NCBI RefSeq assembly: GCF_014334135.1
Contig: NZ_CP060497.1
Span: 5,456,001 to 5,520,000 of the forward strand
Direction: 5' to 3'
DNA from: Olivibacter sp. SDN3
GTDB lineage: Bacteria; Bacteroidota; Bacteroidia; Sphingobacteriales; Sphingobacteriaceae
DNA: 64,000 nt
Position numbers and translations under genes: made by a program. Every line of letters begins with the position of its first letter. Position 1 is the first letter of the stretch. Shown here piece after piece: positions 1-64,000 of the stretch. A model generated the notes under the pieces. That model saw only the letters and a list, made by a program, of their open reading frames with translations. It did no database searches and had not been told where the DNA came from.

Positions 1-1371
1 CAACGTGAAGACCAGGTAATTTTTGTAATCAAGCCGAGAGGTTATCAGTCGCCCCTTGATGAAAACAATTTGCCAAAAAATCATTATATCCATAAGCCCC
101 AGGGTTCCCCAGCGCACTTTAAATACAAAGGAGTTGCTCCCACTGGTCCGATGCCTACCGAAGTAAACTTTGCGCTTTTACCGCAAGACGAAAACGATAG
201 TTTTAAAGCTTTAATCTTCGGAGATCCTCAAGCCTATAATGAGGCAGAAATCGATTATTTCTCCAAAGGGATTATTGAGGATATCGAGCGTATTGATGAC
301 GTGTCTTTCGGTTTAAGCCTGGGAGATTTAGTGGGCGATGATCTCAGCCTGCACAGCCCCTATATACAAGCAGTTAAAAAAGTAGGCCTACCTTGGTATA
401 ACCTTATGGGCAATCATGACATGAATTATGATGCCGAGACGGATTCGCTGGCCGATGAAACATATGAAGCCAATTTTGGCCCGGCCAACTACGCCTTCAA
501 TTATGGAAAAGTTCACTTTATTGTGTTGGACGATATCTTATACCCCGACCCGAGGGACGGAAAAGGTTATTGGGGCGGTTTTCGGGAGGACCAATTGCAA
601 TTCATTGAAAATGACTTAAAATATGTCGGTAAAGACCAGCTTATTGTGTTGGCTTTTCACATTCCCTTATTGCACGAAAACGAAGATGCTTTCCGGAATG
701 CCGATCGGCAACGACTATTTGAACTATTAAAAGATTACCCTCATACCCTATCCCTATCCGCACATACCCATTTACAGCGTCAAAATTTTTATGCAAAAGA
801 AGATGGCTGGCAACAGGAAAAACCGCATCATGAATACAACGCCGGCACAACATCGGGCGACTGGTATTCGGGCGAGTTCAATGCGCAAGGCGTTCCCAGT
901 TCTACCATGCGCGATGGCACACCGAAAGGTTATGCTTATATAAACTTCAAAGGAAATCAATATGCGATAGATTATAAGGTTGCCGGTAAACCGGCAGATT
1001 ACCAAATGGAACTTTTTGCTCCAAAAGTCATACCCGCTAACAAAAACACCTCTGCAGGCATTTATGCCAACTTCTTTATGGGCGCTGAGGGCGACGAAGT
1101 CTTATATCGGGTAGATGGTGGCGAGTGGAAAGCGATGCACTACGTCCGCGGGGCTGATCCCAATTTTTTAGCCATCTTACATAAATACGATCATACCGAA
1201 AAGCTACTATCCGGTCGGCGTCCATCGAATCCAGAGGAGTGCACCCATTTATGGCGAGCGCCGATTCCTGCCAAATTAAGCATTGGCAGTCATCAGATAG
1301 AAGTAAAAGCCACGGACCGTTATGGTAAAGTATCTACACAAAGTATTGCTTATGAGATAGCTGAAGAATAA
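1..1371 (+). CDS. Calcineurin-like metallophosphoesterase, C-terminal part (5' end outside window)
   Basis: The frame is open from base 1, so the gene begins before the window; an in-frame TTG at 70 is not needed as a start. Metal-binding motifs of the calcineurin-like superfamily appear in order: GDPQ, GDLVGDD, GNHD, a late FHIP histidine, and SAHTHLQRQ. The codons before the core resemble the N-terminal sandwich domain, and the roughly 200 residues after it resemble the C-terminal MetallophosC-type domain of secreted Bacteroidota phosphoesterases. The protein probably hydrolyses a phosphomonoester or phosphodiester outside the cytoplasm, but the substrate cannot be read from sequence. A hairpin followed by T6 lies just downstream. 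Confidence 0.85.
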   Translation, partial: QREDQVIFVIKPRGYQSPLDENNLPKNHYIHKPQGSPAHFKYKGVAPTGPMPTEVNFALLPQDENDSFKALIFGDPQAYNEAEIDYFSKGIIEDIERIDDVSFGLSLGDLVGDDLSLHSPYIQAVKKVGLPWYNLMGNHDMNYDAETDSLADETYEANFGPANYAFNYGKVHFIVLDDILYPDPRDGKGYWGGFREDQLQFIENDLKYVGKDQLIVLAFHIPLLHENEDAFRNADRQRLFELLKDYPHTLSLSAHTHLQRQNFYAKEDGWQQEKPHHEYNAGTTSGDWYSGEFNAQGVPSSTMRDGTPKGYAYINFKGNQYAIDYKVAGKPADYQMELFAPKVIPANKNTSAGIYANFFMGAEGDEVLYRVDGGEWKAMHYVRGADPNFLAILHKYDHTEKLLSGRRPSNPEECTHLWRAPIPAKLSIGSHQIEVKATDRYGKVSTQSIAYEIAEE

Positions 1372-1399
1372 TAGTGGCTTAAGGTAAATCATGACAAAC

Positions 1400-1436
1400 G
1401 GCCAGCCTACTGAAAATCATCAGGTTGGCCTTTTTT
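1400..1436 (+). terminator. Rho-independent terminator after the phosphoesterase
   Basis: GGCCAGCCT pairs with AGGTTGGCC across a short loop and is followed by six Ts. It sits 29 bp after the phosphoesterase stop and overlaps the 3' end of the convergent gene, so it may serve both strands. Confidence 0.75.
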
Positions 1437-2184
1437 CTGTCAGATATTTCCAATAGCGTTTAGGCACATGCTGCACATGCAGTTTCATGTTTTTTCTTTC
1501 CTTGACGTTCACATGTTTAAAATACCGCTGCCAGAGTTCTTCGTACAGCGCCTCCTCCTCATGTTCCAAAGTCACCTGATTTTGCCGGTATTCGTCTGAA
1601 AAGGCAATAGTTATTTCCTGCACCTCTTTTAAATTGTAAAAGATACCATATCCCCGCTTGAGGTCGTAAATACACCATTGCTGATCGGCATAACGGTCTG
1701 AAAAATGCTTTTGAAGGAGAGGTAGCACATTGAAATCGGGCTCTACGACCGCAAAGTACAAATTACCCTGTTGGCGCTTGAAACGAACAAAAGCCTTCAT
1801 GCGGTGCCTTTCTCTATCCACCATTTTTGCCGTTTGCCTAATCGTCAACACATCTTTCCGCCCATAAGCCAGATAAGGCTGATCGACCTCATCAAAATAA
1901 TAATTTACAGCGGAGCATAAATCTACTTCAATTTGTGGAATTTCAGACAGGTAAGTACGATAGAGATCTCCCAAAGCGCGGGACGGAATTCTTTTTGCCA
2001 ACGCTGTCCACATCCGTTGCGCTTTATCACCATTGGTGATCACGGTATGCACATCACCAAAAAGATCCACCTGCACAGCAACACCTTCTTTGTAGACCGC
2101 ATCTACCCTTTTTTTATACTCGAATGCTTCAAAAACCAGCGTCAGCAAGCCCTTCCAGGACCCATCATATACCCATACACTCAT
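1420..2184 (-). CDS. TIGR03915-type putative DNA metabolism protein
   Basis: This 254-residue soluble protein starts MSVWVYDGSWKGLLTLVFEA, the characteristic opening of the TIGR03915/DUF4130 family. That family is almost always encoded next to a radical-SAM/HhH partner. No signal peptide or membrane segment is visible. Its ATG overlaps the stop of the upstream radical-SAM gene by 4 bp (ATGA), so translation is probably coupled. The biochemical role is not established; DNA repair or modification is inferred from the partner's helix-hairpin-helix motif. The family assignment comes from memory of the N-terminal motif and the gene pairing. Confidence 0.8.
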   Translation of the reverse strand: MSVWVYDGSWKGLLTLVFEAFEYKKRVDAVYKEGVAVQVDLFGDVHTVITNGDKAQRMWTALAKRIPSRALGDLYRTYLSEIPQIEVDLCSAVNYYFDEVDQPYLAYGRKDVLTIRQTAKMVDRERHRMKAFVRFKRQQGNLYFAVVEPDFNVLPLLQKHFSDRYADQQWCIYDLKRGYGIFYNLKEVQEITIAFSDEYRQNQVTLEHEEEALYEELWQRYFKHVNVKERKNMKLHVQHVPKRYWKYLTEKRPT

Positions 2185-3437
2185 GAGAACAATATTAATT
2201 GCTTATTATGTATCTTTTGGTATTTGCTATGCGAAGATTGCATAATATACTGCTTGATCACCTCTTCAGACCGATCACTGTTTAACTGTTTAAACCCCTT
2301 ACAGACAATAAAATACTTTGCCCGATTGACGGCTATCCCCATTTCCCGAAGCTGCTCCATATTCAGTGCCGTAAATTTACGGGCGGCTATAATCTTATGG
2401 GCCGAGGCTACGCCAATGCCGGGTATGCGTAAAATTAAGTGCAGGTCTGCGCGGTTAACATCTATTGGGAAGACCGCTAAGTTTCTTAAGGCCCACCCCA
2501 GCTTCGGATCAACATCCAAGTCCAACAAAGGATAGCGCTCATTCACAATTTCTCCTGCTTCAAAACCATAAAAGCGCAGCAGCCAATCCGTTTGGTAAAG
2601 CCTATTCTCCCTAACGAGGGGCACAGCAGCACCTATAGCCGGCAAGCGGTTGTCATTACTTATCGGTACATAGCCGGAGTAATAGACACGTTTTAAGTAG
2701 AACTTCCGATATAAATGCTGTGCGGTATGGATAATCTGGGCGTCCGTTTCACCGCTGGCGCCGATGATCATCTGTGTGCTTTGGCCCGCAGGCGTAAAAA
2801 GTGGCACCTTTTTCAATGTTTTCTTTTCTTCCTTTAATTGAACGATTTTCTGCTTGAGGTAACCCATCGGTTGCAACATATCCCGTCTGTTTTTATCTGG
2901 TGCCAATAATTTCAAGCCCGATTCGGTGGGTATCTCAATATTAACGCTGAGGCGATCGGCATAAAGGCCCGCTTCATATAGCAGCTCATCATTCGCACCG
3001 GGAATGGTCTTGAGGTGAATATAGCCATTGAAGTTACACTCCATACGTAATTTCTTTGCCACCAGCACCAAACGTTCCATGGTATAATCGGCGCTTTTGA
3101 AAATACCACTGCTCAAAAACAATCCCTCGATATAATTTCTACGATAAAAGTTAATGGTGAGATCGACTACCTCCTGCACCGTAAATGCCGCCCGTTTGAT
3201 ATCATTACTTTTTCGCGTGACACAATACGCACAATCGTAAATACAAAAATTGGTCAATAGTATTTTTAACAGAGAAACACAGCGACCGTCTTCCGTATAA
3301 GTATGGCAGATTCCCGCCCCCGTATCACCCAGACCTCTAGCTTTATTCTTACGATTGCTCCCGCTGGAAGAACAACTGACATCGTATTTCGCAGCATCTG
3401 CTAAAATTTCCAGTTTTTCCTTAATCCTATCTGACAT
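2181..3437 (-). CDS. Putative DNA modification/repair radical SAM protein (TIGR03916-type)
   Basis: From the ATG at 3437 the protein has 418 residues. Cys65, Cys69 and Cys72 form a CxxxCxxC cluster (CIYDCAYC) that would bind the 4Fe-4S cluster cleaving S-adenosylmethionine. A C-terminal helix-hairpin-helix (LRIPGIGVASAHKI, about residues 336-349) suggests DNA binding. The order radical SAM then HhH matches TIGR03916. A longer frame begins at a TTG at 3458, but its seven extra residues lie inside an inverted repeat, so the ATG is preferred. The gene is coupled to the TIGR03915-type partner by a 4-bp overlap. The reaction catalysed is unknown. Confidence 0.85.
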   Translation of the reverse strand: MSDRIKEKLEILADAAKYDVSCSSSGSNRKNKARGLGDTGAGICHTYTEDGRCVSLLKILLTNFCIYDCAYCVTRKSNDIKRAAFTVQEVVDLTINFYRRNYIEGLFLSSGIFKSADYTMERLVLVAKKLRMECNFNGYIHLKTIPGANDELLYEAGLYADRLSVNIEIPTESGLKLLAPDKNRRDMLQPMGYLKQKIVQLKEEKKTLKKVPLFTPAGQSTQMIIGASGETDAQIIHTAQHLYRKFYLKRVYYSGYVPISNDNRLPAIGAAVPLVRENRLYQTDWLLRFYGFEAGEIVNERYPLLDLDVDPKLGWALRNLAVFPIDVNRADLHLILRIPGIGVASAHKIIAARKFTALNMEQLREMGIAVNRAKYFIVCKGFKQLNSDRSEEVIKQYIMQSSHSKYQKIHNKQLILFS

Positions 3438-3438
3438 A

Positions 3439-3480
3439 AAAACTATTATTATTAGCAATAATACTAAAAATAATAGTTTT
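3439..3480. promoter_or_regulatory. 42-bp inverted repeat abutting the radical-SAM start codon
   Basis: Two perfect 12-bp arms (AAAACTATTATT at 3439-3450 and AATAATAGTTTT at 3469-3480) flank an 18-bp centre that is itself partly symmetric (TTAG...CTAA). Only one base separates the repeat from the radical-SAM ATG, so it occupies the place of a ribosome-binding site. It could be an operator for a dimeric repressor or an RNA hairpin that hides the start. A weak terminator for the upstream GH89 gene is possible but less likely, because the stem is almost all A:T. Confidence 0.55.
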
Positions 3481-3530
3481 AAAAAATTATTAGATTAATT
3501 CTTTTCCAATGACCGATATTTCAATTGTGG

Positions 3531-5831
3531 TTATTCATTTGCTTTCGTTTCTGCTACTTTCTCTGGAAGCTCTTCCAAGAGTTTAAAGACTGTTTCTTCC
3601 CTGTTTACGGTTATAAGCACTTTGTCCGAGGATTGGTTATCTAACGGAATACTCATCTTGCTCTTCTTCACCGGCAGCCATTTGGTATAAAGTCGTTGTG
3701 CAATAAGCAGGGGGTCTCCTGTCGGCTCATCGGGATAAGAATTTTTCTCATAGACCCAACTTTCTTCCCATGCGGCAAGTTGGGCAAAAAAATCATTTGC
3801 GCTATTACTCGGGCGATCGTAGGATTTATTCAGACGCTTTTCGCGATAACGTTTATTTTCCTCTGTTGGTTGTTGTTGCAGGTAGTCAAAAAATTGCTGC
3901 CAGCGCTTTTTATAAAAGCCTTTCAATAAACCGGACCACTGCTTATGCGCATAATCAAAAAGCAGGGCATTCGGGGCGGTTGTACCCCAAACAGTGATCA
4001 ATCTTCGCGCGGCCTCTTCATATTGATCACCCTCTGTCTCCGATGCTGCACATTTACGGGCATCTGCGAGCCATTTTCCCAGCAGGAACTCCTCTCGAGT
4101 GGCCAAAAGCTCATCCACGTCGTTCATCAAATCCAAAAAAAGATCACACAGGATCATCAGCTGATGTTTGTTCTGCTGCTTATAAGCCTCCGAAAGCTCT
4201 TTGTGCAGAAAAAGGCTTAAATCCGCCAGGCACTGGCGGGCAAGATCCACCACATCATATTGATAGCCGTCTCTAACACCCAGTTCGGGGGCATCTAACA
4301 GTAGAAAATGCCACGCATCCCATAGGGCCGGAATATCATAATCACGTATCATATCGCCATTTAATGATACCCTTACAATATCGAGAGCAGGTCTTGCACA
4401 GATAGGACTCTCCATCGAAATAATTTTCACCTTTTTCTGGTGGTAAACGGTATGGGCGAGTATCTCCCAGGCATGTGCGACATGATCTGTTAACCGCCCG
4501 TAACGCGCACGGACGTATTGTGGTATCCATGTTGTAAGCGCGATTGGCTGTTGGTGCCAACAAACTTCCGTCAGCAGCTCATATACAATCGGATTATGGG
4601 CTATACCCTCCGGAAACACCCCAATCCCTTGAATATTACCGGTATCTTCCCTATTTAAAAGCGTGAGCGCATGCTGCGCAAAATGTTCCAGATCGCCACC
4701 CATATAGGTTCGACCACCAAAATTATGCAAGGCGCCAACAACCCATGGTCTCTCCCAGTAGCTTTGGTGCTTTTTCCAGTTTGTACCAGTGATCGACAAC
4801 ATCAAGGTCCGGTCTTTCGGGATTCTGCGGAGTAAACCTTCACGTAGCGTCCAGGTTTGTATTGCCATTACCGCTTTAGGATCGACCTTTTGCATCGCTT
4901 GATAAATTGCCTCACCTGCTTGTTCGAGGTATTCAGCACCTTTACCCGTTGGTGAGCTTTCATGGAAAGGATCCGTTGCATATAAGTGGTCTGTGCCGAA
5001 AAGCGCCCATTGCTTTTCATAGAACACCTTGGCAAAGCGCTCGAAGAGCGGGTCTAAGGGGTCCAATAAAGCCGTTTTAAAATTAAACAGCCACAAACGT
5101 TCTTCGATATGTGCCTGCGGAAATTTTTCAAGTAATTTCACCGGGACGTGACCACTGAATCCCTGAAGGATAGGCTTCATCCCCAGTTCCCGCTGACGCT
5201 TCAAAATCCGTTTGCCTAATTCCAGATGGCTATCTATCCAATGTTGTGATAGCGGGCCGCCCCAGCCCTCCAGGTTACCCATCCATTGCCAGGCCATAAA
5301 GGCGGGATTTGCCAGAAAATTGCGGATCTCATCGTCCGATAGTTTAAATTCCCGCAAGGTCGCCATCCAAACGGCTTCCTGCCCCGTAATAGCCAACGGT
5401 AAATTGATGCCGTGCATGGCCATCCAATCTATTTCCTGTTCCCAGCGATCCCAATCCCACCAAGGCATACTGTAACTAAAAGTACAGTAATTCAAATAAG
5501 CCCTACAGGCAAAGGCAGTAGGCTTTCTCAAACGATTTTCTACCAGGGGGAGCACTTCCGGCAGCTCCATATTGCTACCATTCCAGGAAATCTGGCAATT
5601 ACAATAATATTTAAGGTACCAATTCAGTGAAGACGCGACGGCTATAGGCGTGTTTCCGCGCAAAACAATTTTACCATCAGTACTTTCCAGCTCAAAGACA
5701 TCATTTCCTGCGTCTGAATCAATAATCTGTATATCAAAATGGGTGGATTTTTCTCCCACCACCCGTTTAACCAACCCAAGGGCTGCTTCTTTATAAGCTT
5801 CCAAAGCTCCTTCTTCTATTCCAAAACTCAT
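3531..5831 (-). CDS. Alpha-N-acetylglucosaminidase (GH89)
   Basis: This 766-residue protein aligns by eye with the NAGLU/GH89 family along its length. It has an N-terminal small domain, MPWWDWDRWEQEIDWMAMHG (about residues 122-141) opening the barrel, then YATDPFHES and VFPEGIAHN. Glu291 and Glu408 correspond to the two catalytic glutamates of the family (E316 and E446 in human NAGLU). GH89 enzymes release terminal alpha-linked GlcNAc, for instance GlcNAc-alpha-1,4-Gal of class III mucins or heparan termini. An in-frame stop lies 14 codons upstream of the ATG, and no signal peptide is present, which is unusual for a PUL hydrolase. It lies 365 bp downstream of a SusC/SusD pair on the same strand. 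Confidence 0.93.
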   Translation of the reverse strand: MSFGIEEGALEAYKEAALGLVKRVVGEKSTHFDIQIIDSDAGNDVFELESTDGKIVLRGNTPIAVASSLNWYLKYYCNCQISWNGSNMELPEVLPLVENRLRKPTAFACRAYLNYCTFSYSMPWWDWDRWEQEIDWMAMHGINLPLAITGQEAVWMATLREFKLSDDEIRNFLANPAFMAWQWMGNLEGWGGPLSQHWIDSHLELGKRILKRQRELGMKPILQGFSGHVPVKLLEKFPQAHIEERLWLFNFKTALLDPLDPLFERFAKVFYEKQWALFGTDHLYATDPFHESSPTGKGAEYLEQAGEAIYQAMQKVDPKAVMAIQTWTLREGLLRRIPKDRTLMLSITGTNWKKHQSYWERPWVVGALHNFGGRTYMGGDLEHFAQHALTLLNREDTGNIQGIGVFPEGIAHNPIVYELLTEVCWHQQPIALTTWIPQYVRARYGRLTDHVAHAWEILAHTVYHQKKVKIISMESPICARPALDIVRVSLNGDMIRDYDIPALWDAWHFLLLDAPELGVRDGYQYDVVDLARQCLADLSLFLHKELSEAYKQQNKHQLMILCDLFLDLMNDVDELLATREEFLLGKWLADARKCAASETEGDQYEEAARRLITVWGTTAPNALLFDYAHKQWSGLLKGFYKKRWQQFFDYLQQQPTEENKRYREKRLNKSYDRPSNSANDFFAQLAAWEESWVYEKNSYPDEPTGDPLLIAQRLYTKWLPVKKSKMSIPLDNQSSDKVLITVNREETVFKLLEELPEKVAETKANE

Positions 5832-6196
5832 TCCGGGAAAAATAGTAATTTTATAGGAAAATGAGAATTATCCGGAAGGCTTTTAAGCATTCATTTGGAT
5901 TAAACGTTTGAATCATCTGACTCCCAAACTTACAGGAGAGAAAGACGCTGATAGCTGGTCAAGTTATATTAGAATTATACAATTCATTTTTTTGTATTCA
6001 GGCAGTGCTTAACCTGTTCTTGTACAGCAAGATCACAGGAAGTTTGTTGTGTCGTCCTTGTAAGATTATAGCAAGGTTGTAGCAAGCTTCTTGTAAGAAC
6101 GTAACAAGAAGCTTGCAACGGGCTTGCAAGAAGTATCATCTGTGCATCGTTATTGATCGTCAGCAAAGTTGATAAAAGAAGAATAAGAAAATATGT
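5832..6196. repeat. Gene-free 365-bp region with structured CTTG/CAAG repeats
   Basis: No credible gene lies between GH89 and the upstream SusD. The interval holds many short CTTG/CAAG units. Read on the minus strand they include an 11-bp quasi-tandem series (CTTGCTACAAC, CTTGCTATAAT, CTTACAAGGAC). A perfect 13-bp inverted repeat (GCAAGCTTCTTGT at 6082-6094 with ACAAGAAGCTTGC at 6104-6116, 9-nt loop) and a smaller CCTTG/CAAGG hairpin also lie here. A 60-codon frame through the repeats has repetitive composition and is not believed. The region could fold as an attenuator or an mRNA-stability element between susD and GH89. Confidence 0.6.
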
Positions 6197-7741
6197 TTAT
6201 TGATTCGCATAGCCGGGATTTTGATCGTCTTCGCTGATATCTTCATTTTGTCTAATTTCTTGTAAAGGAATAGGATAATATCGATGGTATGATTGAATAG
6301 TATTTGATTGCTGCGCCCAACGGTTGCGCGCCGGTACGTAGCTCGTCAATGTAGTAGTTCTGTTCAGGTCCATACGCCGCCAACCTTCAAAGCATAGTTC
6401 ACGCATCCGTTCATCCAAGATATTTGTTCGAAACTCGGCCTGAGACATTCCTGCATTCCACTGCGCGCTCGCCGGCAAGGTACCGCCCCATGCTCTTTGC
6501 CGTACTGTAGTATTAACGATCTTGACCGCCTCCGCTGTTTGTCCGAGTTCATTTAACACTTCGGCGTAACATAGCAAGACATCCGCATAGCGTAGGTAAA
6601 ATATATTTTTTCCCGAATTCCAGAAACTGAGCGTACCGTCTGTTCGTGGGTCTTCATACTTTTTCACGTGAGGGTCCAACTCATCGCCTCCCCAACCAGG
6701 TTGCAAAGGCGTGGGTACTCCCCGATAAGTGAAGTCATAGCGGATACTTTCTTCTTTCCGCAAATCTCCTTCTTCCCAAATACCGCCCTCACTGTTATCT
6801 TGATAAGCATAAGACGTAGGCACAAGTAGATCATATCCACCAAAATAGGCATATTGATCTACTAAAGCCACTGCTCTCGACCCCATCTGCCACTGGCATT
6901 GATTGTTATCGGGCACCACATTACTGAATTGAAATTCGTAAAGCGATTCACTGGTATTAGAATGTGCCGGATCCCACAGTTCAGCATAATCAGCCACTAA
7001 ACTGTACGTACCACTGTTGACCACGGCTTCAAAATGTTCCAAAGCCTTCTCATAGCTTCTTACACCAGTCTCTTCTGGCGCATAGAGATACACTTTTCCA
7101 AGTAGCGCCTCTGCCACCCCTTTGGTTGCCCGGCGTTTATCATTTTGGGATATGGGCAAATAAGCTATTGCGTTTTCCAGATCCTGAATGATGTAGGCAT
7201 AAACGGCCTCCTGAGGTTGTCTAGCTGTACCCAGCTCATCAAATCGATCCACATCAATAATTGGCACATCGCCCCAATATTGCACCATCTCAAAGGTTAG
7301 CGCCGCCCTTATAAAACTTGCTTCTCCAAGCAGAAAATTTTTCCGTTCAGGGTCCTGCTCGTTAAACTGCAAGGAGGAGATCACTCTAGCTGCAGCGGCA
7401 ATTACCGGCCACCGACTATCCCATTGCTCAGCTAAGGCATTATTGCTTGGCGATAGGAAGCCGTTATAACGGTCCAGGCCGGCCTGACTGGCGTCTGTCA
7501 ATACCTGATAGGCACCTTGCTGAGCTTCATCTGTACCCAATAAAAAAACAAAGCCTCCTCTATCCTTCCTCGTATTCCGCCAACTTGTATAAAGGCCTAA
7601 CACCAATGGTTCAATATTATCCAGTTCACTGAAAACCTGTTCTTCCGTGAGAGCCGTTTGTGGCTCCTGTTCTAAAAAGTTGCTGCACGAAGAAACGATC
7701 AGCGTCAACAACAAGAGATTATATTTGATGAATGTTTTCAT
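6197..7741 (-). CDS. SusD/RagB-family outer-membrane glycan-binding lipoprotein
   Basis: This 514-residue protein has a lipoprotein signal ending in LIVSSC (Cys about residue 19), so it should be anchored at the cell surface. The opening SNFLEQEPQTALTEEQVFSELDNIEPLVLGLYTSWR and the C-terminal RMRELCFEGWRRMDLNR plus PIPLQEIRQNEDISEDDQNPGY tail are SusD/RagB signatures. Residues in between form the TPR-like helical scaffold of the family. It follows its SusC partner by 35 bp in the same operon and would cap that transporter to capture oligosaccharide. The ligand is unknown, but the neighbouring GH89 and GH36 genes suggest alpha-GlcNAc- or alpha-Gal-containing glycans. Confidence 0.93.
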   Translation of the reverse strand: MKTFIKYNLLLLTLIVSSCSNFLEQEPQTALTEEQVFSELDNIEPLVLGLYTSWRNTRKDRGGFVFLLGTDEAQQGAYQVLTDASQAGLDRYNGFLSPSNNALAEQWDSRWPVIAAAARVISSLQFNEQDPERKNFLLGEASFIRAALTFEMVQYWGDVPIIDVDRFDELGTARQPQEAVYAYIIQDLENAIAYLPISQNDKRRATKGVAEALLGKVYLYAPEETGVRSYEKALEHFEAVVNSGTYSLVADYAELWDPAHSNTSESLYEFQFSNVVPDNNQCQWQMGSRAVALVDQYAYFGGYDLLVPTSYAYQDNSEGGIWEEGDLRKEESIRYDFTYRGVPTPLQPGWGGDELDPHVKKYEDPRTDGTLSFWNSGKNIFYLRYADVLLCYAEVLNELGQTAEAVKIVNTTVRQRAWGGTLPASAQWNAGMSQAEFRTNILDERMRELCFEGWRRMDLNRTTTLTSYVPARNRWAQQSNTIQSYHRYYPIPLQEIRQNEDISEDDQNPGYANQ

Positions 7742-7776
7742 TTTTTCGTTCTTTAATATTCTATAAGCGTGAGGAA

Positions 7777-10700
7777 CTAAAATCCGAGGTTTAATCCAAA
7801 AACGAACATCCGCGCCATCGGATAGTCGTCTCCACCGGTTGGATCATAGCCTTTATATTTGGTTATGGTAAACAAATTACTTGCGGTGGTATAGACCCGC
7901 AGATTATTGAGTTTGTATCGTTGCGTAAGTGATGAATTAAAGGTATAAGAAAGTGTCAGTGCATTCAACCGTAGAAAGGAAGCATCCTGCACGCTCCAAT
8001 CCGTATCACCGGCGCCGTAACGTCCGCCGCCAAAAAAAGCTCTGGGAATATTGGTGTTGGTATTCTCGGGTGTCCATCGATTATTCATATCGTCATGGGA
8101 GGCATACATACCGCTTCCTCCCATCAATCCTTCATAAAGGTAGCTCAGGGCTTTCGCACCATAATTATAACTGAATACGGCGTTCACACTCAAACCTTTA
8201 TAGGTGAGATCCGTAGAAAAACCACCGTAAAATTTAGGGTCTTTATTACCTACAACAAAGCGATCATTTTCATCAACCACGCCATTACCATCACGGTCTA
8301 GTGGAAGGATATCTCCCGGTCTGACCGTTCTTCCCCCTAGATCCATTCCATCTACACGCTCCATATCTTCCACCTGCGCAATCTTATCGAATTGATACAC
8401 GAATATATTGTTTATCGACTCGCCCAGGAAAAGATTGCCTTCCCTCTGGATTTCCACACCAGTAAAGCCGCCCTGATTATAAATGGCGGTCACATCACCG
8501 TATAGCTTCGTTATCCTGTTTTTATAAGAAGAGATATTCGCACTGAAATTCCATTTCAGATCTCCTTCTGTCAAAATAGCTGCATTGGCTACAAATTCCA
8601 GTCCCTTATTCTGTAAGGCTCCTACATTGGCTATAGTATTTGAAAAACCAGAGGTAAGAGATAAAGTACGCTGCATCAGCAAATCATCGTTATTGATGTG
8701 AAAATAATCAAAGCTAAATGAAAAACGGTCGTTTAATATGGCGGCGTCCAAGCCTATATTCAGTTGCTTCTGTTTTTCCCATCTTAAGTCTTCATTACCT
8801 AGGCGCCCGTCGGATACGTAGGTCACGGAATTATTGGAGTATACCGGTCGGTATAGAGAGCGGAAAGCAAAGTCGGGAATGTTCTGGTTACCGGCAATAC
8901 CATATCCGGCGCGTACTTTCAGGAGATTCACTATTCCTTTGTTGAAGAAAGCCTCTTCCGCAATATTCCAAGCTAAAGCCAACGAAGGGAACAAACCCCA
9001 TTTATTATTCGGGCCAAATCGTGATGAGCCATCATACCTCGCCGTTAAAGTCGCATAATATTTGCTAGCGTAATTATAGTTAACCCGACCGATATAACTT
9101 AATAAGGAGTAAGTGGTAAAATCAGAACCTAACTCAAAACGATCGCGTAAAAAAGCACCACTTAAATATTTGTAGGAAAAATCGTCGGTAGCGAAACCTA
9201 AAGCATTTATCTGGTTGTAATTATAATTTTGTTTTGACGCACTCATGCTAAGCAAACTCGATAAATTGTGCTTCTCATTGATGGTTTTATCGTAGGTAAC
9301 CGTATTATCCCATTGCCAATATAGGGTCTCATCTTTACGGTGATTCGCAGTCCCTTCAGTAGAATTCCGCAGGGATTCGCCAATATCTTTGGGCGTATAC
9401 CAATAAGTTTGTTGATTTCGGAGATCGACCGATAAATTAGAGCGAACAGTCAAGCCTTCAATGGGTTGCAAGCTAATATAGTTAGTTGTCATTACCCGGT
9501 TTAAAAAGTTTTTGCCGTCAATGCGTAAACTCCTTAAAGGGTTGTAAAGATCGGTCGACTCCACATTGGCCCAACGCAGATAATTCATTTCATCATTAAT
9601 GGCTAATAAAGGATTGGCATTGGCAGCAATATTAAAAACGCCATCAGATAGAAGTTCTTCTTCCGTTCTCGTCACAGACGTGCTTGTACCTACCTTGAGC
9701 CACGGTTTAATATCTTGATCGATGTTTACCTGTCCGCCATAGCGTTTATAGCTGGAGTTTTTCACTAAACCCACTTGGTCAGTAAAGTTTAACCCCAAAT
9801 AAACCGACCCTGTTTCACTTCCTTTAGAAAAGTTCAGGCTATGGTTTTGTTGATTTCCGGTTCGGGTGATTTCGTCCAGCCAATTGTAGCTATGCCGCGA
9901 ACGATAGGTTTCGAATTCGTAATCGGCAAAAGCTTCAGAATCATCAGACAATAATTGATCGATGTAGGCCTCGCGATCGGCATCTGGATTGTTATCCATG
10001 TACTGATTCGCAAAAGCGTCCAAACGGAGGTTGAAAATATCCTGCGCACCCATATAAGGAACCATTCTGCTGAATTCCTGTACACCATACCAGCCGTTAT
10101 AGTTTACCTGCCCTTCACCTTGCCCCTTTTTGGTCGTGATCACAATCACCCCATTTGCACCCCGCGAACCGTACAAGGCCGTTGCAGACGCATCTCTTAG
10201 TACGTCAATACTGGAAATATCATCGGGGTTGATGGTATTAATGGCATCTTCTATAATCAACCCATCTACGACGTAGATCGGATTACCGCCATATTGGATA
10301 GAATTATTTCCACGCACCCGGATGCTGGCATTGCCACCAGGACGCGGATTACTTTGGATAAGCACACCGGGCAGTCGGCCTTCCATAGCCTGGTTGACCC
10401 CTGTAACTGGTAATTCCGAGAGTTTCCTGCTATCAATACTCGTCACTGCTCCCGTGAGATCACCCTTTTTAATACTAGCACCCACAATAACGATTTCATC
10501 CAGCTGGTTGGATGCCGACGATAGGCTGATATTAACCAACTCTTCAGTTGGTGTAAATTCCCGGCTATCATAACCTACTGCAGTAAAAATAATGCTCGCT
10601 CCAGCGGTTACGGACAGGTTAAACGTGCCATTTTCATCTGTACTGGTACCGTTGGAGGTGCCTTTTTCGGTAATACTTACCCCCGGAATGGTTTCTCCCG

Positions 10701-10821
10701 TGCTACTATCGGTTACCCTGCCTTTTAACTGTAATGGCTGCTGTGCCCATAACGGTTGCATCCCAAGCAACTCAACAACCAATAAAAAAAACACAAGGAT
10801 ATAAATAATTTTCGGCCTCAT
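7777..10821 (-). CDS. SusC/RagA-family TonB-dependent oligosaccharide transporter
   Basis: The 1014 residues begin with a signal peptide (hydrophobic stretch to about residue 26, WAQQ cleavage region). A carboxypeptidase-regulatory-like beta-sandwich follows (LKGRVTDSSTGETIPGVSI, about 32-110), then a DEIVIVG TonB-box-like segment, a plug with NPDDISSIDVLRDASATALY and GSRGANGVIVITTKKG, and a 22-strand barrel ending in a terminal Phe. It has no STN domain, so FecR/sigma signalling is not expected. It is first in the operon susC-susD, perhaps with GH89. Its promoter carries the paired AraC-type boxes listed separately. Confidence 0.95.
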   Translation of the reverse strand: MRPKIIYILVFFLLVVELLGMQPLWAQQPLQLKGRVTDSSTGETIPGVSITEKGTSNGTSTDENGTFNLSVTAGASIIFTAVGYDSREFTPTEELVNISLSSASNQLDEIVIVGASIKKGDLTGAVTSIDSRKLSELPVTGVNQAMEGRLPGVLIQSNPRPGGNASIRVRGNNSIQYGGNPIYVVDGLIIEDAINTINPDDISSIDVLRDASATALYGSRGANGVIVITTKKGQGEGQVNYNGWYGVQEFSRMVPYMGAQDIFNLRLDAFANQYMDNNPDADREAYIDQLLSDDSEAFADYEFETYRSRHSYNWLDEITRTGNQQNHSLNFSKGSETGSVYLGLNFTDQVGLVKNSSYKRYGGQVNIDQDIKPWLKVGTSTSVTRTEEELLSDGVFNIAANANPLLAINDEMNYLRWANVESTDLYNPLRSLRIDGKNFLNRVMTTNYISLQPIEGLTVRSNLSVDLRNQQTYWYTPKDIGESLRNSTEGTANHRKDETLYWQWDNTVTYDKTINEKHNLSSLLSMSASKQNYNYNQINALGFATDDFSYKYLSGAFLRDRFELGSDFTTYSLLSYIGRVNYNYASKYYATLTARYDGSSRFGPNNKWGLFPSLALAWNIAEEAFFNKGIVNLLKVRAGYGIAGNQNIPDFAFRSLYRPVYSNNSVTYVSDGRLGNEDLRWEKQKQLNIGLDAAILNDRFSFSFDYFHINNDDLLMQRTLSLTSGFSNTIANVGALQNKGLEFVANAAILTEGDLKWNFSANISSYKNRITKLYGDVTAIYNQGGFTGVEIQREGNLFLGESINNIFVYQFDKIAQVEDMERVDGMDLGGRTVRPGDILPLDRDGNGVVDENDRFVVGNKDPKFYGGFSTDLTYKGLSVNAVFSYNYGAKALSYLYEGLMGGSGMYASHDDMNNRWTPENTNTNIPRAFFGGGRYGAGDTDWSVQDASFLRLNALTLSYTFNSSLTQRYKLNNLRVYTTASNLFTITKYKGYDPTGGDDYPMARMFVFGLNLGF

Positions 10822-10875
10822 AGCTTAGCGTTTGGTTAAATATTTAGCGTTCAATTAGGTCTTTAATAATGGAGG

Positions 10876-10945
10876 TAAATTTAGGCCTACTATCCTCCTT
10901 TGAAAATGGACTAATATGATAAAAGGATGGATAATCTTATGAATT
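10876..10945 (-). promoter_or_regulatory. Promoter of first susC operon: two 21-bp-spaced boxes and a -7 element
   Basis: On the plus strand the boxes start ATGGACTA at 10906 and ATGGATAA at 10927, exactly 21 bp apart. On the coding (minus) strand each box ends in TCCAT. A TAAATTTA element at 10876-10883, one mismatch from the Bacteroidota -7 consensus TAnnTTTG, lies 23 bp downstream of the proximal box. The same geometry recurs at three other promoters in the window. The direct-repeat spacing of two helical turns is typical of AraC-family dimers. Confidence 0.7.
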
Positions 10946-10981
10946 GCTCCATTCTTTTATCGGCAATGCTATACCAGGATA

Positions 10982-12778
10982 TTACCAGCCCGGATTCTGC
11001 ACAATCAAGCGCCCCCTATCAATCTCGCTTTGCGGTATAGGAAACAAATAGTAGTTGGGATGAAAGACTCTATTTTCAAATACGGTACGTTGATAAAACT
11101 CCGTATCTGTTAAGCTATTCCCTGCCTCAACATTTAAGCCATAAAAAGGCCCCCTATCGGTTTCCATCGAGACTTTCCACCGTCTCGTATCAAAGTAACG
11201 TAGCGTTTCAAAAGCCAGTTCCACCCGTCGTTCCCGTCTGATTTTTTCACGCATTTCTTCTTGTCCCAATCCGGGTTCAATACCAGGAATACCAGCACGC
11301 TCCCTAATCAAGTTCAGATACCTCAAAATATCGGGGTTTCCAGGATCATATTCATTTAATGCCTCTGCATAATTAAGGTATATTTCTCCCAAACGAATCA
11401 TCACATAAGGCCTTCTTATTTCCCTACCTATTCGTGGATTGGCATTCGGATGCACAAACTTACGCACGATATAGCCGGTCTTAGAGTAATTGTACTGTCC
11501 TTCCATTCCATTATTACCGTAACGGTGCATTTCAATTACCCTATCCCCTTCTTCTTTATTAATCCACAATGAACCACTATAAACGATTGAAGCATAAAAT
11601 CGTGGCTCCCTGTTAACAAACATATTGTAAGTTCCCGAGCGTGTATATTGATCGTTTTCTTCAGAAAACCCTGTCTCAATATAGCCAGACCCCTCCTCAT
11701 CAATTGTTTTTCCGTTGGCCATAAAATAAGCATCTACCTGATGCTGCGTAGCGCCCATTGCAGACCATCCTCCCGCAAACCGAGGTGTATTAGCAACATC
11801 CCAGGAGCCATAGTCCCAATTTGGGCGCATAAAGATCTGTTCCACATTAAAGGGTTCTATAAAAGCATTCTGATACGACAGCAACGGGTTTAAAGAACCG
11901 TCTTCATTATACTCTTTATAAAGAGAAAAAGCATTTAAATCAATCACCGCTTTCGCCGCATCTGCGGCTAATCTCCACTTTTCAATATCATATGATTGGT
12001 TATAAAGCACCGTACCATCTTGATTTGCGAAATTGGCATAGTCGGTGTTACCGTTATTCAAAGGGCTGGCAGCATATAATAACAACCTAGCCTTTGCGGC
12101 TAAACACATTGCGCTGGTCGCTCTTCCCATATCAGCACTCGCATTGGCATGTCTTAATGGCAATACACCCGCTGCTTCATCAAGTTCCTGCGCGATATAA
12201 GCAACACAATCGTCATAAGGACTTCTTTCCAGCTGCAATTCGTCCATGGGCAGATCGGGCGGGATGATTTCACGAACAATCACCATTGGTCCATATTGCC
12301 TCAAAACACAGAAATAGAACCATGCTCTTAAAAAGCGTGCTTCGGCTATGTACTGGTTAATCAACTGTTGGCCGTTAGGCAACCGTAGTATCTCTTCATT
12401 CTGGCCTATATGCTCGATGAAATAAGAAGCCGAGCGAATGCCGCGATAATAACCCGACCAGAACTCGGCTAAATTCGAATTAGCATCCCACATACCAATG
12501 TTCATAAAATGCGATGCGTGACCATCCCAATTATAGGTCATATCGCCTTCGTCAGCAGCTCCGATCCAAGGGCTGCCACTTGCCTGGTTTCCTTCCTGCC
12601 TTATATGGGCGTATATATTTGCAAGGTACCTTTCCGACTCGTCACGTCTGTTAAAAACATCTTCAATTGTAATTCTATCGTCAGGTATCTGATCAAAAAA
12701 ATCCTTCTGGCAAGCAGTAAAAATCAAGCATAGCATCATTGCTCCCAGGCTATATATTTTTTTATTAAAAAGTCTCAT
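10982..12778 (-). CDS. SusD/RagB-family outer-membrane glycan-binding lipoprotein
   Basis: This 598-residue lipoprotein has the signal MRLFNKKIYSLGAMMLCLIFTAC with the acylated Cys at about position 23. Family signatures include the N-terminal QIPDDRITIEDVFNRRDESERYLANIYAHIR segment, IRRERRVELAFETLRYFDTRRW, and the tail YYLFPIPQSEIDRGRLIVQNPGW. It is longer than the first SusD in the window. The gene is 11 bp after its SusC partner and almost certainly cotranscribed with it. Presence of the AraC-box promoter in front of the pair links it to the same regulon as the first SusC/SusD. Confidence 0.93.
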   Translation of the reverse strand: MRLFNKKIYSLGAMMLCLIFTACQKDFFDQIPDDRITIEDVFNRRDESERYLANIYAHIRQEGNQASGSPWIGAADEGDMTYNWDGHASHFMNIGMWDANSNLAEFWSGYYRGIRSASYFIEHIGQNEEILRLPNGQQLINQYIAEARFLRAWFYFCVLRQYGPMVIVREIIPPDLPMDELQLERSPYDDCVAYIAQELDEAAGVLPLRHANASADMGRATSAMCLAAKARLLLYAASPLNNGNTDYANFANQDGTVLYNQSYDIEKWRLAADAAKAVIDLNAFSLYKEYNEDGSLNPLLSYQNAFIEPFNVEQIFMRPNWDYGSWDVANTPRFAGGWSAMGATQHQVDAYFMANGKTIDEEGSGYIETGFSEENDQYTRSGTYNMFVNREPRFYASIVYSGSLWINKEEGDRVIEMHRYGNNGMEGQYNYSKTGYIVRKFVHPNANPRIGREIRRPYVMIRLGEIYLNYAEALNEYDPGNPDILRYLNLIRERAGIPGIEPGLGQEEMREKIRRERRVELAFETLRYFDTRRWKVSMETDRGPFYGLNVEAGNSLTDTEFYQRTVFENRVFHPNYYLFPIPQSEIDRGRLIVQNPGW

Positions 12779-12789
12779 CTCTACTTCTA

Positions 12790-15700
12790 TTAAAAGTTTG
12801 CTTGAATTCCTAAATTATATGTTTTTACCTGTGGATATGATATACCGTTTCCGCTTTCAATTTCCACATCCCACAAATCGAATTTACTAAAGGTCAACAG
12901 GTTAAATCCTTGCATAAATATGGTTGCTTTTTTTAATCCTATTCGGTTAATAAAACTGTTATCAATAGTATAGCCAATATCCAAGGTTTTCAGCCTTACA
13001 TAACTCATATCCTGTACCCACCAAGAGCTTGCCCTATAATTCATATTTTCATCTCCGAAAGTTAATCGAGGATATAGCGGGTTAGGCAAGGGATTTTCTT
13101 CCGTCCATCTGTCTTCGATCGCGGTCAAAAGGTTTCCGCTGGACACACCTTGTGTAAAAGGGGTAAAGCCCTGGCCGGAGGTCATGATATCTACGTTTCC
13201 TGCTCCCTGAAAAAAAGCAGCCATAGAGAAGTTCTTGTAATTAAATCCAATGCGTAAACCGTATACCAATTCTGGAATCTGCCCGTATCCAATGGGCGCC
13301 TGATCATTAGCATCGATTACGCCATCACCGTTTAAATCTAAGTATTTAATATCGCCAGGCATGGTATTACCAATTTGCATCGCGTGGCTATCAATTTCGT
13401 CCTGCGACTGAAACAATCCTTCGGCAATATACCCGAACCGTTGGTCGATCCGCTGACCTTTTCGCTCCCGCCAAGGATAGTTCCAAGGTGGTAGGTCATC
13501 ATCGATTACTTCATTACGATTAAACGTAACGGTACCTTGCACGTTCAATGTAAAATCTCTTGAAAGCTGACCGTTATAGGTAAGCGACGCGTCAACACCT
13601 TTATTTTCTGTCTTTCCAAGATTACCATAAGGATTATTACGCAAACCAACGTAAGCCGGTATTGCTGCACGCCTTAGGAAAGAACCTTCTCTTCGTTCAT
13701 GAAAGACGTCAAACTGTAAATTCAAGGCACCACCTAATGTGTTTAGATCAATGCCCACATTGGTTTTTAGTGCCTTCTCCCAAGTGACGTCAACCGCATA
13801 TTCTTCAATATCACGTCCCCAGTACTCGTTGTTATATTGATCACCAAAATGATAACCATCCGTATCTCCTACGGTGCCAATATAAGCGAAACGTCTACCT
13901 CCAATATCTGCGTTTCCAACCACCCCTCTAGAGAACCTTATCTTTCCAAGCGGTATCGCATTTTTTAAAGATTCAAAAAAAGGCTCCTCAGAGAACACCC
14001 ACCCAAGGCCTACTGAGGGAAAGAAACCATAACGTTTGGAGGGCAAAAAGTTCTCGGATCCATTAAACCCAAAATTCAATTCTAAGAGGTACCTGTTGGC
14101 GTAGTCATAAGTCGCACGTCCAGCAATGCCGCGATAGCGATACGGCAGCGAACCAATTAGATCACCTGCTTGACTGTTTATGTAATCGCTCTGATTAAAC
14201 AAAATCATTCCGGTTACATTATGTTTCTCAAATGATCGTACATAATTCACAGCCGCTTCCGTGTAAAAGCGGCGATTGTTTTCCTGCTCTCCTCTTTCAA
14301 AACCCAGGTAAGGATTTCCTACCCTTGTCTGCTCGAATATAAGATTTCCGTCCTCATCGCGTCCAGAAGCATAAAAAGTATCCGGTGTTCGCCGACGTAG
14401 GGCTGCGTTTTGATTGTAATAGTCAAAAGCAAACATGGCGTAAGCCGTTAAGCCCGGCGTAAGAAAACCAAAATCCTGTGTAGCACGTATGTTAGAGTTT
14501 ACGCGACTTCTTGTACGGGTATTGTAACCCGATTGCGTTAACATCAGATAACCATTTCCCCCGCGTAAATCCCCAAAATAGCCATTTGAGTATACCAGTG
14601 GAAAAAGATTGGGCGGGGTGTCCATAGATTTTGAATAGATTTCATTTGTTCCATAACCGGGATAAGTTCCGTCCAAAATAAAACCTTGCACCCCTAAATC
14701 AACCGTTGTGGTACCTGTTGCTTTTAAAGATAAATTGCTGGTAAAGTTATATCGATCAACTCCTATCTTTGAATCAAACTTCTGCATATCATCCCGCTTG
14801 AGTAAACCGACTTCGCTATAATAAGCCCCAGAAACGTAAAATTGTGCACGATCACTCCCTCCGGTCATATTTAAATTCAGCCGTCTGTTTCTACCAGAAT
14901 TATCGAACAGCTCATCGTTCCAATTAACGTCAGGATACAAATCAGGGTCTGATCTATTCTCAGTTTGATAAATAGCATCTTCACTATAAATTGGGTTTCG
15001 GCCACGTGTTGTGTTCGCTTCGTTTGCTAATCGCATGAATTGTGGTGCATTTACTAATTCCGGAATCTTTGTTAGTTGTGTTAATCCTTCATTGTATCCT
15101 ACGGTGATACTGGTAGCCTGCACTTTTCCTTTTCTAGTATTGATAAGTATAACGCCGTTAGCACCTCTCACGCCGTATACCGCAGTAGCGGAAGCATCTT
15201 TCAGGATGGAAAAACTTTCGATATCTTCGGGATCAACGTCATCCATCGGGCGTTCTACCCCATCTACCAGTACCAAGGGATTACTGGACCCCAAACTGGA
15301 GCGGCCCCGGATCCATAAATTGGCATTATCATAACCAGGCTCCCCACTGCGTTGTACGCCCACGATCCCCGACATTCTTCCTGCTAAAACTGTTGTGAGA
15401 TTACGCACGGGTGTTTTTAATTCAGTAGGTCTTACCGTAGACTGCGCGCCAATACTGGAGATTTTCCGTTGTACACCAAACCCCACCACCACCACCTCCT
15501 CCAAACTTCCTTCCTCCGTTTGTAAAGTGATATTTAGTGTGGCAGCGCCATTTACAAAGATCTCTCTAGAGACATAACCCACATAAGAAATCTGAAAAAT
15601 GGCATTTTCAGCAACGTCAATTACGTATCTTCCCTGTTCATTAGTTGTAGTTCCGAGATTCGCCGCGTCTTTCACGCGGATGGAAACTCCGGGAATAGCA

Positions 15701-15834
15701 ACACCGGCACTATCCCGAACCGTCCCCGTAACGGTTATCGTTTCCTGTGCAAAGACGTCTGTTATCAAAAACAAATGACTGATGAAGACAATGAACAGTG
15801 CCTTCATTAGTTTAACAGAACAAGAATTCATCAT
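12790..15834 (-). CDS. SusC/RagA-family TonB-dependent oligosaccharide transporter
   Basis: The 1014-residue protein has a signal peptide (MKALFIVFISHLFLITDVFAQ from Met10, coordinate 15807, is the tidier start). After it come a carboxypeptidase-regulatory-like domain (VTGTVRDSAGVAIPGVSIRV), the TonB-box-like EEVVVVGFG, a plug containing DPEDIESFSILKDASATAVY and GVRGANGVILINTRKGK, and the barrel. No STN domain is present. It differs clearly in sequence from the 7777-10821 transporter despite identical length, so the two pairs are not a recent duplication and may import different fragments of the same glycan. Confidence 0.95.
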   Translation of the reverse strand: MMNSCSVKLMKALFIVFISHLFLITDVFAQETITVTGTVRDSAGVAIPGVSIRVKDAANLGTTTNEQGRYVIDVAENAIFQISYVGYVSREIFVNGAATLNITLQTEEGSLEEVVVVGFGVQRKISSIGAQSTVRPTELKTPVRNLTTVLAGRMSGIVGVQRSGEPGYDNANLWIRGRSSLGSSNPLVLVDGVERPMDDVDPEDIESFSILKDASATAVYGVRGANGVILINTRKGKVQATSITVGYNEGLTQLTKIPELVNAPQFMRLANEANTTRGRNPIYSEDAIYQTENRSDPDLYPDVNWNDELFDNSGRNRRLNLNMTGGSDRAQFYVSGAYYSEVGLLKRDDMQKFDSKIGVDRYNFTSNLSLKATGTTTVDLGVQGFILDGTYPGYGTNEIYSKSMDTPPNLFPLVYSNGYFGDLRGGNGYLMLTQSGYNTRTRSRVNSNIRATQDFGFLTPGLTAYAMFAFDYYNQNAALRRRTPDTFYASGRDEDGNLIFEQTRVGNPYLGFERGEQENNRRFYTEAAVNYVRSFEKHNVTGMILFNQSDYINSQAGDLIGSLPYRYRGIAGRATYDYANRYLLELNFGFNGSENFLPSKRYGFFPSVGLGWVFSEEPFFESLKNAIPLGKIRFSRGVVGNADIGGRRFAYIGTVGDTDGYHFGDQYNNEYWGRDIEEYAVDVTWEKALKTNVGIDLNTLGGALNLQFDVFHERREGSFLRRAAIPAYVGLRNNPYGNLGKTENKGVDASLTYNGQLSRDFTLNVQGTVTFNRNEVIDDDLPPWNYPWRERKGQRIDQRFGYIAEGLFQSQDEIDSHAMQIGNTMPGDIKYLDLNGDGVIDANDQAPIGYGQIPELVYGLRIGFNYKNFSMAAFFQGAGNVDIMTSGQGFTPFTQGVSSGNLLTAIEDRWTEENPLPNPLYPRLTFGDENMNYRASSWWVQDMSYVRLKTLDIGYTIDNSFINRIGLKKATIFMQGFNLLTFSKFDLWDVEIESGNGISYPQVKTYNLGIQANF

Positions 15835-15899
15835 TAAATTTAGGGTTTAAAGGTTATGTAATCTTTTAAGTTTATTTACACGTTATTATTGGTACGGAG

Positions 15900-15970
15900 C
15901 AAAGGTAACGGACAATCCAAAGGGAAAAAATGGATTAAAATTATGAAAAGATGGATTATTCTATGAAATT
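15900..15970 (-). promoter_or_regulatory. Promoter of second susC operon: two 21-bp-spaced boxes and a TACCTTTG -7 element
   Basis: Plus-strand boxes ATGGATTAAAATTATGAAA (15930) and ATGGATTATTCTATGAAA (15951) are 21 bp apart. On the coding strand a perfect TACCTTTG (15907-15900) begins 23 bp after the proximal box. This places the proximal box over the -33 region, as expected for activation by a regulator contacting RNA polymerase. It is the best conserved member of the four-promoter set. Confidence 0.75.
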
Positions 15971-15988
15971 ATATGTAAATAAAAGGCT

Positions 15989-16032
15989 AGTCCCATGAAG
16001 TAATGAGAAATTGTTCATTACTTCATGGGACT
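15989..16032 (-). terminator. Strong 18-bp hairpin after the alpha-galactosidase gene
   Basis: AGTCCCATGAAGTAATGA (15989-16006) and its exact complement (16015-16032) flank an 8-nt loop. It follows the GH36 stop by 22 bp and precedes the susC promoter. The T-run is interrupted (AGCCTTTTATTT on the minus strand), but a terminator insulating the two transcription units is the simplest reading. Confidence 0.7.
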
Positions 16033-16054
16033 TCTATTTATTACAGTCGAAAGA

Positions 16055-18262
16055 CTATCGACTTTCTGATATTTTCAGCACAACGCTGGTTCGATTATTA
16101 TCGAGTTGCGGATTAAAGCCAACTTTCATTAAGAATTCACCGGAATACAGCTCTTGGCTATTAATGGGTGATTGAGATTGCTTATATAAATTGATCTCTT
16201 CTAAGCGATATTGTTTTTGCGGATCTAGACCCTGCAATTTAATCGGTACTATAGACCCTTTATTCTGTCGGTAATTTACCTGATAATTGAACATCACACC
16301 TTCGCTTCTCTCTTCGTTTACATAGCAAATAGAGGCGTAATCCTGCGATCTTGGATCAGCCAATCGATACTGGTCGCCCTGCCAGATGGTAGGTTTCAGC
16401 TCATTATAGTTTTTTATCGCTTCCTGGCAAAACGCTAATTCTTCTTCGGGCAACTCACTTACTACAATGTCGAAGCCAAGTTTACCCATCATCGCCACAT
16501 CTACTTTAAATTTCATGGACTGCTTTCCCCAATCGGTCACATGGTTGGAGCTGGCAATAGCCGGATAGAAGTAAGAGTACTCGTATTGCATAAATATCCG
16601 TTCAAGCGGATCGGTATTGTCGCTCGGCCAGTATTCGGTGAAATATTCGAGCGAGCCATAATCCACCCTTCCGCCTCCACCGGAGCAAAGCATCATGGGT
16701 ACTTTGGGATATTTTTCACGGAATCTTTCCAACACCTTATATAAGCCACGCACATAATCGACATAGAAATTACCCTGTTCTTTTAAATAAGGAGAATGCG
16801 CATTGTAGATCACGGCATTACAATCCCATTTCACATAAGCCAGACCTGGGTTCTTCACAAAAAGATCGTCGAGAGTCTTGAACACGAAATTCTGTACTTC
16901 CGGATTCGATAAATCCAGTACCAACTGGTTTCTGAAATAGTATTCAGGACGTTCTGCTTGCTTCACTACCCAATCCGGATGCTTTTCGTACAATTCGCTC
17001 TTAGGGCTAACCATTTCGGGTTCCACCCAAATACCAAATTTTACTTCGTTATTCGACGCTTCCTTTACCAAAGAGATCAATCCATTAGGCAGCTTTTCTT
17101 TATTTTCTTCCCAATCGCCTAAAGCTGAGGTATCAGCATTGCGCGGATACTTATTACCAAACCAACCATCATCCAATAGAAAAAGATCAACGCCCAACTT
17201 CTTGGTATCTTTTAATAGTGCAAACAATTTGTTCTCGTTAAAATCAAAGTACGTGGCCTCCCAATTGTTCAGCAGTGTCAACCGCTCGCCCTTGCCGTCT
17301 AACAATTTATAATTTCTGGCCCAGTTATGTAAATTTCTACTAGCTTTCCCCATACCTTCATTAGAGAGCGTATACAAGAACTTTGGCGTAATAAAATCTT
17401 CTTGGGCTTTCAGCACATAGGTGCTGGCATAATTATTCATCCCTGCCAGTATGCGTAAATTGTCTTGCGGATCGAGCTCAAAATCGATTTTAAAATTACC
17501 GCTCCACTCCAACCCACCAAACAAAACGGTGCCCTCGTTCTCTTTGGACGGGTGCCCAAAAGAAAGCATGAAGGCCGAGGGTTGAAACAGATTTGTTCGG
17601 GCACCCAGTTTACTGTCGATCGTCTTTATACCATGTGTGAGCTTCGTTTCTTCCGGTTGCATCTCCGTAATCCAATCGCCATGATAATGTCTTAACCAGA
17701 AATCATCCGCCTTCAAACTGAGATTAGCAGAAGCATACTTGGTTAACTCAACAGGGCCTTTCTCCTGATGTTGGATAACCGCCCATTGCTCCATAACATC
17801 TTCTGCCGCGTAAACACGATAATACAACCTTACCTCGAAGGGATATACCGCATCTCTTAAATCGACTTTCAGTTCGGTAATATTTTGGTCTATTTGTTGC
17901 AGTTCGTGCCGTACATATTTTAAATCCAAAGATTGATTGCCATCGGTATGGATCACACTGATGGCGGGTTCCAACAGGTTGCGTGCTCCGGATCCGGTGT
18001 AAGCAGCCGCATACATACCCGTATAATCTCCTGTTTGTTGGTACATACCCTGTAACAATTGATACTCCTGCTTGTCCTGGAGCTTTGGTCCGAGATAAGC
18101 CATATTAAAATCCTTATTCTCTTCCACTTGCAATACCAATGCCTGGTGTTGGGTTTCCAGCACGATCTGCTGTTCTGTTTTCAGTTCCAATTGTTGCTGC
18201 TGCGCATACAGTGACATATACCCGAAAACGACGGTGAATAATAGAAAGAAAGTTTTCTTCAT
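16055..18262 (-). CDS. Secreted alpha-galactosidase (GH36)
   Basis: From the ATG at 18262 a signal peptide is present (MKKTFFLLFTVVFGYMSLYAQ); a frame seven codons longer starts at 18283. Domain order matches GH36: N-terminal beta-sandwich, then barrel motifs LLDDGWFG, GIWVEPEMVSPKSELYEKHP, YVKWDCN, CSGGGGRVDYG and YWPSDNTDPLER. Counting from 18283, Asp487 in KWDCN is the nucleophile and Asp555 in SDNTD the acid/base, by family knowledge. It should release terminal alpha-galactose in the periplasm. It lies 204 bp after galM on the same strand, with an inverted repeat (TGCATGAGC/GCTCATGCA) between them. Confidence 0.94.
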   Translation of the reverse strand: MKKTFFLLFTVVFGYMSLYAQQQQLELKTEQQIVLETQHQALVLQVEENKDFNMAYLGPKLQDKQEYQLLQGMYQQTGDYTGMYAAAYTGSGARNLLEPAISVIHTDGNQSLDLKYVRHELQQIDQNITELKVDLRDAVYPFEVRLYYRVYAAEDVMEQWAVIQHQEKGPVELTKYASANLSLKADDFWLRHYHGDWITEMQPEETKLTHGIKTIDSKLGARTNLFQPSAFMLSFGHPSKENEGTVLFGGLEWSGNFKIDFELDPQDNLRILAGMNNYASTYVLKAQEDFITPKFLYTLSNEGMGKASRNLHNWARNYKLLDGKGERLTLLNNWEATYFDFNENKLFALLKDTKKLGVDLFLLDDGWFGNKYPRNADTSALGDWEENKEKLPNGLISLVKEASNNEVKFGIWVEPEMVSPKSELYEKHPDWVVKQAERPEYYFRNQLVLDLSNPEVQNFVFKTLDDLFVKNPGLAYVKWDCNAVIYNAHSPYLKEQGNFYVDYVRGLYKVLERFREKYPKVPMMLCSGGGGRVDYGSLEYFTEYWPSDNTDPLERIFMQYEYSYFYPAIASSNHVTDWGKQSMKFKVDVAMMGKLGFDIVVSELPEEELAFCQEAIKNYNELKPTIWQGDQYRLADPRSQDYASICYVNEERSEGVMFNYQVNYRQNKGSIVPIKLQGLDPQKQYRLEEINLYKQSQSPINSQELYSGEFLMKVGFNPQLDNNRTSVVLKISESR

Positions 18263-18465
18263 ACTAGGTTGGTAAAATTTCATATGTGCTTTATTATTTT
18301 CATTCGAATAATTTGTTTAATTAAAGGGCAATGAAGCTTGCATGAGCCCTCTGTATCCATACCCTTTTTAAACAGTAGCTCATGCAGGTTCTATTGGTTA
18401 TTCAATTTTCAAGGCGCCTTTATCTATCCTAAAGAAGCCAAATTAATGAAAAAATGGTCGCCTCA

Positions 18466-19422
18466 CTAAAAATTGGTAAAACGGTAACTAATCTGTTGTT
18501 CATATAGTTCGCTCGGGTTTAATACCGTTGAAGGAAAAGCCGAATGATTGGGAGCGTCTGGATAATGCTGTGGTTCCAAGCATATGCCTTGGAAAGGCTT
18601 AAATGCATCATCCAAAAAGTTACCGAAATACACTTGCATTCCTGGTTGTGTTCCGCACACTTCCAGTTGCCGCCCACTCGTTTGCTCCTTTACAGTGGCC
18701 ATCAAACGTAATTCCCTTTGTGGTCCAAAAGCATAATTGGCGGTAACCATTTCTTTCATAACTTCCTTCATCAATGTTGTTCTTCTTAAATCAAATAAGG
18801 TACCTTCTACCGAAGCAATTTCTCCGGTAGGAATGAAATGATCATCTGTAGGTGTATACTGGGCAGCATGAATCTGTAAAAAGTGGTCGTCAATTGTGCC
18901 ACGGGCAGCTAGGTTAAAATAACTATGATTAGAGAGATTGACTATGGTAGCCGCATTAGTGGTAGCTTGGTAGGTAATCCATAATGTGTCATCATCCTTT
19001 AATGTATAGCTAATGTTAACTGAAAGCTCTCCAGGAAAGCCTTCCTCTTCTGACGGACTAACATAATGTAAGACAATATTTTGGTTGCTATGGGCTGCTG
19101 TTGTCCATATTTTGTTACTAAAGCCCGAAAAGCCACCGTGTAAGTGATGATGCCCCTTCGATTCGTTCACAGTCACCTGAATCTGCTGATCATAAAGACT
19201 GAACAGCCCGTTTTTTATGCGATTAGCATATCTTCCAAGAGTGGCACCGATATAATGCTTATCATTGCCATAACTATCGAGATCCGGATAAGACAACACG
19301 ACATTAGAAAAAGAGCCGTTCCTATCGGCAACACTAATGCAGGTGATGACAGCTCCCAAATTACTGATGCCCACCCGCATACCGTTTTTGTTCGACAGGA
19401 GATATTGCTTGACCTTACTCAT
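18466..19422 (-). CDS. galM: Aldose 1-epimerase (galactose mutarotase)
   Basis: This 318-residue cytoplasmic protein interconverts alpha and beta anomers of galactose or glucose ahead of the kinase. GalM hallmarks are present: LGRYANRI, the HHHLHGGFSGF histidine cluster (91-100), NLSNHSYFNL with catalytic His166, and GICLEPQHYPDAPNH with catalytic Glu283. There is no signal peptide, in contrast to periplasmic mutarotases of some PULs. The start overlaps the stop of the DUF5107 gene by 4 bp, indicating translational coupling and a shared pathway step. Confidence 0.94.
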   Translation of the reverse strand: MSKVKQYLLSNKNGMRVGISNLGAVITCISVADRNGSFSNVVLSYPDLDSYGNDKHYIGATLGRYANRIKNGLFSLYDQQIQVTVNESKGHHHLHGGFSGFSNKIWTTAAHSNQNIVLHYVSPSEEEGFPGELSVNISYTLKDDDTLWITYQATTNAATIVNLSNHSYFNLAARGTIDDHFLQIHAAQYTPTDDHFIPTGEIASVEGTLFDLRRTTLMKEVMKEMVTANYAFGPQRELRLMATVKEQTSGRQLEVCGTQPGMQVYFGNFLDDAFKPFQGICLEPQHYPDAPNHSAFPSTVLNPSELYEQQISYRFTNF

Positions 19423-22400
19423 AACCGGATTTCAAGTGAATGCAAAAAAGGAACCATCCGGAGGTGTACAAAAGCGCCTAAGTGACTATTATTAAATGCC
19501 AACACCTCTTTCAACCGATCCGTAGCCTCTTCATATCTGCCTAAACCCAATGCTGCCAATCCGACCATATAATGGCAATGAATCCGATTTTTCCAGGACA
19601 GATCTTGATCGAAAACCAACAGATCCGGCAAAGATACTGCCATATAATCAATATTGATGATGTCATCCATATGAGCGGAACCAAAATCGTTTAACTTTTG
19701 AAAAATTTGCTTGGCATGTACGGGTTCACCGAGCTTTAACCAAGCCAAACCTTGATAGAAGATTTTATCTGGTTGCGGATCATTATAAAAAATTGCCTGT
19801 ACAGGTTCGGTTTCGCCTTGGGTAGCTCGCTCAAAATAATGTTTGGCCTTACCGTTATTCCCTAATCGTTCGTAAGTGAGGCCTAATAGATAATGTACAT
19901 CATTCTCTGGCGCATTCGGCAGTTTCCCTTCTCCCAAATGGTGCGGATAGCTTTCCAAGGTATGAAGCAGATGTAATGCCGTCAAATGATCCGCCTGTGA
20001 TAAGGCCTGCTTAGCCAGTTCCTGCCCAGCCAATAGATATTGACTGGTCACCTTCCCTTCCCCTCCTTCCCAGGGATGGAACTTTCGTCTGGCCAATAAC
20101 TCAAAAGCCTCTGCGAACCTACCTTGGAGATTCAGCAGAGTAATTCTTTCGAGATAAAGATCATCGCGTTCTATCACTAGATGCTGATGCTGATCGAGTA
20201 GCTCGAACCTTTTTTCGGGAGTTACCTGCTGAAGCTTATATAACTGATCCAACTCCATGAGCACCCGTGCATCCGTTTTATCCAAGAGAAAGGCCTCTTC
20301 CAATGTCTGCATCGCTTTGGTAAAATCCTTTTGCTGATTATAGTAGGCCAAAGCCAGATTGCGTTTAACGGTAGGGAAAGCAGGGTCTAAGGATACCGAT
20401 TTCTCCCATGCAGTAATCGCCTGCTGATGTACTCTTTTATCATACCAATAATTCCCCAAATAATAATGAGCTTTCGCATCCGAAGTGCGGAGCTGCACCG
20501 CTTTCTGCAAAGCCAACATATCTTCTATCCGGTTAGGAAAACAATAATCCGATGAGCAGCTGTTCGCTATACTAAAATAGTTGTCCGCCAGTTCCGGCTC
20601 ACCGGCTAAGTCAGCAATATATCCTAAATGATAATAAAGCAAGGGTGTAATATTTTCATCGCCTTTATCCTTTAAAAGGTTCAGCAAAGCCGCAGCTTCC
20701 TGATAACACCCTGCCTGCACATAGTCCAAAGCGTATTCAATACCAGTAGCTATTTTATGTTGAATCAAGGCGAGTAAGTGACTTTTGTTATCATCCGCTC
20801 CTAGCTGATCGGCTAGTTCGAGTTTTATGAGGTATTGCTCAAAGTGAACACCATAGTTAAAAGCATCGTCATGCAATATTTCTTCCGCCAGTAACAAACC
20901 TTCTTGATACTTTCCCAATTTTCGGAGGAGGATTAGCTTTACATGTAAAGCTTGTCCGCTCTGTGTGTTACGCAGTAGGGACGCTTCGATATGCTCCAGT
21001 CCCAAAGCGTAGTGCCCACGTTGTATGTCGATCCTTGCCAACATTAGATAAGCACTGTCTTTCCAGGCGGCACTCCAAACCGCCTTGTAAAAATATTCGT
21101 ACGCTTCATTTATAGTCCCTTTTAATTTCAGCGTAAGTCCCAAATTATACAATACCTCACTATCATAAGGGTTTGTATTACGCATAATCAGGCGTTCCAA
21201 GGCCTTTCTGAAATAGGTTTCTGCTTGACCAAAAACTCCTCTTCTTAACCACCATAGACCCAATGCATTATTATTCCGAATATCGCCATTGTCCCTTTTT
21301 AAGGCTTCTTCATAATACACCGTGGGATCAAAGGTAGCGTGGCGGTATTGCTCTAAATGCAGACCATGTAGGTAAAGTTCCTCTGTACTGGCTATCTCAT
21401 GCGGAGCCGGTGCAGATGTAGCGGGTGCTGGAAGCTCTTTTTCCTGAGATACTTCGGATTGATAATCAATCAATAAACGTCCTTCCTGATCCCATACCGA
21501 CAGCACATACTCATGCACTTGCGTATCATCGATGTTCGTTATTTCATGCAAGAAAACCGATGCTGGAGACAATACCAACTGTTTCTTATAACAAGATACT
21601 TCGCCTTTCTTCAATTCAATCGTTGCATTTTCAAAAATACCCGTAACATAAACTCCTATGGTAAGCCGTTTACCGTTCAGATCCAAATGAATGGCTACAT
21701 CTTTATTTGCATTTTTCACCACCCCGATTTTACTGTAGGGCATAAAATATTGCACGAAAGATTTATTCTCATTAGGTTGCAGCCAAGAGAAGTCCGGTTG
21801 ATTATCGGTATATGCCCCGGTCATCAATTCAATATAGGGTCCATCTTCATCGGTTAAATTACGGTCCCAAGCCTGTCCGAAATCACCGTTTCCCCATGTC
21901 CATTGCTTTTTCCCCGGTACGGTATGATGATTGGCTACATGTAACATGCCCGCCTCGGTATCATGCTCGTAGCCTCCCATAAAATCATACTGCGATCCCA
22001 CCGCCATAAAGGAGGTAGGTACGGGAATATTTTTATAGCGGGAGATATCCGTTCCTGGAGAATAATCCATTTTATAATAAGTACCCTTGGCGATCGGGAA
22101 GGAAGAGACGTCGCGCTTACCATGATCGAATACGGCATGTACGTCGGGCGGAAAAATCGACTGGTAGTGGTCGTTTACCTTAACCGCAGGGTTCGCCCAC
22201 CATAGAAAAGTTTGTGGGAACAAAGTCCTGTTAGAAAGACGTGCGGCTATTTCCAAATAAGCTTTGCCGGGATATAAGGTAAAACCCGTCATTCCTTTCG
22301 TTCGGAACATAATCTCCACTTCATTTATCCATACGGTCTTCGCACCATCAGCTCGTTCTTCTATATGATATTCTACCGGAAGGTAGGTACTTGGACGATG

Positions 22401-22775
22401 GTGTTGCGGCCAGTTAAATTCGATACCTCCCGATATCCACGGGCCCGTCAAGCCCACCAAAGCGGGTTTTATGACCTGATTATAATACACAAAATGTCTT
22501 TTTTTGACTTTATCATAAGCCATCTGTACCCTACCTCCTAACTCGGGTAAAATCATGACTTTGAGAAAACTGTTTTCGATAAATACCGCCTGGTACGACT
22601 TATCTTCTTTCTCATCAAAAATCTTTTCCACTACCGGATGTGGGTAAACTACCCCGCTACTCCCCTGGTACACTCTCTTTTCAAGAAACATTGGATTTTT
22701 CTCCGGTTTTCCAATAGAATAAGTGGGAATGTTGATTGCTTCGGTCCAAATAGTTACTACATCTGATGTCTGCAT
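19419..22775 (-). CDS. DUF5107 and TPR-repeat protein, 1118 residues
   Basis: The N-terminal 450 residues match the DUF5107 type, a mutarotase-like beta-sandwich. Motifs seen are LPELGGRV (77-84), GPWISGGIEFNWPQHHRPS (111-129) and DGPYIELMTGAYTDNQPDFS (311-330). Glu316 and His125/His126 stand out as possible functional residues. From about residue 476 to the end the protein is helical, with repeated TPR-like units (for example ALGLWWLRRGVFGQAETYFRKAL). There is no signal peptide, so it is probably cytoplasmic. It heads the operon with galM and has an AraC-box promoter. The activity is unknown; sugar binding or modification is inferred from fold and context. Confidence 0.85.
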   Translation of the reverse strand: MQTSDVVTIWTEAINIPTYSIGKPEKNPMFLEKRVYQGSSGVVYPHPVVEKIFDEKEDKSYQAVFIENSFLKVMILPELGGRVQMAYDKVKKRHFVYYNQVIKPALVGLTGPWISGGIEFNWPQHHRPSTYLPVEYHIEERADGAKTVWINEVEIMFRTKGMTGFTLYPGKAYLEIAARLSNRTLFPQTFLWWANPAVKVNDHYQSIFPPDVHAVFDHGKRDVSSFPIAKGTYYKMDYSPGTDISRYKNIPVPTSFMAVGSQYDFMGGYEHDTEAGMLHVANHHTVPGKKQWTWGNGDFGQAWDRNLTDEDGPYIELMTGAYTDNQPDFSWLQPNENKSFVQYFMPYSKIGVVKNANKDVAIHLDLNGKRLTIGVYVTGIFENATIELKKGEVSCYKKQLVLSPASVFLHEITNIDDTQVHEYVLSVWDQEGRLLIDYQSEVSQEKELPAPATSAPAPHEIASTEELYLHGLHLEQYRHATFDPTVYYEEALKRDNGDIRNNNALGLWWLRRGVFGQAETYFRKALERLIMRNTNPYDSEVLYNLGLTLKLKGTINEAYEYFYKAVWSAAWKDSAYLMLARIDIQRGHYALGLEHIEASLLRNTQSGQALHVKLILLRKLGKYQEGLLLAEEILHDDAFNYGVHFEQYLIKLELADQLGADDNKSHLLALIQHKIATGIEYALDYVQAGCYQEAAALLNLLKDKGDENITPLLYYHLGYIADLAGEPELADNYFSIANSCSSDYCFPNRIEDMLALQKAVQLRTSDAKAHYYLGNYWYDKRVHQQAITAWEKSVSLDPAFPTVKRNLALAYYNQQKDFTKAMQTLEEAFLLDKTDARVLMELDQLYKLQQVTPEKRFELLDQHQHLVIERDDLYLERITLLNLQGRFAEAFELLARRKFHPWEGGEGKVTSQYLLAGQELAKQALSQADHLTALHLLHTLESYPHHLGEGKLPNAPENDVHYLLGLTYERLGNNGKAKHYFERATQGETEPVQAIFYNDPQPDKIFYQGLAWLKLGEPVHAKQIFQKLNDFGSAHMDDIINIDYMAVSLPDLLVFDQDLSWKNRIHCHYMVGLAALGLGRYEEATDRLKEVLAFNNSHLGAFVHLRMVPFLHSLEIRL

Positions 22776-22797
22776 AAGTCTTTAAAGGTTTACAAGG

Positions 22798-22867
22798 CAA
22801 AAATAGCTTTTGTTCTGTTCGTCAAAATGGAGAAATCATTTTTAACAATGGATTATTTTCTTATATT
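22798..22867 (-). promoter_or_regulatory. Promoter of DUF5107-galM operon: two 21-bp-spaced boxes and a TATTTTTG -7 element
   Basis: In the 110-bp gap between the divergent DUF5107 and AraC genes, plus-strand boxes start ATGGAGAA (22827) and ATGGATTA (22848), 21 bp apart. A perfect TAnnTTTG element, TATTTTTG on the minus strand at 22805-22798, lies 22 bp from the proximal box. The orientation points at DUF5107; the same boxes could also autoregulate araC. Confidence 0.7.
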
Positions 22868-22885
22868 GCCACCAAACTAACCGTT

Positions 22886-23794
22886 ATGATTAAGAAAAAA
22901 GAGGGTTTTGAAGGGGAAAAAGCCATCATTCTTCCTCCAAAGATTATCGAACAATACCAAAGCAGATCCATTACACAGGAGTTTTATATTACAGACATCG
23001 GTTATTATCCAAAGGCACAATACCATTATCGGGATCGGCCTTCGGGTGCACATGAATATATTTTGATTCATTGTATAGAAGGAAAGGGTACCGCGCAAGT
23101 AGATGGACATGAAATTACAATAAGACCAAACGACTTTTTAATTATTCCTGCGGGTAAACAACATTTATATCGGGCAGATCCCGATTATCCCTGGACAATT
23201 TATTGGGTACATTTTCAAGGCTTGCAAGCAAGCAGTATTTGCGAACGGTTATATGATAAAATGCTTTCGCGGAAAAATAGCGTCATGTATAATGAAAAGC
23301 ATCTTTTTTTGTTTGATAAAATTTACAGTACGTTACAACAAGGTTATAGTCGGGATAACATGGAATTTATTTCCTTGACTTTTCCTTATTATTTAAGTGG
23401 TTACCTATTAAATGAACGTTTCAATCACCATTTGGATGAACAGCTAGAAGATCTTACCGAACAGGCTATCCGCTTCCTTAAAAACCGTATTTCGACACCA
23501 ACGACACTCAAAGAAATAGCCGAGCACGTCCACCTATCAGTTTCTCATTTTTCAAGTATTTTTCACAAGAAGACCGGTTATTCGCCTATCGAGTATTTTA
23601 ATCACCTTAAAATTCAGAAGGCCTGCCAATTATTGCAATTTACCAACCAACGAATTTTCGAAATAGCACTCGCTATTGGGATCAATGATCCTTACTATTT
23701 CTCACGTCTTTTCCGGTCTCATATGGGCATATCGCCGAAAAATTATCGTAGTAGGTGGTCTTTATCGCCAAAAAGGAAAACCGATGAATCATAA
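22886..23794 (+). CDS. AraC-family transcriptional regulator of the glycan locus
   Basis: This 302-residue protein has an N-terminal cupin-like sensing domain (about 30-115, with HEYILIHCIEGKG and RPNDFLIIPAGKQHLYRAD). The C-terminal AraC double helix-turn-helix (about 190-293) includes TLKEIAEHVHLSVSHFSSIF and RIFEIALAIGINDPYYFSRL, ending GISPKNYR. The sensing domain suggests a small sugar as inducer. It is divergent from DUF5107-galM and upstream of the MFS gene. It is the obvious candidate to bind the paired boxes found at four promoters in this region, an inference not proven by sequence. Confidence 0.92.
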   Translation: MIKKKEGFEGEKAIILPPKIIEQYQSRSITQEFYITDIGYYPKAQYHYRDRPSGAHEYILIHCIEGKGTAQVDGHEITIRPNDFLIIPAGKQHLYRADPDYPWTIYWVHFQGLQASSICERLYDKMLSRKNSVMYNEKHLFLFDKIYSTLQQGYSRDNMEFISLTFPYYLSGYLLNERFNHHLDEQLEDLTEQAIRFLKNRISTPTTLKEIAEHVHLSVSHFSSIFHKKTGYSPIEYFNHLKIQKACQLLQFTNQRIFEIALAIGINDPYYFSRLFRSHMGISPKNYRSRWSLSPKRKTDES

Positions 23795-23854
23795 GAAAAT
23801 CCATGCTAAACCTGTTTTATTCCATTTTTGAAGATAAAGGATTTACTAGCTTAG
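23789..23854 (+). promoter_or_regulatory. Promoter of the MFS gene: two 21-bp-spaced TCCAT boxes and a -7-like element
   Basis: Coding-strand boxes TCATAAGAAAATCCAT (23789-23804) and AAACCTGTTTTATTCCAT (23808-23825) repeat with a 21-bp period. TAGCTTAG (23847-23854), one mismatch from TAnnTTTG, starts 22 bp after the second box. The first box overlaps the last 6 bp of araC. The orientation relative to the gene is the same as at the three minus-strand promoters. Confidence 0.65.
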
Positions 23855-23881
23855 CCTAATTGGAAATAGACCTTATTCATC

Positions 23882-25198
23882 ATGAACAATCCTTATCGTC
23901 ACACCGTGTTAATCAGTTTGGTAGCAGCGCTTGGTGGGTTGCTATTTGGCTTTGACATCGCCATTTTTTCGGGCACCATCCCTTTTATTCAACCCTATTT
24001 TAAGTTAGATGCCCCTGCACTCGGCTGGGTGGCCAGCAGTCTTTACGTCGGCTGCATGCTCGGTGCATTATTTACCGGTTGGATAACCGAACGTATAGGG
24101 AGGAAAAAACCATTGATATGTGCAGCGGTATTATTTGCCTTCTCTTCCATAATGATGGGATTGGCGGAAAGTTCCTCATCGCTTACCCTGTGGCGCATTA
24201 TCGCCGGCATGGGTGTAGGTGGAGCGTCCGTGCTGTCTCCTTTATATATTGCCGAAGTTAGCCCAGCAGCTATGCGGGGCAAAATGGTATCGATCAATCA
24301 GCTTGCCATCGTAATCGGCATCTTACTCGCTTACCTTTCCAATTACTTTCTGGCCCCTGTAACGAACAACTGGCGCTGGATGTTTTCAAGTGGAGCAGCA
24401 CCGGCCATTTTATTCTTTATAGGTGTTTTTCTTATACCCGAAAGCCCCCGCTGGCTTTTAATTAAAGGTTACCAGCAAAAGGGTGAAGAAGTACTTAGGC
24501 GTTTGCTTGCGCCTACTGAGGTCGCCAAAGAACTCTTGTTGATCAGTAGGCATAAACAAAACCCATCCCTGAAGCCGAGTTTCGGCACCCTCCTGCAAAA
24601 GGGAATTTTTCCCTTATTGATGATAGGTATTCTGATTGCTATCTTTCAGCAAATATCTGGAGCGAATGCTGTTTTGTTTTATGCGCCCCTTATTTTTGAA
24701 AGGACAGGGATGAATGTCGATGACCAGCTCTTCCAACAGGTACTGATTGGCGGAATTAATCTATCTTTTACGTTAATAGCGATGCAATTGGTAGATAAGA
24801 TAGGCCGGAAAAAGCTCATGCTCTTCGGAGCCGGAATGATGGCATTGCTACTCGCTTTTATTGCTTATGCTTTTATGAAAGAATTATTTGGGGGATATTT
24901 ACTCAGCTTGCTGGTACTGTCTTTTATCGCTACCTATGCAGCCACTTTAGCGCCGGTAACCTGGGTATTGATTTCCGAAATATTTCCGACAAAAGTGAGA
25001 GAACTTGCCATTTCCGTTTCCTCTACGATGCTATGGGTAGCTTGTTTTAGTCTCACTTATGCTTTTCCCGTAATGATCGATCGCTTTTCTGCCAGTCAAA
25101 CATTTTTATTTTTTGCTGGTATATGTTTAGTTTATTTCTTATTTTTATGTTTCTTTGTGCCTGAGACGAAAGGAAAGAGCTTGGACGAGGAGGCATAA
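23882..25198 (+). CDS. Sugar-porter family MFS transporter
   Basis: The 438-residue inner-membrane protein has 12 predicted hydrophobic segments. Sugar-porter signatures are GGLLFGFDIAIFSG (18-31), GRKKP after TM2, PESPRW (186-191) closing the first half, QQISGANAVLFYAP in TM7, a second GRKK, and the C-terminal PETKGKS. These motifs resemble proton-coupled xylose, arabinose or galactose symporters. It probably imports the monosaccharide released in the periplasm by GH36 or GH89. Its promoter carries the shared AraC-type boxes, which ties it to the two SusC/SusD operons. Confidence 0.92.
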   Translation: MNNPYRHTVLISLVAALGGLLFGFDIAIFSGTIPFIQPYFKLDAPALGWVASSLYVGCMLGALFTGWITERIGRKKPLICAAVLFAFSSIMMGLAESSSSLTLWRIIAGMGVGGASVLSPLYIAEVSPAAMRGKMVSINQLAIVIGILLAYLSNYFLAPVTNNWRWMFSSGAAPAILFFIGVFLIPESPRWLLIKGYQQKGEEVLRRLLAPTEVAKELLLISRHKQNPSLKPSFGTLLQKGIFPLLMIGILIAIFQQISGANAVLFYAPLIFERTGMNVDDQLFQQVLIGGINLSFTLIAMQLVDKIGRKKLMLFGAGMMALLLAFIAYAFMKELFGGYLLSLLVLSFIATYAATLAPVTWVLISEIFPTKVRELAISVSSTMLWVACFSLTYAFPVMIDRFSASQTFLFFAGICLVYFLFLCFFVPETKGKSLDEEA

Positions 25199-25237
25199 AA
25201 GACGAGCAACAACAAAACTAATCAACCTCTATATTGC

Positions 25238-25266
25238 AAAGGCCAAGCGTTAATGTTTGGCCTTTT
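25238..25266 (+). terminator. Terminator after the MFS gene
   Basis: AAAGGCCAA and TTGGCCTTT form a 9-bp stem with a T6 tail, 40 bp after the MFS stop. The hairpin overlaps the 3' end of the convergent GH95 gene. Confidence 0.8.
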
Positions 25267-27598
25267 TTGTTCTCATCGTTTTCATTTGACCATTCATCTT
25301 AACTTTGACGCTTCGGTTAGCAGATGAAAGCAACTCGCATTTAGTCACTACACCGTTTTCCCATTCCATATTTACAGTTATATTGTCCCGTGCTCTAATT
25401 CCCCTGATTTCACCAAAGGCCTTCCAAATTGCTGGCGTTGCTGGTAAAAGTTCAATATAATCCTCATGGCTTTGCAACAGCATCTCAGCTATTCCTGCGG
25501 TTGCCCCGAAATTTCCGTCGATCTGAAAAGGAGGGCCCGCCGACCACATATTGGGATACACGCCGCCACCAGAGCCATAATTGATGTCGGTGCGGAGGGT
25601 TGGTTTAAGCAACTCTCTCAGGAGTTTAAATGACCGTTCACCATCCAGCAGCCTGGCCCAGAACAATAACTTATAGGCAATGGTCCAACTCGGCCCATCA
25701 TCCCCTCTTTCTTCCAGTGTTTTCTTGCTGGCCGCTGCTAAATCCGGTGTTTGTACAGGCGTGATGAGTGTCGCTGGATAAAGACCGTATAAATGTGAAA
25801 TATGTCGATGTTCCGGATCTGTTTCGCTATAATTTTCCATCCATTCCATCAACCGTCCGTCCGGTGCGACCTGTCCTGTAGGTGGAATGCTTTTTAACGT
25901 TTCTTGAAGTTCACTGACCAGCTCATTATCTACCTGTAAGGTTTGAGCGGCATGGATTACGTTCGTAAACAGTTCGCGGATAATCTGGTTATCAATGGTA
26001 GGGCCTGCACAGATACTGGCTGTTTTTCCGTTTGGCAAAAAAAAGGTGTTTTCTGGTGATGACGAAGGGGAAGTTACCAAAAAACCAGTTTTAGGGTCCT
26101 CCACCAACATGCTGTTGTAAAACTGAGCAGACCCCTTCAGTACAGAATAAATTTCCTTGAGGTATTCGGTATCTCTTGTAAACGCATAATGATCCCATAG
26201 GTTATTGCATAACCAGCCTGCCCCTGCCTTAGTTGTTCCCCAAGAAGCACTCTCTCCGGGTTCGGTGAACCCCCAGATATTAGTAATCACATGTGCCACC
26301 CAACCATCGGCGTCATAGTATGCTTTGGCTGTACGTTCCCCAGGTTCCACTAAGCCTTTTACCAGATCAGCTAAAGGCAGGTTCAACTCTGATAGATTGG
26401 CCACTTCCAGGGGCCAGTGATTCATCTGCACATTTACGTCCAAGTGATAATCACCATTCCAGGGTGTTTGAATCTGGTTTGCCCATAAGCCCTGCAAGTT
26501 CGGCGGCAACAATCCCACCCGTGTACTGCTGATACTCAGGTAACGGCCAAATTGAAAGAATAAAGCCGGTAAGCCTAGATCATCTTCCGGATGGTCGTAA
26601 AAATTAGCCAAGCGCTTATCGGTTGTTAGAGCCGAAGCAGATCCTTTACCGAGATTGATCGACAATCTATTGAACAATCGCTGATAGTTTTCCTCATGTG
26701 CCGAACGTTCAGCTTCATAGCTTTTCGTTGATACCTCCCGCAATAAGCGATCAATGTCGTTCCGGTAATTATCGTTCTTATAATCAGTTCCCATGGAAAT
26801 GACCAGCAATACCTCAGAAGCATCCTGAATCAACAGTTTATCAGCGTTAGTGCGAAGCGTACCATCTTTAAGCACCGGTTTTACTTTTGCCTGGTATTGC
26901 ATGCCACTTGCTGCCGTTCCGCTCTCCAAAACGCCAGATAATGCTAATATATCGCTCACTACTTTACGATCACCCCACTCCGGCCGATCCATCGCTATTT
27001 CCAGATGGATGCTATGAGGTTGATCAGCGCTTAATCTTATCAAACACACGTCACCGGCAAAACTAGTAAAATATTCACGGCTGTACTGTACACCATTTAA
27101 CGTATAACGCGTAGTCGCTAGCGCTTTTTCTAGGGAAAGCCTCCTTTCATAATCCGTCACATGAGCGATTTCCATATCCGCAGGATAACGATGCTTTAAA
27201 CGTAAGTTACCTAGCATTTGGAAGCAGCCAAAAGGTACGTTAACCGAGCCTTCTCCCAAACATATAAAATCCTTATCGACCAGTGCCTGCGCTTCATCAT
27301 TCCTACCTTCATTGATTAGCTTTCTAATTTCTGGCAAACGTTTATGTGCTTCATAATTATTGGCGTCCTGCGGTGCTCCCGACCATAACGTAATATCATT
27401 CAGCACGATAAGTTCATCTTCAATTCCTCCATCGGGGGTCATACCCAGACGTCCATTACCCAAGGGCAAGGTCTCTTCCCATTGTGCGGCAGGGCGATCA
27501 AAGTAAATATTTAAATCATTGTTTTGGCCACTTACCGTGAAAGGTGCAGCCGCAATAATAGCGACAATTAAAAAAGTCGGGAATAAGATTCGTTCCAT
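25250..27598 (-). CDS. Alpha-L-fucosidase-type glycoside hydrolase (GH95)
   Basis: The 782-residue secreted enzyme has a signal peptide (MERILFPTFLIVAIIAAAPFTVSGQ). GH95 motifs run in order: AAQWEETLPLGNGRLGM, YHLDVNVQMNHWPLE (384-398), TSPSSSPEN (Glu516), HRHISHLYGLYPA and FQIDGNFGATAGI (Asp694). By comparison with Bifidobacterium AfcA, Glu516 is the acid and Asp694 sits with the activating asparagines. The first of those asparagines is Asp387 here, while Asn389 is kept. GH95 inverting enzymes cleave alpha-1,2-fucosides or alpha-L-galactosides. It follows the amidohydrolase and broken dehydrogenase on the same strand. Confidence 0.92.
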   Translation of the reverse strand: MERILFPTFLIVAIIAAAPFTVSGQNNDLNIYFDRPAAQWEETLPLGNGRLGMTPDGGIEDELIVLNDITLWSGAPQDANNYEAHKRLPEIRKLINEGRNDEAQALVDKDFICLGEGSVNVPFGCFQMLGNLRLKHRYPADMEIAHVTDYERRLSLEKALATTRYTLNGVQYSREYFTSFAGDVCLIRLSADQPHSIHLEIAMDRPEWGDRKVVSDILALSGVLESGTAASGMQYQAKVKPVLKDGTLRTNADKLLIQDASEVLLVISMGTDYKNDNYRNDIDRLLREVSTKSYEAERSAHEENYQRLFNRLSINLGKGSASALTTDKRLANFYDHPEDDLGLPALFFQFGRYLSISSTRVGLLPPNLQGLWANQIQTPWNGDYHLDVNVQMNHWPLEVANLSELNLPLADLVKGLVEPGERTAKAYYDADGWVAHVITNIWGFTEPGESASWGTTKAGAGWLCNNLWDHYAFTRDTEYLKEIYSVLKGSAQFYNSMLVEDPKTGFLVTSPSSSPENTFFLPNGKTASICAGPTIDNQIIRELFTNVIHAAQTLQVDNELVSELQETLKSIPPTGQVAPDGRLMEWMENYSETDPEHRHISHLYGLYPATLITPVQTPDLAAASKKTLEERGDDGPSWTIAYKLLFWARLLDGERSFKLLRELLKPTLRTDINYGSGGGVYPNMWSAGPPFQIDGNFGATAGIAEMLLQSHEDYIELLPATPAIWKAFGEIRGIRARDNITVNMEWENGVVTKCELLSSANRSVKVKMNGQMKTMRTKKAKH

Positions 27599-27674
27599 TA
27601 TTTTAGGTTTTACTTTATATGATACAAGAATAGTAGATAAGCAAAATTACCAGTGCTTATAATAAAAAAAATAG

Positions 27675-28095
27675 TCATTCTTTTGGATAACATGGATTAT
27701 TATACGGCGACGGCATTCGATAGCCGAGCTCTGCTCCTCCACTTACCGGGAGTATATGCCCTGTGATAAATCGGGCGCTATCAGATAGCAGGAACACACA
27801 AGCGTCTGCAACTACATCTGCTTCTGGACAATAGCCCAAAACATGAATGTTATCCAAATAAGCCGTTCTTTCGGCTCCATTTGTTTGTTCGCTGCTCCAC
27901 TCACGTAACATCGGTGTCCACATTCCTGCAGGAGCGATCGCATTTACCCTGATTTTGTAGGGAGCAAGTCTATCGCCATGGATTTGGTGAGTGCGTTGAT
28001 TGCTCCCTTTGTAGCACCGTATGCCGCATGGTTTTCCTGACCTATATGTCCGACTAAATAAACGTTTTTACTTTTTACTGAAATCTCCGCCGATA
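27675..28095 (-). pseudogene. Short-chain dehydrogenase (SDR), truncated and frameshifted
   Basis: Reading the minus strand from 28095 gives an SDR catalytic half: ISAEISVKSKNVYLVGHIG, then NHAAYGATKGAINALTKSM containing the YxxxK pair. Near 27965 one G is missing relative to the expected DLAPYKIRVNAIAPAGMWTP, and the frame shifts. After that the C-terminal FITGHILPVSGGAELGYR tail is intact to 27675. The N-terminal nucleotide-binding half is absent; the amidohydrolase stop codon abuts the fragment. The gene is therefore dead unless sequencing error and rearrangement both apply. It was probably a sugar dehydrogenase of the fucose module. Confidence 0.8.
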
Positions 28096-28944
28096 TTACA
28101 AATTGTAAAACTCACAGGCATTATCGTGTAAAACCCGCTTTTGGTTTTCAGCTGATAACATTTCGCTAAATATCTCGCGATAGAGCAGCCAGGCCTTTTC
28201 GTAAGGGCCTGCGAGTAAAGAAACTGGCCAATCTCCACCGCAAAAACATCTATTTACTCCAAAATGCTCGAGCACGAAGCTAATCGCCGGTACCAGATCG
28301 TTCTTGCCCCAAGTTGATTTGCCAATGGCCGTCCCAAGTCCAGATATTTTACAATACACGTTAGGAAATTCAGCGAGGGTGCTCATTAAGCTCTTCCATT
28401 GTTCAAAGTCTACGCTATCGGTAGGGGGTTGATTAAGGTGGTCAAGTACTAATTTTAGATCGGACAACTTTTCAGCAACGTTTATTGCTGTTCTTAAATG
28501 TTGAAAATTCACCCCTACAATATCGTAGGTTAAATTGTGCGCAGGCAATAGCTTGAGGTTATTCAATACATTTGGCCGAAGTAACCATTTGGGATCAGGT
28601 TCATTATGAATGAGATGCCTTACACCTTTATAACAACTATTTGTTGATACAAAATCATTTAAATATCTTTCAGTCAATTTATTATTATCTAAAGGCAACC
28701 AACCAACCACTCCTTTTATCCATTGATGCTGATGCGCAGCATTTAACATTAAGTTGGTGTCTTCGATGTTATTAGCAGCTTGCACCAAAACCCCCGATTG
28801 GACACCTGCATGAGATAAGGACGGTAACAATTCTTCCAAATCATAAGAGCGATTCAAAATACTGGTATCATTTTCCAACCATGCGTAGGTTGCTTTATTT
28901 AAATCCCACATATGCACGTGGGTATCTACTATATCGATATTCAT
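28096..28944 (-). CDS. Amidohydrolase family 2, L-fuconolactonase-like
   Basis: The ATG at 28944 gives 282 residues beginning MNIDIVDTHVHMWDLNKATY; the frame extends upstream to 29058, but those 38 residues look untranslated. The HVH metal motif near the N-terminus and the late FCGGDWPVS aspartate are typical of the TIM-barrel amidohydrolase-2 family, which includes L-fuconolactone, L-rhamnono-lactone and 2-pyrone-4,6-dicarboxylate hydrolases. Its position upstream of an SDR remnant and GH95 favours a sugar lactonase. With its dehydrogenase partner broken, the present role is uncertain. Confidence 0.82.
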   Translation of the reverse strand: MNIDIVDTHVHMWDLNKATYAWLENDTSILNRSYDLEELLPSLSHAGVQSGVLVQAANNIEDTNLMLNAAHQHQWIKGVVGWLPLDNNKLTERYLNDFVSTNSCYKGVRHLIHNEPDPKWLLRPNVLNNLKLLPAHNLTYDIVGVNFQHLRTAINVAEKLSDLKLVLDHLNQPPTDSVDFEQWKSLMSTLAEFPNVYCKISGLGTAIGKSTWGKNDLVPAISFVLEHFGVNRCFCGGDWPVSLLAGPYEKAWLLYREIFSEMLSAENQKRVLHDNACEFYNL

Positions 28945-29467
28945 CTTGCCTCTGGTGATTAAATCGGTTAGTTTATAAATCAATCGTATTCTCGTATCAA
29001 TGGCTATTTCGCTAACTGTTGATAAAAGGTAGCCTAAAGATAGGAAGAATGACCACAACTAAAAGTCTAAATCGCACTTATGAAAGACATACAGAGCGTT
29101 TAGTATTTATAAACTTAATTTATAAAATATTGTTTATCAACATATAATTTATCTTATATAAATTTTTAGATCACTTAAAAATATGCTTTTTTAAAAGACG
29201 CAATCCCCCCTTCAAATTGTCGTTTTCACACAGGACTTCGCTTCTATTGAAGCCCTACTTTTGTATATAACAACAAAATCATTTTAAATTATGGACAAAT
29301 TAAGCGTTTTCGACAATAACAATCTTGAAAACTGGCCGATACCAGCCTTGCATTTTCTGTTTTTCCCTTTTTCGCTCCAAACCATGGAGCCGCCGAAAGA
29401 TGTACTTTACTATATTCGTTTTATATAAACTATTTATTTAAAAACTTGCTATAAAAAACTTTATATT
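28945..29467 (+). other. AT-rich gap with promoter candidate and a 45-codon ORF
   Basis: Between the divergent amidohydrolase and the plus-strand SDR fragment the DNA is AT-rich. A perfect TAnnTTTG match, TACTTTTG (29256-29263), lies 27 bp before an ATG at 29291 opening a 45-residue ORF (29291-29428, MDKLSVFDNNNLENWPIPAL at its start). The ORF resembles nothing I recognise and could be the 5' remnant of a deleted gene. Nothing else is supported here. Confidence 0.35.
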
Positions 29468-29776
29468 ATGCTATTAAAAAACAAGAATATGGTCATATAC
29501 GACGCGTGGATCGATATCCGATCTGCCGGCTCTCCCGACTCCCGACCATTTATGGAGGCACTGGATCAAAGCCATACGCAAGCTCGCTCCTTTATTCAGA
29601 AACTCGAAGAAGACACGATGCTCCACAGACTTCCGATGGTAGCAGATATTGCCCATGTAGCCGTCTTTTTGGCATCGGAAAAGGCTGCTGCTATCACAGG
29701 GGGTACCATCGACAGCACCTGTGGCACCACCAACGGTTTGAATTCGAATTCCAAAATATATCTTTTGTTTAAATAA
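29468..29776 (+). pseudogene. Second SDR remnant, C-terminal piece only
   Basis: The 102-codon frame contains an SDR C-terminal end: RSAGSPDSRPFMEAL, then MLHRLPMVADIAHVAVFLAS and ITGGTIDSTCGTTNGL. The Rossmann glycine motif and the YxxxK active site are missing, and all frames upstream are closed. It faces the opposite way from the first SDR fragment and is a different subtype. It may still be transcribed from the TACTTTTG promoter upstream but cannot encode a working dehydrogenase. Confidence 0.75.
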
Positions 29777-29972
29777 ACATCATAAATAATTTATTATGAG
29801 AAAAATAATATTTTTTAACGGAATTTATCTAGATGGATTATTTCCGTATTATCATTCATTTTATGAATGGTACCGGCAAACGTGTATATAGCAAAAACTT
29901 TCATAATGGCTTAGTGTTACTCCGTTATGCTAAACAACAATTAAAGAAGATAGAACCTTAAAACATAAAATT

Positions 29973-30419
29973 ATGACTACAATGAACCCTTATTTTAATT
30001 TCGACGGTAAGACCGAAGAAGCATTCAATTTTTACAAATCTGTTTTTGGCGGAGAATTCCTAGGTGGTATTCATAAAATGGGTGATGCTCCAGGAACAGA
30101 AGATCTCCCCGAGGAAGAAAAGAACCGAGTGATGCACGTTTCCTTGCCCATAGGAGGAGGTACCATTTTGATGGCTTCGGATAATTGTCCATCCATGGGG
30201 CATCAACTTACTGAAGGAAATAATGTTTATATCTCTTTACATCCCGACAGCCGTGAAGAAGCTGATCGTCTTTTCAATGAACTTTCAGCTGAAGGCAAAG
30301 TAGAAATGCCTATAGCCGATGCTTTTTGGGGCGACTACTTTGGCAGCTTTCAAGATAAATTCGGCATCCATTGGATGGTAAACTACAATGCCGAGTATAA
30401 CCGAAACAGCGAAAAATAG
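29973..30419 (+). CDS. VOC superfamily protein, PhnB-like
   Basis: The 148-residue protein opens MTTMNPYFNFDGKTEEAFNFYKSVFGGEF and ends with DYFGSFQDKFGIHWMVNY, the layout of PhnB/DUF3332-like glyoxalase-fold proteins made of two beta-alpha-beta-beta-beta units. Such proteins are cytoplasmic and often of unknown substrate. It is the first of three closely spaced plus-strand genes (gaps 68 and 18 bp). A second, unrelated PhnB-like gene lies at 61662. Confidence 0.88.
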   Translation: MTTMNPYFNFDGKTEEAFNFYKSVFGGEFLGGIHKMGDAPGTEDLPEEEKNRVMHVSLPIGGGTILMASDNCPSMGHQLTEGNNVYISLHPDSREEADRLFNELSAEGKVEMPIADAFWGDYFGSFQDKFGIHWMVNYNAEYNRNSEK

Positions 30420-30487
30420 CTGAAATACCAGTTTTCAGTTACACTTGTTATAATTAAGTAATTATTAAACCAATAATATTTAATATC

Positions 30488-30835
30488 ATGAACACTAGAG
30501 ATGTTATAGAAAATATAGTAGACGCCTTTGATCGGTCAGATGTGGAAGGTATACTTGATATCATGGCAGAAGGTGCCACTTGGGAAATGTTGGGTGATAA
30601 GACCTTTATTGGCAAAGATCAAATACGCGATAGTTTGAATGGTATGGCTGACATGGAAATGCTTGATTCCACCAAAAATCATATCATCATAGAAGAGAAC
30701 AACGCCTCGGTGGACGGCATAGTAGCCTACAAAGGTAAAGATGGAAAGGTTCATGAGATGTACTATTGCGACATATATGAACTTTCACATGGAAAGGTTA
30801 CAAAAATGATCTCTTACACCGTCAACAAACAGTAA
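30488..30835 (+). CDS. SnoaL/NTF2-like fold protein
   Basis: The 115 residues fit the NTF2-like cone fold: an N-terminal helix pair (VIENIVDAFDRSDVEGILDIMAEGATWEM), a loop with FIGKDQIRDSLNG, and alternating beta strands to the end (MYYCDIYELSHGKVTKMISY). The family includes small isomerases, hydrolases and binding proteins. No catalytic pair can be assigned with confidence. It sits between the VOC and DinB-like genes in the same probable operon. Confidence 0.75.
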   Translation: MNTRDVIENIVDAFDRSDVEGILDIMAEGATWEMLGDKTFIGKDQIRDSLNGMADMEMLDSTKNHIIIEENNASVDGIVAYKGKDGKVHEMYYCDIYELSHGKVTKMISYTVNKQ

Positions 30836-30853
30836 ATATATAAAACGAAAGAC

Positions 30854-31372
30854 ATGTCTGAGAATAATTTATTGAAAATGGCTATACCGGCCTATCGCAT
30901 GCATACACAGCTCTTCAACAATGTCATAGCCGGCATCAGCACAAGTGATGCTAAACAACGCTTAAGCGGTCGGACCAATCATATATTATGGATGACAGGA
31001 AATCTTGTCAATTGCCGTTATTGGTTGGCAGGGGTTCTTGGGCTTTCTCAAAGAGATCCCTATGAAGCTTTTTTCGCAGATGCCAAGGCATTGGATGAGA
31101 CATATGATTATCCTGATTTGGCTACGCTTCAAAAAGAATGGCATAAGATATCTCCATTATTATTTAACAAGCTTTGTTCATTGACTGAAGATGAGTTACG
31201 ACAACCTTATACCCTTGGCATGGAAGTTTCCTTCTTTGAAGAAACCCTATTAACAGCTGTAGGTATGTGTATTGGCCGGGAAGAATATCTTTTTGGGCAG
31301 TTAGCACTTATGCGTAGAGCATTAGGTTACAATGCCATGTCTTATCAGGTAGATAATAGCATCGCCTATTGA
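30854..31372 (+). CDS. DinB-like four-helix protein with incomplete metal site
   Basis: The 172-residue all-helical sequence resembles DinB/YfiT-type proteins. RTNHILWMTGNLVNCRYW (40-57) supplies the first conserved His, and the last long helix contains the FGQL motif. That helix reads CIGREEYLFGQLALMRR, where metal-binding members usually have two histidines, so nickel or zinc binding may be lost. It is the last gene of the three-gene group and is followed by a hairpin. Confidence 0.7.
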   Translation: MSENNLLKMAIPAYRMHTQLFNNVIAGISTSDAKQRLSGRTNHILWMTGNLVNCRYWLAGVLGLSQRDPYEAFFADAKALDETYDYPDLATLQKEWHKISPLLFNKLCSLTEDELRQPYTLGMEVSFFEETLLTAVGMCIGREEYLFGQLALMRRALGYNAMSYQVDNSIAY

Positions 31373-31379
31373 ATCGATA

Positions 31380-31407
31380 AATGGGTTGGGATAAATCCCA
31401 ACCCATT
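31380..31407. terminator. Perfect 13-bp hairpin after the DinB-like gene
   Basis: AATGGGTTGGGAT and ATCCCAACCCATT are separated by only 2 nt, 7 bp after the stop codon. There is no immediate T-run, so it may terminate weakly or protect the 3' end of the transcript. Confidence 0.6.
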
Positions 31408-31466
31408 ACTTCCAACAACGATACTTTGAACAAATCTTTTTCATCTATTTATTTTTTTAATGGTTG

Positions 31467-31529
31467 ATGAAACCGAGATGTAAATAGTCATTGCCTTGTG
31501 TGTCAATACTATTTACATCTCGGTTTCAT
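31467..31529. repeat. Perfect 21-bp inverted repeat with 21-nt spacer
   Basis: Left arm 31467-31487 (ATGAAACCGAGATGTAAATA plus G) is the exact complement of 31509-31529. The intergenic region 31373-31627 holds only this and the shorter hairpin. The arm length exceeds that of ordinary terminators. Options are a bidirectional insulator hairpin, a small transposon-derived element, or a structured leader for the cytochrome operon. Confidence 0.65.
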
Positions 31530-31627
31530 AATAATTTGAAAAACAACTTGTTTTATGCAGATAATAATAATAGATTTATGTTTTGTTAGGTCATTTGCCA
31601 GCAATTGTCCTAAAAATAAACCCGATT

Positions 31628-33954
31628 ATGAACCTGCGATTGATAGCAATATTATTCTTTTTTTTAGCTACTATTTATTGCATACAGTCTTGCAACAGTT
31701 TTTCTTCGTCTTCAGGCGACACAGTAGTAGAAAAAGTCCCTGAGAAGATTAGCTATAATTTTGATGTGCGACCCATCCTGTCCGACAAATGTTTTGCCTG
31801 CCACGGACCGGATGCCAACAAGCGAGAAGCGGATTTAAGGTTGGACGTAGCTGAAGAAGCATACAAAGCACTTAAAGAAAATACCGGTGCCCACGCCATT
31901 GTACCATTTAAACCGCAAACTTCCGAGGTGTTTCTTCGGATATCCTCAAATGACTCTACCCAAATCATGCCACCTAAATCTTCCAATCTTAAGTTAACAG
32001 CAACTGAAATTGCAGTTATAGAAAAATGGATTAAACAGGGTGCGGAATATGAGGAGCATTGGGCTTTTACACCACCCCAAATACCCGAAGTACCAAACAA
32101 TAAAAATAAGGATTGGGCACAAAATGAAATTGATCATTTTATTTTAGCGAAACTTGAACAAGAGGGAATCACTCCAAATCCCGAAGCCGATAAAGAACGA
32201 CTACTGAAAAGATTGAGCCTAGATTTAACGGGTTTGCCGCCAAGCTTAACACTGATGGACAAATTCATTGCAGACGCTAGCGAACAAGCTTACGAAAAGA
32301 TTGTCGACTCCCTACTTCAAAGTCCTACTTTTGGAGAAAAAATTCGCTCCACTGGTTGGATGTGGCACGCTATGCCGATTCGCACGGCTATCAAGATGAC
32401 AACTACCGTTCGCAGTGGCCATGGCGAGATTGGCTTATTCATGCGTTTAATGAGAACATACCTTACGATCAATTTGTAACATGGCAATTAGCAGGGGACC
32501 TCATGCCCGGTGCAACGAAAGAACAGCTTTTAGCCACTGGGTTCAATAGAAATCATAAAATCACGGAAGAAGGTGGTGTTATCGATGAAGAATACCGTGT
32601 GGAATACGTTATTGATCGTACGGCTACTTTAGGGAAGGCTCTTTTAGGTGTCACACTAGAATGTGCACAGTGCCATGATCATAAATATGACCCTTTTTCA
32701 CAAAAGGAATATTATCAAGTTTTTGCGTTTTTTAACAATGTAAAGGAAGTAGGATTAGAGTCGACAGTTGGTGGACCTGAGACCTATGCGAAGAAACCAT
32801 TGATGGAAATCACTGATAAAGATGTACGGGAAATCTTAACTTTCGTGAATAAACAAGACACTAATCGTTTAATTGTCTCTGTAATGGGCGATAGTGATAC
32901 TACAAGAAAAACATATATCCTTGACAGAGGAGTATACGATGCTCCCGGTGAAGAGGTGACGCCGGCAACCCCAAAATCCATCATGCTGTTCAATGATAAA
33001 TATCCCAAAAATCGTCTAGGCTTGGCAAAATGGCTCTTCGATAAGCAGCATCCACTTACTGCACGAGTATATGTCAATAGGGTATGGCAAGAATTTTTCG
33101 GTAATGGTATCGTAAAAACATCGGGAGATTTCGGAATGCAGGGAGAACTTCCTACCCATCCGGAACTCCTTGATTGGCTTGCTGTAGATTTTATGGAACA
33201 TGGCTGGAACATCAAACGCTTAGTTAAACAGCTCGTTTTATCTGCCACCTATCGACAATCCGCTGTAGTTTCAAAAGAAAAATTGCAGGCAGATCCCGAA
33301 AATTTATTGCTTGCCCGTGCGCCCCGCTACCGTATTCCCGCCGAAGTTGTACGTGATGTTGTATTAGCCAGCAGCGGTTTACTTGTCCCGACAATAGGCG
33401 GCCCCAGTGTGAAACCCTACCAACCACCTGGCCTTTGGGAAGGCGCAACTTCAGGTCGTGGCATATTGGCCAACTACAAACAGGACCACGGCGCAGATCT
33501 GTATCGCCGAGGCATGTACACATTCATTAAAAGGACCGTACCCCCACCATCGATGGGTGTTTTCGATGCTAGCAACCGTGATATGTGTGAAATAAAACGC
33601 TTGAACACCAATACACCCTTACAAGCTTTGGTCATGCTAAACGATCCTACAGTACTGGAAGCGTCACGAGTATTGGCTGAGCGACTATTAGTGGCTGACA
33701 CCGACCCCGAAGCAGTAATACAGAAAGCTTTTCGCTTAATCGTATGCAGAAAACCAAAAGAAAAGGAGACGCTGCTCCTCCATTCGTATTATAAAGATCA
33801 ATTAAAAGTATTTGAGGACAATTCAATTGCAGACAAAGTTTTAGCGGTAGGGGAATCTCCCTTTCCTTCTCAAATGGATAAAACCATACTTGCAGCTATG
33901 ATGAGTGTAATTACCACAATATATAATTTAGAAGAAACCATTACCAAGTCTTGA
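31628..33954 (+). pseudogene. PSCyt1-DUF1549-DUF1553 protein, frameshifted in an A6 run
   Basis: Preferred start is the ATG at 31628, giving a lipoprotein signal ending IQSC. A c-type heme motif follows (DKCFACHGPDA), then DUF1549 (LLKRLSLDLTGLPPSL). At 32337-32342 a run of six As breaks the frame; seven As would read GEKNSLHWLDVARYADS and rejoin the rest. The second frame (to 33954) carries CAQCHDHKYDPFS and the DUF1553 domain with RVYVNRVWQEFFGNGIV. The family is common in Planctomycetes and occurs in Bacteroidota; its function is unknown. A sequencing error, a true mutation or slippage at the A-run would all look like this. Confidence 0.85.
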
Positions 33955-33957
33955 GAT

Positions 33958-35409
33958 ATGGAAAAAGATTTTTTAGAACATGGCTTACATTTTAATAGAC
34001 GTCGGTTTCTCTCCAAGCTCAGTCTCGGAATCGGAAGTGTTGCGTTAGGTTCATTACTTATACCAGACTTATTCCGTTCCAGAACAGATGACGACGGCTT
34101 TAGTTCCGGCGTACCGGATTTTGCCCCCAAAGCTAAACGTGTTATCTATCTTTTTCAAAATGGAGCACCTTCACAACTTGAATCTTTCGATTACAAACCG
34201 AAACTTAGGGAAATGATGGGGCAAGAGCTTCCCGCTTCCATACGGGACGGACAAAGACTGACAGGCATGACCTCCAATCAATCCTCTTTTCCTTTGGTGG
34301 GTTCTTACTACGATTTCCAGCAATATGGACAATCAAAAGCCTGGGTCAGTGACCTCTTTCCACATACAGCAAAAGTAGTAGATGATATATGCATTATTAA
34401 ATCCATGTTTACCGAAGCGATCAATCACGATCCTGCCCTTACCTTTTTTCAAACTGGAGCGCAACAGGGTAATCGACCAAGTATGGGAGCTTGGCTAAGT
34501 TATGGATTAGGTAGCGAGAACAAAAACCTTCCGGCCTTTACCGTACTGTTATCACGTGGCAAAGGTAACGGACAGGGAGTATATTCTAAATTGTGGACCA
34601 ACGGCTTCCTTGACTCCACCCATCAGGGCGTACAATTCAGTAGTGGAGAAGACCCCGTTCTTTATTTAAAAGACCCTGAGGGATTAGGAAGAGCAGAACG
34701 GCGAAAAATGCTCGACAACCTGGCCGCATTAAATGAATTATCTTTCCAAGAATTCGGAGATCCGGAAATAGGCGCTAAAATCCAGCAATATGAAATGGCC
34801 TATCGTATGCAGACCGCTGTGCCTGAAATTACAGATGTATCCAAAGAACCAGATGACATCATTAAACTATATGGCCCTGATTGTCTAGTGCCTGGAACTT
34901 TTGCTGCTAACTGTTTATTGGCCAGGAAGCTCAGTGAAAACGGCGTTCGTTTTGTACAATTATATCATCAAGGCTGGGATCAACACGGTAACCTGCCCAG
35001 TGAGATGGCAGGCCAGGCAAAAGATGTTGATCAGGCCTCTGCCGCCTTAGTTACAGACCTTAAACAGCGAGGACTGTTAGATGAAACGCTTGTTATTTGG
35101 GGGGGAGAATTTGGCAGAACAAATTACAGTCAAGGGAAACTTACTAAAGATAACTATGGCCGAGACCACCATCCCCGATGCTTTAGCGTCTGGATGGCGG
35201 GCGGAGGAGTTAAACCGGGTATCGTTTATGGTGAGACAGATGATTTCGGCTATAATATCATTAAAGACCCCGTGCATGTGCACGATTTCCAAGCAACGGT
35301 ACTCCATCAACTTGGGCTTAACCATGAGAAACTGACATTTAAACATTTAGGTCGCCGTTATCGATTAACCGACGTAGCGGGAAAAGTTGTTAAAGATATT
35401 CTGGTATAA
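33958..35409 (+). CDS. DUF1501 family protein with twin-arginine signal
   Basis: The 483-residue protein has the Tat motif [14 protein letters not shown], so it is exported folded. DUF1501 belongs to the alkaline-phosphatase/sulfatase fold group. Visible family motifs are [18 protein letters not shown] (64-81 region), [21 protein letters not shown] and [17 protein letters not shown], whose Asp and His residues probably bind metal. The gene begins 3 bp after the DUF1553 stop and is the only intact member of the three-gene operon. The substrate is unknown. Confidence 0.92.
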
Positions 35410-35430
35410 TATTTATCCGCTGCGAATAAA

Positions 35431-37592
35431 ATGAAGCTAGACATCAAACGTTTTACCGAACATGCACTCTTGGTCTCCAATGTCTTTATTCTATTCTTGA
35501 TTATATTTTTTGACAGGATTGCTGTGCCCAACTGGCTACAAAGTATTGGAAGAATGCACCCTATGTTACTGCACTTCCCGATTGTATTGCTGTTACTCGC
35601 TTTCTTTTTAGAATTCTTTCGCTTCAAAACATTCGATACCGACAAAAAATCTTCGACAAACTTTAGCACAAACTTACTCCTCTGTGGCACCCTTTTAGCA
35701 GCTTTGACAGCCATTATGGGCCTAGTTTTATCGAAAGAGGAAGGGTACACCGGTAATGCCCTATTTTGGCATAAGTGGGCGGGGGTGAGTGTTGTTTTTG
35801 TTGCTTCTACGATTTACTGGCTTAGAACAAGACCTTGGCACAAAATAAAGGTAGCAAAAATCGGAGCGGTGATTGTTACCGCTTGTTTAATAATTGCCGG
35901 TCACTACGGCGCAATACTAACACATGGCGAAAATTTTATATGGGAACCGATAATATCTACATCAAAAACCGCAACAGTACCCATCGATCAAGCAAAAATT
36001 TTTGAGCATGTGGTTATGCCTATTTTCACACAAAAATGCGTCAATTGCCATAGTACAGAAAAAGCTAAAGGAAACCTCATTCTGGCAGATGTACAATCGC
36101 TTTTGAAAGGGGGGAAAGTGGTCAATTGTTTGTTCCGGGAGACCCCAAAGCTAGCTTATTGTTGGAACGTATTCATCTTCCTATAGGTGAAAAACAACAT
36201 ATGCCTCCAAAAGGAAAACCCCAACTAACAGATGAAGAAGTAGCAATTCTAAATTTGTGGGTAAAAAATAATGCCTCTTTGGACACCGATATAGTTGAAT
36301 TGCCGGAAAATGACTCCTTAAGAATACTTGCAACGAATAGGTTATATCCGAGTGGAAATTCACCTATTAGTTTTGACTTTTCTGCTGCAGATAAAGCCAC
36401 CGTTGAAAAATTAAACAACGATTACCGGGTTATCTACCCAATAGCCCAAGGATCCCCCGCCCTAGCGGTTAATATCTACAACAAAGCTATTTTTACCTCA
36501 GCCTCTTTAGAAGAATTACAAGCGATTCAAAAGCAGATCATTTCACTTAATTTGAATCATTTACCCGTAAAAGACGATGATTTAAAGCTTATTAGTCAAT
36601 TTGAACAATTGAGAAATCTACAACTCAACTTCACGCAGATTACAGGCGAAGGGCTAAGCGATCTAACAGCACTTAAACATTTGAAAAACTTATCTCTATC
36701 AGGCACACAAGTAAGCTACAATTATATTAAACAAATGATTAATCTAATGAATATTAAACAACTTACTTTGTGGAACACCTCATTAACTTCGTCAGAAATA
36801 AATCAACTCCAAAAGGAAAATAAGAACACAGCAATCATTGGTGGTTTTAAAGACGACGGTAAACATCCTGTCAAACTAAGCCCTCCCCGCTTAGCTGAAA
36901 ATTTCGGCGTATTTACAGAGACCATGGATTTAGAGGTCAAGCACCCTATAAATGGGGTACAAATACGCTATACCATCGATGGGTCTGAGCCAGACAGCTT
37001 GAAATCTCCCATCTATGAAAAACATATCGAAATCAAAGACAATACGATATTTAGAGCAAAAGCATACAAAGACGGTTGGTACGGCAGTGATGCCATTGCT
37101 TTAAATTTCTACCAGAGCCGATTCAAACCCGATAGTGTAGCCCTTCGTTTTCCACCACACCCTTCATACAGAGGGGAAGAAGAAAAAACACTCACCGATC
37201 ATAGCTTAGGCGACCAAAATACAAACACCGATAAATGGCTAGCCTTTAAGGAACATCATCTGGAAGCTATACTTTTCTTTAACAAACCCATTAATTTGCA
37301 ATCCATTACCCTACATATGTTGCAACAGACGCCATCTGCTATTTTTCCACCGGAACATATTGAAATATGGGGAGGCACAGATAAAGACAACCTAAAGTTG
37401 TTGGGAACCACAAAACCAAAAATACCTAAAAAAGATGATGCAGACAGCCTGATTGCGTTGGAAACTACATTTAACAAACAACCTGCAGGTTGCATAAAGA
37501 TTATTGCCAAAAACTTAAAAAAACTCCCCAACTGGCATCATAAAAAAGGTGAACCTGCATGGGTTTTTATTGATGAAGTGTTAATAAATTAA
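35431..37592 (+). pseudogene. Membrane cytochrome with LRR and chitobiase-C-like domains, frameshifted
   Basis: The N-terminal part (35431 to about 36115) has several membrane segments with HPMLLHFPIVLLLLAFF, like DUF2231 proteins, then a heme-binding CVNCHSTEKAKG. In the run GGGGGGAAA (36109-36117) one base is missing, and the frame shifts. The downstream frame resumes SGQLFVPGDPKASLLLERIHLPIGEKQHMPPKG (read from 36118), completing the PSCyt domain. Leucine-rich-repeat-like segments follow, then a chitobiase C-terminal-like domain (VQIRYTIDGSEPDSLKSPIYEK) and a beta-rich tail. With the two upstream genes it probably formed an extracytoplasmic redox or hydrolytic complex. Confidence 0.8.
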
Positions 37593-37681
37593 TTACCGAG
37601 GTAGAATATAATTTGTCGGAACCTAGCTACTCATAATTAGGTGCACCCTTCAGAAATGCTTCGCGTATAGCTATTTTCACA

Positions 37682-37719
37682 ACTGGAGGCGATATAATAA
37701 GTTGTATATTACCTCCAGT
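37682..37719. terminator. Hairpin between convergent cytochrome operon and catalase
   Basis: ACTGGAGG pairs with CCTCCAGT, with ATATA/TATAT extending the stem. It lies between two convergent stops and has T-rich flanks, so it may end both transcripts. Confidence 0.6.
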
Positions 37720-37741
37720 AATAAGATTCATCTTTTTTAAA

Positions 37742-39919
37742 CTATGCCGGCACTTTGCGTTGCGTCTCCCGCTCCCAGAAACGATGTTTGGCAATAGCAC
37801 GTGCGTAACTGGATGTAAAAGCCTTCAAATCGTCCATGTGAATAAGTACGCCGATAGTTTCATCGCTTGAGAGCTGTTTATTATTACCTGCAGATTTTCC
37901 TAAATAGGTATCTGCAAGCAAAACCGTCGCCTCCTCAGCAGCACCAATCGTTTTACAATGTCTATATGCTTCATTAATAAAATGAATTGCATCTGGCTCA
38001 TTCTTCAGTGCCGCAATACTTTCACTGCCCCCAGGTATATAAACTGCATCAAAAAGAACAGAGCTTGCTGTCAAAAAGCTATATTGAACCGCTATAGACT
38101 TGTTCTTAGCAGTAACTACTTCACCTAATTTTGGAGCGATAACTTCAACCATTGCACCATCCTTTTCTAATGATTTCTTCACTGTCTCAAAAGAAATATC
38201 ATCTACCCCTTTAGCTATCAAGAAAGCAATCTTGCGAGTAGCGATGGTGTCTTTAACCGTGTTAGACATACTTAAAGCGGGCGATTGATCAATCACCGGT
38301 TTTACCTTTTTGGGTTCGTATTTCTTTTTATCGGCGTCAGCCGGTATTCCCTGGTTAATTGGTTTTTCGGGTTTCTTAGGTACCGCCATTCCTAAATTAT
38401 TTGCAACAGCTTTTGCTAGGGAAAGATCTACCTGCGTCAATATACCCAACATACGGCTTCTGATTTCCGGATAGTTTACTTTACCCAATTCGAAACTAAA
38501 GGCGTCGATGATATGTTGCTGTTCGGGGGCAGACTGACTTTGATAGAAGAGCGTCGCCTGACTAAAATGATCAGAGAAACTGACACTTCTGTCCCTCACT
38601 TTATGTGCGTCAACTTTCTCCGGGTACGAAGAAAAACCTCCGTCGGCAATCATGGCCTGATAGGGACAGCCACCACCTATACTGTTAGGCTGATAGCTGG
38701 TAACACCTTTATTGATTGTTTGCCGCATATGACCATCTCGCTGATTGTTGTGTACCGGTGCAGTTGAGCGATTGATAGGTATCTCATGAAAGTTTGGACT
38801 TCCTAGACGGCTCAGCTGCGTATCGGTATAGGAGAATAGGCGACCTTGTAAAAGTGGGTCGTTGGTAAAGTCTATTCCTGGCACTAAATGGCCTGGATGA
38901 AAGGCTACCTGTTCTGTTTCTGCAAAAAAGTTATCCGGATTTCTGTTTAATGTTAGTTTACCGATTCTTTGAACCGGCACGATCTCTTCCGGGATAATTT
39001 TCGTCGGATCCAGTAAATCGAAGGGGTATTTGTGTTCATCTTCTTCCGGAATCAATTGAACACCGAATTCCCACTCGGGAAAATCGCCATGCTCAATGGC
39101 TTCCCACAGATCCCTCCGGTGGAAATCTGGATCATTGCCAGATATCTTCTGCGCTTCATCCCAAGCTACGGAGTGAACGCCTAATAACGGTTTCCAATGA
39201 AATTTAACGAAGGTCGATTTCCCTTTGGCATTGATAAAGCGAAAGGTGTGCACGCCAAACCCTTCCATCATGCGTAAGCTTCTTGGAATAGCTCGATCAG
39301 ACATCGCCCACATGATCATATGCGTAGATTCAGGCATCAGTGAGATAAAGTCCCAAAAAGTGTCATGTGCCGAAGCCGCTTGCGGAATTTCATTATGAGG
39401 TTCTGGTTTTACTGCATGTATAAGATCAGGGAACTTCATGGCATCCTGAATAAAAAATACCGGTATATTATTCCCTACCAGATCAAAAATTCCTTCATCC
39501 GTGTAAAATTTGACAGCAAAACCACGAACATCTCTAGCCAGATCGCTAGATCCCTTGGATCCAGCAACGGTAGAGAAGCGGACAAATACAGCGGTCTGTT
39601 TATTCGTATCTTGCAAAAAACCCGCCTTGGTATAATCACTCATTGATTTATACAATTGAAATATTCCATGAGCACCTTCTCCTCTTGCATGCACAATACG
39701 TTCGGGGATACGTTCATGATCAAAATGCGTAATCTTTTCACGTAAAATAAAGTCCTCCAGCAATGATGGCCCTCTTTCCCCTGCTTTCAGCGAATTTTGA
39801 TTATCGTTGATACGTAGGCCCTGATTTGTTGTCAAAAATTGGTCGTGCCCATCTTCCGTGTGCGGAGCCAAATTTTCCTGTTTTAAATTTCTTGGATTTC
39901 CCTTCGATTTCCTTGCCAT
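37742..39919 (-). CDS. katE: Large-subunit catalase (HPII type)
   Basis: This 725-residue enzyme converts hydrogen peroxide to water and oxygen. Heme-catalase residues are visible: His77 in [12 protein letters not shown], Asn150 in [14 protein letters not shown], and the proximal Tyr364 in [14 protein letters not shown]. After about residue 550 a flavodoxin-like/DJ-1-type domain follows ([14 protein letters not shown]...[14 protein letters not shown]), as in E. coli HPII. There is no signal peptide. It is divergent from the O-methyltransferase gene. Confidence 0.96.
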
Positions 39920-40116
39920 AACTGTTTAATTTATATAAGCTTTCAGTAGTTAGTGAGTTGGTAAAAACACCTGAACGTTTAAAAAGTTCATACTTTCTCT
40001 AATCAAATTTTAATTCGATCGATCAGCTTTCGACATATCGGGCGCACGATGCTATTGTCGGCAATTTATCACGCTATTTTCCTATATTAGTTTTTTTAAA
40101 AATGACATAAGTAAAC

Positions 40117-40782
40117 ATGGACAATAAGTTATTTGCGCTTGTAGATCACTATATTAGTGAGCGCGTCGCACCCGAAGATGAAATATTAAAAGCAGTAAAT
40201 ACTTCTATTGAAAAGCATGGTATCCCTCAGATAAGCGTTTCTGCCAGTCAGGGCAAACTACTGCAGGTATTAGCGAAGTTAACTAAGGCGACAAAAATAC
40301 TTGAGTTAGGAACGTTAGCGGGCTATAGCACGATATGGTTGGCACGTGCGCTGCCTCTAGGAGGAAAACTCATTACAATTGAATTTAGCGAAAAGCATGC
40401 TCGGGTAGCACAAGAGAACATCAATAAAGCAAAACTCCAAGATCTTGTAGATATACGCATTGGTAAAGCTTTAGACATTCTGCCACAGATCGAAAACAAT
40501 AAGGAAGGTCCTTTTGACCTCATATTTATAGATGCCGATAAGCCCCCCTACCTTGAATATTTCGATTGGGCAATCAAACTGGCCAGACCCGGGACCTTAA
40601 TTATTGCAGATAACGTGATTAGAGAAGGACAGGTACTTGATCCCGACAGTACAGATGACAAAGTAATTGGTGTTCATAAGCTGAACGAATCCTTACGCAA
40701 TCATCCGAAAGTATTTTCAACTATTATACAAACGGTTGGCGCAAAAGAGCATGACGGGATGGTTCTGGCTCTTGTAGAATAG
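40117..40782 (+). CDS. O-methyltransferase, COMT/CCoAOMT-like (family 3)
   Basis: The 221-residue SAM-dependent enzyme shows motif I ILELGTLAGYSTIWLARALP (61-80). The metal-binding set of this family is also present: Asp139 in FIDADK and Asp165-Asn166 in IIADNVI. Members methylate hydroxyls of catechols or other small phenolics in a Mg-dependent way. It stands alone, divergent from katE, and the physiological substrate is unknown. Confidence 0.9.
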   Translation: MDNKLFALVDHYISERVAPEDEILKAVNTSIEKHGIPQISVSASQGKLLQVLAKLTKATKILELGTLAGYSTIWLARALPLGGKLITIEFSEKHARVAQENINKAKLQDLVDIRIGKALDILPQIENNKEGPFDLIFIDADKPPYLEYFDWAIKLARPGTLIIADNVIREGQVLDPDSTDDKVIGVHKLNESLRNHPKVFSTIIQTVGAKEHDGMVLALVE

Positions 40783-40907
40783 CCGTGCATAAGCGGACAT
40801 TGACTGTCCGTTTTCGAACGGTTAAAAGACAGCCAAGACACCACTACTCGCTGTAATGGTCAGTTTACGGTAATGGCAAACGTATTGTAAAACGTTAATA
40901 AAAAATA

Positions 40908-41666
40908 ATGATGAAACAGAAACTTCAATTGCTGATTACAATTAGCTGTTTTCTTGTGTTTATTTCGGCCGGAAACGCACAGGAAAAACAAGCCATATCG
41001 GTTAGCTCTTTTGAAAAAATAACCGTGAGTCCGCACATAAGCCTGTATTTAGAAGAAGGCGATAAAGAGGAGGCCATCATCAACAATCATGAGGTGCCAC
41101 TTGAAAAAATCAATATTGAAGTAAAAGGTAAAAACCTACTCATTTATCTAGACGATGCAAAAACAACAACCAAACAGGTGAAACGCACCGTTAACGGACA
41201 TTCACAGTCCGTTCCGATCTATAAAGGCACACAGGTGAGTGCGCACATCAGTTATAAAACCCTAAAAAGCCTATCTATCAGAGGGGAAGAAAAGATTACC
41301 TGTATAAGTACTTTAACTGCGGAGAAACTCTCCTTTAACCTATATGGAGAAGCTGCATTATTCATAGACAGCATCCAAACAGATGAATTAAAAGCATTTC
41401 TTTATGGCGACAACCAGATTACCATCAACAAAGGAAATGCGGCGTCACAAATTTTTAAGTCTTATGGAGACAGTAAAGTTGATGTAAAACACCTATCGAA
41501 TGCCTACGCTAAAATTACCTCCTACGGAAGCAATACCTTCACCCTGAATACCAGCGATAAAATAAGTGTTTGGGCATTTGGTGATGCCTTTATCAATTAC
41601 ACAGGAGATCCTGAAATTAAACGATTGATCACTGTAGGCGAGATTAATGTAAAAAAGATGGATTGA
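40908..41666 (+). CDS. Secreted GIN-domain (DUF2807) protein
   Basis: The 252-residue protein has a signal peptide ending FISAGNAQ and then a repetitive beta-helix-like sequence. Short strands alternate with turn residues (FNLYGEAALFIDSIQTDELKAFLYGDNQITI), the pattern of the GIN/DUF2807 head domain common in Bacteroidota. No catalytic motif is seen. It may be exposed on the cell surface or periplasmic. Its stop overlaps a hairpin shared with the convergent M14 gene. Confidence 0.85.
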   Translation: MMKQKLQLLITISCFLVFISAGNAQEKQAISVSSFEKITVSPHISLYLEEGDKEEAIINNHEVPLEKINIEVKGKNLLIYLDDAKTTTKQVKRTVNGHSQSVPIYKGTQVSAHISYKTLKSLSIRGEEKITCISTLTAEKLSFNLYGEAALFIDSIQTDELKAFLYGDNQITINKGNAASQIFKSYGDSKVDVKHLSNAYAKITSYGSNTFTLNTSDKISVWAFGDAFINYTGDPEIKRLITVGEINVKKMD

Positions 41667-41684
41667 GACGCTCTTGCTCAATCC
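41660..41684. terminator. Convergent terminator hairpin (GIN protein / M14 peptidase)
   Basis: GGATTGAG and CTCAATCC form an 8-bp stem spanning both stop codons. It lacks a long T-run and is assigned from position and symmetry. Confidence 0.55.
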
Positions 41685-43390
41685 ACCAATCGTCCTATTG
41701 GATAACGCATATGTGTTTTTTCATAATACGGTGAGCGTTTATAGACCCAATCGAGTTGTGCCCTTGGGTCGTCTTTTAAAGACGGGTTAATCTCTTTTTC
41801 CTTTGCTAATGCGGGGTCTTCTTTTAATAATCTTGCTGCTTCATCTTCAAAAATATACGAAGAAAAATATTCTTTTTGTCCCAGAATAGCATCAAAAAAA
41901 TTCCAATTAAAATAAGAATCTACTCCTTGCGGTTCTAAGGTCTCTATAATATATCGGTTCGCCTTTTGATCGGTATACACGATCACATCTCCTGCATAGA
42001 AAGGAACTTCCTGGTGCTTCGCTGATACTTGCACATCACTGTGTAGGTAATGCCCCTCATAGGGACTAGCAACCGTCTTAAAATCTTTGATATAATACAT
42101 CTCGAGATCGATAATGGTATCTTTCATTAAGGTATCTAACTTTACTCCATTGATACTCAAAAGGTTTATAATTTTTTCATAGGCCTGTGGTATGATATAA
42201 GCCTTTGGTTTTTTAACTTTTACACTTGGCCTATAGCGATCATATAACTTAACTTCCCGGCTGTAAGGTTGTTTACGATCATAATACATACGTTTCATAC
42301 CACTTACTTCACTTGGTTTATATAATGCCTCGTAACCTAAAAAGTCAATCTTGCTAAACTTAGCGGTATCAAGCTCCCAAACTAAAGGAAAAAGATCTTG
42401 CTCTCTTACCGATTGCTTTGCTGCGTCCCTCACTTCCAACAATTTTTCACCTTGCTCAACAGTAATAGCTATCAAGTGTTTCATAAGCGAATAAGTAGAA
42501 GAAACGCGCTCTTTGTACGGCTTCCACATGTGTGTTTCCGGCATATACGCGATAGTATTATGCAAAGCGGCGTAACCTGTAGAATAGCGTGGGTTTTCGA
42601 GATATGCTACGATGCCCGACTCAGGCGTTTCTCCTTTAAAATCAACATATGGTACCAAATGATAATTTTCCTCTTCCATCCGGCGATATAGTTCTTTGGT
42701 ATAATTATCCACCATATAATCTGCCAAAATCGGATTCAATTTATCCCTTTGGGTATCAATCAAGGTCATGGTGTATTGATAATCCGCTCCATTACTCGAA
42801 TGGTTGTCCATGAGCACATCTGGGTCCCAGGTATTAAATAATTGCTGAAAAGCTTTGGAGTTACGAGAATCCGTTTTTATAAAATCACGGTTTAAGTCGA
42901 AGTTCTGGCGGTTTCCCCTAAATCCGTACTGTTCCGGGCCATTTTGGTTTACACGTGACACCCCTCTGTTTAACATTCCATCAATATTGTACACTGGAAT
43001 AAAACAAAGCACTACCCCCTCTGGAACTTGATCTTCTTCCAACAAATCTCTAATCAATAACATCGATGCATCTATTCCCTCTGGTTCACCTGGATGTATG
43101 CCATTATTGAACAGTATCACACTTTTTCCCTTTTTTCTGATAGATAAGGGATCAAAGTCTCCGTCTTTTGACAACACCAACAATTGCAGTGGTTTCCCTA
43201 TGTCTGTTTTTCCGAAAGAGAACAACTTCGCTTGTTTATATTTCTGATCTATCTCTCCATAGAATTGCTGCACTTCCTCATAAGTCGCTGTGGTGTTGCG
43301 GTCAGGATCACGTTCAAAAGCGATACGCTGTGCAAAAACAAAACAAGCGTTTAAAAGAAAAAGACCGATTATGACGACACACTTTCGCAT
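41678..43390 (-). CDS. Secreted M14-family zinc carboxypeptidase
   Basis: From the ATG at 43390 there are 570 residues with a signal sequence (MRKCVVIIGLFLLNACFVFA). The zinc ligands of M14 are visible as His99 and Glu102 (GIHPGEPEG) and His197 (LMDNHSSN). NFDLNRDF supplies the Asn-Arg pair that binds the substrate carboxylate. The frame extends to 43486, but the extra residues would read through the terminator hairpin at 43444-43476, so the shorter start is preferred. The C-terminal half adds about 250 residues beyond the catalytic domain. Substrates may be peptides or peptidoglycan stems. Confidence 0.87.
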   Translation of the reverse strand: MRKCVVIIGLFLLNACFVFAQRIAFERDPDRNTTATYEEVQQFYGEIDQKYKQAKLFSFGKTDIGKPLQLLVLSKDGDFDPLSIRKKGKSVILFNNGIHPGEPEGIDASMLLIRDLLEEDQVPEGVVLCFIPVYNIDGMLNRGVSRVNQNGPEQYGFRGNRQNFDLNRDFIKTDSRNSKAFQQLFNTWDPDVLMDNHSSNGADYQYTMTLIDTQRDKLNPILADYMVDNYTKELYRRMEEENYHLVPYVDFKGETPESGIVAYLENPRYSTGYAALHNTIAYMPETHMWKPYKERVSSTYSLMKHLIAITVEQGEKLLEVRDAAKQSVREQDLFPLVWELDTAKFSKIDFLGYEALYKPSEVSGMKRMYYDRKQPYSREVKLYDRYRPSVKVKKPKAYIIPQAYEKIINLLSINGVKLDTLMKDTIIDLEMYYIKDFKTVASPYEGHYLHSDVQVSAKHQEVPFYAGDVIVYTDQKANRYIIETLEPQGVDSYFNWNFFDAILGQKEYFSSYIFEDEAARLLKEDPALAKEKEINPSLKDDPRAQLDWVYKRSPYYEKTHMRYPIGRLVD

Positions 43391-43443
43391 ATATAGCAGA
43401 TTAAAGATTGCTAAAATAACTATTATACTGCACACCAAAAGAA

Positions 43444-43476
43444 AGAATTCCGATAATGGCATCTTATCGGAATTCT
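43444..43476 (-). terminator. Terminator of the uronic-acid PUL operon
   Basis: A perfect 13-bp inverted repeat (AGAATTCCGATAA/TTATCGGAATTCT, 7-nt loop) lies 14 bp after the GH88 stop and 54 bp before the M14 ATG. It marks the end of the operon that starts at the ECF sigma gene or at susC. Confidence 0.7.
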
Positions 43477-43489
43477 CTCTTGGCATCTG

Positions 43490-44695
43490 TTATTGCAAAC
43501 GCCTTAACTTCATCAAGGATTCTACATAATAATAATCTGCATATATAAGGGGGACATCAATCTCATTACCATGCGGAATACTACCTACGCTATGTTTCAA
43601 GATATAGCCTTGATTAGTACCCAAAGCAGCCCTATAAGGGGGAGCAGATAAGTTATGTATAATTTCCCGGGCAACTATTCGATAGTGTTGTGCCTTTTCC
43701 CCATCCATCACTTCTGCTAAATCAAGCAAACCGGAAGCAATTATAGCAGCGGCAGAAGCATCCCGGTAGGTACTGGGAATGTCTGGCGCATCAAAATCCC
43801 AATAAGGAATTTTATCTTCAGGTAAACGGGGATGATTCAATATATAGTCGGCTATATGTTCTGCTTGCTCCAAATAACGATCAAAACCCGTTTCTCGATA
43901 ACAAAAAGCAAAGCCATATAAGCCCCATGCCTGTCCACGTGACCAAGCCGACTCGTGCGCAAAACCCTGTGCTGTATGTTGGTGGCTCACCACTCCTGTT
44001 TCGGGATCATAATCGACAACGTGGTAGGAGCTGTAATCCGACCGGAAATGATTAGCTAGCGTCTTATCGGCATGTGCTACGGCAATTTTATAAAAGGTAG
44101 AATCGCCAGTAAAATTAAAGGCATTGAACAATAGCTCCAGATTCATCATATTATCAATAATTACCGGATACTTCCATCCACGCTCACTTTGCCAGCTACC
44201 ATCATCCACATTCCAAGATAAGATAGCGCCTACCTTTTCATCATATCTTTTAGTCAGCGACCTAGCCGCTTTCACCATCACCTGCTTATATACAGTGTCT
44301 TGTGTAATGCGATAAGCATTACCGTAACTGCAGTTGATCATAAAGCCAACATCATGGTGCCCATAAAAATCCTTAACAGGCTCCAACAAGCGTGTCCAAT
44401 GAATAGCTTGATTTTTCATTGCCGTATCTTCACTGAATTCATAAATATACCATAAGGTTCCAGGGAAGAAACCACTGGTCCAATCGTAAATATCCGATTG
44501 CGTCATGTTTCCCTGTTCATCCACGGACTTTGGCAACCGGTCTTTTTGCAAGTGGGTTAGGCTATCCAACATATGTTGGGTCTGCCTGTAAGCAAATGTT
44601 AAGTTAGCCGATGTATATCGCATCTGCTGTTTTTGCTGGCTGGTTTGGCAAGATATAAAAATTAAAAAAGAGAAACTATAAAAGATAAATTTCAT
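43490..44695 (-). CDS. Unsaturated glucuronyl hydrolase (GH88), lipoprotein
   Basis: The 401-residue protein begins MKFIFYSFSFLIFISCQTSQ, with a lipobox Cys at 16. GH88 residues are present: Asp71 in YDWTSGFFPGTLWY and Asp181 in VIIDNMMNLELLF match the two catalytic aspartates of Bacillus UGL (D88 and D149). Other family motifs are WSRGQAWGLYGFA and SAAAIIASGLLDLAE. GH88 enzymes hydrolyse the 4,5-unsaturated uronic acid left at the non-reducing end by polysaccharide lyases. The adjacent heparinase-like lyase would provide exactly that substrate. Confidence 0.94.
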   Translation of the reverse strand: MKFIFYSFSFLIFISCQTSQQKQQMRYTSANLTFAYRQTQHMLDSLTHLQKDRLPKSVDEQGNMTQSDIYDWTSGFFPGTLWYIYEFSEDTAMKNQAIHWTRLLEPVKDFYGHHDVGFMINCSYGNAYRITQDTVYKQVMVKAARSLTKRYDEKVGAILSWNVDDGSWQSERGWKYPVIIDNMMNLELLFNAFNFTGDSTFYKIAVAHADKTLANHFRSDYSSYHVVDYDPETGVVSHQHTAQGFAHESAWSRGQAWGLYGFAFCYRETGFDRYLEQAEHIADYILNHPRLPEDKIPYWDFDAPDIPSTYRDASAAAIIASGLLDLAEVMDGEKAQHYRIVAREIIHNLSAPPYRAALGTNQGYILKHSVGSIPHGNEIDVPLIYADYYYVESLMKLRRLQ

Positions 44696-44718
44696 TTTGA
44701 GTTTTGCTGTATAATGAG

Positions 44719-46677
44719 TTATTCTGTTTTCTTCACGGTAAAAACATATCTGCCTTTCTTGTCAGTAGTTTTCGCTGTAAAAGCTATTTTATAAAGTCCT
44801 TCAGGCCAGCTGGCCAGTAACCTGGGATCATCTATTGAAATCTTCTCGATCTTCGGATCGGTAAATAGCTCGGCATCGTACTGCATATATACTGTTTCTT
44901 CTCCTAGTTCTAATTCCAGCAACCCGGTTTTGACCAGCTTGATATTACAGGGGCTTAAAAAATGAATAGCATTTGCTGCATTAAATTCCTCCAGTTCAAA
45001 CTGATCTTGGATAACAAACCCTCGTTTTTTATTCAATTCGTAAGTCCTCTGCCAGTACTTAACAGCCGCTTCTTTTGGGTAGGCGTCCGCAATATCTACC
45101 GAGAATTGTGGATTAGGCCTTACTTTAAAAGATGTATGCTTAGCCCGATAAGTTAAGCCATGCGGTTGCTCAAAACCGTTAACGAGAGGTAGATTATGAT
45201 TACCCGATTGCATCGTCCAGATCTTATAACGTTCACTGCTAAACGTTTGCTTGGTATACGTTCCTACTCCGGCATCTACTAAACAGGGTAATCCATTGTA
45301 ATATAAGATAAAAGTTCCTACGTCATTATGATTATGAAACTCATCGTTATGCCCTCCTTTCGCAGCAAAATAAAATCCGCTTTTGGCGTTTGGGTGTTCC
45401 CTGGCTCCGGCCACTTGTGTTTGTGGAAACCAATAATATCCTACTAATGGTTCAATTGGTTTATCCTGCATTATCCTGGGCATCCATAAAAGATCGTTGA
45501 TCATGGCTGCTACACTGGCATTTGCCAACGTTTTATCTAAGCCTTTCTTTTGTGCATAGAAGCTACCAAAGCCTTTCATCGTTGCATCGCCGATAGCTTC
45601 ACCATAACGATAAACGAGTCCTGCATTAACTCCCCCTTTAGCGCTAGCATCTGCAAAATTTACGAAGTAAGGATCGTCAATGTATACCTGATAAATGTAG
45701 GTTCCGATATTTTTCACCAGCGGATGGTTGTAGATGGCCACTTTGCCTTGTGTGGCCTGTGCCAACAATTCCAGGTACTCGAAAAACTTACCCCCGGCAT
45801 GCGACCAGTACGAGGGGCCTTCATCACAGGCCCCGTCATCATTATAGGAGTTGATGAACTGGTCGACGGATTGCATAGTTTTGCAGGTATATTGTACCCG
45901 CTTATCAGGATCGGTTTCCATCAACAAGATACACTGCAGCACATTGTAATTAATCCATGGATTCCAGTTGTTGACCAAACCTCTGGCGTTATTGGATTTC
46001 TCACCTCCCAAACCCATCCACCACAAGTCGCTACGGTTATAATAAGGATCCAGAATATTCCTTCGTACCTCATGCGCAATGCGCTGTGCAATCAAAGGGC
46101 TAACTTCATCCAAGCGGTCTTTCATAAAATAGTGAATCCAAGACAATAATGCGCCAGTTTCTCCCGAACCTAGATCGATGACCATATTATTGACATCAGG
46201 CAGCTCTATATCTTTTTTTTGTAATCCTAAATGTGCTGAAAGCACCCAGTTACTCTGCTCACAGATTGCCCACACACCGTTAATTATTTGATCTAAAAAG
46301 CGACCTTTTCCGTCTACGAGCTCGGCCATTAACAATGCTTTCAACGCATTTTTCCGGGCGTTATCAGGTTGTTGCATCCGATCTCTACTTCCCGATCTTC
46401 CCAACTCGAGATAATCAGTCGCTTTAATTACTGCCCAATCGAAAGATAGCGCTTTCTCGCCGCGTTTAATTAAGTCTGTCTTGATCTCAACAGGCTGACT
46501 ATCCCAAAACTCCCGATTGTTATACGCCGGAAAATCGACCCATTCCTGCGCATTAGCCAAATGACTTGCCACAGCTTCCAATGGAAAGGTTTTTATCAGT
46601 AAATCACGCTTTTCGGCTGCTATTGCTATTTGAAATAGTAAGCACGTCGCCAATATATATTTCATTGTTTTCATCAT
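44719..46677 (-). CDS. Heparinase II/III-like polysaccharide lyase
   Basis: About 650 residues with a signal peptide ending IAIAAEK, a helical toroid and a C-terminal beta-sandwich. Candidate catalytic residues, numbered from a frame starting two codons upstream, are Tyr292 and His295 in DEGPSYWSHAGGKFFEY and the HNDEFHNHNDVG segment (445-455) with its histidines. WTMQSGNHNLPLVNG is another family motif. The ATG at 46677 overlaps the susD stop by 4 bp; 46683 is an alternative. The lyase should cut a uronic-acid polysaccharide by beta-elimination. I cannot place it in a specific PL family; no sulfatase is nearby, so hyaluronan-like or bacterial polysaccharides are as likely as heparin. Confidence 0.88.
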   Translation of the reverse strand: MMKTMKYILATCLLFQIAIAAEKRDLLIKTFPLEAVASHLANAQEWVDFPAYNNREFWDSQPVEIKTDLIKRGEKALSFDWAVIKATDYLELGRSGSRDRMQQPDNARKNALKALLMAELVDGKGRFLDQIINGVWAICEQSNWVLSAHLGLQKKDIELPDVNNMVIDLGSGETGALLSWIHYFMKDRLDEVSPLIAQRIAHEVRRNILDPYYNRSDLWWMGLGGEKSNNARGLVNNWNPWINYNVLQCILLMETDPDKRVQYTCKTMQSVDQFINSYNDDGACDEGPSYWSHAGGKFFEYLELLAQATQGKVAIYNHPLVKNIGTYIYQVYIDDPYFVNFADASAKGGVNAGLVYRYGEAIGDATMKGFGSFYAQKKGLDKTLANASVAAMINDLLWMPRIMQDKPIEPLVGYYWFPQTQVAGAREHPNAKSGFYFAAKGGHNDEFHNHNDVGTFILYYNGLPCLVDAGVGTYTKQTFSSERYKIWTMQSGNHNLPLVNGFEQPHGLTYRAKHTSFKVRPNPQFSVDIADAYPKEAAVKYWQRTYELNKKRGFVIQDQFELEEFNAANAIHFLSPCNIKLVKTGLLELELGEETVYMQYDAELFTDPKIEKISIDDPRLLASWPEGLYKIAFTAKTTDKKGRYVFTVKKTE

Positions 46678-48314
46678 TGCCATCCTGGATTTTGTTCTAA
46701 CTGATCATTCTGATCGACCTCTGCCTGAGGTATAGGCCATAGGTAATCCCGGGCAGTAAATACCCTTTCTTTCAGTACCCGAGTAGTAAACTCCAAAATA
46801 GGTCCGTTACAAACCTCCTGTGCGATTTTCCACCGACGTACATCACTATAGCTTACACCCTCTGTAGCCAGTTCTACTGCCCGTTCCTTACGGATCCGTT
46901 CACGCATTTCTTCTTTATTGGCCACATAAGTAGGATTACTGCCATCACTATTCTGCAATTCAGGCATACCCGCACGTTGTCGCACTTGATTAATCGCATT
47001 AAACACCTCATTATCTGGGCCACCCAGTGATTCATTTCTTGCTTCGGCATACATCAGTAAGACATCAGCCAAGCGAATCACCGGGAAATCGATAGGACCG
47101 TCTTCACGCATTAAACTTTCATCGCCTATACTGACAAATTTACGCCAAAGGTACAATGCATTCGCATTCCAATTATGCCGAATATGAAAATACGGCTGTA
47201 TATCGTTTACAAAAGGCCAAGCCAATGTATAAGTGACATTATTGGCTCCTAGATAATCAGCATAGGGCGTGATGATGGTTTGCTGCAATCGTGGATCCCG
47301 ACCTTCATATACCGTTTTGATGACATCAGGATCTCTGAACAAAGCATCCCGTTCTTCCAAGCTCATATTCGAATATCCAGAAATAACGTTATCCCATACA
47401 AAAGGTGAACCATCCTCCATTTCATAGCTATCAACCAATATCGGTGAAGGCACTCCATTTGTCCAACAAGAACCTCTAGTAGCTCTGGTTCCCAGGCGGA
47501 AACTTAGATTCTCTCCAAGGCCCTGCACCGCTACATTCTGTATAGAAAAAATGACTTCGCTATTTCTCTCAGTTTCCGACCGGAACAATTCACTATAAAC
47601 AGGATGGAGGCTGTAATCCATTCCCATAACGGTTTTGAAGTCTTCTTCCGCCGATTGCCAATCTCCGGCGTATAAAGCTAGTTTTCCTCTCAAAGCAATA
47701 GCGGCACCTTTTGTTGCCCGCCCAAACTCAGAAGCACTATAAGTTGCCGGTAACAGTGTTTCCGCTGCATCAAGATCTGCTCGAATGAATGCTCGAACCT
47801 CTTCTACCGTGTTACGAGGATTAAACGCTTCATCATAAGCGATCGGCTCTTCATAAATAGGTACACTGCCATAAAAATCGAGAAGATTGAAATAATGCAG
47901 GGCGCGGAGAAAATATGCTTCACCTATTAGCCTATCTTTTAACGTGGGGTCGACAGTCTCCATTGCCGGAATATGAAACAGCGCATCATTTGCGCGTTGT
48001 ATTCCTTTATAAAGTTCACGCCATTTATTCGTATAGGTAGCACTAAAAGTAGTAGCTGTACCTGCCATTTCCTGCTCTAACCGATCGTATCCATAAGCAT
48101 AGGGAGACAGACAATCCAACATATAATATTCCCGGTACACGTTTTCATCCCTCAAATTATTATATATGGCATTAATCCCCATGATCGCCTGCGCTTCTGT
48201 TTGCCACATCTGCTCTTCTCCAATACGATCATAGGGTTGTGTTTCCAATAGGGAACTTTTACATCCTACAATAATAAGCGCCGCAAATAAGATCATATAT
48301 TTACATTTCTTCAT
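46674..48314 (-). CDS. SusD/RagB-family glycan-binding lipoprotein of the uronic-acid PUL
   Basis: The protein has a lipoprotein signal, MKKCKYMILFAALIIVGC; a start three codons earlier (48323) is possible. SusD signatures are LLETQPYDRIGEEQMWQTEAQAIMGINAIYNNLR, MRERIRKERAVELATEGVSYSDVRRW and the tail YLWPIPQAEVDQNDQLEQNPGWQ. The gene follows its STN-SusC partner by 11 bp and overlaps the lyase gene. It should bind the uronate-containing polysaccharide at the surface. Confidence 0.93.
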   Translation of the reverse strand: MKKCKYMILFAALIIVGCKSSLLETQPYDRIGEEQMWQTEAQAIMGINAIYNNLRDENVYREYYMLDCLSPYAYGYDRLEQEMAGTATTFSATYTNKWRELYKGIQRANDALFHIPAMETVDPTLKDRLIGEAYFLRALHYFNLLDFYGSVPIYEEPIAYDEAFNPRNTVEEVRAFIRADLDAAETLLPATYSASEFGRATKGAAIALRGKLALYAGDWQSAEEDFKTVMGMDYSLHPVYSELFRSETERNSEVIFSIQNVAVQGLGENLSFRLGTRATRGSCWTNGVPSPILVDSYEMEDGSPFVWDNVISGYSNMSLEERDALFRDPDVIKTVYEGRDPRLQQTIITPYADYLGANNVTYTLAWPFVNDIQPYFHIRHNWNANALYLWRKFVSIGDESLMREDGPIDFPVIRLADVLLMYAEARNESLGGPDNEVFNAINQVRQRAGMPELQNSDGSNPTYVANKEEMRERIRKERAVELATEGVSYSDVRRWKIAQEVCNGPILEFTTRVLKERVFTARDYLWPIPQAEVDQNDQLEQNPGWQ

Positions 48315-48325
48315 GGTAATCATAT

Positions 48326-51300
48326 CTAAAAGGTTACATTAAGGCCAAAACTGATTTGTTTCATGGTTGGGTAAAGCGTTTGCGTTGCACCCAACCTCGT
48401 TATTTCCGGATCAATACCCTCATAGTTTGTAAATGTGAAAAGATTTTCCGCATTCAAGTATAAGAAGAGGCGCTTGACATTTATCTTCGTTGTCCAATCT
48501 ACAGGCAGAGCATAGCCCAGTTGGATATTTTTGACCCGTAAAAAAGACGCATCTTGCAACCAAAAATCAGATGCCGGCTCAATATTCTGATTATATATAT
48601 AATTGGTTAGCCGCGGATATTTCGCGTTGGGGTTCTGTGGCGTCCAATAATCATTGGCAACAGCTTCATTTATAAGGTAACCATTTCTCACACCTGTAGT
48701 CATGTAACCGTCTCTCCAATACGCCTTATTGCCTGCCTGCCCCTGTAATAAGACCTGTAAACTGACGCCTTTATAACTTGCATCTACACTAAGCCCAAAT
48801 AGCGAAGTAGGATTATGGCCAGCATTCAAAATCGTACGGTCATCTTCATTAAAGTGTCTATCGTCATTAGCGTCTACATATAGAAAATCACCTGGCTGAG
48901 GCACACTTGGTTGAAATGTATAGCCATCAGCCACCAATTGATCGATATAGTCCATATCCCCTTCTTGCACAATACGGTCTACCGACCTAACGTAAAATGC
49001 CCAGATCGGATGTCCTTCCAATAGTATATTTTGGTTGGCTAAACTAAATTCTTCTCCTTTAAAGCGCATCACCTTATTTTTCACATAAGTGTAATTGGCA
49101 CTTATTCCATAATGCACCTCCCCTACTTTATCGTTCCAGCCCAGAGAAAACTCGACTCCCCGGTTCCTAACAATAGCTGCATTTTGATTAGGCGATTGCA
49201 GCACACCTTGATTATTTGTTGGAATACCATTCACCAAAGGGATGGGTAGATCAATTAAGATATCTTTAGTATTACGGTTAAACCATTCAAATTCGAAGTT
49301 TAGGCGACTGTTGAGCAGCGCCAAGTCCAGTCCGACATTCGTCACATCCGTCTTTTCCCAGGTAAGTAATGCATTGGTTATGGCCAGAGGTGCTGCGCCA
49401 CGTACAATGGTTCCACCAAAGGAATAATTAGCTGCCCCATAGGCATTCATGTAATCGTAATCGCCAATGCTATTATTCCCTAAGCTGCCCCAGGATGCCC
49501 TCAGTTTTAGGTCGTCGATCAAATGTACACCGCTCATGAACGCTTCCTGTGAAATCCGCCAGCCCGCAGAGAAAGAGGGGAACACACCCCATCTACGGGC
49601 CTTTGCAAATCGGGACGAGCCATCGTTTCGGATATTTGCTTCAAAAAGGTAACGATCATCGTAATTATAATTGAAACGTCCAAAGAAAGACCTTAAAGCC
49701 CAGTCGGTTGCATTTCCTCCCACAACAGGATCTGCAGATATAGTTGCGTCAAGAACTGGAGTAGACTCATCTATCAGGTCATACCTACGTGCGTTGAAAT
49801 TATTTCTCCGATAATATTCTTCCTGATACCCCGCCAACATATCCAGTCCGTGTAGACCAATCTGCGTATGATATTTCAACACATGGTTCATCACATATTG
49901 AAAGTCACGTTGGTGCGTATTGTACACATTATTTCTTCCGGGATCCGGATTGGTAATCTGTTCTGTCTGGAAATTCCAGCGAGGAATATATACGGTATGG
50001 CTCCGTTGAGATTGGTTATCAAAATCAATGGAAAAGCCCGACTCTAAGGTTAATCCTTTGTAAAGATTAATATTCGCGTATAAACGTGAAAAGACCTTTT
50101 GTCGTTCCAGATCACCGATTGTGGTGTTTATATTATGCAGGTAATTGTTTGCCTGTAAATTTTCGCCGGGAGCCATTGCTGAGCCGTATCTTCCCTGAGG
50201 ATCTCTCGGTAAAATACCAGGGACTGAACCGGCCGTAAAACTAAACAAGTCATTAATATTTGCCAATCCAGCATTTGACCATAACCCAAAGGTGTTACTA
50301 CCAACGGTTAGCCAGTCGTTGATCTTAGATTCAACATTCACCCGAGCACCATAACGTTTAAAACCGGCATTTTCGACAATACCGGGATTATCCAAGTAGT
50401 TGGCCGATAATAGATAGGTTGTTTTATCATTTCCGCCGGTAGCCGAAAGATTATGCTCCTGTGCCCATTTTTTCCGTAAGATCCAATCAAACCAATTGGT
50501 ATTGGGATAACGTATGGGATCGGTAGTTGAATTTGCTCGCCATTCGTCGATCACCGATTGCTGAAAGGGACCTGAGTTTGGTGTAAGGTTATTAAAGCCT
50601 TCATTGATCAGTTCCATATGCCGTGGGTAATCGCTCACCATATCAATTAAATTAGAAGGCTCTTGCTGCGACATCCGTACATTATACGTCAAATTGGAGG
50701 TGCCGGCAGCACCGCGTTTTGTGGTAACCAATATTACACCATTAGCTGCCCGCGACCCATAAATGGCGGCAGAAGCAGCATCTTTCAGAATGGAGACATT
50801 GGCTACATCCTGTGGGTTTACATCATTCATATTACTGGGCACCCCGTCTACCAAGACCAGAGGATCGGAGTTGTTTAATGTTCCCTGGCCTCTAATACGT
50901 AAAGTAGCCCCGTCACTCCCAGGTTGCCCCGTTGATTGCTGCACCTGCATACCAGAACTTAAGCCGGCAAGCCCCGCGGAAAGGCTGGTAATAGGTCTTG
51001 TTTCGGCAACATCTGAAAAATCAATGGAAGACACGGCTCCGGTAAGGTTTACTTTTTTCTGTGTACCGTAACCAACAACAACTACTTCGTCCAGCGCTGC
51101 TTGATCTTCATCGAGTACTATTTGCATCAAATCTTCCGACACCTGTTGTTCAAATGACCTATAACCTATAAACCGAAACACTAACACTGCTTGTACATCT
51201 CCAACTTGAAGATTAAAGGCTCCTTTATCATCTGTCGTCGTACCGTTCGATGTACCTTTTTGCATCACGCTTACTCCCGGAAGTGGAAGTCCTTTTTCAT

Positions 51301-51754
51301 CATTTACTATACCGCTTACTTCCATTTGTACCTGTTTCTTTTTGATTGGCGATGCTTCTTCCAATTTTTCCTTTACTATCACGGTTTTGTTCTTTATCAC
51401 ATAGGTAAAAGGCTGGTTTTCAAAACATATAGCTAAGGCCTGCTGTAGTGTCACACTATTCACTTGAATATCAATAGGTTTTGCACGCTCGATTAAATCT
51501 AGGTCATAAATAAAATCATAATCGCTTTGTTGGCTTATTTGGTCTATCACTTCTGAAAACTGAGCTTTTGTTTTTTGTAAGGTGATTTTTTGGGCATTTG
51601 CCCTATAAGCAAAGGTTTGCATTATACCGCACATCATAAAAACGATGATAAGATTGGTTTTCATAAGCAAGGATTTACATGTGAATGTTAATGCCATCCA
51701 TGGCCTGTGGTGTCTGAGCCATCGAGTTGTTTTTGATAAAATTGTCTTCTTCAT
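48326..51754 (-). CDS. SusC-type TonB-dependent transporter with N-terminal STN signalling domain
   Basis: The 1142-residue protein is longer than the other SusCs because of an STN domain (about 55-128, ITLQKTKAQFSEVIDQISQQ and VNSVTLQQALAICFENQPF). This precedes the carboxypeptidase-like domain (VSGIVNDEKGLPLPGVSV), the DEVVVVGYGTQKK box, the plug and the barrel. STN domains contact FecR-type anti-sigma factors, and such a gene lies directly upstream. Met31 (51664) begins a cleaner signal peptide (MKTNLIIVFMMCGIMQTFAY) and may be the true start. Confidence 0.94.
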   Translation of the reverse strand: MKKTILSKTTRWLRHHRPWMALTFTCKSLLMKTNLIIVFMMCGIMQTFAYRANAQKITLQKTKAQFSEVIDQISQQSDYDFIYDLDLIERAKPIDIQVNSVTLQQALAICFENQPFTYVIKNKTVIVKEKLEEASPIKKKQVQMEVSGIVNDEKGLPLPGVSVMQKGTSNGTTTDDKGAFNLQVGDVQAVLVFRFIGYRSFEQQVSEDLMQIVLDEDQAALDEVVVVGYGTQKKVNLTGAVSSIDFSDVAETRPITSLSAGLAGLSSGMQVQQSTGQPGSDGATLRIRGQGTLNNSDPLVLVDGVPSNMNDVNPQDVANVSILKDAASAAIYGSRAANGVILVTTKRGAAGTSNLTYNVRMSQQEPSNLIDMVSDYPRHMELINEGFNNLTPNSGPFQQSVIDEWRANSTTDPIRYPNTNWFDWILRKKWAQEHNLSATGGNDKTTYLLSANYLDNPGIVENAGFKRYGARVNVESKINDWLTVGSNTFGLWSNAGLANINDLFSFTAGSVPGILPRDPQGRYGSAMAPGENLQANNYLHNINTTIGDLERQKVFSRLYANINLYKGLTLESGFSIDFDNQSQRSHTVYIPRWNFQTEQITNPDPGRNNVYNTHQRDFQYVMNHVLKYHTQIGLHGLDMLAGYQEEYYRRNNFNARRYDLIDESTPVLDATISADPVVGGNATDWALRSFFGRFNYNYDDRYLFEANIRNDGSSRFAKARRWGVFPSFSAGWRISQEAFMSGVHLIDDLKLRASWGSLGNNSIGDYDYMNAYGAANYSFGGTIVRGAAPLAITNALLTWEKTDVTNVGLDLALLNSRLNFEFEWFNRNTKDILIDLPIPLVNGIPTNNQGVLQSPNQNAAIVRNRGVEFSLGWNDKVGEVHYGISANYTYVKNKVMRFKGEEFSLANQNILLEGHPIWAFYVRSVDRIVQEGDMDYIDQLVADGYTFQPSVPQPGDFLYVDANDDRHFNEDDRTILNAGHNPTSLFGLSVDASYKGVSLQVLLQGQAGNKAYWRDGYMTTGVRNGYLINEAVANDYWTPQNPNAKYPRLTNYIYNQNIEPASDFWLQDASFLRVKNIQLGYALPVDWTTKINVKRLFLYLNAENLFTFTNYEGIDPEITRLGATQTLYPTMKQISFGLNVTF

Positions 51755-51885
51755 CTAGGAATACATTAATAGCCAAGAAAAGGCTTTACTCAGGTTTTAG
51801 TTATCATAATTCACTAATTTGGTCTGTGTGTTGCCGGCACTGAACATCGAAGCACCGTTTGTATATATTACACATCAAGTATCAA

Positions 51886-53073
51886 TTAATCCTGTACCAT
51901 AACCCTCCTTCCCACTATTTTGAAACGTACCTGACCAGTTTCTTCGATCATTTTCAGTACATCTTCAATGGATCGGTTACGGGATATCTTACCTCCGAAA
52001 GCTAAAGGCTTGGTAGTTTTTTTATCGTAATCGATCGTTACATCATACCAGCGTGCTATCTGAGACATAATATCTTCCAGATTACCCTTAAATTTAAAGT
52101 AACCATCCTTCCAAGCTAGCACCTCATCTAAATCTACTGAGCGCACAGCTATCCTTTCATTCATAACCGTTGATTGTTCTCCTGGACGTAAAACCACCTC
52201 TTGTTGGTGTTGACCTCCTATGGTACCGGTGGTGTTGACCCTTACAGCCCCTTTCAGCAACGTTGTATGCGTATGATTATCGGAATATGCCGCTACGTTG
52301 AAATGGGTTCCGAGCACCTCAACAAACTGTGTTGCGGTATTAACAATAAAGGGTCTTTTTTTATCTGTGGCGACTTCAAAATAAACCTCTCCTCTGATCG
52401 AAACCGTACGGTTAGCCGTCGTAGAAAAATCTGTTGGGAAAGTAATAGAGGAGGCTGCATTCAACCATACTTTTGAACCATCTGGCAATACCATTTGATA
52501 TTGTCCTCCTCGGGGAGTTTCAACGATGTTTAAACCACTAGCTTGTCCTTCTCCCTGTTTTTCTGTTGATTTTTCATACAGTAACTTGCCATCTGCTGTC
52601 TTAATGACTCTGGTTGCACCTTGCTCAGCAACAGTGCCATCGTCGGTATCATCTAAAACGATTTGAGAACCGTCTGCCAATGTTAGCATCGCCTTGTTTC
52701 CTCCCGGTTTTATATCCACAAGTAGTGCTTGATTAACCACTGCCTCTTTTTCTTGAGTTCGCTCTATGTACCAATAATAAGTAGATAAAGACAGTACGAT
52801 AAGTATCACTGCGGCTACCAGTTTGCGCGCTACCGGATTGTTTCCCTTGATGATGGGCAATGGAGTTTTTTCAATGTCGATATTATTTATATGAGCGTCT
52901 ATCCGGTTTTTTAGGTTCTCCTTTAAACGTTCTTTTTCAATGGCATTCAGTGGATCATCTGTTCCCTGTTTTTCCAACTGATCGAGATATGCATTATATG
53001 CGATAAGTTCTTTCTCAGTGGCTGTTCCATCAGCTACTTTACCCGCTAAAAACTTCAATTCCTTACTATCCAT
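51886..53073 (-). CDS. FecR-family anti-sigma factor
   Basis: The 395 residues have a cytoplasmic N-terminus (1-83), one membrane span (about 84-103, KLVAAVILIVLSLSTYYWYI), and a periplasmic FecR domain (about 184-290, ETPRGGQYQMVLPDGSKVWL and VSIRGEVYFEVATD). A C-terminal DUF4974-like domain follows (about 320-393, FKFKGNLEDIMSQIARWYDV). It should hold the adjacent ECF sigma factor inactive until the STN-SusC reports substrate. It lies between the sigma and susC genes. Confidence 0.93.
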   Translation of the reverse strand: MDSKELKFLAGKVADGTATEKELIAYNAYLDQLEKQGTDDPLNAIEKERLKENLKNRIDAHINNIDIEKTPLPIIKGNNPVARKLVAAVILIVLSLSTYYWYIERTQEKEAVVNQALLVDIKPGGNKAMLTLADGSQIVLDDTDDGTVAEQGATRVIKTADGKLLYEKSTEKQGEGQASGLNIVETPRGGQYQMVLPDGSKVWLNAASSITFPTDFSTTANRTVSIRGEVYFEVATDKKRPFIVNTATQFVEVLGTHFNVAAYSDNHTHTTLLKGAVRVNTTGTIGGQHQQEVVLRPGEQSTVMNERIAVRSVDLDEVLAWKDGYFKFKGNLEDIMSQIARWYDVTIDYDKKTTKPLAFGGKISRNRSIEDVLKMIEETGQVRFKIVGRRVMVQD

Positions 53074-53144
53074 AGCAATGCTCTATAAAAAGAAGGCACT
53101 TCAGGGCAGACTATCCCCCAAAACGTAGCGAGTTTTTTTAAAAT

Positions 53145-53714
53145 TTAAAGGAAGAAGAACAGTAAATGGTTATTATTAGCCAGATGGACCCGAAGTTTCT
53201 TTAATGCAATCGTGATCTGATTTTCTACTGTTTTCTCTGAGATATCCAGTTTTTTGGCAATTTCCTGATTTGTCAGAAACTCATTCCTACTCAAGTGAAA
53301 GATTTCGCCGCAGCGATTTGGCAGGCTATCGGTAAATTGTTGAATGATGTACTGTAATTCTTTCAGATCGAGCATGTCTGTAAAAGAAGTATAATTGGTT
53401 GTTTTATAAGTGATATCTTTAAACGCAAGGACCTTCACTTTGTTATGACGGATATAATTTGCGACCTTATAGCGAACGGCTACGCTCAGGTACGTTTTAA
53501 ACACATTCACCCTTAATTTCTGTCGATGTTCCCAGAGCCAGACAAAAACTTCCTGTAAGATATCCATACTCAATCCCCTATCCTGCACCATGCGATAAGT
53601 GAATTGATATAACATTTCCCAATGACGATTGTAAACTTCATTAAAGGCTTGGTGATCACCTATCTGAATAAGTTTTAATAACTGCAGGTCATTACATGAG
53701 TCGTAGGAAATCAT
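53145..53714 (-). CDS. ECF-type RNA polymerase sigma factor
   Basis: The 189-residue protein has sigma region 2 (FNEVYNRHWEMLYQFTYRMV and DILQEVFVWLWEHRQKL) and region 4 with a helix-turn-helix (EFLTNQEIAKKLDISEKTVENQITIALKKLR). It belongs to the Bacteroidota ECF group paired with FecR and STN-SusC. It heads the sigma-fecR-susC-susD-lyase-GH88 series on the minus strand, with a 71-bp gap to fecR. It probably drives the susC promoter. Confidence 0.94.
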   Translation of the reverse strand: MISYDSCNDLQLLKLIQIGDHQAFNEVYNRHWEMLYQFTYRMVQDRGLSMDILQEVFVWLWEHRQKLRVNVFKTYLSVAVRYKVANYIRHNKVKVLAFKDITYKTTNYTSFTDMLDLKELQYIIQQFTDSLPNRCGEIFHLSRNEFLTNQEIAKKLDISEKTVENQITIALKKLRVHLANNNHLLFFFL

Positions 53715-53838
53715 AACAAATCAGCGGGCAAGTTTTACTTTGGCAGAAGCAAACTTAAGTAAAATTGATTATATCAACAACGGGTTATATTGATATATCA
53801 AGAAATTGAAATATCAACAATTAGTTGTAGAAAACGGG

Positions 53839-53874
53839 AAAAGGCGGTATCGCCTGTTATGGATACCGCCTTTT
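53839..53874 (-). terminator. Terminator after the third SusC/SusD system
   Basis: AAAAGGCGGTATC and GATACCGCCTTTT form a perfect 13-bp stem with a 10-nt loop, 26 bp downstream of the susD stop. On the minus strand it ends CCGCCTTTTC. It separates this operon from the ECF sigma gene. Confidence 0.8.
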
Positions 53875-53900
53875 CATATGCAAAAAATGAATGGATTTTT

Positions 53901-55472
53901 TTAGTGGGTATCCCACCAAAGAGGTGTTATAATCCGATCAGGCCCACCCAAATGTTGTACTCCTGTTTCTACACCTGGTGCGTTAACCTGCTGCTCTTGC
54001 AATAAGAAGGTAAGCCTTCTAATATACTGCGTACTCGGGTCCGTCACATCAGGGTTATCCGAATTGGCTACCGGATAGAACCTGAAGGCTCTACTTCTTC
54101 GATTATCGGCCCAAGCTTCGCATCCATCGGGGAAAACAGCCAGCCATTTCTGTATTGCGATCTGTTCCAATTGAACGCTTGTGTTCGAAGGATCAAACCG
54201 CACAGGCACATCCGTAATGGGAGGTGAACTTAGAAAATCTTCAGGTGCTACCGGAAGATCAGTGCTAGCAATGTAGTCATCAATAAGTTCTTCATCGGTA
54301 ATTTCCCACTGAATCATGGAGTTCCGAATTCCCTCTCCGTATAACTCTTGCGAGGAACCGCCCATATTCCAACCCAAAACAGCACCTTCCGCTCTTAAAA
54401 AATAAGCCTCTGCCGTGCACATCACATTTTGTGGTGTTGTTAGAAAACTCGCGATGCCGTTAGCCGCAGGAGATGACCACTTGGCACCTACGCGAGAGTT
54501 TGCGTTAGGTGTATTCGCACTATTAGTAAGCTGATTAGCCGTCAAACCATTTCGTAAACCTTCATAACTTCCGCTACTTGCAACCGGCATAAAATATTCA
54601 GCTATCCGTGGGTCGTTATAGCCCTTTAAAATAGACTCCATGGTAGCACTCATTCTAAACTCATTCCAATCACTCATTTGCGACAGTCCATTGATATCAT
54701 TTCCATTCAGGCTTTTCTCCAATAGTGCATCATCGCTTGGACTTGTTGTAAATACCCCACCAGCAACTGCAGCCTCTGCTTCCAGTCTAGCTCTTTCAGG
54801 ATCCACATTCGAAATACGTAAGGCCAAACGTAAGCGAAGGGTGTTACCAAATTTTATCCATTTATTCACATCACCACCATAAATGATGTCGTAGCTTCCA
54901 TAGGGTGTTTCGCTTGTTCGGTCTTGTAAAACCGTGACAGCCGAATCCAAACGTTTAAAAAAATCGTCATAAATAAGTTCCTGCGGATCATAAGGAACGC
55001 TATTATCGACTGTTCCGGCACTGAAATAAGGAATAGGCCCCCAATAATCTGTAATGCGATGAAAAGCGAAGACCCATACGATATTCGCCAACGCATATTC
55101 TGATGAAGTCGGTTCAGTATTTTCAAAAATGGTTAATAACTGCGGCATAGTATTCGCGTACAAGGCATTCCATGCTGCATTGAACCAATCGGGACGCATG
55201 ACATACCGATCTGAAGGGAAAGAAGTCGCTACACAGGCAAAATATTGTGCATATTGATCGGCACTTAGATTTTGAGCGGTTTGATAAGAGGTACCAAACA
55301 AGGCCTGTGTCTCTGCACGGCTGAAAAGGAAAGGTAGTTCTGTTGCACCAACATCTATGATGGCATCGGGATTGGTATTGATTTCTTCAAAATCTCTTGT
55401 GCAAGAGGTCAACAGTACAGCCAAGAAACAGGTAAAACTTATATTTACGATATAATATTTAATATTTTTCAT
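53901..55472 (-). CDS. SusD/RagB-like outer-membrane lipoprotein (SusD-like_2 type)
   Basis: The start at 55472 gives MKNIKYYIVNISFTCFLAVLLTSC, a lipoprotein signal; an ATG 11 codons upstream gives no better one. The sequence CTRDFEEINTNPDAI followed by LPFLFSRAETQALF and the Trp/Tyr-rich DYWGPIPYF segment match the SusD-like_2 subgroup rather than classical SusD. Members often serve peptide or unidentified-ligand systems as well as glycans. It is paired with the SusC at 55639, with a 166-bp gap containing a small palindrome. Confidence 0.88.
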   Translation of the reverse strand: MKNIKYYIVNISFTCFLAVLLTSCTRDFEEINTNPDAIIDVGATELPFLFSRAETQALFGTSYQTAQNLSADQYAQYFACVATSFPSDRYVMRPDWFNAAWNALYANTMPQLLTIFENTEPTSSEYALANIVWVFAFHRITDYWGPIPYFSAGTVDNSVPYDPQELIYDDFFKRLDSAVTVLQDRTSETPYGSYDIIYGGDVNKWIKFGNTLRLRLALRISNVDPERARLEAEAAVAGGVFTTSPSDDALLEKSLNGNDINGLSQMSDWNEFRMSATMESILKGYNDPRIAEYFMPVASSGSYEGLRNGLTANQLTNSANTPNANSRVGAKWSSPAANGIASFLTTPQNVMCTAEAYFLRAEGAVLGWNMGGSSQELYGEGIRNSMIQWEITDEELIDDYIASTDLPVAPEDFLSSPPITDVPVRFDPSNTSVQLEQIAIQKWLAVFPDGCEAWADNRRSRAFRFYPVANSDNPDVTDPSTQYIRRLTFLLQEQQVNAPGVETGVQHLGGPDRIITPLWWDTH

Positions 55473-55572
55473 CTCATATTTTTTTAAAGGTGATGAAGCT
55501 ATCATGATTTTTCACAGCTACTTATCTATTTGGTGTTCAAGAGCTGGCAAGCTCAGTTATTCATTTCACTGT

Positions 55573-55589
55573 ATGATTTTGAAAATCAT
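55573..55589. repeat. 17-bp palindrome in the susC-susD gap
   Basis: ATGATTTT-G-AAAATCAT is a perfect palindrome between the third susC and susD. The long gap here (166 bp) contrasts with the 11-35 bp gaps of the other pairs. It may be an RNA hairpin setting transporter-to-lipoprotein ratio or a protein-binding site. Confidence 0.4.
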
Positions 55590-55638
55590 GATGGTTTCAT
55601 AATAATCTTTTTGTTGTTGTGTGATAGACCAAACGCTA

Positions 55639-58600
55639 TTAAAAACTTAGCTGTACATTTACTCCCCAGCTTCTGGTAGAAGGAAGCGTACCATATTCTA
55701 CTCCTTGATAATTACTATTCGCTAAGCTCATATCAGGATCAAACCACATTTTTCGCTTACCGATACCTGGAATATCCAATTTAGAGCTGCCTCTATAAAT
55801 CCAGAATAAGTTCCGGCCCACCAATGATACCCGCATATTATTAAAGAAAGAAGTTTCCTTAAGCGGTATTTCATAACCGATAGCGAGTTCCCTCAACCTA
55901 AAGCTGGTAGCATCATATGCAAAAAATTCGCCACTTCCGTACCGTTTACCGGAAACCGTTTGCCAGAAATCCTGGGCGTTTACAGTAGCATCTACCGCAT
56001 TGCCGTTATTATCTACACCACCAAGGTGAAGTCCGCCTTCGCGGAACTGATCAGTAACTTCCGGAATACCGCTGAAAGCAAGATTCATCTCTGTGCCAGA
56101 CACTACCGTACCACCGATTCTGCCATCTACCAATGCTCTCAGTGAAAAATTCTTATAGTTGAAGGTATTGCTCAATCCCATATTAGCATCGGGATTAAAG
56201 TTACCAATCACATCGGGCTCTGCCGTACTGATAGGCAAACCATTAGCATTTACCAAATATCTTCCTTCCGCATCCGTTGCCCATTTCAAAGCATATAAAT
56301 CACCATATCGACCACCTTCTTCTAAAGCTACAGAAGCAACGCGAGCATCGCTATTGATATAGAAAAAAGAAATATCGTCAGAAAGTTCTACCACCTTATT
56401 TCGGTTCATCGCTAGATTGAAGCCAACATCCCAGCTAAAATTATCATTTCTAACCGGAGTGCCATCTATTACAAATTCAAAACCATGGTTCTGTATATTA
56501 CCGGCATTGATATATCGGGTGGTATAGCCAGTAGCCGCGGGCACACTAAGGGAGAGCAATTGATTGGTTGAGTTGCTCTTGTAATAAGTAGCTGAAAAAC
56601 CAATGCGATCTTCAAAAAACCGTGTTTCGATACTGGCTTCTATGTTTTTTACAATTTCTGGTTTTAGATCAGCTATCGGGTACAACGGGTTTCTTCCAAT
56701 TTGTCCATTTCCCGCACTTTGAAAGAAGTTAAAGGTTGCCAACCGAATCTGTTCTTGTCCACCGTTACCTACTTCGGCGTAATTAAGACTTGCTTTCAAG
56801 AAAGATAGATAGGAAGGGAGCGCAAGCAAATCAGATAAAACGACCGACGCACCCGCAGAGTAATAACCATAGGAATAGGGCGACGGCAACCTGGAATCCC
56901 AATCATTACGATAACTGCCATCCAAGAATATGGCATCCTTATAGGAAACCGTTGCCTGTCCGAATACCGACTGTGTTTGATTCCCACCAACAATATTAGT
57001 GGTATTAGGTGAAGCCGCATAAGCAATACTGAACATATTTGGCACTCTTAAACCGTTGGCCTGTACATTTCGTTGCACATTGGATATATCCCTGTAAATG
57101 GCCCCTACGTTATAGTTCACTCTCCAATTTTCGTTGATTTGATTGTCTCCTGAAAAAATAAGATCATACCATTGCTGTGTAGTATAAATATCATTATTAA
57201 TGAAGTCTCCTCCCGCCCCGGAATTGGTATAGAGCAAGGTTCCTTCGGCATATGATTGTTGTAGATTATCGACAATCCTATCCAAGTTAGCTCTACCGGT
57301 TACATTTAACCAGTCGGTCAATTGATATTTCAACGAAATAAAACCCATGATACGATCACGATCGGCATTAATGGAAGTATTATGGACCATCCAATAGGGA
57401 TTTTGATAGATGGAGCTCAAGGTTGAGGGCCAGGGCGATGGCATCATCAGTCCACTTACACTTTCTGCCTGATAATGCCGGGCGTTTGCGATCGAAATAT
57501 TTCTGGGAATCTGGTAAATATTCATAATGGGCGAGTTTTCCTCTCCCGTTCGCGGTAGGTTATCTATACCCTGTTTGATATAGGTAACCTTCGCATCGCT
57601 CGACAAGCGATCTGTTAGCTGATTATTGATACGCAAATTAATCACATGCCGTCCTAGTTTATTCTGGGGCACGATACCCTGTACACTATTATTGGTATAC
57701 GAGAAATAGCTTTGCATTTTTTCATTTCCACCCGAAATACCCACATAGTTATTTAAGCTGGTACCCGTCCGGAAAAAATCCTGGATATTAGATTCCTGAG
57801 CATTATAGGTAGCGGTCTCACCTAAATAATTTGTATACGATTGACCGGACATCTCTTCCCCCCAGCTATCGCCAATATTACCATCCAGTGAACCTCCTAA
57901 ACCCTGTCCATACCGATTTTGCACATGAGGAAGTGCAAAAGCGTTTTCAAAGACGGCACCCGAATTGATATCCACCCGGTATTGATCTACTTTTCCTTTT
58001 TTGGTGGTAATCACTAACACACCGTTACCTGCCTGGCTTCCGTAAAGGGCCGCAGCAGAGGCTCCCCGTAAAACAGTCGTACTCTCGATGTCGTCAGGGT
58101 TAACGTTTGATGCCCCATCAGGCCCCTGAATTCCACCAAAAGTATTCCCTGGAGTAGCATAGGTAGGATTTGCTACGGGAACGCCATCAACTACGATTAA
58201 TGCATTGTTAGTTCCTTGAATCGAACGGTTACCACGGAGCACGATACGAGCACCACTCCCGGGGCCGCCAGAACCTTGCGTAATCACCGCATTGGCCACC
58301 TTACCTTGTAGGGAATTGATCACATTATTTGCATCGCGAACACCGGTCAATTCTGACGGTTTAATCGTTTGTGTGGCGTAAACCAAGCTTTTGGATTGTC
58401 TGGTGATTCCCAAAGCGGTGACCACGACTTCTTCTAGACTTTCAGCTTCTTCGCTGAGCGTAAAATCATATACAGACTTGTCAGCCTCTACCACAAGTTC
58501 CTGTTTGGTATAACCAATGGCCGAAGCCACCATTACATCACCAGCAGCAACCTCTAATGTATAGGTACCGTCCTGATCAGACTTTGTTCCACCTGTTTTA

Positions 58601-58788
58601 CCTTGGACAACTACGCTAGCACCAACAACTGGTAGCCCCTTTTCATCTTTCACAGTACCTTTTACAGCAACAGATTGACCTTTTGCAAAAATTGGCACTA
58701 AAAAAAGGAGTAAGACTACAAAACATTTGAATTTGTCTTTATAAAAGACCATTCGTTGTTCCCGGAAAAAAATTTGATCTGTTTTCAT
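55639..58788 (-). CDS. SusC/RagA-family TonB-dependent transporter (third system)
   Basis: The 1049-residue protein has a signal sequence that is cleaner from Met13 (MVFYKDKFKCFVVLLLFLVPIFAKGQ). It then shows the carboxypeptidase-like domain (VKGTVKDEKGLPVVGASVVV), the EEVVVTALGITRQ TonB-box region, a plug with NPDDIESTTVLRGASAAALY and GSQAGNGVLVITTKKGK, and the barrel ending in QLSF. TALGI is typical of the subgroup paired with SusD-like_2 proteins. There is no STN domain. No hydrolase is linked to it; the only co-directional neighbour upstream is glucokinase. Confidence 0.93.
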   Translation of the reverse strand: MKTDQIFFREQRMVFYKDKFKCFVVLLLFLVPIFAKGQSVAVKGTVKDEKGLPVVGASVVVQGKTGGTKSDQDGTYTLEVAAGDVMVASAIGYTKQELVVEADKSVYDFTLSEEAESLEEVVVTALGITRQSKSLVYATQTIKPSELTGVRDANNVINSLQGKVANAVITQGSGGPGSGARIVLRGNRSIQGTNNALIVVDGVPVANPTYATPGNTFGGIQGPDGASNVNPDDIESTTVLRGASAAALYGSQAGNGVLVITTKKGKVDQYRVDINSGAVFENAFALPHVQNRYGQGLGGSLDGNIGDSWGEEMSGQSYTNYLGETATYNAQESNIQDFFRTGTSLNNYVGISGGNEKMQSYFSYTNNSVQGIVPQNKLGRHVINLRINNQLTDRLSSDAKVTYIKQGIDNLPRTGEENSPIMNIYQIPRNISIANARHYQAESVSGLMMPSPWPSTLSSIYQNPYWMVHNTSINADRDRIMGFISLKYQLTDWLNVTGRANLDRIVDNLQQSYAEGTLLYTNSGAGGDFINNDIYTTQQWYDLIFSGDNQINENWRVNYNVGAIYRDISNVQRNVQANGLRVPNMFSIAYAASPNTTNIVGGNQTQSVFGQATVSYKDAIFLDGSYRNDWDSRLPSPYSYGYYSAGASVVLSDLLALPSYLSFLKASLNYAEVGNGGQEQIRLATFNFFQSAGNGQIGRNPLYPIADLKPEIVKNIEASIETRFFEDRIGFSATYYKSNSTNQLLSLSVPAATGYTTRYINAGNIQNHGFEFVIDGTPVRNDNFSWDVGFNLAMNRNKVVELSDDISFFYINSDARVASVALEEGGRYGDLYALKWATDAEGRYLVNANGLPISTAEPDVIGNFNPDANMGLSNTFNYKNFSLRALVDGRIGGTVVSGTEMNLAFSGIPEVTDQFREGGLHLGGVDNNGNAVDATVNAQDFWQTVSGKRYGSGEFFAYDATSFRLRELAIGYEIPLKETSFFNNMRVSLVGRNLFWIYRGSSKLDIPGIGKRKMWFDPDMSLANSNYQGVEYGTLPSTRSWGVNVQLSF

Positions 58789-59304
58789 ATACTAAATTAA
58801 ATTAATGGCACACCTTAGGCTGAAACGCAAACGGTAAAGGCAATTATTTAAAGAAATACAGAAAAATCATTCCTAAACAAGCAAAAAGGTACGACTGTTT
58901 TAACAAATATCTGACAGGTTAGATGTTAAAGGAATATTTTTACAAGCACAAATAACAAATTTTTCAACTAAAAACGATAAAAAATATCAAAAAAACAATA
59001 AATTGATCAAAATAATATAAATAAAACACATCAACAACGTATTTTTTCCTCATATATCAAACCAACAAGTGTTTTTTTAAATAAAAATAGAAAAAACGTA
59101 GTTTTTCCGTTCGTTTATCAAAGCAGACATCGTTCGTTTACCATATCAAGGTGTTTATAAATTTCATCATAGCGCAAGGAGTTTTCCTGTTCGGTTTAGT
59201 TTATCAAGGTCTATCAGGTATCACAAAATGTAGCAACTCAAACCACTACAAAAATGGTCTAATCGGTAAAACGATACAACGTATATACAAACGCAAACGT
59301 ATTT
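58789..59304. promoter_or_regulatory. AT-rich 516-bp upstream region with repeated CGTTCGTTTA/TATCAA motifs
   Basis: No gene is supported here. CGTTCGTTTA occurs twice (59108-59117 and 59131-59140), with a related TGTTCGGTTTAGTTTA at 59189-59204. TATCAA occurs near 59055, 59117, 59144 and 59202, mostly just after those motifs. On the coding strand of susC this reads as TTGATA followed by AAACGAACG. The clustering about 270-420 bp upstream of susC suggests an operator array. A frame across the area (59151-59381) overlaps the end of glk and is not credible. Confidence 0.45.
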
Positions 59305-60342
59305 CTAATCCCTTGAACCAAAGGCCCCAAAATACGCTGCTCCCAGCAATGCGGCTTTACTGTTTAAGATTACGCGGATAGGGATCTCCCGTAACAAGGG
59401 ATCCATACGGTCGCTCTGTATAAACTGTTCACGAAACAATTCATCTTTCAATAGCGGGTATATCCTTGGTGGTATGCCTCCTCCCAGGTAAAGCCCTCCG
59501 GTAGCTTTGAGCTTTAAGGCTAAACTTGTCGATTCTCTTGCCATATACGTAACAAAAAGCTGCATAGCCGTTACACAGGTGTCGTTTAATTCCCGGATAG
59601 CAGTATGGCTAATCACCGCCGCGGGATCTTCATTTTCAAGTTTCTCCCGAAGCCAGGCAGGCTCTTTGTACCTTTTACTTTCCCTTAAGAAGCGATAAAT
59701 ACGATAAATTCCTTTACCCGACACTAGATGCTCCCAACTTATAAGTGGTGTTTCGTCACGTAAATATTGAAAAAGCTCGAAGTCTAATTCTGTTCTTGGA
59801 GAAAATTCACTATGCCCGCCTTCCGTAGCAAAAGGGCGGTAGTTTTCGCCATCCCAAAATAAACCAGCCTCACCCAATCCCGTACCTGGGGCTAAAATAG
59901 CCATATTACCTTTTTGATCGGATCCGGTATTAATAACAGCCAAGTCGTCATCTGCAATGCCCACCAACCCATAAGCAGTAGCTTCCAGGTCGTTTAGCAA
60001 ATAGACTTCCTCAATGCCATGTTGCCGCCTAATCGCTTCCACATCGATTGACCATGAGAGATTCGTAAGGTTTACTTTCCCGTCCATTACAGGGCCTGCG
60101 ACGCCAATGGCTAACACATCAGGACGAGCGCTTATATTTTTCTTTAAATAGTCGGTTAAAATATGATCAAATGAAGTATGTGCAGACGAAGGAAGTGTAA
60201 TTTCATCCATCAAATTCATCGCTCCATTTACAAGGTTATAAACTCCTAAACTGGTTTTCGTTCCACCAATGTCAACAGCCAATATCTTAATACCTGTTCT
60301 ACTTTTCTTCTGGTTGGGTAAATATAAGGGTACAGTATCCAT
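59305..60342 (-). CDS. glk: Glucokinase (Glk/ROK-related hexokinase fold)
   Basis: The 345-residue cytoplasmic kinase phosphorylates glucose with ATP. The phosphate-binding motif AVDIGGTKT is at 22-30, the catalytic Asp118 in LLNDLEATAYG, the adenosine motif ILAPGTGLGEAG at 149-160, and FATEGGHSEFSP (171-182) contacts sugar. The absence of the ROK zinc motif and the overall order favour the bacterial Glk family. It lies upstream of the third SusC on the same strand with a 516-bp gap, so cotranscription is uncertain. Confidence 0.88.
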   Translation of the reverse strand: MDTVPLYLPNQKKSRTGIKILAVDIGGTKTSLGVYNLVNGAMNLMDEITLPSSAHTSFDHILTDYLKKNISARPDVLAIGVAGPVMDGKVNLTNLSWSIDVEAIRRQHGIEEVYLLNDLEATAYGLVGIADDDLAVINTGSDQKGNMAILAPGTGLGEAGLFWDGENYRPFATEGGHSEFSPRTELDFELFQYLRDETPLISWEHLVSGKGIYRIYRFLRESKRYKEPAWLREKLENEDPAAVISHTAIRELNDTCVTAMQLFVTYMARESTSLALKLKATGGLYLGGGIPPRIYPLLKDELFREQFIQSDRMDPLLREIPIRVILNSKAALLGAAYFGAFGSRD

Positions 60343-60677
60343 AGTGTCTATTTTAGGCTAAAATTTTCTTCAAGACTTTATTACCAATAACAGCGAAAGA
60401 CATATTTTGATTGATTTCATGAACAGAAAAATCAAACATATTAATTACCTATCGGAATATTTCTTGTAGTTGTTGTATTTCATCTTTATATGTGGTTTTC
60501 TTTCGGGTCCCAAATATAAAGGTGTTTTCGAAAACAGATTTCCCTCCGATCATAATATTCAAAGGACAAAAGAGTACCTGGTTAAATAAGCAGCACATCA
60601 TGTCGCCTTGATAAAGATTTTGTGATTTGAATCACAGCACGTCATACGTACACCTTTTACCTTCGCAGTAAAAAAAC
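60343..60677. promoter_or_regulatory. Divergent promoter region with a CRP-like palindrome
   Basis: The 335-bp gap between glk and the alpha/beta hydrolase contains TGTGATTTGAATCACA at 60621-60636, a perfect TGTGA-N6-TCACA palindrome of the CRP/FNR type. TACCTTCG, close to the TAnnTTTG -7 consensus, lies just before the hydrolase start codon. A Crp/Fnr remnant lies directly after the hydrolase, so the operator may have served that lost regulator. The rest of the gap shows nothing further. Confidence 0.6.
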
Positions 60678-61415
60678 ATGACTAATAAATTTGATTTTAA
60701 ATATACCACATTTGGCGCCGGTACACCGATACTTTTGCTACACGGACTTTTTGGCGGTCTGAGTAACTGGACGGCTTTTATCGATACGTTTCAGAGTCAC
60801 CATAAAATTATTGTCCCTATTCTACCTATACAGGATCTACAAGGTGAACATCATATTTTCAAGCTTTTAAATTACCTGGAAGCACTCATCGCCCACTTAG
60901 CTTTACAAAACCCTGCCATCATCGGGAATTCCCTTGGGGGACATTTAGCCATACACTATGCGTATAAAAACCCTGTAAATATACGTTGCTTAATATTAAC
61001 AGGCAGCTCTGGCTTATTCGAAAACAGCATGGGCGGAAGTTATCCGAAGCGAAACAACAGACAATATATAGAGGAGCGCATCAAACATACATTCTACGAT
61101 CCTGCAGTTGCCAACCCAACATTGATAGAAGAGGTCTATAGGATTACCAAAGACAATAGCAAGTGTATTGGTATCATAAAAATGGCTAAATCTGCACAAC
61201 GTGATAATATCAGAGGTTTACTTCCAAAAATCAAGACACAAACTTTGCTAGTATGGGGAAAGCAGGATCGGATTACTCCCCCTTCGGTAGCAGAAACTTT
61301 TCACTCCCTTCTTCCTCATGCAGCATTGGAGTGGATCGATCAATGTGGTCATGCCCCTATGATGGAAAGACCCGATCAGTTCAATACAATTGTAGCGCGT
61401 TTTTTAGCACCTTAA
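60678..61415 (+). CDS. Alpha/beta-fold hydrolase
   Basis: This 245-residue protein has the oxyanion motif LLHGLFGGLSNW (20-31) and a complete triad: Ser85 in GNSLGGH, Asp197 in WGKQDRITP and His225 in CGHAPMMERP. It resembles the general esterase/C-C hydrolase group; no specific substrate can be named. There is no signal peptide. It is preceded by a CRP-like site and followed immediately by a decayed Crp/Fnr gene. Confidence 0.9.
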   Translation: MTNKFDFKYTTFGAGTPILLLHGLFGGLSNWTAFIDTFQSHHKIIVPILPIQDLQGEHHIFKLLNYLEALIAHLALQNPAIIGNSLGGHLAIHYAYKNPVNIRCLILTGSSGLFENSMGGSYPKRNNRQYIEERIKHTFYDPAVANPTLIEEVYRITKDNSKCIGIIKMAKSAQRDNIRGLLPKIKTQTLLVWGKQDRITPPSVAETFHSLLPHAALEWIDQCGHAPMMERPDQFNTIVARFLAP

Positions 61416-61440
61416 CGGCTTTCTATTTACTACCATAGGG

Positions 61441-61656
61441 AACTTCTCGCCAAACAAGCGCAACATTGGATACCTCTTATCATATGGGAATCCCCTAGAT
61501 AAGTACAGACACTTAATAGAGAAACAACCCGAATTGCTGCAAAAAGTTACACTTACAGAGCTCTCCAAATATATTCAAACCAGTCGAGAGTCGCTCAGTC
61601 GAACAAGACTCAAGCTATTGAACGAGGCGAGAACAATATGCGATTAACAATAATCT
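61441..61656 (+). pseudogene. Crp/Fnr-family regulator remnant (C-terminal helix-turn-helix)
   Basis: One plus-strand frame reads DKYRHLIEKQPELLQKVTL followed by TELSKYIQTSRESLSRTRLK, which is the typical dimer-helix to HTH end of Bacteroidota Crp/Fnr proteins. There is no start codon or cyclic-nucleotide-binding domain upstream. The preceding bases resemble the dimer helix in a different frame (YYHRELLAKQAQHWIPLI), which implies a frameshift as well as truncation. It lies between the hydrolase stop and the convergent VOC gene. Confidence 0.6.
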
Positions 61657-61661
61657 ATAAA

Positions 61662-62075
61662 TCAGTTGTTACCGGTATATTGTAGTAACCAATGGTTACC
61701 AAATTTATCCGTCAAACCGCCAAAAAAATCGCCCATCTCCGTTGCTTCGAGCGGGTTTGTTGACAGCCCTCCAATAGACAGGTTCTTGTAATAGGTTCTC
61801 ATCTCCCGTTCTGAAGTGCATTCCAATAAAATGGAAACCGTATTTCCCTTTACTAAACCGGCATCACTCACCATATCTGTTCCCATAAGTACCAGCCCTC
61901 CCTTCCTTAACGAAGCATGCAAAATGTACTTTTGTATGGGAATAGGAAAATTTTTCCCTAAAGGAGAATCAGCAATCGTCTGAATAGACAAATTCCCTCC
62001 CAGACATTGTTGATAAAAAAGCATAGCTTCCCTACAATTGCCATTGAAAGTAAGATATGTAATAAGATATGACAT
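61662..62075 (-). CDS. VOC superfamily protein, PhnB-like
   Basis: The 137-residue glyoxalase-fold protein starts MSYLITYLTFNGNCREAMLFYQQCLGG and ends TEMGDFFGGLTDKFGNHWLLQY, both characteristic of PhnB-like proteins. It shares the family layout of the gene at 29973 but little sequence. It is divergent from the GlxA-type regulator, which may control it. The ligand is unknown. Confidence 0.87.
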   Translation of the reverse strand: MSYLITYLTFNGNCREAMLFYQQCLGGNLSIQTIADSPLGKNFPIPIQKYILHASLRKGGLVLMGTDMVSDAGLVKGNTVSILLECTSEREMRTYYKNLSIGGLSTNPLEATEMGDFFGGLTDKFGNHWLLQYTGNN

Positions 62076-62205
62076 TTTCCGTTCATTTGATATTACAAAG
62101 TTGTATTTTTAAGCAAAATTCGAACGGGTGTGATAGCGACTTTTGTAGGGTTAATTGCGCCATGTTTGACTTGAAAACATTACTGCCATTTATAAATCAT
62201 CTTGT

Positions 62206-63195
62206 ATGAAAAAAGTATCCATATTAGTTCCGGAATCCGCAGTGATGGAAGCCATAACCAATCCACGCTACTTGTTCGCTACCATCAATCAGTTTTCGCA
62301 ATCGTCGGGAAATTTGCCTTTTTTCGACGTGCAACTTGTAGGTCTATCAAAAGAGATCAAACTTCATAACGGCGTGTATTCCGTATATACTGATAAACAG
62401 CTTGAAGAAGTACAGCATACTGACCTAATAATTATCCCTGCGCTATTCGGTAATATGAGCAACGCTGTGGAACTAAATAAAGAACTGATTCCCTGGATAA
62501 TTAAGCATTATCACCAAGGGGCTGAAGTAGCCTCTCTTTGTTTAGGTGCATTTTTACTTGCGTCTACTGGCCTGCTAAAGGATAAACAATGTTCTACACA
62601 TTGGGCATATACAAATGAATTCAAAAACATGTTTCCGGAGGTCGACTTAATCGATGGAGGAATTATATCCGAATCTTCTAGAATATATACCAGCGGAGGC
62701 GCCAATTCCTATTGGAATTTACTTTTATATTTGGTAGAGAAATACACTGATAGAGCAACCGCTATTCTTGCGGCGAAGTATTTTGCGATTGATATAGACC
62801 GTAATAGTCAAGCTGCATTTACGATCTTTAGTGGTCAGAAAAATCATCAGGACGAGGAAGTGAAAAAAGCACAGCAGTTTATTGAGGAAAACTATCATGA
62901 AAAAATTACTGTTGACCAATTGGCCAACATGTTTGCTATTAGCCGACGTAACTTTGAAAGACGGTTTAAGAATGCCACCAACAACACCATTATAGAATAT
63001 ATACAACGCACAAAAATAGAATCTGCGAAACGCAGTTTTGAATTAAAGCGAAAAAACATCAGTGAGGTCATGTATGATGTAGGGTATACGGATACAAAAG
63101 CTTTCCGATCGGTTTTCAAGAAAGTTACCGGCCTCACCCCAATAGCATACAGAAATAAATATAATAGAGAAATCATTTTGGAAGCCAAGGCCTAA
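62206..63195 (+). CDS. GlxA-type AraC regulator with DJ-1/PfpI domain
   Basis: The 329-residue regulator combines an N-terminal DJ-1/PfpI-like domain (3-190) with a C-terminal AraC double HTH (about 222-322). The nucleophile-elbow Cys112 sits in ASLCLGAFLLA, and His132 follows in CSTHWAY. The HTH region includes KITVDQLANMFAISRRNFERRF and NISEVMYDVGYTDTKAFRSVF. In this family the DJ-1 domain usually senses a small molecule rather than acting as a protease. It is divergent from the VOC gene with a 130-bp shared promoter region. Confidence 0.92.
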   Translation: MKKVSILVPESAVMEAITNPRYLFATINQFSQSSGNLPFFDVQLVGLSKEIKLHNGVYSVYTDKQLEEVQHTDLIIIPALFGNMSNAVELNKELIPWIIKHYHQGAEVASLCLGAFLLASTGLLKDKQCSTHWAYTNEFKNMFPEVDLIDGGIISESSRIYTSGGANSYWNLLLYLVEKYTDRATAILAAKYFAIDIDRNSQAAFTIFSGQKNHQDEEVKKAQQFIEENYHEKITVDQLANMFAISRRNFERRFKNATNNTIIEYIQRTKIESAKRSFELKRKNISEVMYDVGYTDTKAFRSVFKKVTGLTPIAYRNKYNREIILEAKA

Positions 63196-63219
63196 GCCAA
63201 ATTCTCGCGACCTTCGCTT

Positions 63220-63777
63220 TTAATTTAATTGGGCTTGATAAATTTTCCTATACGGCTTTTTTTCATCTAGGTATCTTTTCAATACAGACACAACATTGCA
63301 TACAAAATCTTCTTTAATAGCTACATATTTATAAATTTCACTAACCATTCTATACTTATTGATCGTAATGCTCCGTGCTATTGTTAAGTGAGGGTAATAG
63401 TATACTTTCTTTGTCCTGAATACCTCTGTTAATGTTTTATACAGTGCCGTAATAGGTGTGCTATTCGCTATTTTCACGCAAACGCTAAAAGACACAGCGC
63501 CATGCATGAGGTATTCAATACCGTGAAGCTTGATATCAAAACTTCCCTGATCAGATAGTGCTGATTTTAATGTATTGACGATCGCCCTATCATTTTCATT
63601 TGTATACAATTTAAAAAGCGATATGTGTGCCAGTGCATATCGGTTTTCCCGAGATAAACCAATCTTTTTAGCTAGATATACCTTTTGTTGTTTGATCCTC
63701 GTTTTGATGTGTTCCGGTGGAGAAAGCAATAAAAAACATTCTACTTTGGGCGGTTCGTTAAACAAATTTAACTGCAT
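63220..63777 (-). CDS. 2'-5' RNA ligase-like 2H phosphoesterase
   Basis: The 185-residue soluble protein carries the two signature HxS/T motifs of the 2H superfamily: His51-Ile-Ser53 in ALAHISLF and His130-Leu-Thr132 in YYPHLTIA. These histidines act as general acid and base on 2',3'- or 2',5'-phosphodiesters. It is convergent with the GlxA-type gene. Its target RNA or nucleotide is unknown. Confidence 0.85.
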   Translation of the reverse strand: MQLNLFNEPPKVECFLLLSPPEHIKTRIKQQKVYLAKKIGLSRENRYALAHISLFKLYTNENDRAIVNTLKSALSDQGSFDIKLHGIEYLMHGAVSFSVCVKIANSTPITALYKTLTEVFRTKKVYYYPHLTIARSITINKYRMVSEIYKYVAIKEDFVCNVVSVLKRYLDEKKPYRKIYQAQLN

Positions 63778-63830
63778 CTCTTTTTACTAACTTAAAACAA
63801 TTTACAATAACGCTTGTTCTTGATTAAAAT

Positions 63831-63910
63831 GTGCTGGGAGTGCTTGATTACTATCGGGCTGAGATAGATCCTTAATACTTGAACTGGATAATACCAGCGT
63901 AGGGAAGCAT
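63831..63910 (+). ncRNA. TPP (thiamine pyrophosphate) riboswitch
   Basis: The plus strand shows conserved THI-box parts in order: GGGAGTGC (63837-63844, consensus GGGGUGC), GGGCTGAGAT (63856-63865, the CUGAGA pyrimidine-binding loop), ACTTGAACTGGATAATACCA (ACCUGAUCUGGAUAAUGCCA in most aptamers) and GCGTAGGGAA. The P3 stem is short. The gene it controls lies beyond the right edge of the window and is probably a thiamine biosynthesis or uptake gene. Confidence 0.92.
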
Positions 63911-63937
63911 CTGCACAATATCAATATATTTTGTGCG

Positions 63938-63975
63938 AACTCCATTTCTGATATTAATCAGAAATGGAGTTTTTG
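63938..63975 (+). terminator. Intrinsic terminator downstream of the TPP aptamer
   Basis: AACTCCATTTCTGAT and ATCAGAAATGGAGTT form a 15-bp stem with a 4-nt loop followed by a T-run. A smaller hairpin (GCACAA/TTGTGC) precedes it. Ligand-dependent termination is the likely expression platform. Confidence 0.85.
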
Positions 63976-64000
63976 TTAGTCTTATAGGGAACTGGTAGTA

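Follow-up and report, generated by a model that had tools for sequence, protein, structure and literature searches.

A window of 64,000 nucleotides of the Olivibacter sp. SDN3 genome (the whole stretch of DNA analysed here) contains paired TCCAT boxes upstream from several genes that lie around a gene encoding an AraC-like regulator, which raises the question of whether these boxes are the operators of a single regulon, and how they would be read. Four of the predicted operators, P1 to P4 (Table 1), all take the form TCCAT-N16-TCCAT, directed toward the gene and followed, 21 or 22 nt farther on, by a TAnnTTTG-like -7 element. The four pairs, with their 21-bp period and uniform orientation to the gene, had been reported in the initial annotation, and all are exact at the positions given there; the fixed distance claimed for the -7 element is reflected in gaps of 22, 22, 21, and 21 nt from the proximal box, with two of the elements matching TAnnTTTG at 6/6 and two at 5/6. 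The long box consensus of that annotation holds for the distal box and fails for the proximal one, given that the half-site flanks contain 9.7 bits of information at the distal position vs. 3.8 bits at the proximal position (52 sites).

Table 1. Predicted operators, -7 elements, and genes of the locus, with positions in the window.
Feature	Position	Strand	Details
P1 predicted operator	10906..10943	-	Distal TCCAT 10927-10931, proximal TCCAT 10906-10910; before SusC/SusD pair 1; genome rank 2, E 3.3e-5
P1 -7 element TAAATTTA	10876-10883	-	5/6 vs. TAnnTTTG; gap from proximal box 22 nt
P2 predicted operator	15930..15967	-	Distal TCCAT 15951-15955, proximal TCCAT 15930-15934; before SusC/SusD pair 2; genome rank 3, E 1e-4
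P2 -7 element TACCTTTG	15900-15907	-	6/6 vs. TAnnTTTG; gap from proximal box 22 nt
P3 predicted operator	22827..22864	-	Distal TCCAT 22848-22852, proximal TCCAT 22827-22831; before DUF5107-galM, divergent from araC; genome rank 1, E 1.3e-6
P3 -7 element TATTTTTG	22798-22805	-	6/6 vs. TAnnTTTG; gap from proximal box 21 nt
P4 predicted operator	23788..23825	+	Distal TCCAT 23800-23804, proximal TCCAT 23821-23825; before MFS sugar transporter; genome rank 4, E 8e-4
P4 -7 element TAGCTTAG	23847-23854	+	5/6 vs. TAnnTTTG; gap from proximal box 21 nt
P5 predicted operator	27671..27708	-	Distal TCCAT 27692-27696, proximal ACTAT 27671-27675; before GH95
P5 -7 element TAATTTTG	27642..27649	-	6/6; gap 21
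SusD-like 1	6197..7741	-	Downstream of P1; SusD_RagB
SusC-like TonB receptor 1	7777..10821	-	P1 target; Plug + CarbopepD_reg_2
SusD-like 2	10982..12778	-	Downstream of P2; SusD_RagB
SusC-like TonB receptor 2	12790..15834	-	P2 target; Plug
GH36 alpha-galactosidase-like	16055..18283	-	Melibiase 2e-102
galM, aldose 1-epimerase	18466..19422	-	Downstream of P3; Aldose_epim 3e-83
DUF5107-TPR protein	19419..22775	-	P3 target; DUF5107 1.6e-50
araC-like regulator gene	22886..23794	+	302 aa; cupin ligand-binding + two-HTH AraC DNA-binding domain; Pfam AraC_binding 2e-13, HTH_AraC 2e-23, HTH_18 1e-19
MFS sugar transporter	23882..25198	+	P4 target; Sugar_tr 6.5e-113
GH95 glycoside hydrolase	25250..27598	-	P5 target; Glyco_hydro_95_cat 6.5e-164

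The genome-wide scan proposed in the initial annotation was run with a profile trained on the sites of relatives, from which the window and its nearest relative were excluded. This profile places P1 to P4 at ranks 1-4 of the 6.12-Mb genome (E 1.3e-6 to 8e-4, with the next value at 0.016), above the other 42 exact TCCAT pairs, which supports a regulon. The ranking is a better test than the count of exact pairs in the 13-kb span, where four were observed vs. 0.09 expected from the rate outside the locus, and the Poisson P of 2.5e-6 is post hoc, the motif having been picked after it was sighted.

The spacing and the position of the -7 element recur in other genomes. In 304 upstream regions from 19 neighbourhoods of relatives, 11 exact sense pairs are found at a spacing of 21, vs. 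three at all the other spacings from 6 to 44 combined. Across the Bacteroidota, at 77 loci near AraC-like genes outside the training set, 52 of the 83 TCYAT pairs with a period of 21 have a -7 element (at least 5/6) at +21/22, vs. 13 of 634 pairs at other spacings from 8 to 45. At 28 of these 77 loci, the pair and its -7 element are located at most 400 bp from the araC-like gene and are directed away from it, and a TCYAT pair with a -7 element is absent from a further 38. The sites are formed by direct-repeat half-sites of approximately 17 bp with a 21-bp period, and the proximal site lies at the -35/-33 region, with the best -7 match at a gap of 21 or 22 in 25 of the 28 sites of relatives (at least 5/6 there in 23), and 21 in araBAD.

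Conservation, which the initial annotation had proposed as a check, is found both in the sister species (G003), which retains all four sites of the window, and next to homologues of the regulator (38-89% identity), where a pair with up to one mismatch is present upstream of a gene in 14 of 20 neighbourhoods. Such a pair is absent from the other six, one of which (G042b, a fifteenth neighbourhood) bears two TCTAT pairs instead, with a -7 element read by eye. Recognition-helix changes were considered by eye as a possible explanation of the site-free neighbourhoods, and no clear pattern was found. The dependence of the sites on the regulator was evaluated in 20 chosen relatives, 10 with a homologue and 10 with no match at 1e-40. 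All 10 homologue-bearing relatives have a best profile match at E 2e-7 to 5e-5, which is partly by construction, as nine of them supplied training sites, in contrast with the relatives that lack the homologue, of which five have no match at E 0.02 and five have weak matches only (six, E 0.0016-0.017), with a -7 element of at least 5/6 in none and of 4/6 in two. The presence of strong sites thus follows that of the homologue among the 20 relatives, and the proposal that the boxes form a regulon of the AraC protein encoded at 22886 gains support, in part by construction. The association extends to targets on other contigs, such as the MFS transporter of G035 (65% identical), which is preceded by a pair with TAATTTAG at +21. 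In relatives, some of the off-locus matches are located before genes that lack an evident sugar-related function, such as PSD1/PSCyt (G011) and a Mala_s_1-like gene (G042).

The predicted structure of the regulator (mean pLDDT 87.5) combines an N-terminal cupin ligand-binding domain, which has fold matches to BgaR and AraC, with a C-terminal AraC domain that contains two HTH_AraC stretches and HTH_18, and is matched by the E. coli AraC domain 2k9s at 9e-10. The best fold matches by E value are Rns, CsvR, and ToxT, which are not sugar sensors, with TM-scores of just 0.3-0.4 across both domains. When the ligand domain is considered alone, the best fits by TM-score are the lactose sensor BgaR, which reaches 0.72 by target length and is 18-19% identical in the aligned region, and AraC bound to arabinose or D-fucose (0.54-0.58). 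Residues T36, R51, H93, Y95, and W107 of the regulator align with T24, R38, H80, Y82, and W95 of E. coli AraC, which contact the sugar.

A different AraC-type protein, either one-component or hybrid two-component, might bind the sites, with the adjacent araC gene being a bystander. The genome contains nine further AraC-type genes at E 1e-10, and the accessible text of PMC3878776 describes hybrid two-component systems of Bacteroides with an AraC-type output, 16 predicted motifs, and tandem sites that also average 21 bp. These systems share the AraC-type DNA-binding domain and the control of SusC/SusD loci in the Bacteroidota, as far as that text describes them. They are, however, sensor-kinase chimeras with periplasmic sensors, and the combination of sensor, histidine kinase, receiver, and AraC in one protein is not found in the regulator, in which Pfam recognizes only the cupin and AraC domains. 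A similar TCCAT pair also precedes a DUF417 gene (profile E 0.43) that directly follows another AraC-type ORF (Pfam); for this reason, DUF417 is left out of the regulon, and it follows that TCCAT pairs alone are insufficient to name the regulator. DUF417 may nevertheless belong to the regulon, given that in G004 its promoter has a TCCAA/TCCAT pair at period 21 and a 6/6 -7 element; in G001, by eye, it has the proximal box and -7 element only. Against a bystander role, strong sites track the homologue in the 20 genomes, sites adjoin the regulator's relatives across the phylum, P3 and P4 directly flank the araC gene, the nearest paralogue has 29% identity (residues 50-289), and the surroundings (up to 1.5 kb) of the nine paralogues yield a single exact TCYAT pair, with no -7 element. 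Control by another AraC-type protein is, then, very improbable.

We infer that the AraC protein encoded at 22886 very probably binds the half-sites as a dimer and activates a galactoside-utilization regulon in response to a galactose-like sugar. The dimer of this one-component activator would occupy two direct half-sites (consensus approximately ATCATAAnATAATCCAT) with a 21-bp period, equivalent to two helical turns, in which the strong distal half-site would be the anchor, and the weak proximal half-site, reduced to approximately TCYATT and abutting the -33 region, would be occupied only once the sugar is bound. The sugar-bound protein would then contact the RNA polymerase, the -7 element of the promoter starting 21-22 bp farther on. 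The predicted regulon comprises the two SusC/SusD importers, DUF5107-galM (perhaps with GH36), the MFS sugar transporter, and GH95; a GH97 gene distant from the locus is probably also a member.

This arrangement resembles araBAD of E. coli (TCCAT-N16-ACCTG-N21-TACTGT), which the operators of the window match within one base (gap 21 or 22), with TCCAT in the distal half-site, a 21-bp period, and a divergent regulator gene encoding a one-component protein with cupin and AraC domains. In the accessible text of PMC2893085, the distal I1 of araBAD is conserved and the proximal I2 variable, the same trend as in the family of the window. The two systems differ in the proximal half-site (ACCTG in E. 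coli), the core promoter (-10 TACTGT rather than TAnnTTTG), the SusC/SusD loci among the targets of the window, and the regulators, which are 24% identical overall. The half-site matrix recovers E. coli I1 as the best 17-mer of its locus (11.3 vs. 6.0 for the runner-up). With the full profile, the araBAD operator goes undetected at E 1.

The protein might instead be mainly a repressor, with binding at the -33 region blocking the promoters until the sugar releases it, a reading consistent with a proximal box that abuts the -33 region and with a P3 distal half-site that touches a possible araC -7 element, TATATTGC (4/6, 24 nt before the ATG), so that the repression of araC itself is possible. 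As a general account, this is very improbable, given that a 21-bp tandem ending 21-22 bp before the -7 element is the activating I1-I2 layout of araBAD, in which I2 overlaps the -35 element according to the Figure 1 legend of PMC11434276, and that no conserved TTTG -33 element was found in the 28 sites, apart from the Ts that follow the box, as would be expected of an activator-dependent promoter. The chance or compositional repetition of AT-rich TCCAT words is in keeping with the 46 exact pairs of the genome vs. 28 for the control pattern read backwards, the unremarkable nine one-mismatch pairs of the window (5.5 expected), and single TCCAT boxes with a -7 element, considered as a general genome-wide rule, which are not clearly enriched at gaps 21-22 (18 among the 100 listed out of 107 places, for two of 13 gaps), but it is rejected by the spacing and -7 controls in other genomes and by the relatives' profile, and its probability is negligible.

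A one-component AraC sugar switch is of a well-known type, and the apparently new part is the operator code of this subfamily of the Bacteroidota, given that no published operator for the one-component AraC subfamily of their glycan loci was found in searches of one open-access library. The specificity of the code allows targets distant from the regulator to be predicted. The code also provides a direct route for the assignment of orphan glycan genes to a regulator, and the system would permit a clean test of AraC activation with the primary sigma factor of the Bacteroidota at a near-araBAD geometry. It is possible, albeit rather doubtful, that the grammar of the subfamily (a strong TAnn-N7-TCCAT-like anchor, a 21-bp period, a weak proximal TCYAT, and a core promoter 21-22 bp farther on) represents an ancient code, shared by the proteobacterial AraC and the Bacteroidota despite their different core promoters. 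If so, a single rule would read many solo-AraC regulons from sequence across the Bacteroidota.

Galactose is the most likely ligand, or else another sugar of like ring configuration freed from galactosides, as suggested by the fits of the ligand domain to BgaR and AraC, the aligned residues, and the presence of GH36, galM, and the sugar MFS in the locus. This assignment is uncertain because GH95 and GH36 members also have other substrates. No paired box with up to one mismatch was found upstream of GH36, which may be co-transcribed from P3. In seven relatives, the site is followed by an ORF of 1116-1167 aa that aligns to the DUF5107-TPR protein at 58-85% identity. The structure model of the latter was too poor to use (mean pLDDT 66, with most of residues 80-354 below 50).

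The candidate regulon is larger than the four promoters first named, all of which were confirmed, and that list missed the GH95 promoter at 27642-27708 (P5). The promoter of a GH97 gene elsewhere in the genome is probably a sixth in the regulon; no GH97 match at 1e-100 was found in G003, G001, or G002, and G004 has a 36% match, at a locus with no such site bearing a 5/6 -7 element. The P5 operator is weak alone (15.0 bits, rank 9, E 0.21), and its distal box overlaps the last codons of a frame ending at 27675 that resembles a short-chain dehydrogenase by eye, and is thus not purely intergenic. This overlap is outweighed by conservation, given that P5 is kept in G003, with TAATTTTG at +21, and that an exact pair precedes a 57%-identical GH95 on another contig in G001.

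All four paired boxes reported for the window in the initial annotation, upstream of the two SusC/SusD pairs, DUF5107-galM and the MFS gene, are present in the sequence with the orientation and -7 elements described. Each site comprises a distal and a proximal TCCAT-type half-site with a 21-bp period, followed by a TAnnTTTG-like -7 element; all four pairs are intergenic and oriented toward the next gene. The surrounding locus has a single AraC gene, the two SusC/SusD pairs, and genes for GH36, an aldose epimerase, a DUF5107-TPR protein, an MFS sugar transporter, GH95, and GH89; no paired box was seen upstream of the GH89 gene. The exact paired string is weak evidence by itself, given that it occurs 46 times in the home genome versus 28 for the backwards control; the clustering of four pairs within 13 kb has a Poisson probability of 2.5e-6, calculated post hoc.

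A sequence-only profile of the two-site operator, built from 26 sites of relatives, was scanned over the whole 6.12-Mb home genome, and the four window sites took ranks 1-4 (whole-genome expectation, E, of 1.3e-6, 3.3e-5, 1e-4, and 8e-4). As the training sites were chosen via the TCCAT pair, what the scan tests is whether the four sites outrank every near pair and the 42 remaining exact pairs. Rank 5 has an E of 0.016 and the remainder at least 0.18. At rank 5, upstream of a GH97 gene, an exact pair is followed at +22 by TACATTAG; it is the sole pair with a -7 match of 5/6 at 21/22 among the first 30 listed of the 46 exact pairs. Judged by sequence, this gene is probably a sixth member of the regulon; at a threshold of 1e-100, three of the four genus relatives lack a match to it.

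A further candidate promoter, P5, lies upstream of GH95 (rank 9, E 0.21; TCCAT-N16-ACTAT-N21-TAATTTTG) and is retained in the sister species, G003. In the relative G001, an exact pair followed by TACTTTTG at +22 (E 6e-7) precedes a GH95 gene of 57% identity, which lies on another contig. The distal box of P5 falls within the final codons of one of several short-chain dehydrogenase-like pieces, recognized by eye in two reading frames.

Features discussed in the text, with their positions (window coordinates unless a genome or locus is named)
Feature	Position	Strand	Remarks
GH89 alpha-N-acetylglucosaminidase-like gene	3531-5831	-	locus edge
DUF5107-TPR protein	19419-22775	-	
Possible araC promoter element TA[TA]ATTG[CG]	22862-22869	+	meets outer edge of the distal half-site of the DUF5107-galM promoter
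AraC gene	22886-23794	+	302 aa
Short-chain dehydrogenase-like pieces	27675-28111	-	
DUF417 site	G000:C1:2385290-2385350	+	locus L124; TCTAT-N16-TCCAT-N22-TATTTTTG; directly after another AraC-type ORF
GH97 site and ORF	G000:C1:3184557-3186604	+	locus L182; ORF 82 bp from proximal box
PSD1/PSCyt protein	G011, L177:7529-10300	-	CBM6 match; exact pair and 6/6 -7 element upstream

Homologues of the AraC protein were found at E 1e-40 in 33 of the 150 genomes searched, including the home genome. Relatives gave 41 homologue matches, and the gene neighbourhood was examined around 20 of these. The predicted conservation was observed, with 14 of the 20 neighbourhoods having, upstream of a gene, pairs that carry no more than one mismatch, and all four pairs retained in G003. 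A fifteenth neighbourhood contains TCTAT-N16-TCTAT at two sites, followed after 22 nt by TAGATTTG (gap measured by eye). Outside the window and G003, the gap to the best -7 match is 21 or 22 in 25 of 28 sites, and a match of 5/6 or better is reached there in 23. Across 19 neighbourhoods, 11 exact sense pairs upstream of genes have a spacing of 21, versus three for all other spacings between 6 and 44; the seven antisense pairs at spacing 21 are probably divergent intergenic regions counted from either side. The DUF5107-TPR protein, for which the predicted structure model is poor, is encoded downstream of a site in seven relatives (58-85% identity).

The dependence of the site on the regulator was assessed in 20 chosen relatives. 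The best profile matches in the 10 genomes with a homologue have E values of 2e-7 to 5e-5, partly by construction, as all of these except G003 supplied training sites. Five of the 10 genomes without a match at E 1e-40 have no profile match at 0.02, and the other five contain six matches (E 0.0016-0.017), none with a -7 element of 5/6 and two with 4/6. When 11 stretches around other profile matches in relatives were inspected, nine had a site with a -7 match of at least 4/6 less than 400 bp from an ORF; the remaining two, one near a contig end, lacked a qualifying site and ORF. The nine off-locus targets are GH95, three SusC-like proteins, an MFS sugar transporter (65% identity with its window counterpart), GH30, GH43, and the PSD1/PSCyt and Mala_s_1-like proteins, for which a sugar link is not evident.

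The survey was extended to 80 of at least 586 loci that encode relatives of the regulator, from genera including Chitinophaga, Pedobacter, Mucilaginibacter, Spirosoma, Dyadobacter, and Phocaeicola. In the 77 loci without training overlap, which are mutually related, so that the sites are not independent events, 83 TCYAT pairs have a spacing of 21, and 52 of these (39 loci) have a -7 element at +22 (45 sites) or +21 (seven). Taken together, the 37 alternative spacings in the range 8-45 yielded 634 pairs; 13 of these have a -7 element, with at most three such pairs at any single spacing. In 28 of the 77 loci, a spacing-21 site with a -7 element lies no more than 400 bp from the araC-like gene and is oriented away from it; the strict pair with a -7 element was absent from about half.

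The two half-sites are unequal, with flank information in the 52 sites of 9.7 bits for the distal box and 3.8 bits for the proximal box. This resembles the araBAD operator of E. coli (TCCAT-N16-ACCTG-N21-TACTGT), which has a strong distal half-site and a degenerate proximal half-site in the -33 region; I1 is described as conserved and I2 as variable (PMC2893085). The Bacteroidota half-site matrix places I1 as the top 17-mer of the E. coli locus (11.3 versus 6.0), mostly through TCCAT, with the 12-base upstream part contributing only 1.7, a score that 1.5% of random 12-mers, and 3.4% of shuffled versions of this part, also attain. At E 1, the full two-site profile did not recover the operator of E. 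coli.

By this likeness, an AraC dimer would be anchored on the distal half-site, and sugar binding would lead to the filling of the proximal half-site, switching the promoter on. The ligand domain fits structurally with BgaR, a lactose sensor, and with AraC bound to arabinose or D-fucose, while the full-length regulators Rns, CsvR, and ToxT rank first by E-value (TM 0.3-0.4). Five residues of the sugar pocket of E. coli AraC are kept in the window regulator. This fit and these residues, combined with the presence of GH36, galM, and the sugar transporter, favour galactose or a similar sugar as the ligand; given GH95 and GH89, other ligands are also conceivable.

A further match in the home genome (E 0.43, with a 6/6 -7 element at +22) lies upstream of a DUF417 gene adjoining another AraC gene. 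The same-genus relative G004 retains a TCCAA/TCCAT pair, followed at +22 by TAAATTTG; in G001, the proximal box and a -7 element are all that can be seen by eye. A second AraC clade may thus rely on this box, and the TCCAT box may be common to several AraC clades, in which case we would guess that specificity comes from the upstream part. The araC gene itself is possibly autoregulated, as judged from a TA[TA]ATTG[CG] motif located 24-28 nt before its start in the window, G003, and G004; G001 has TATCTTGC.
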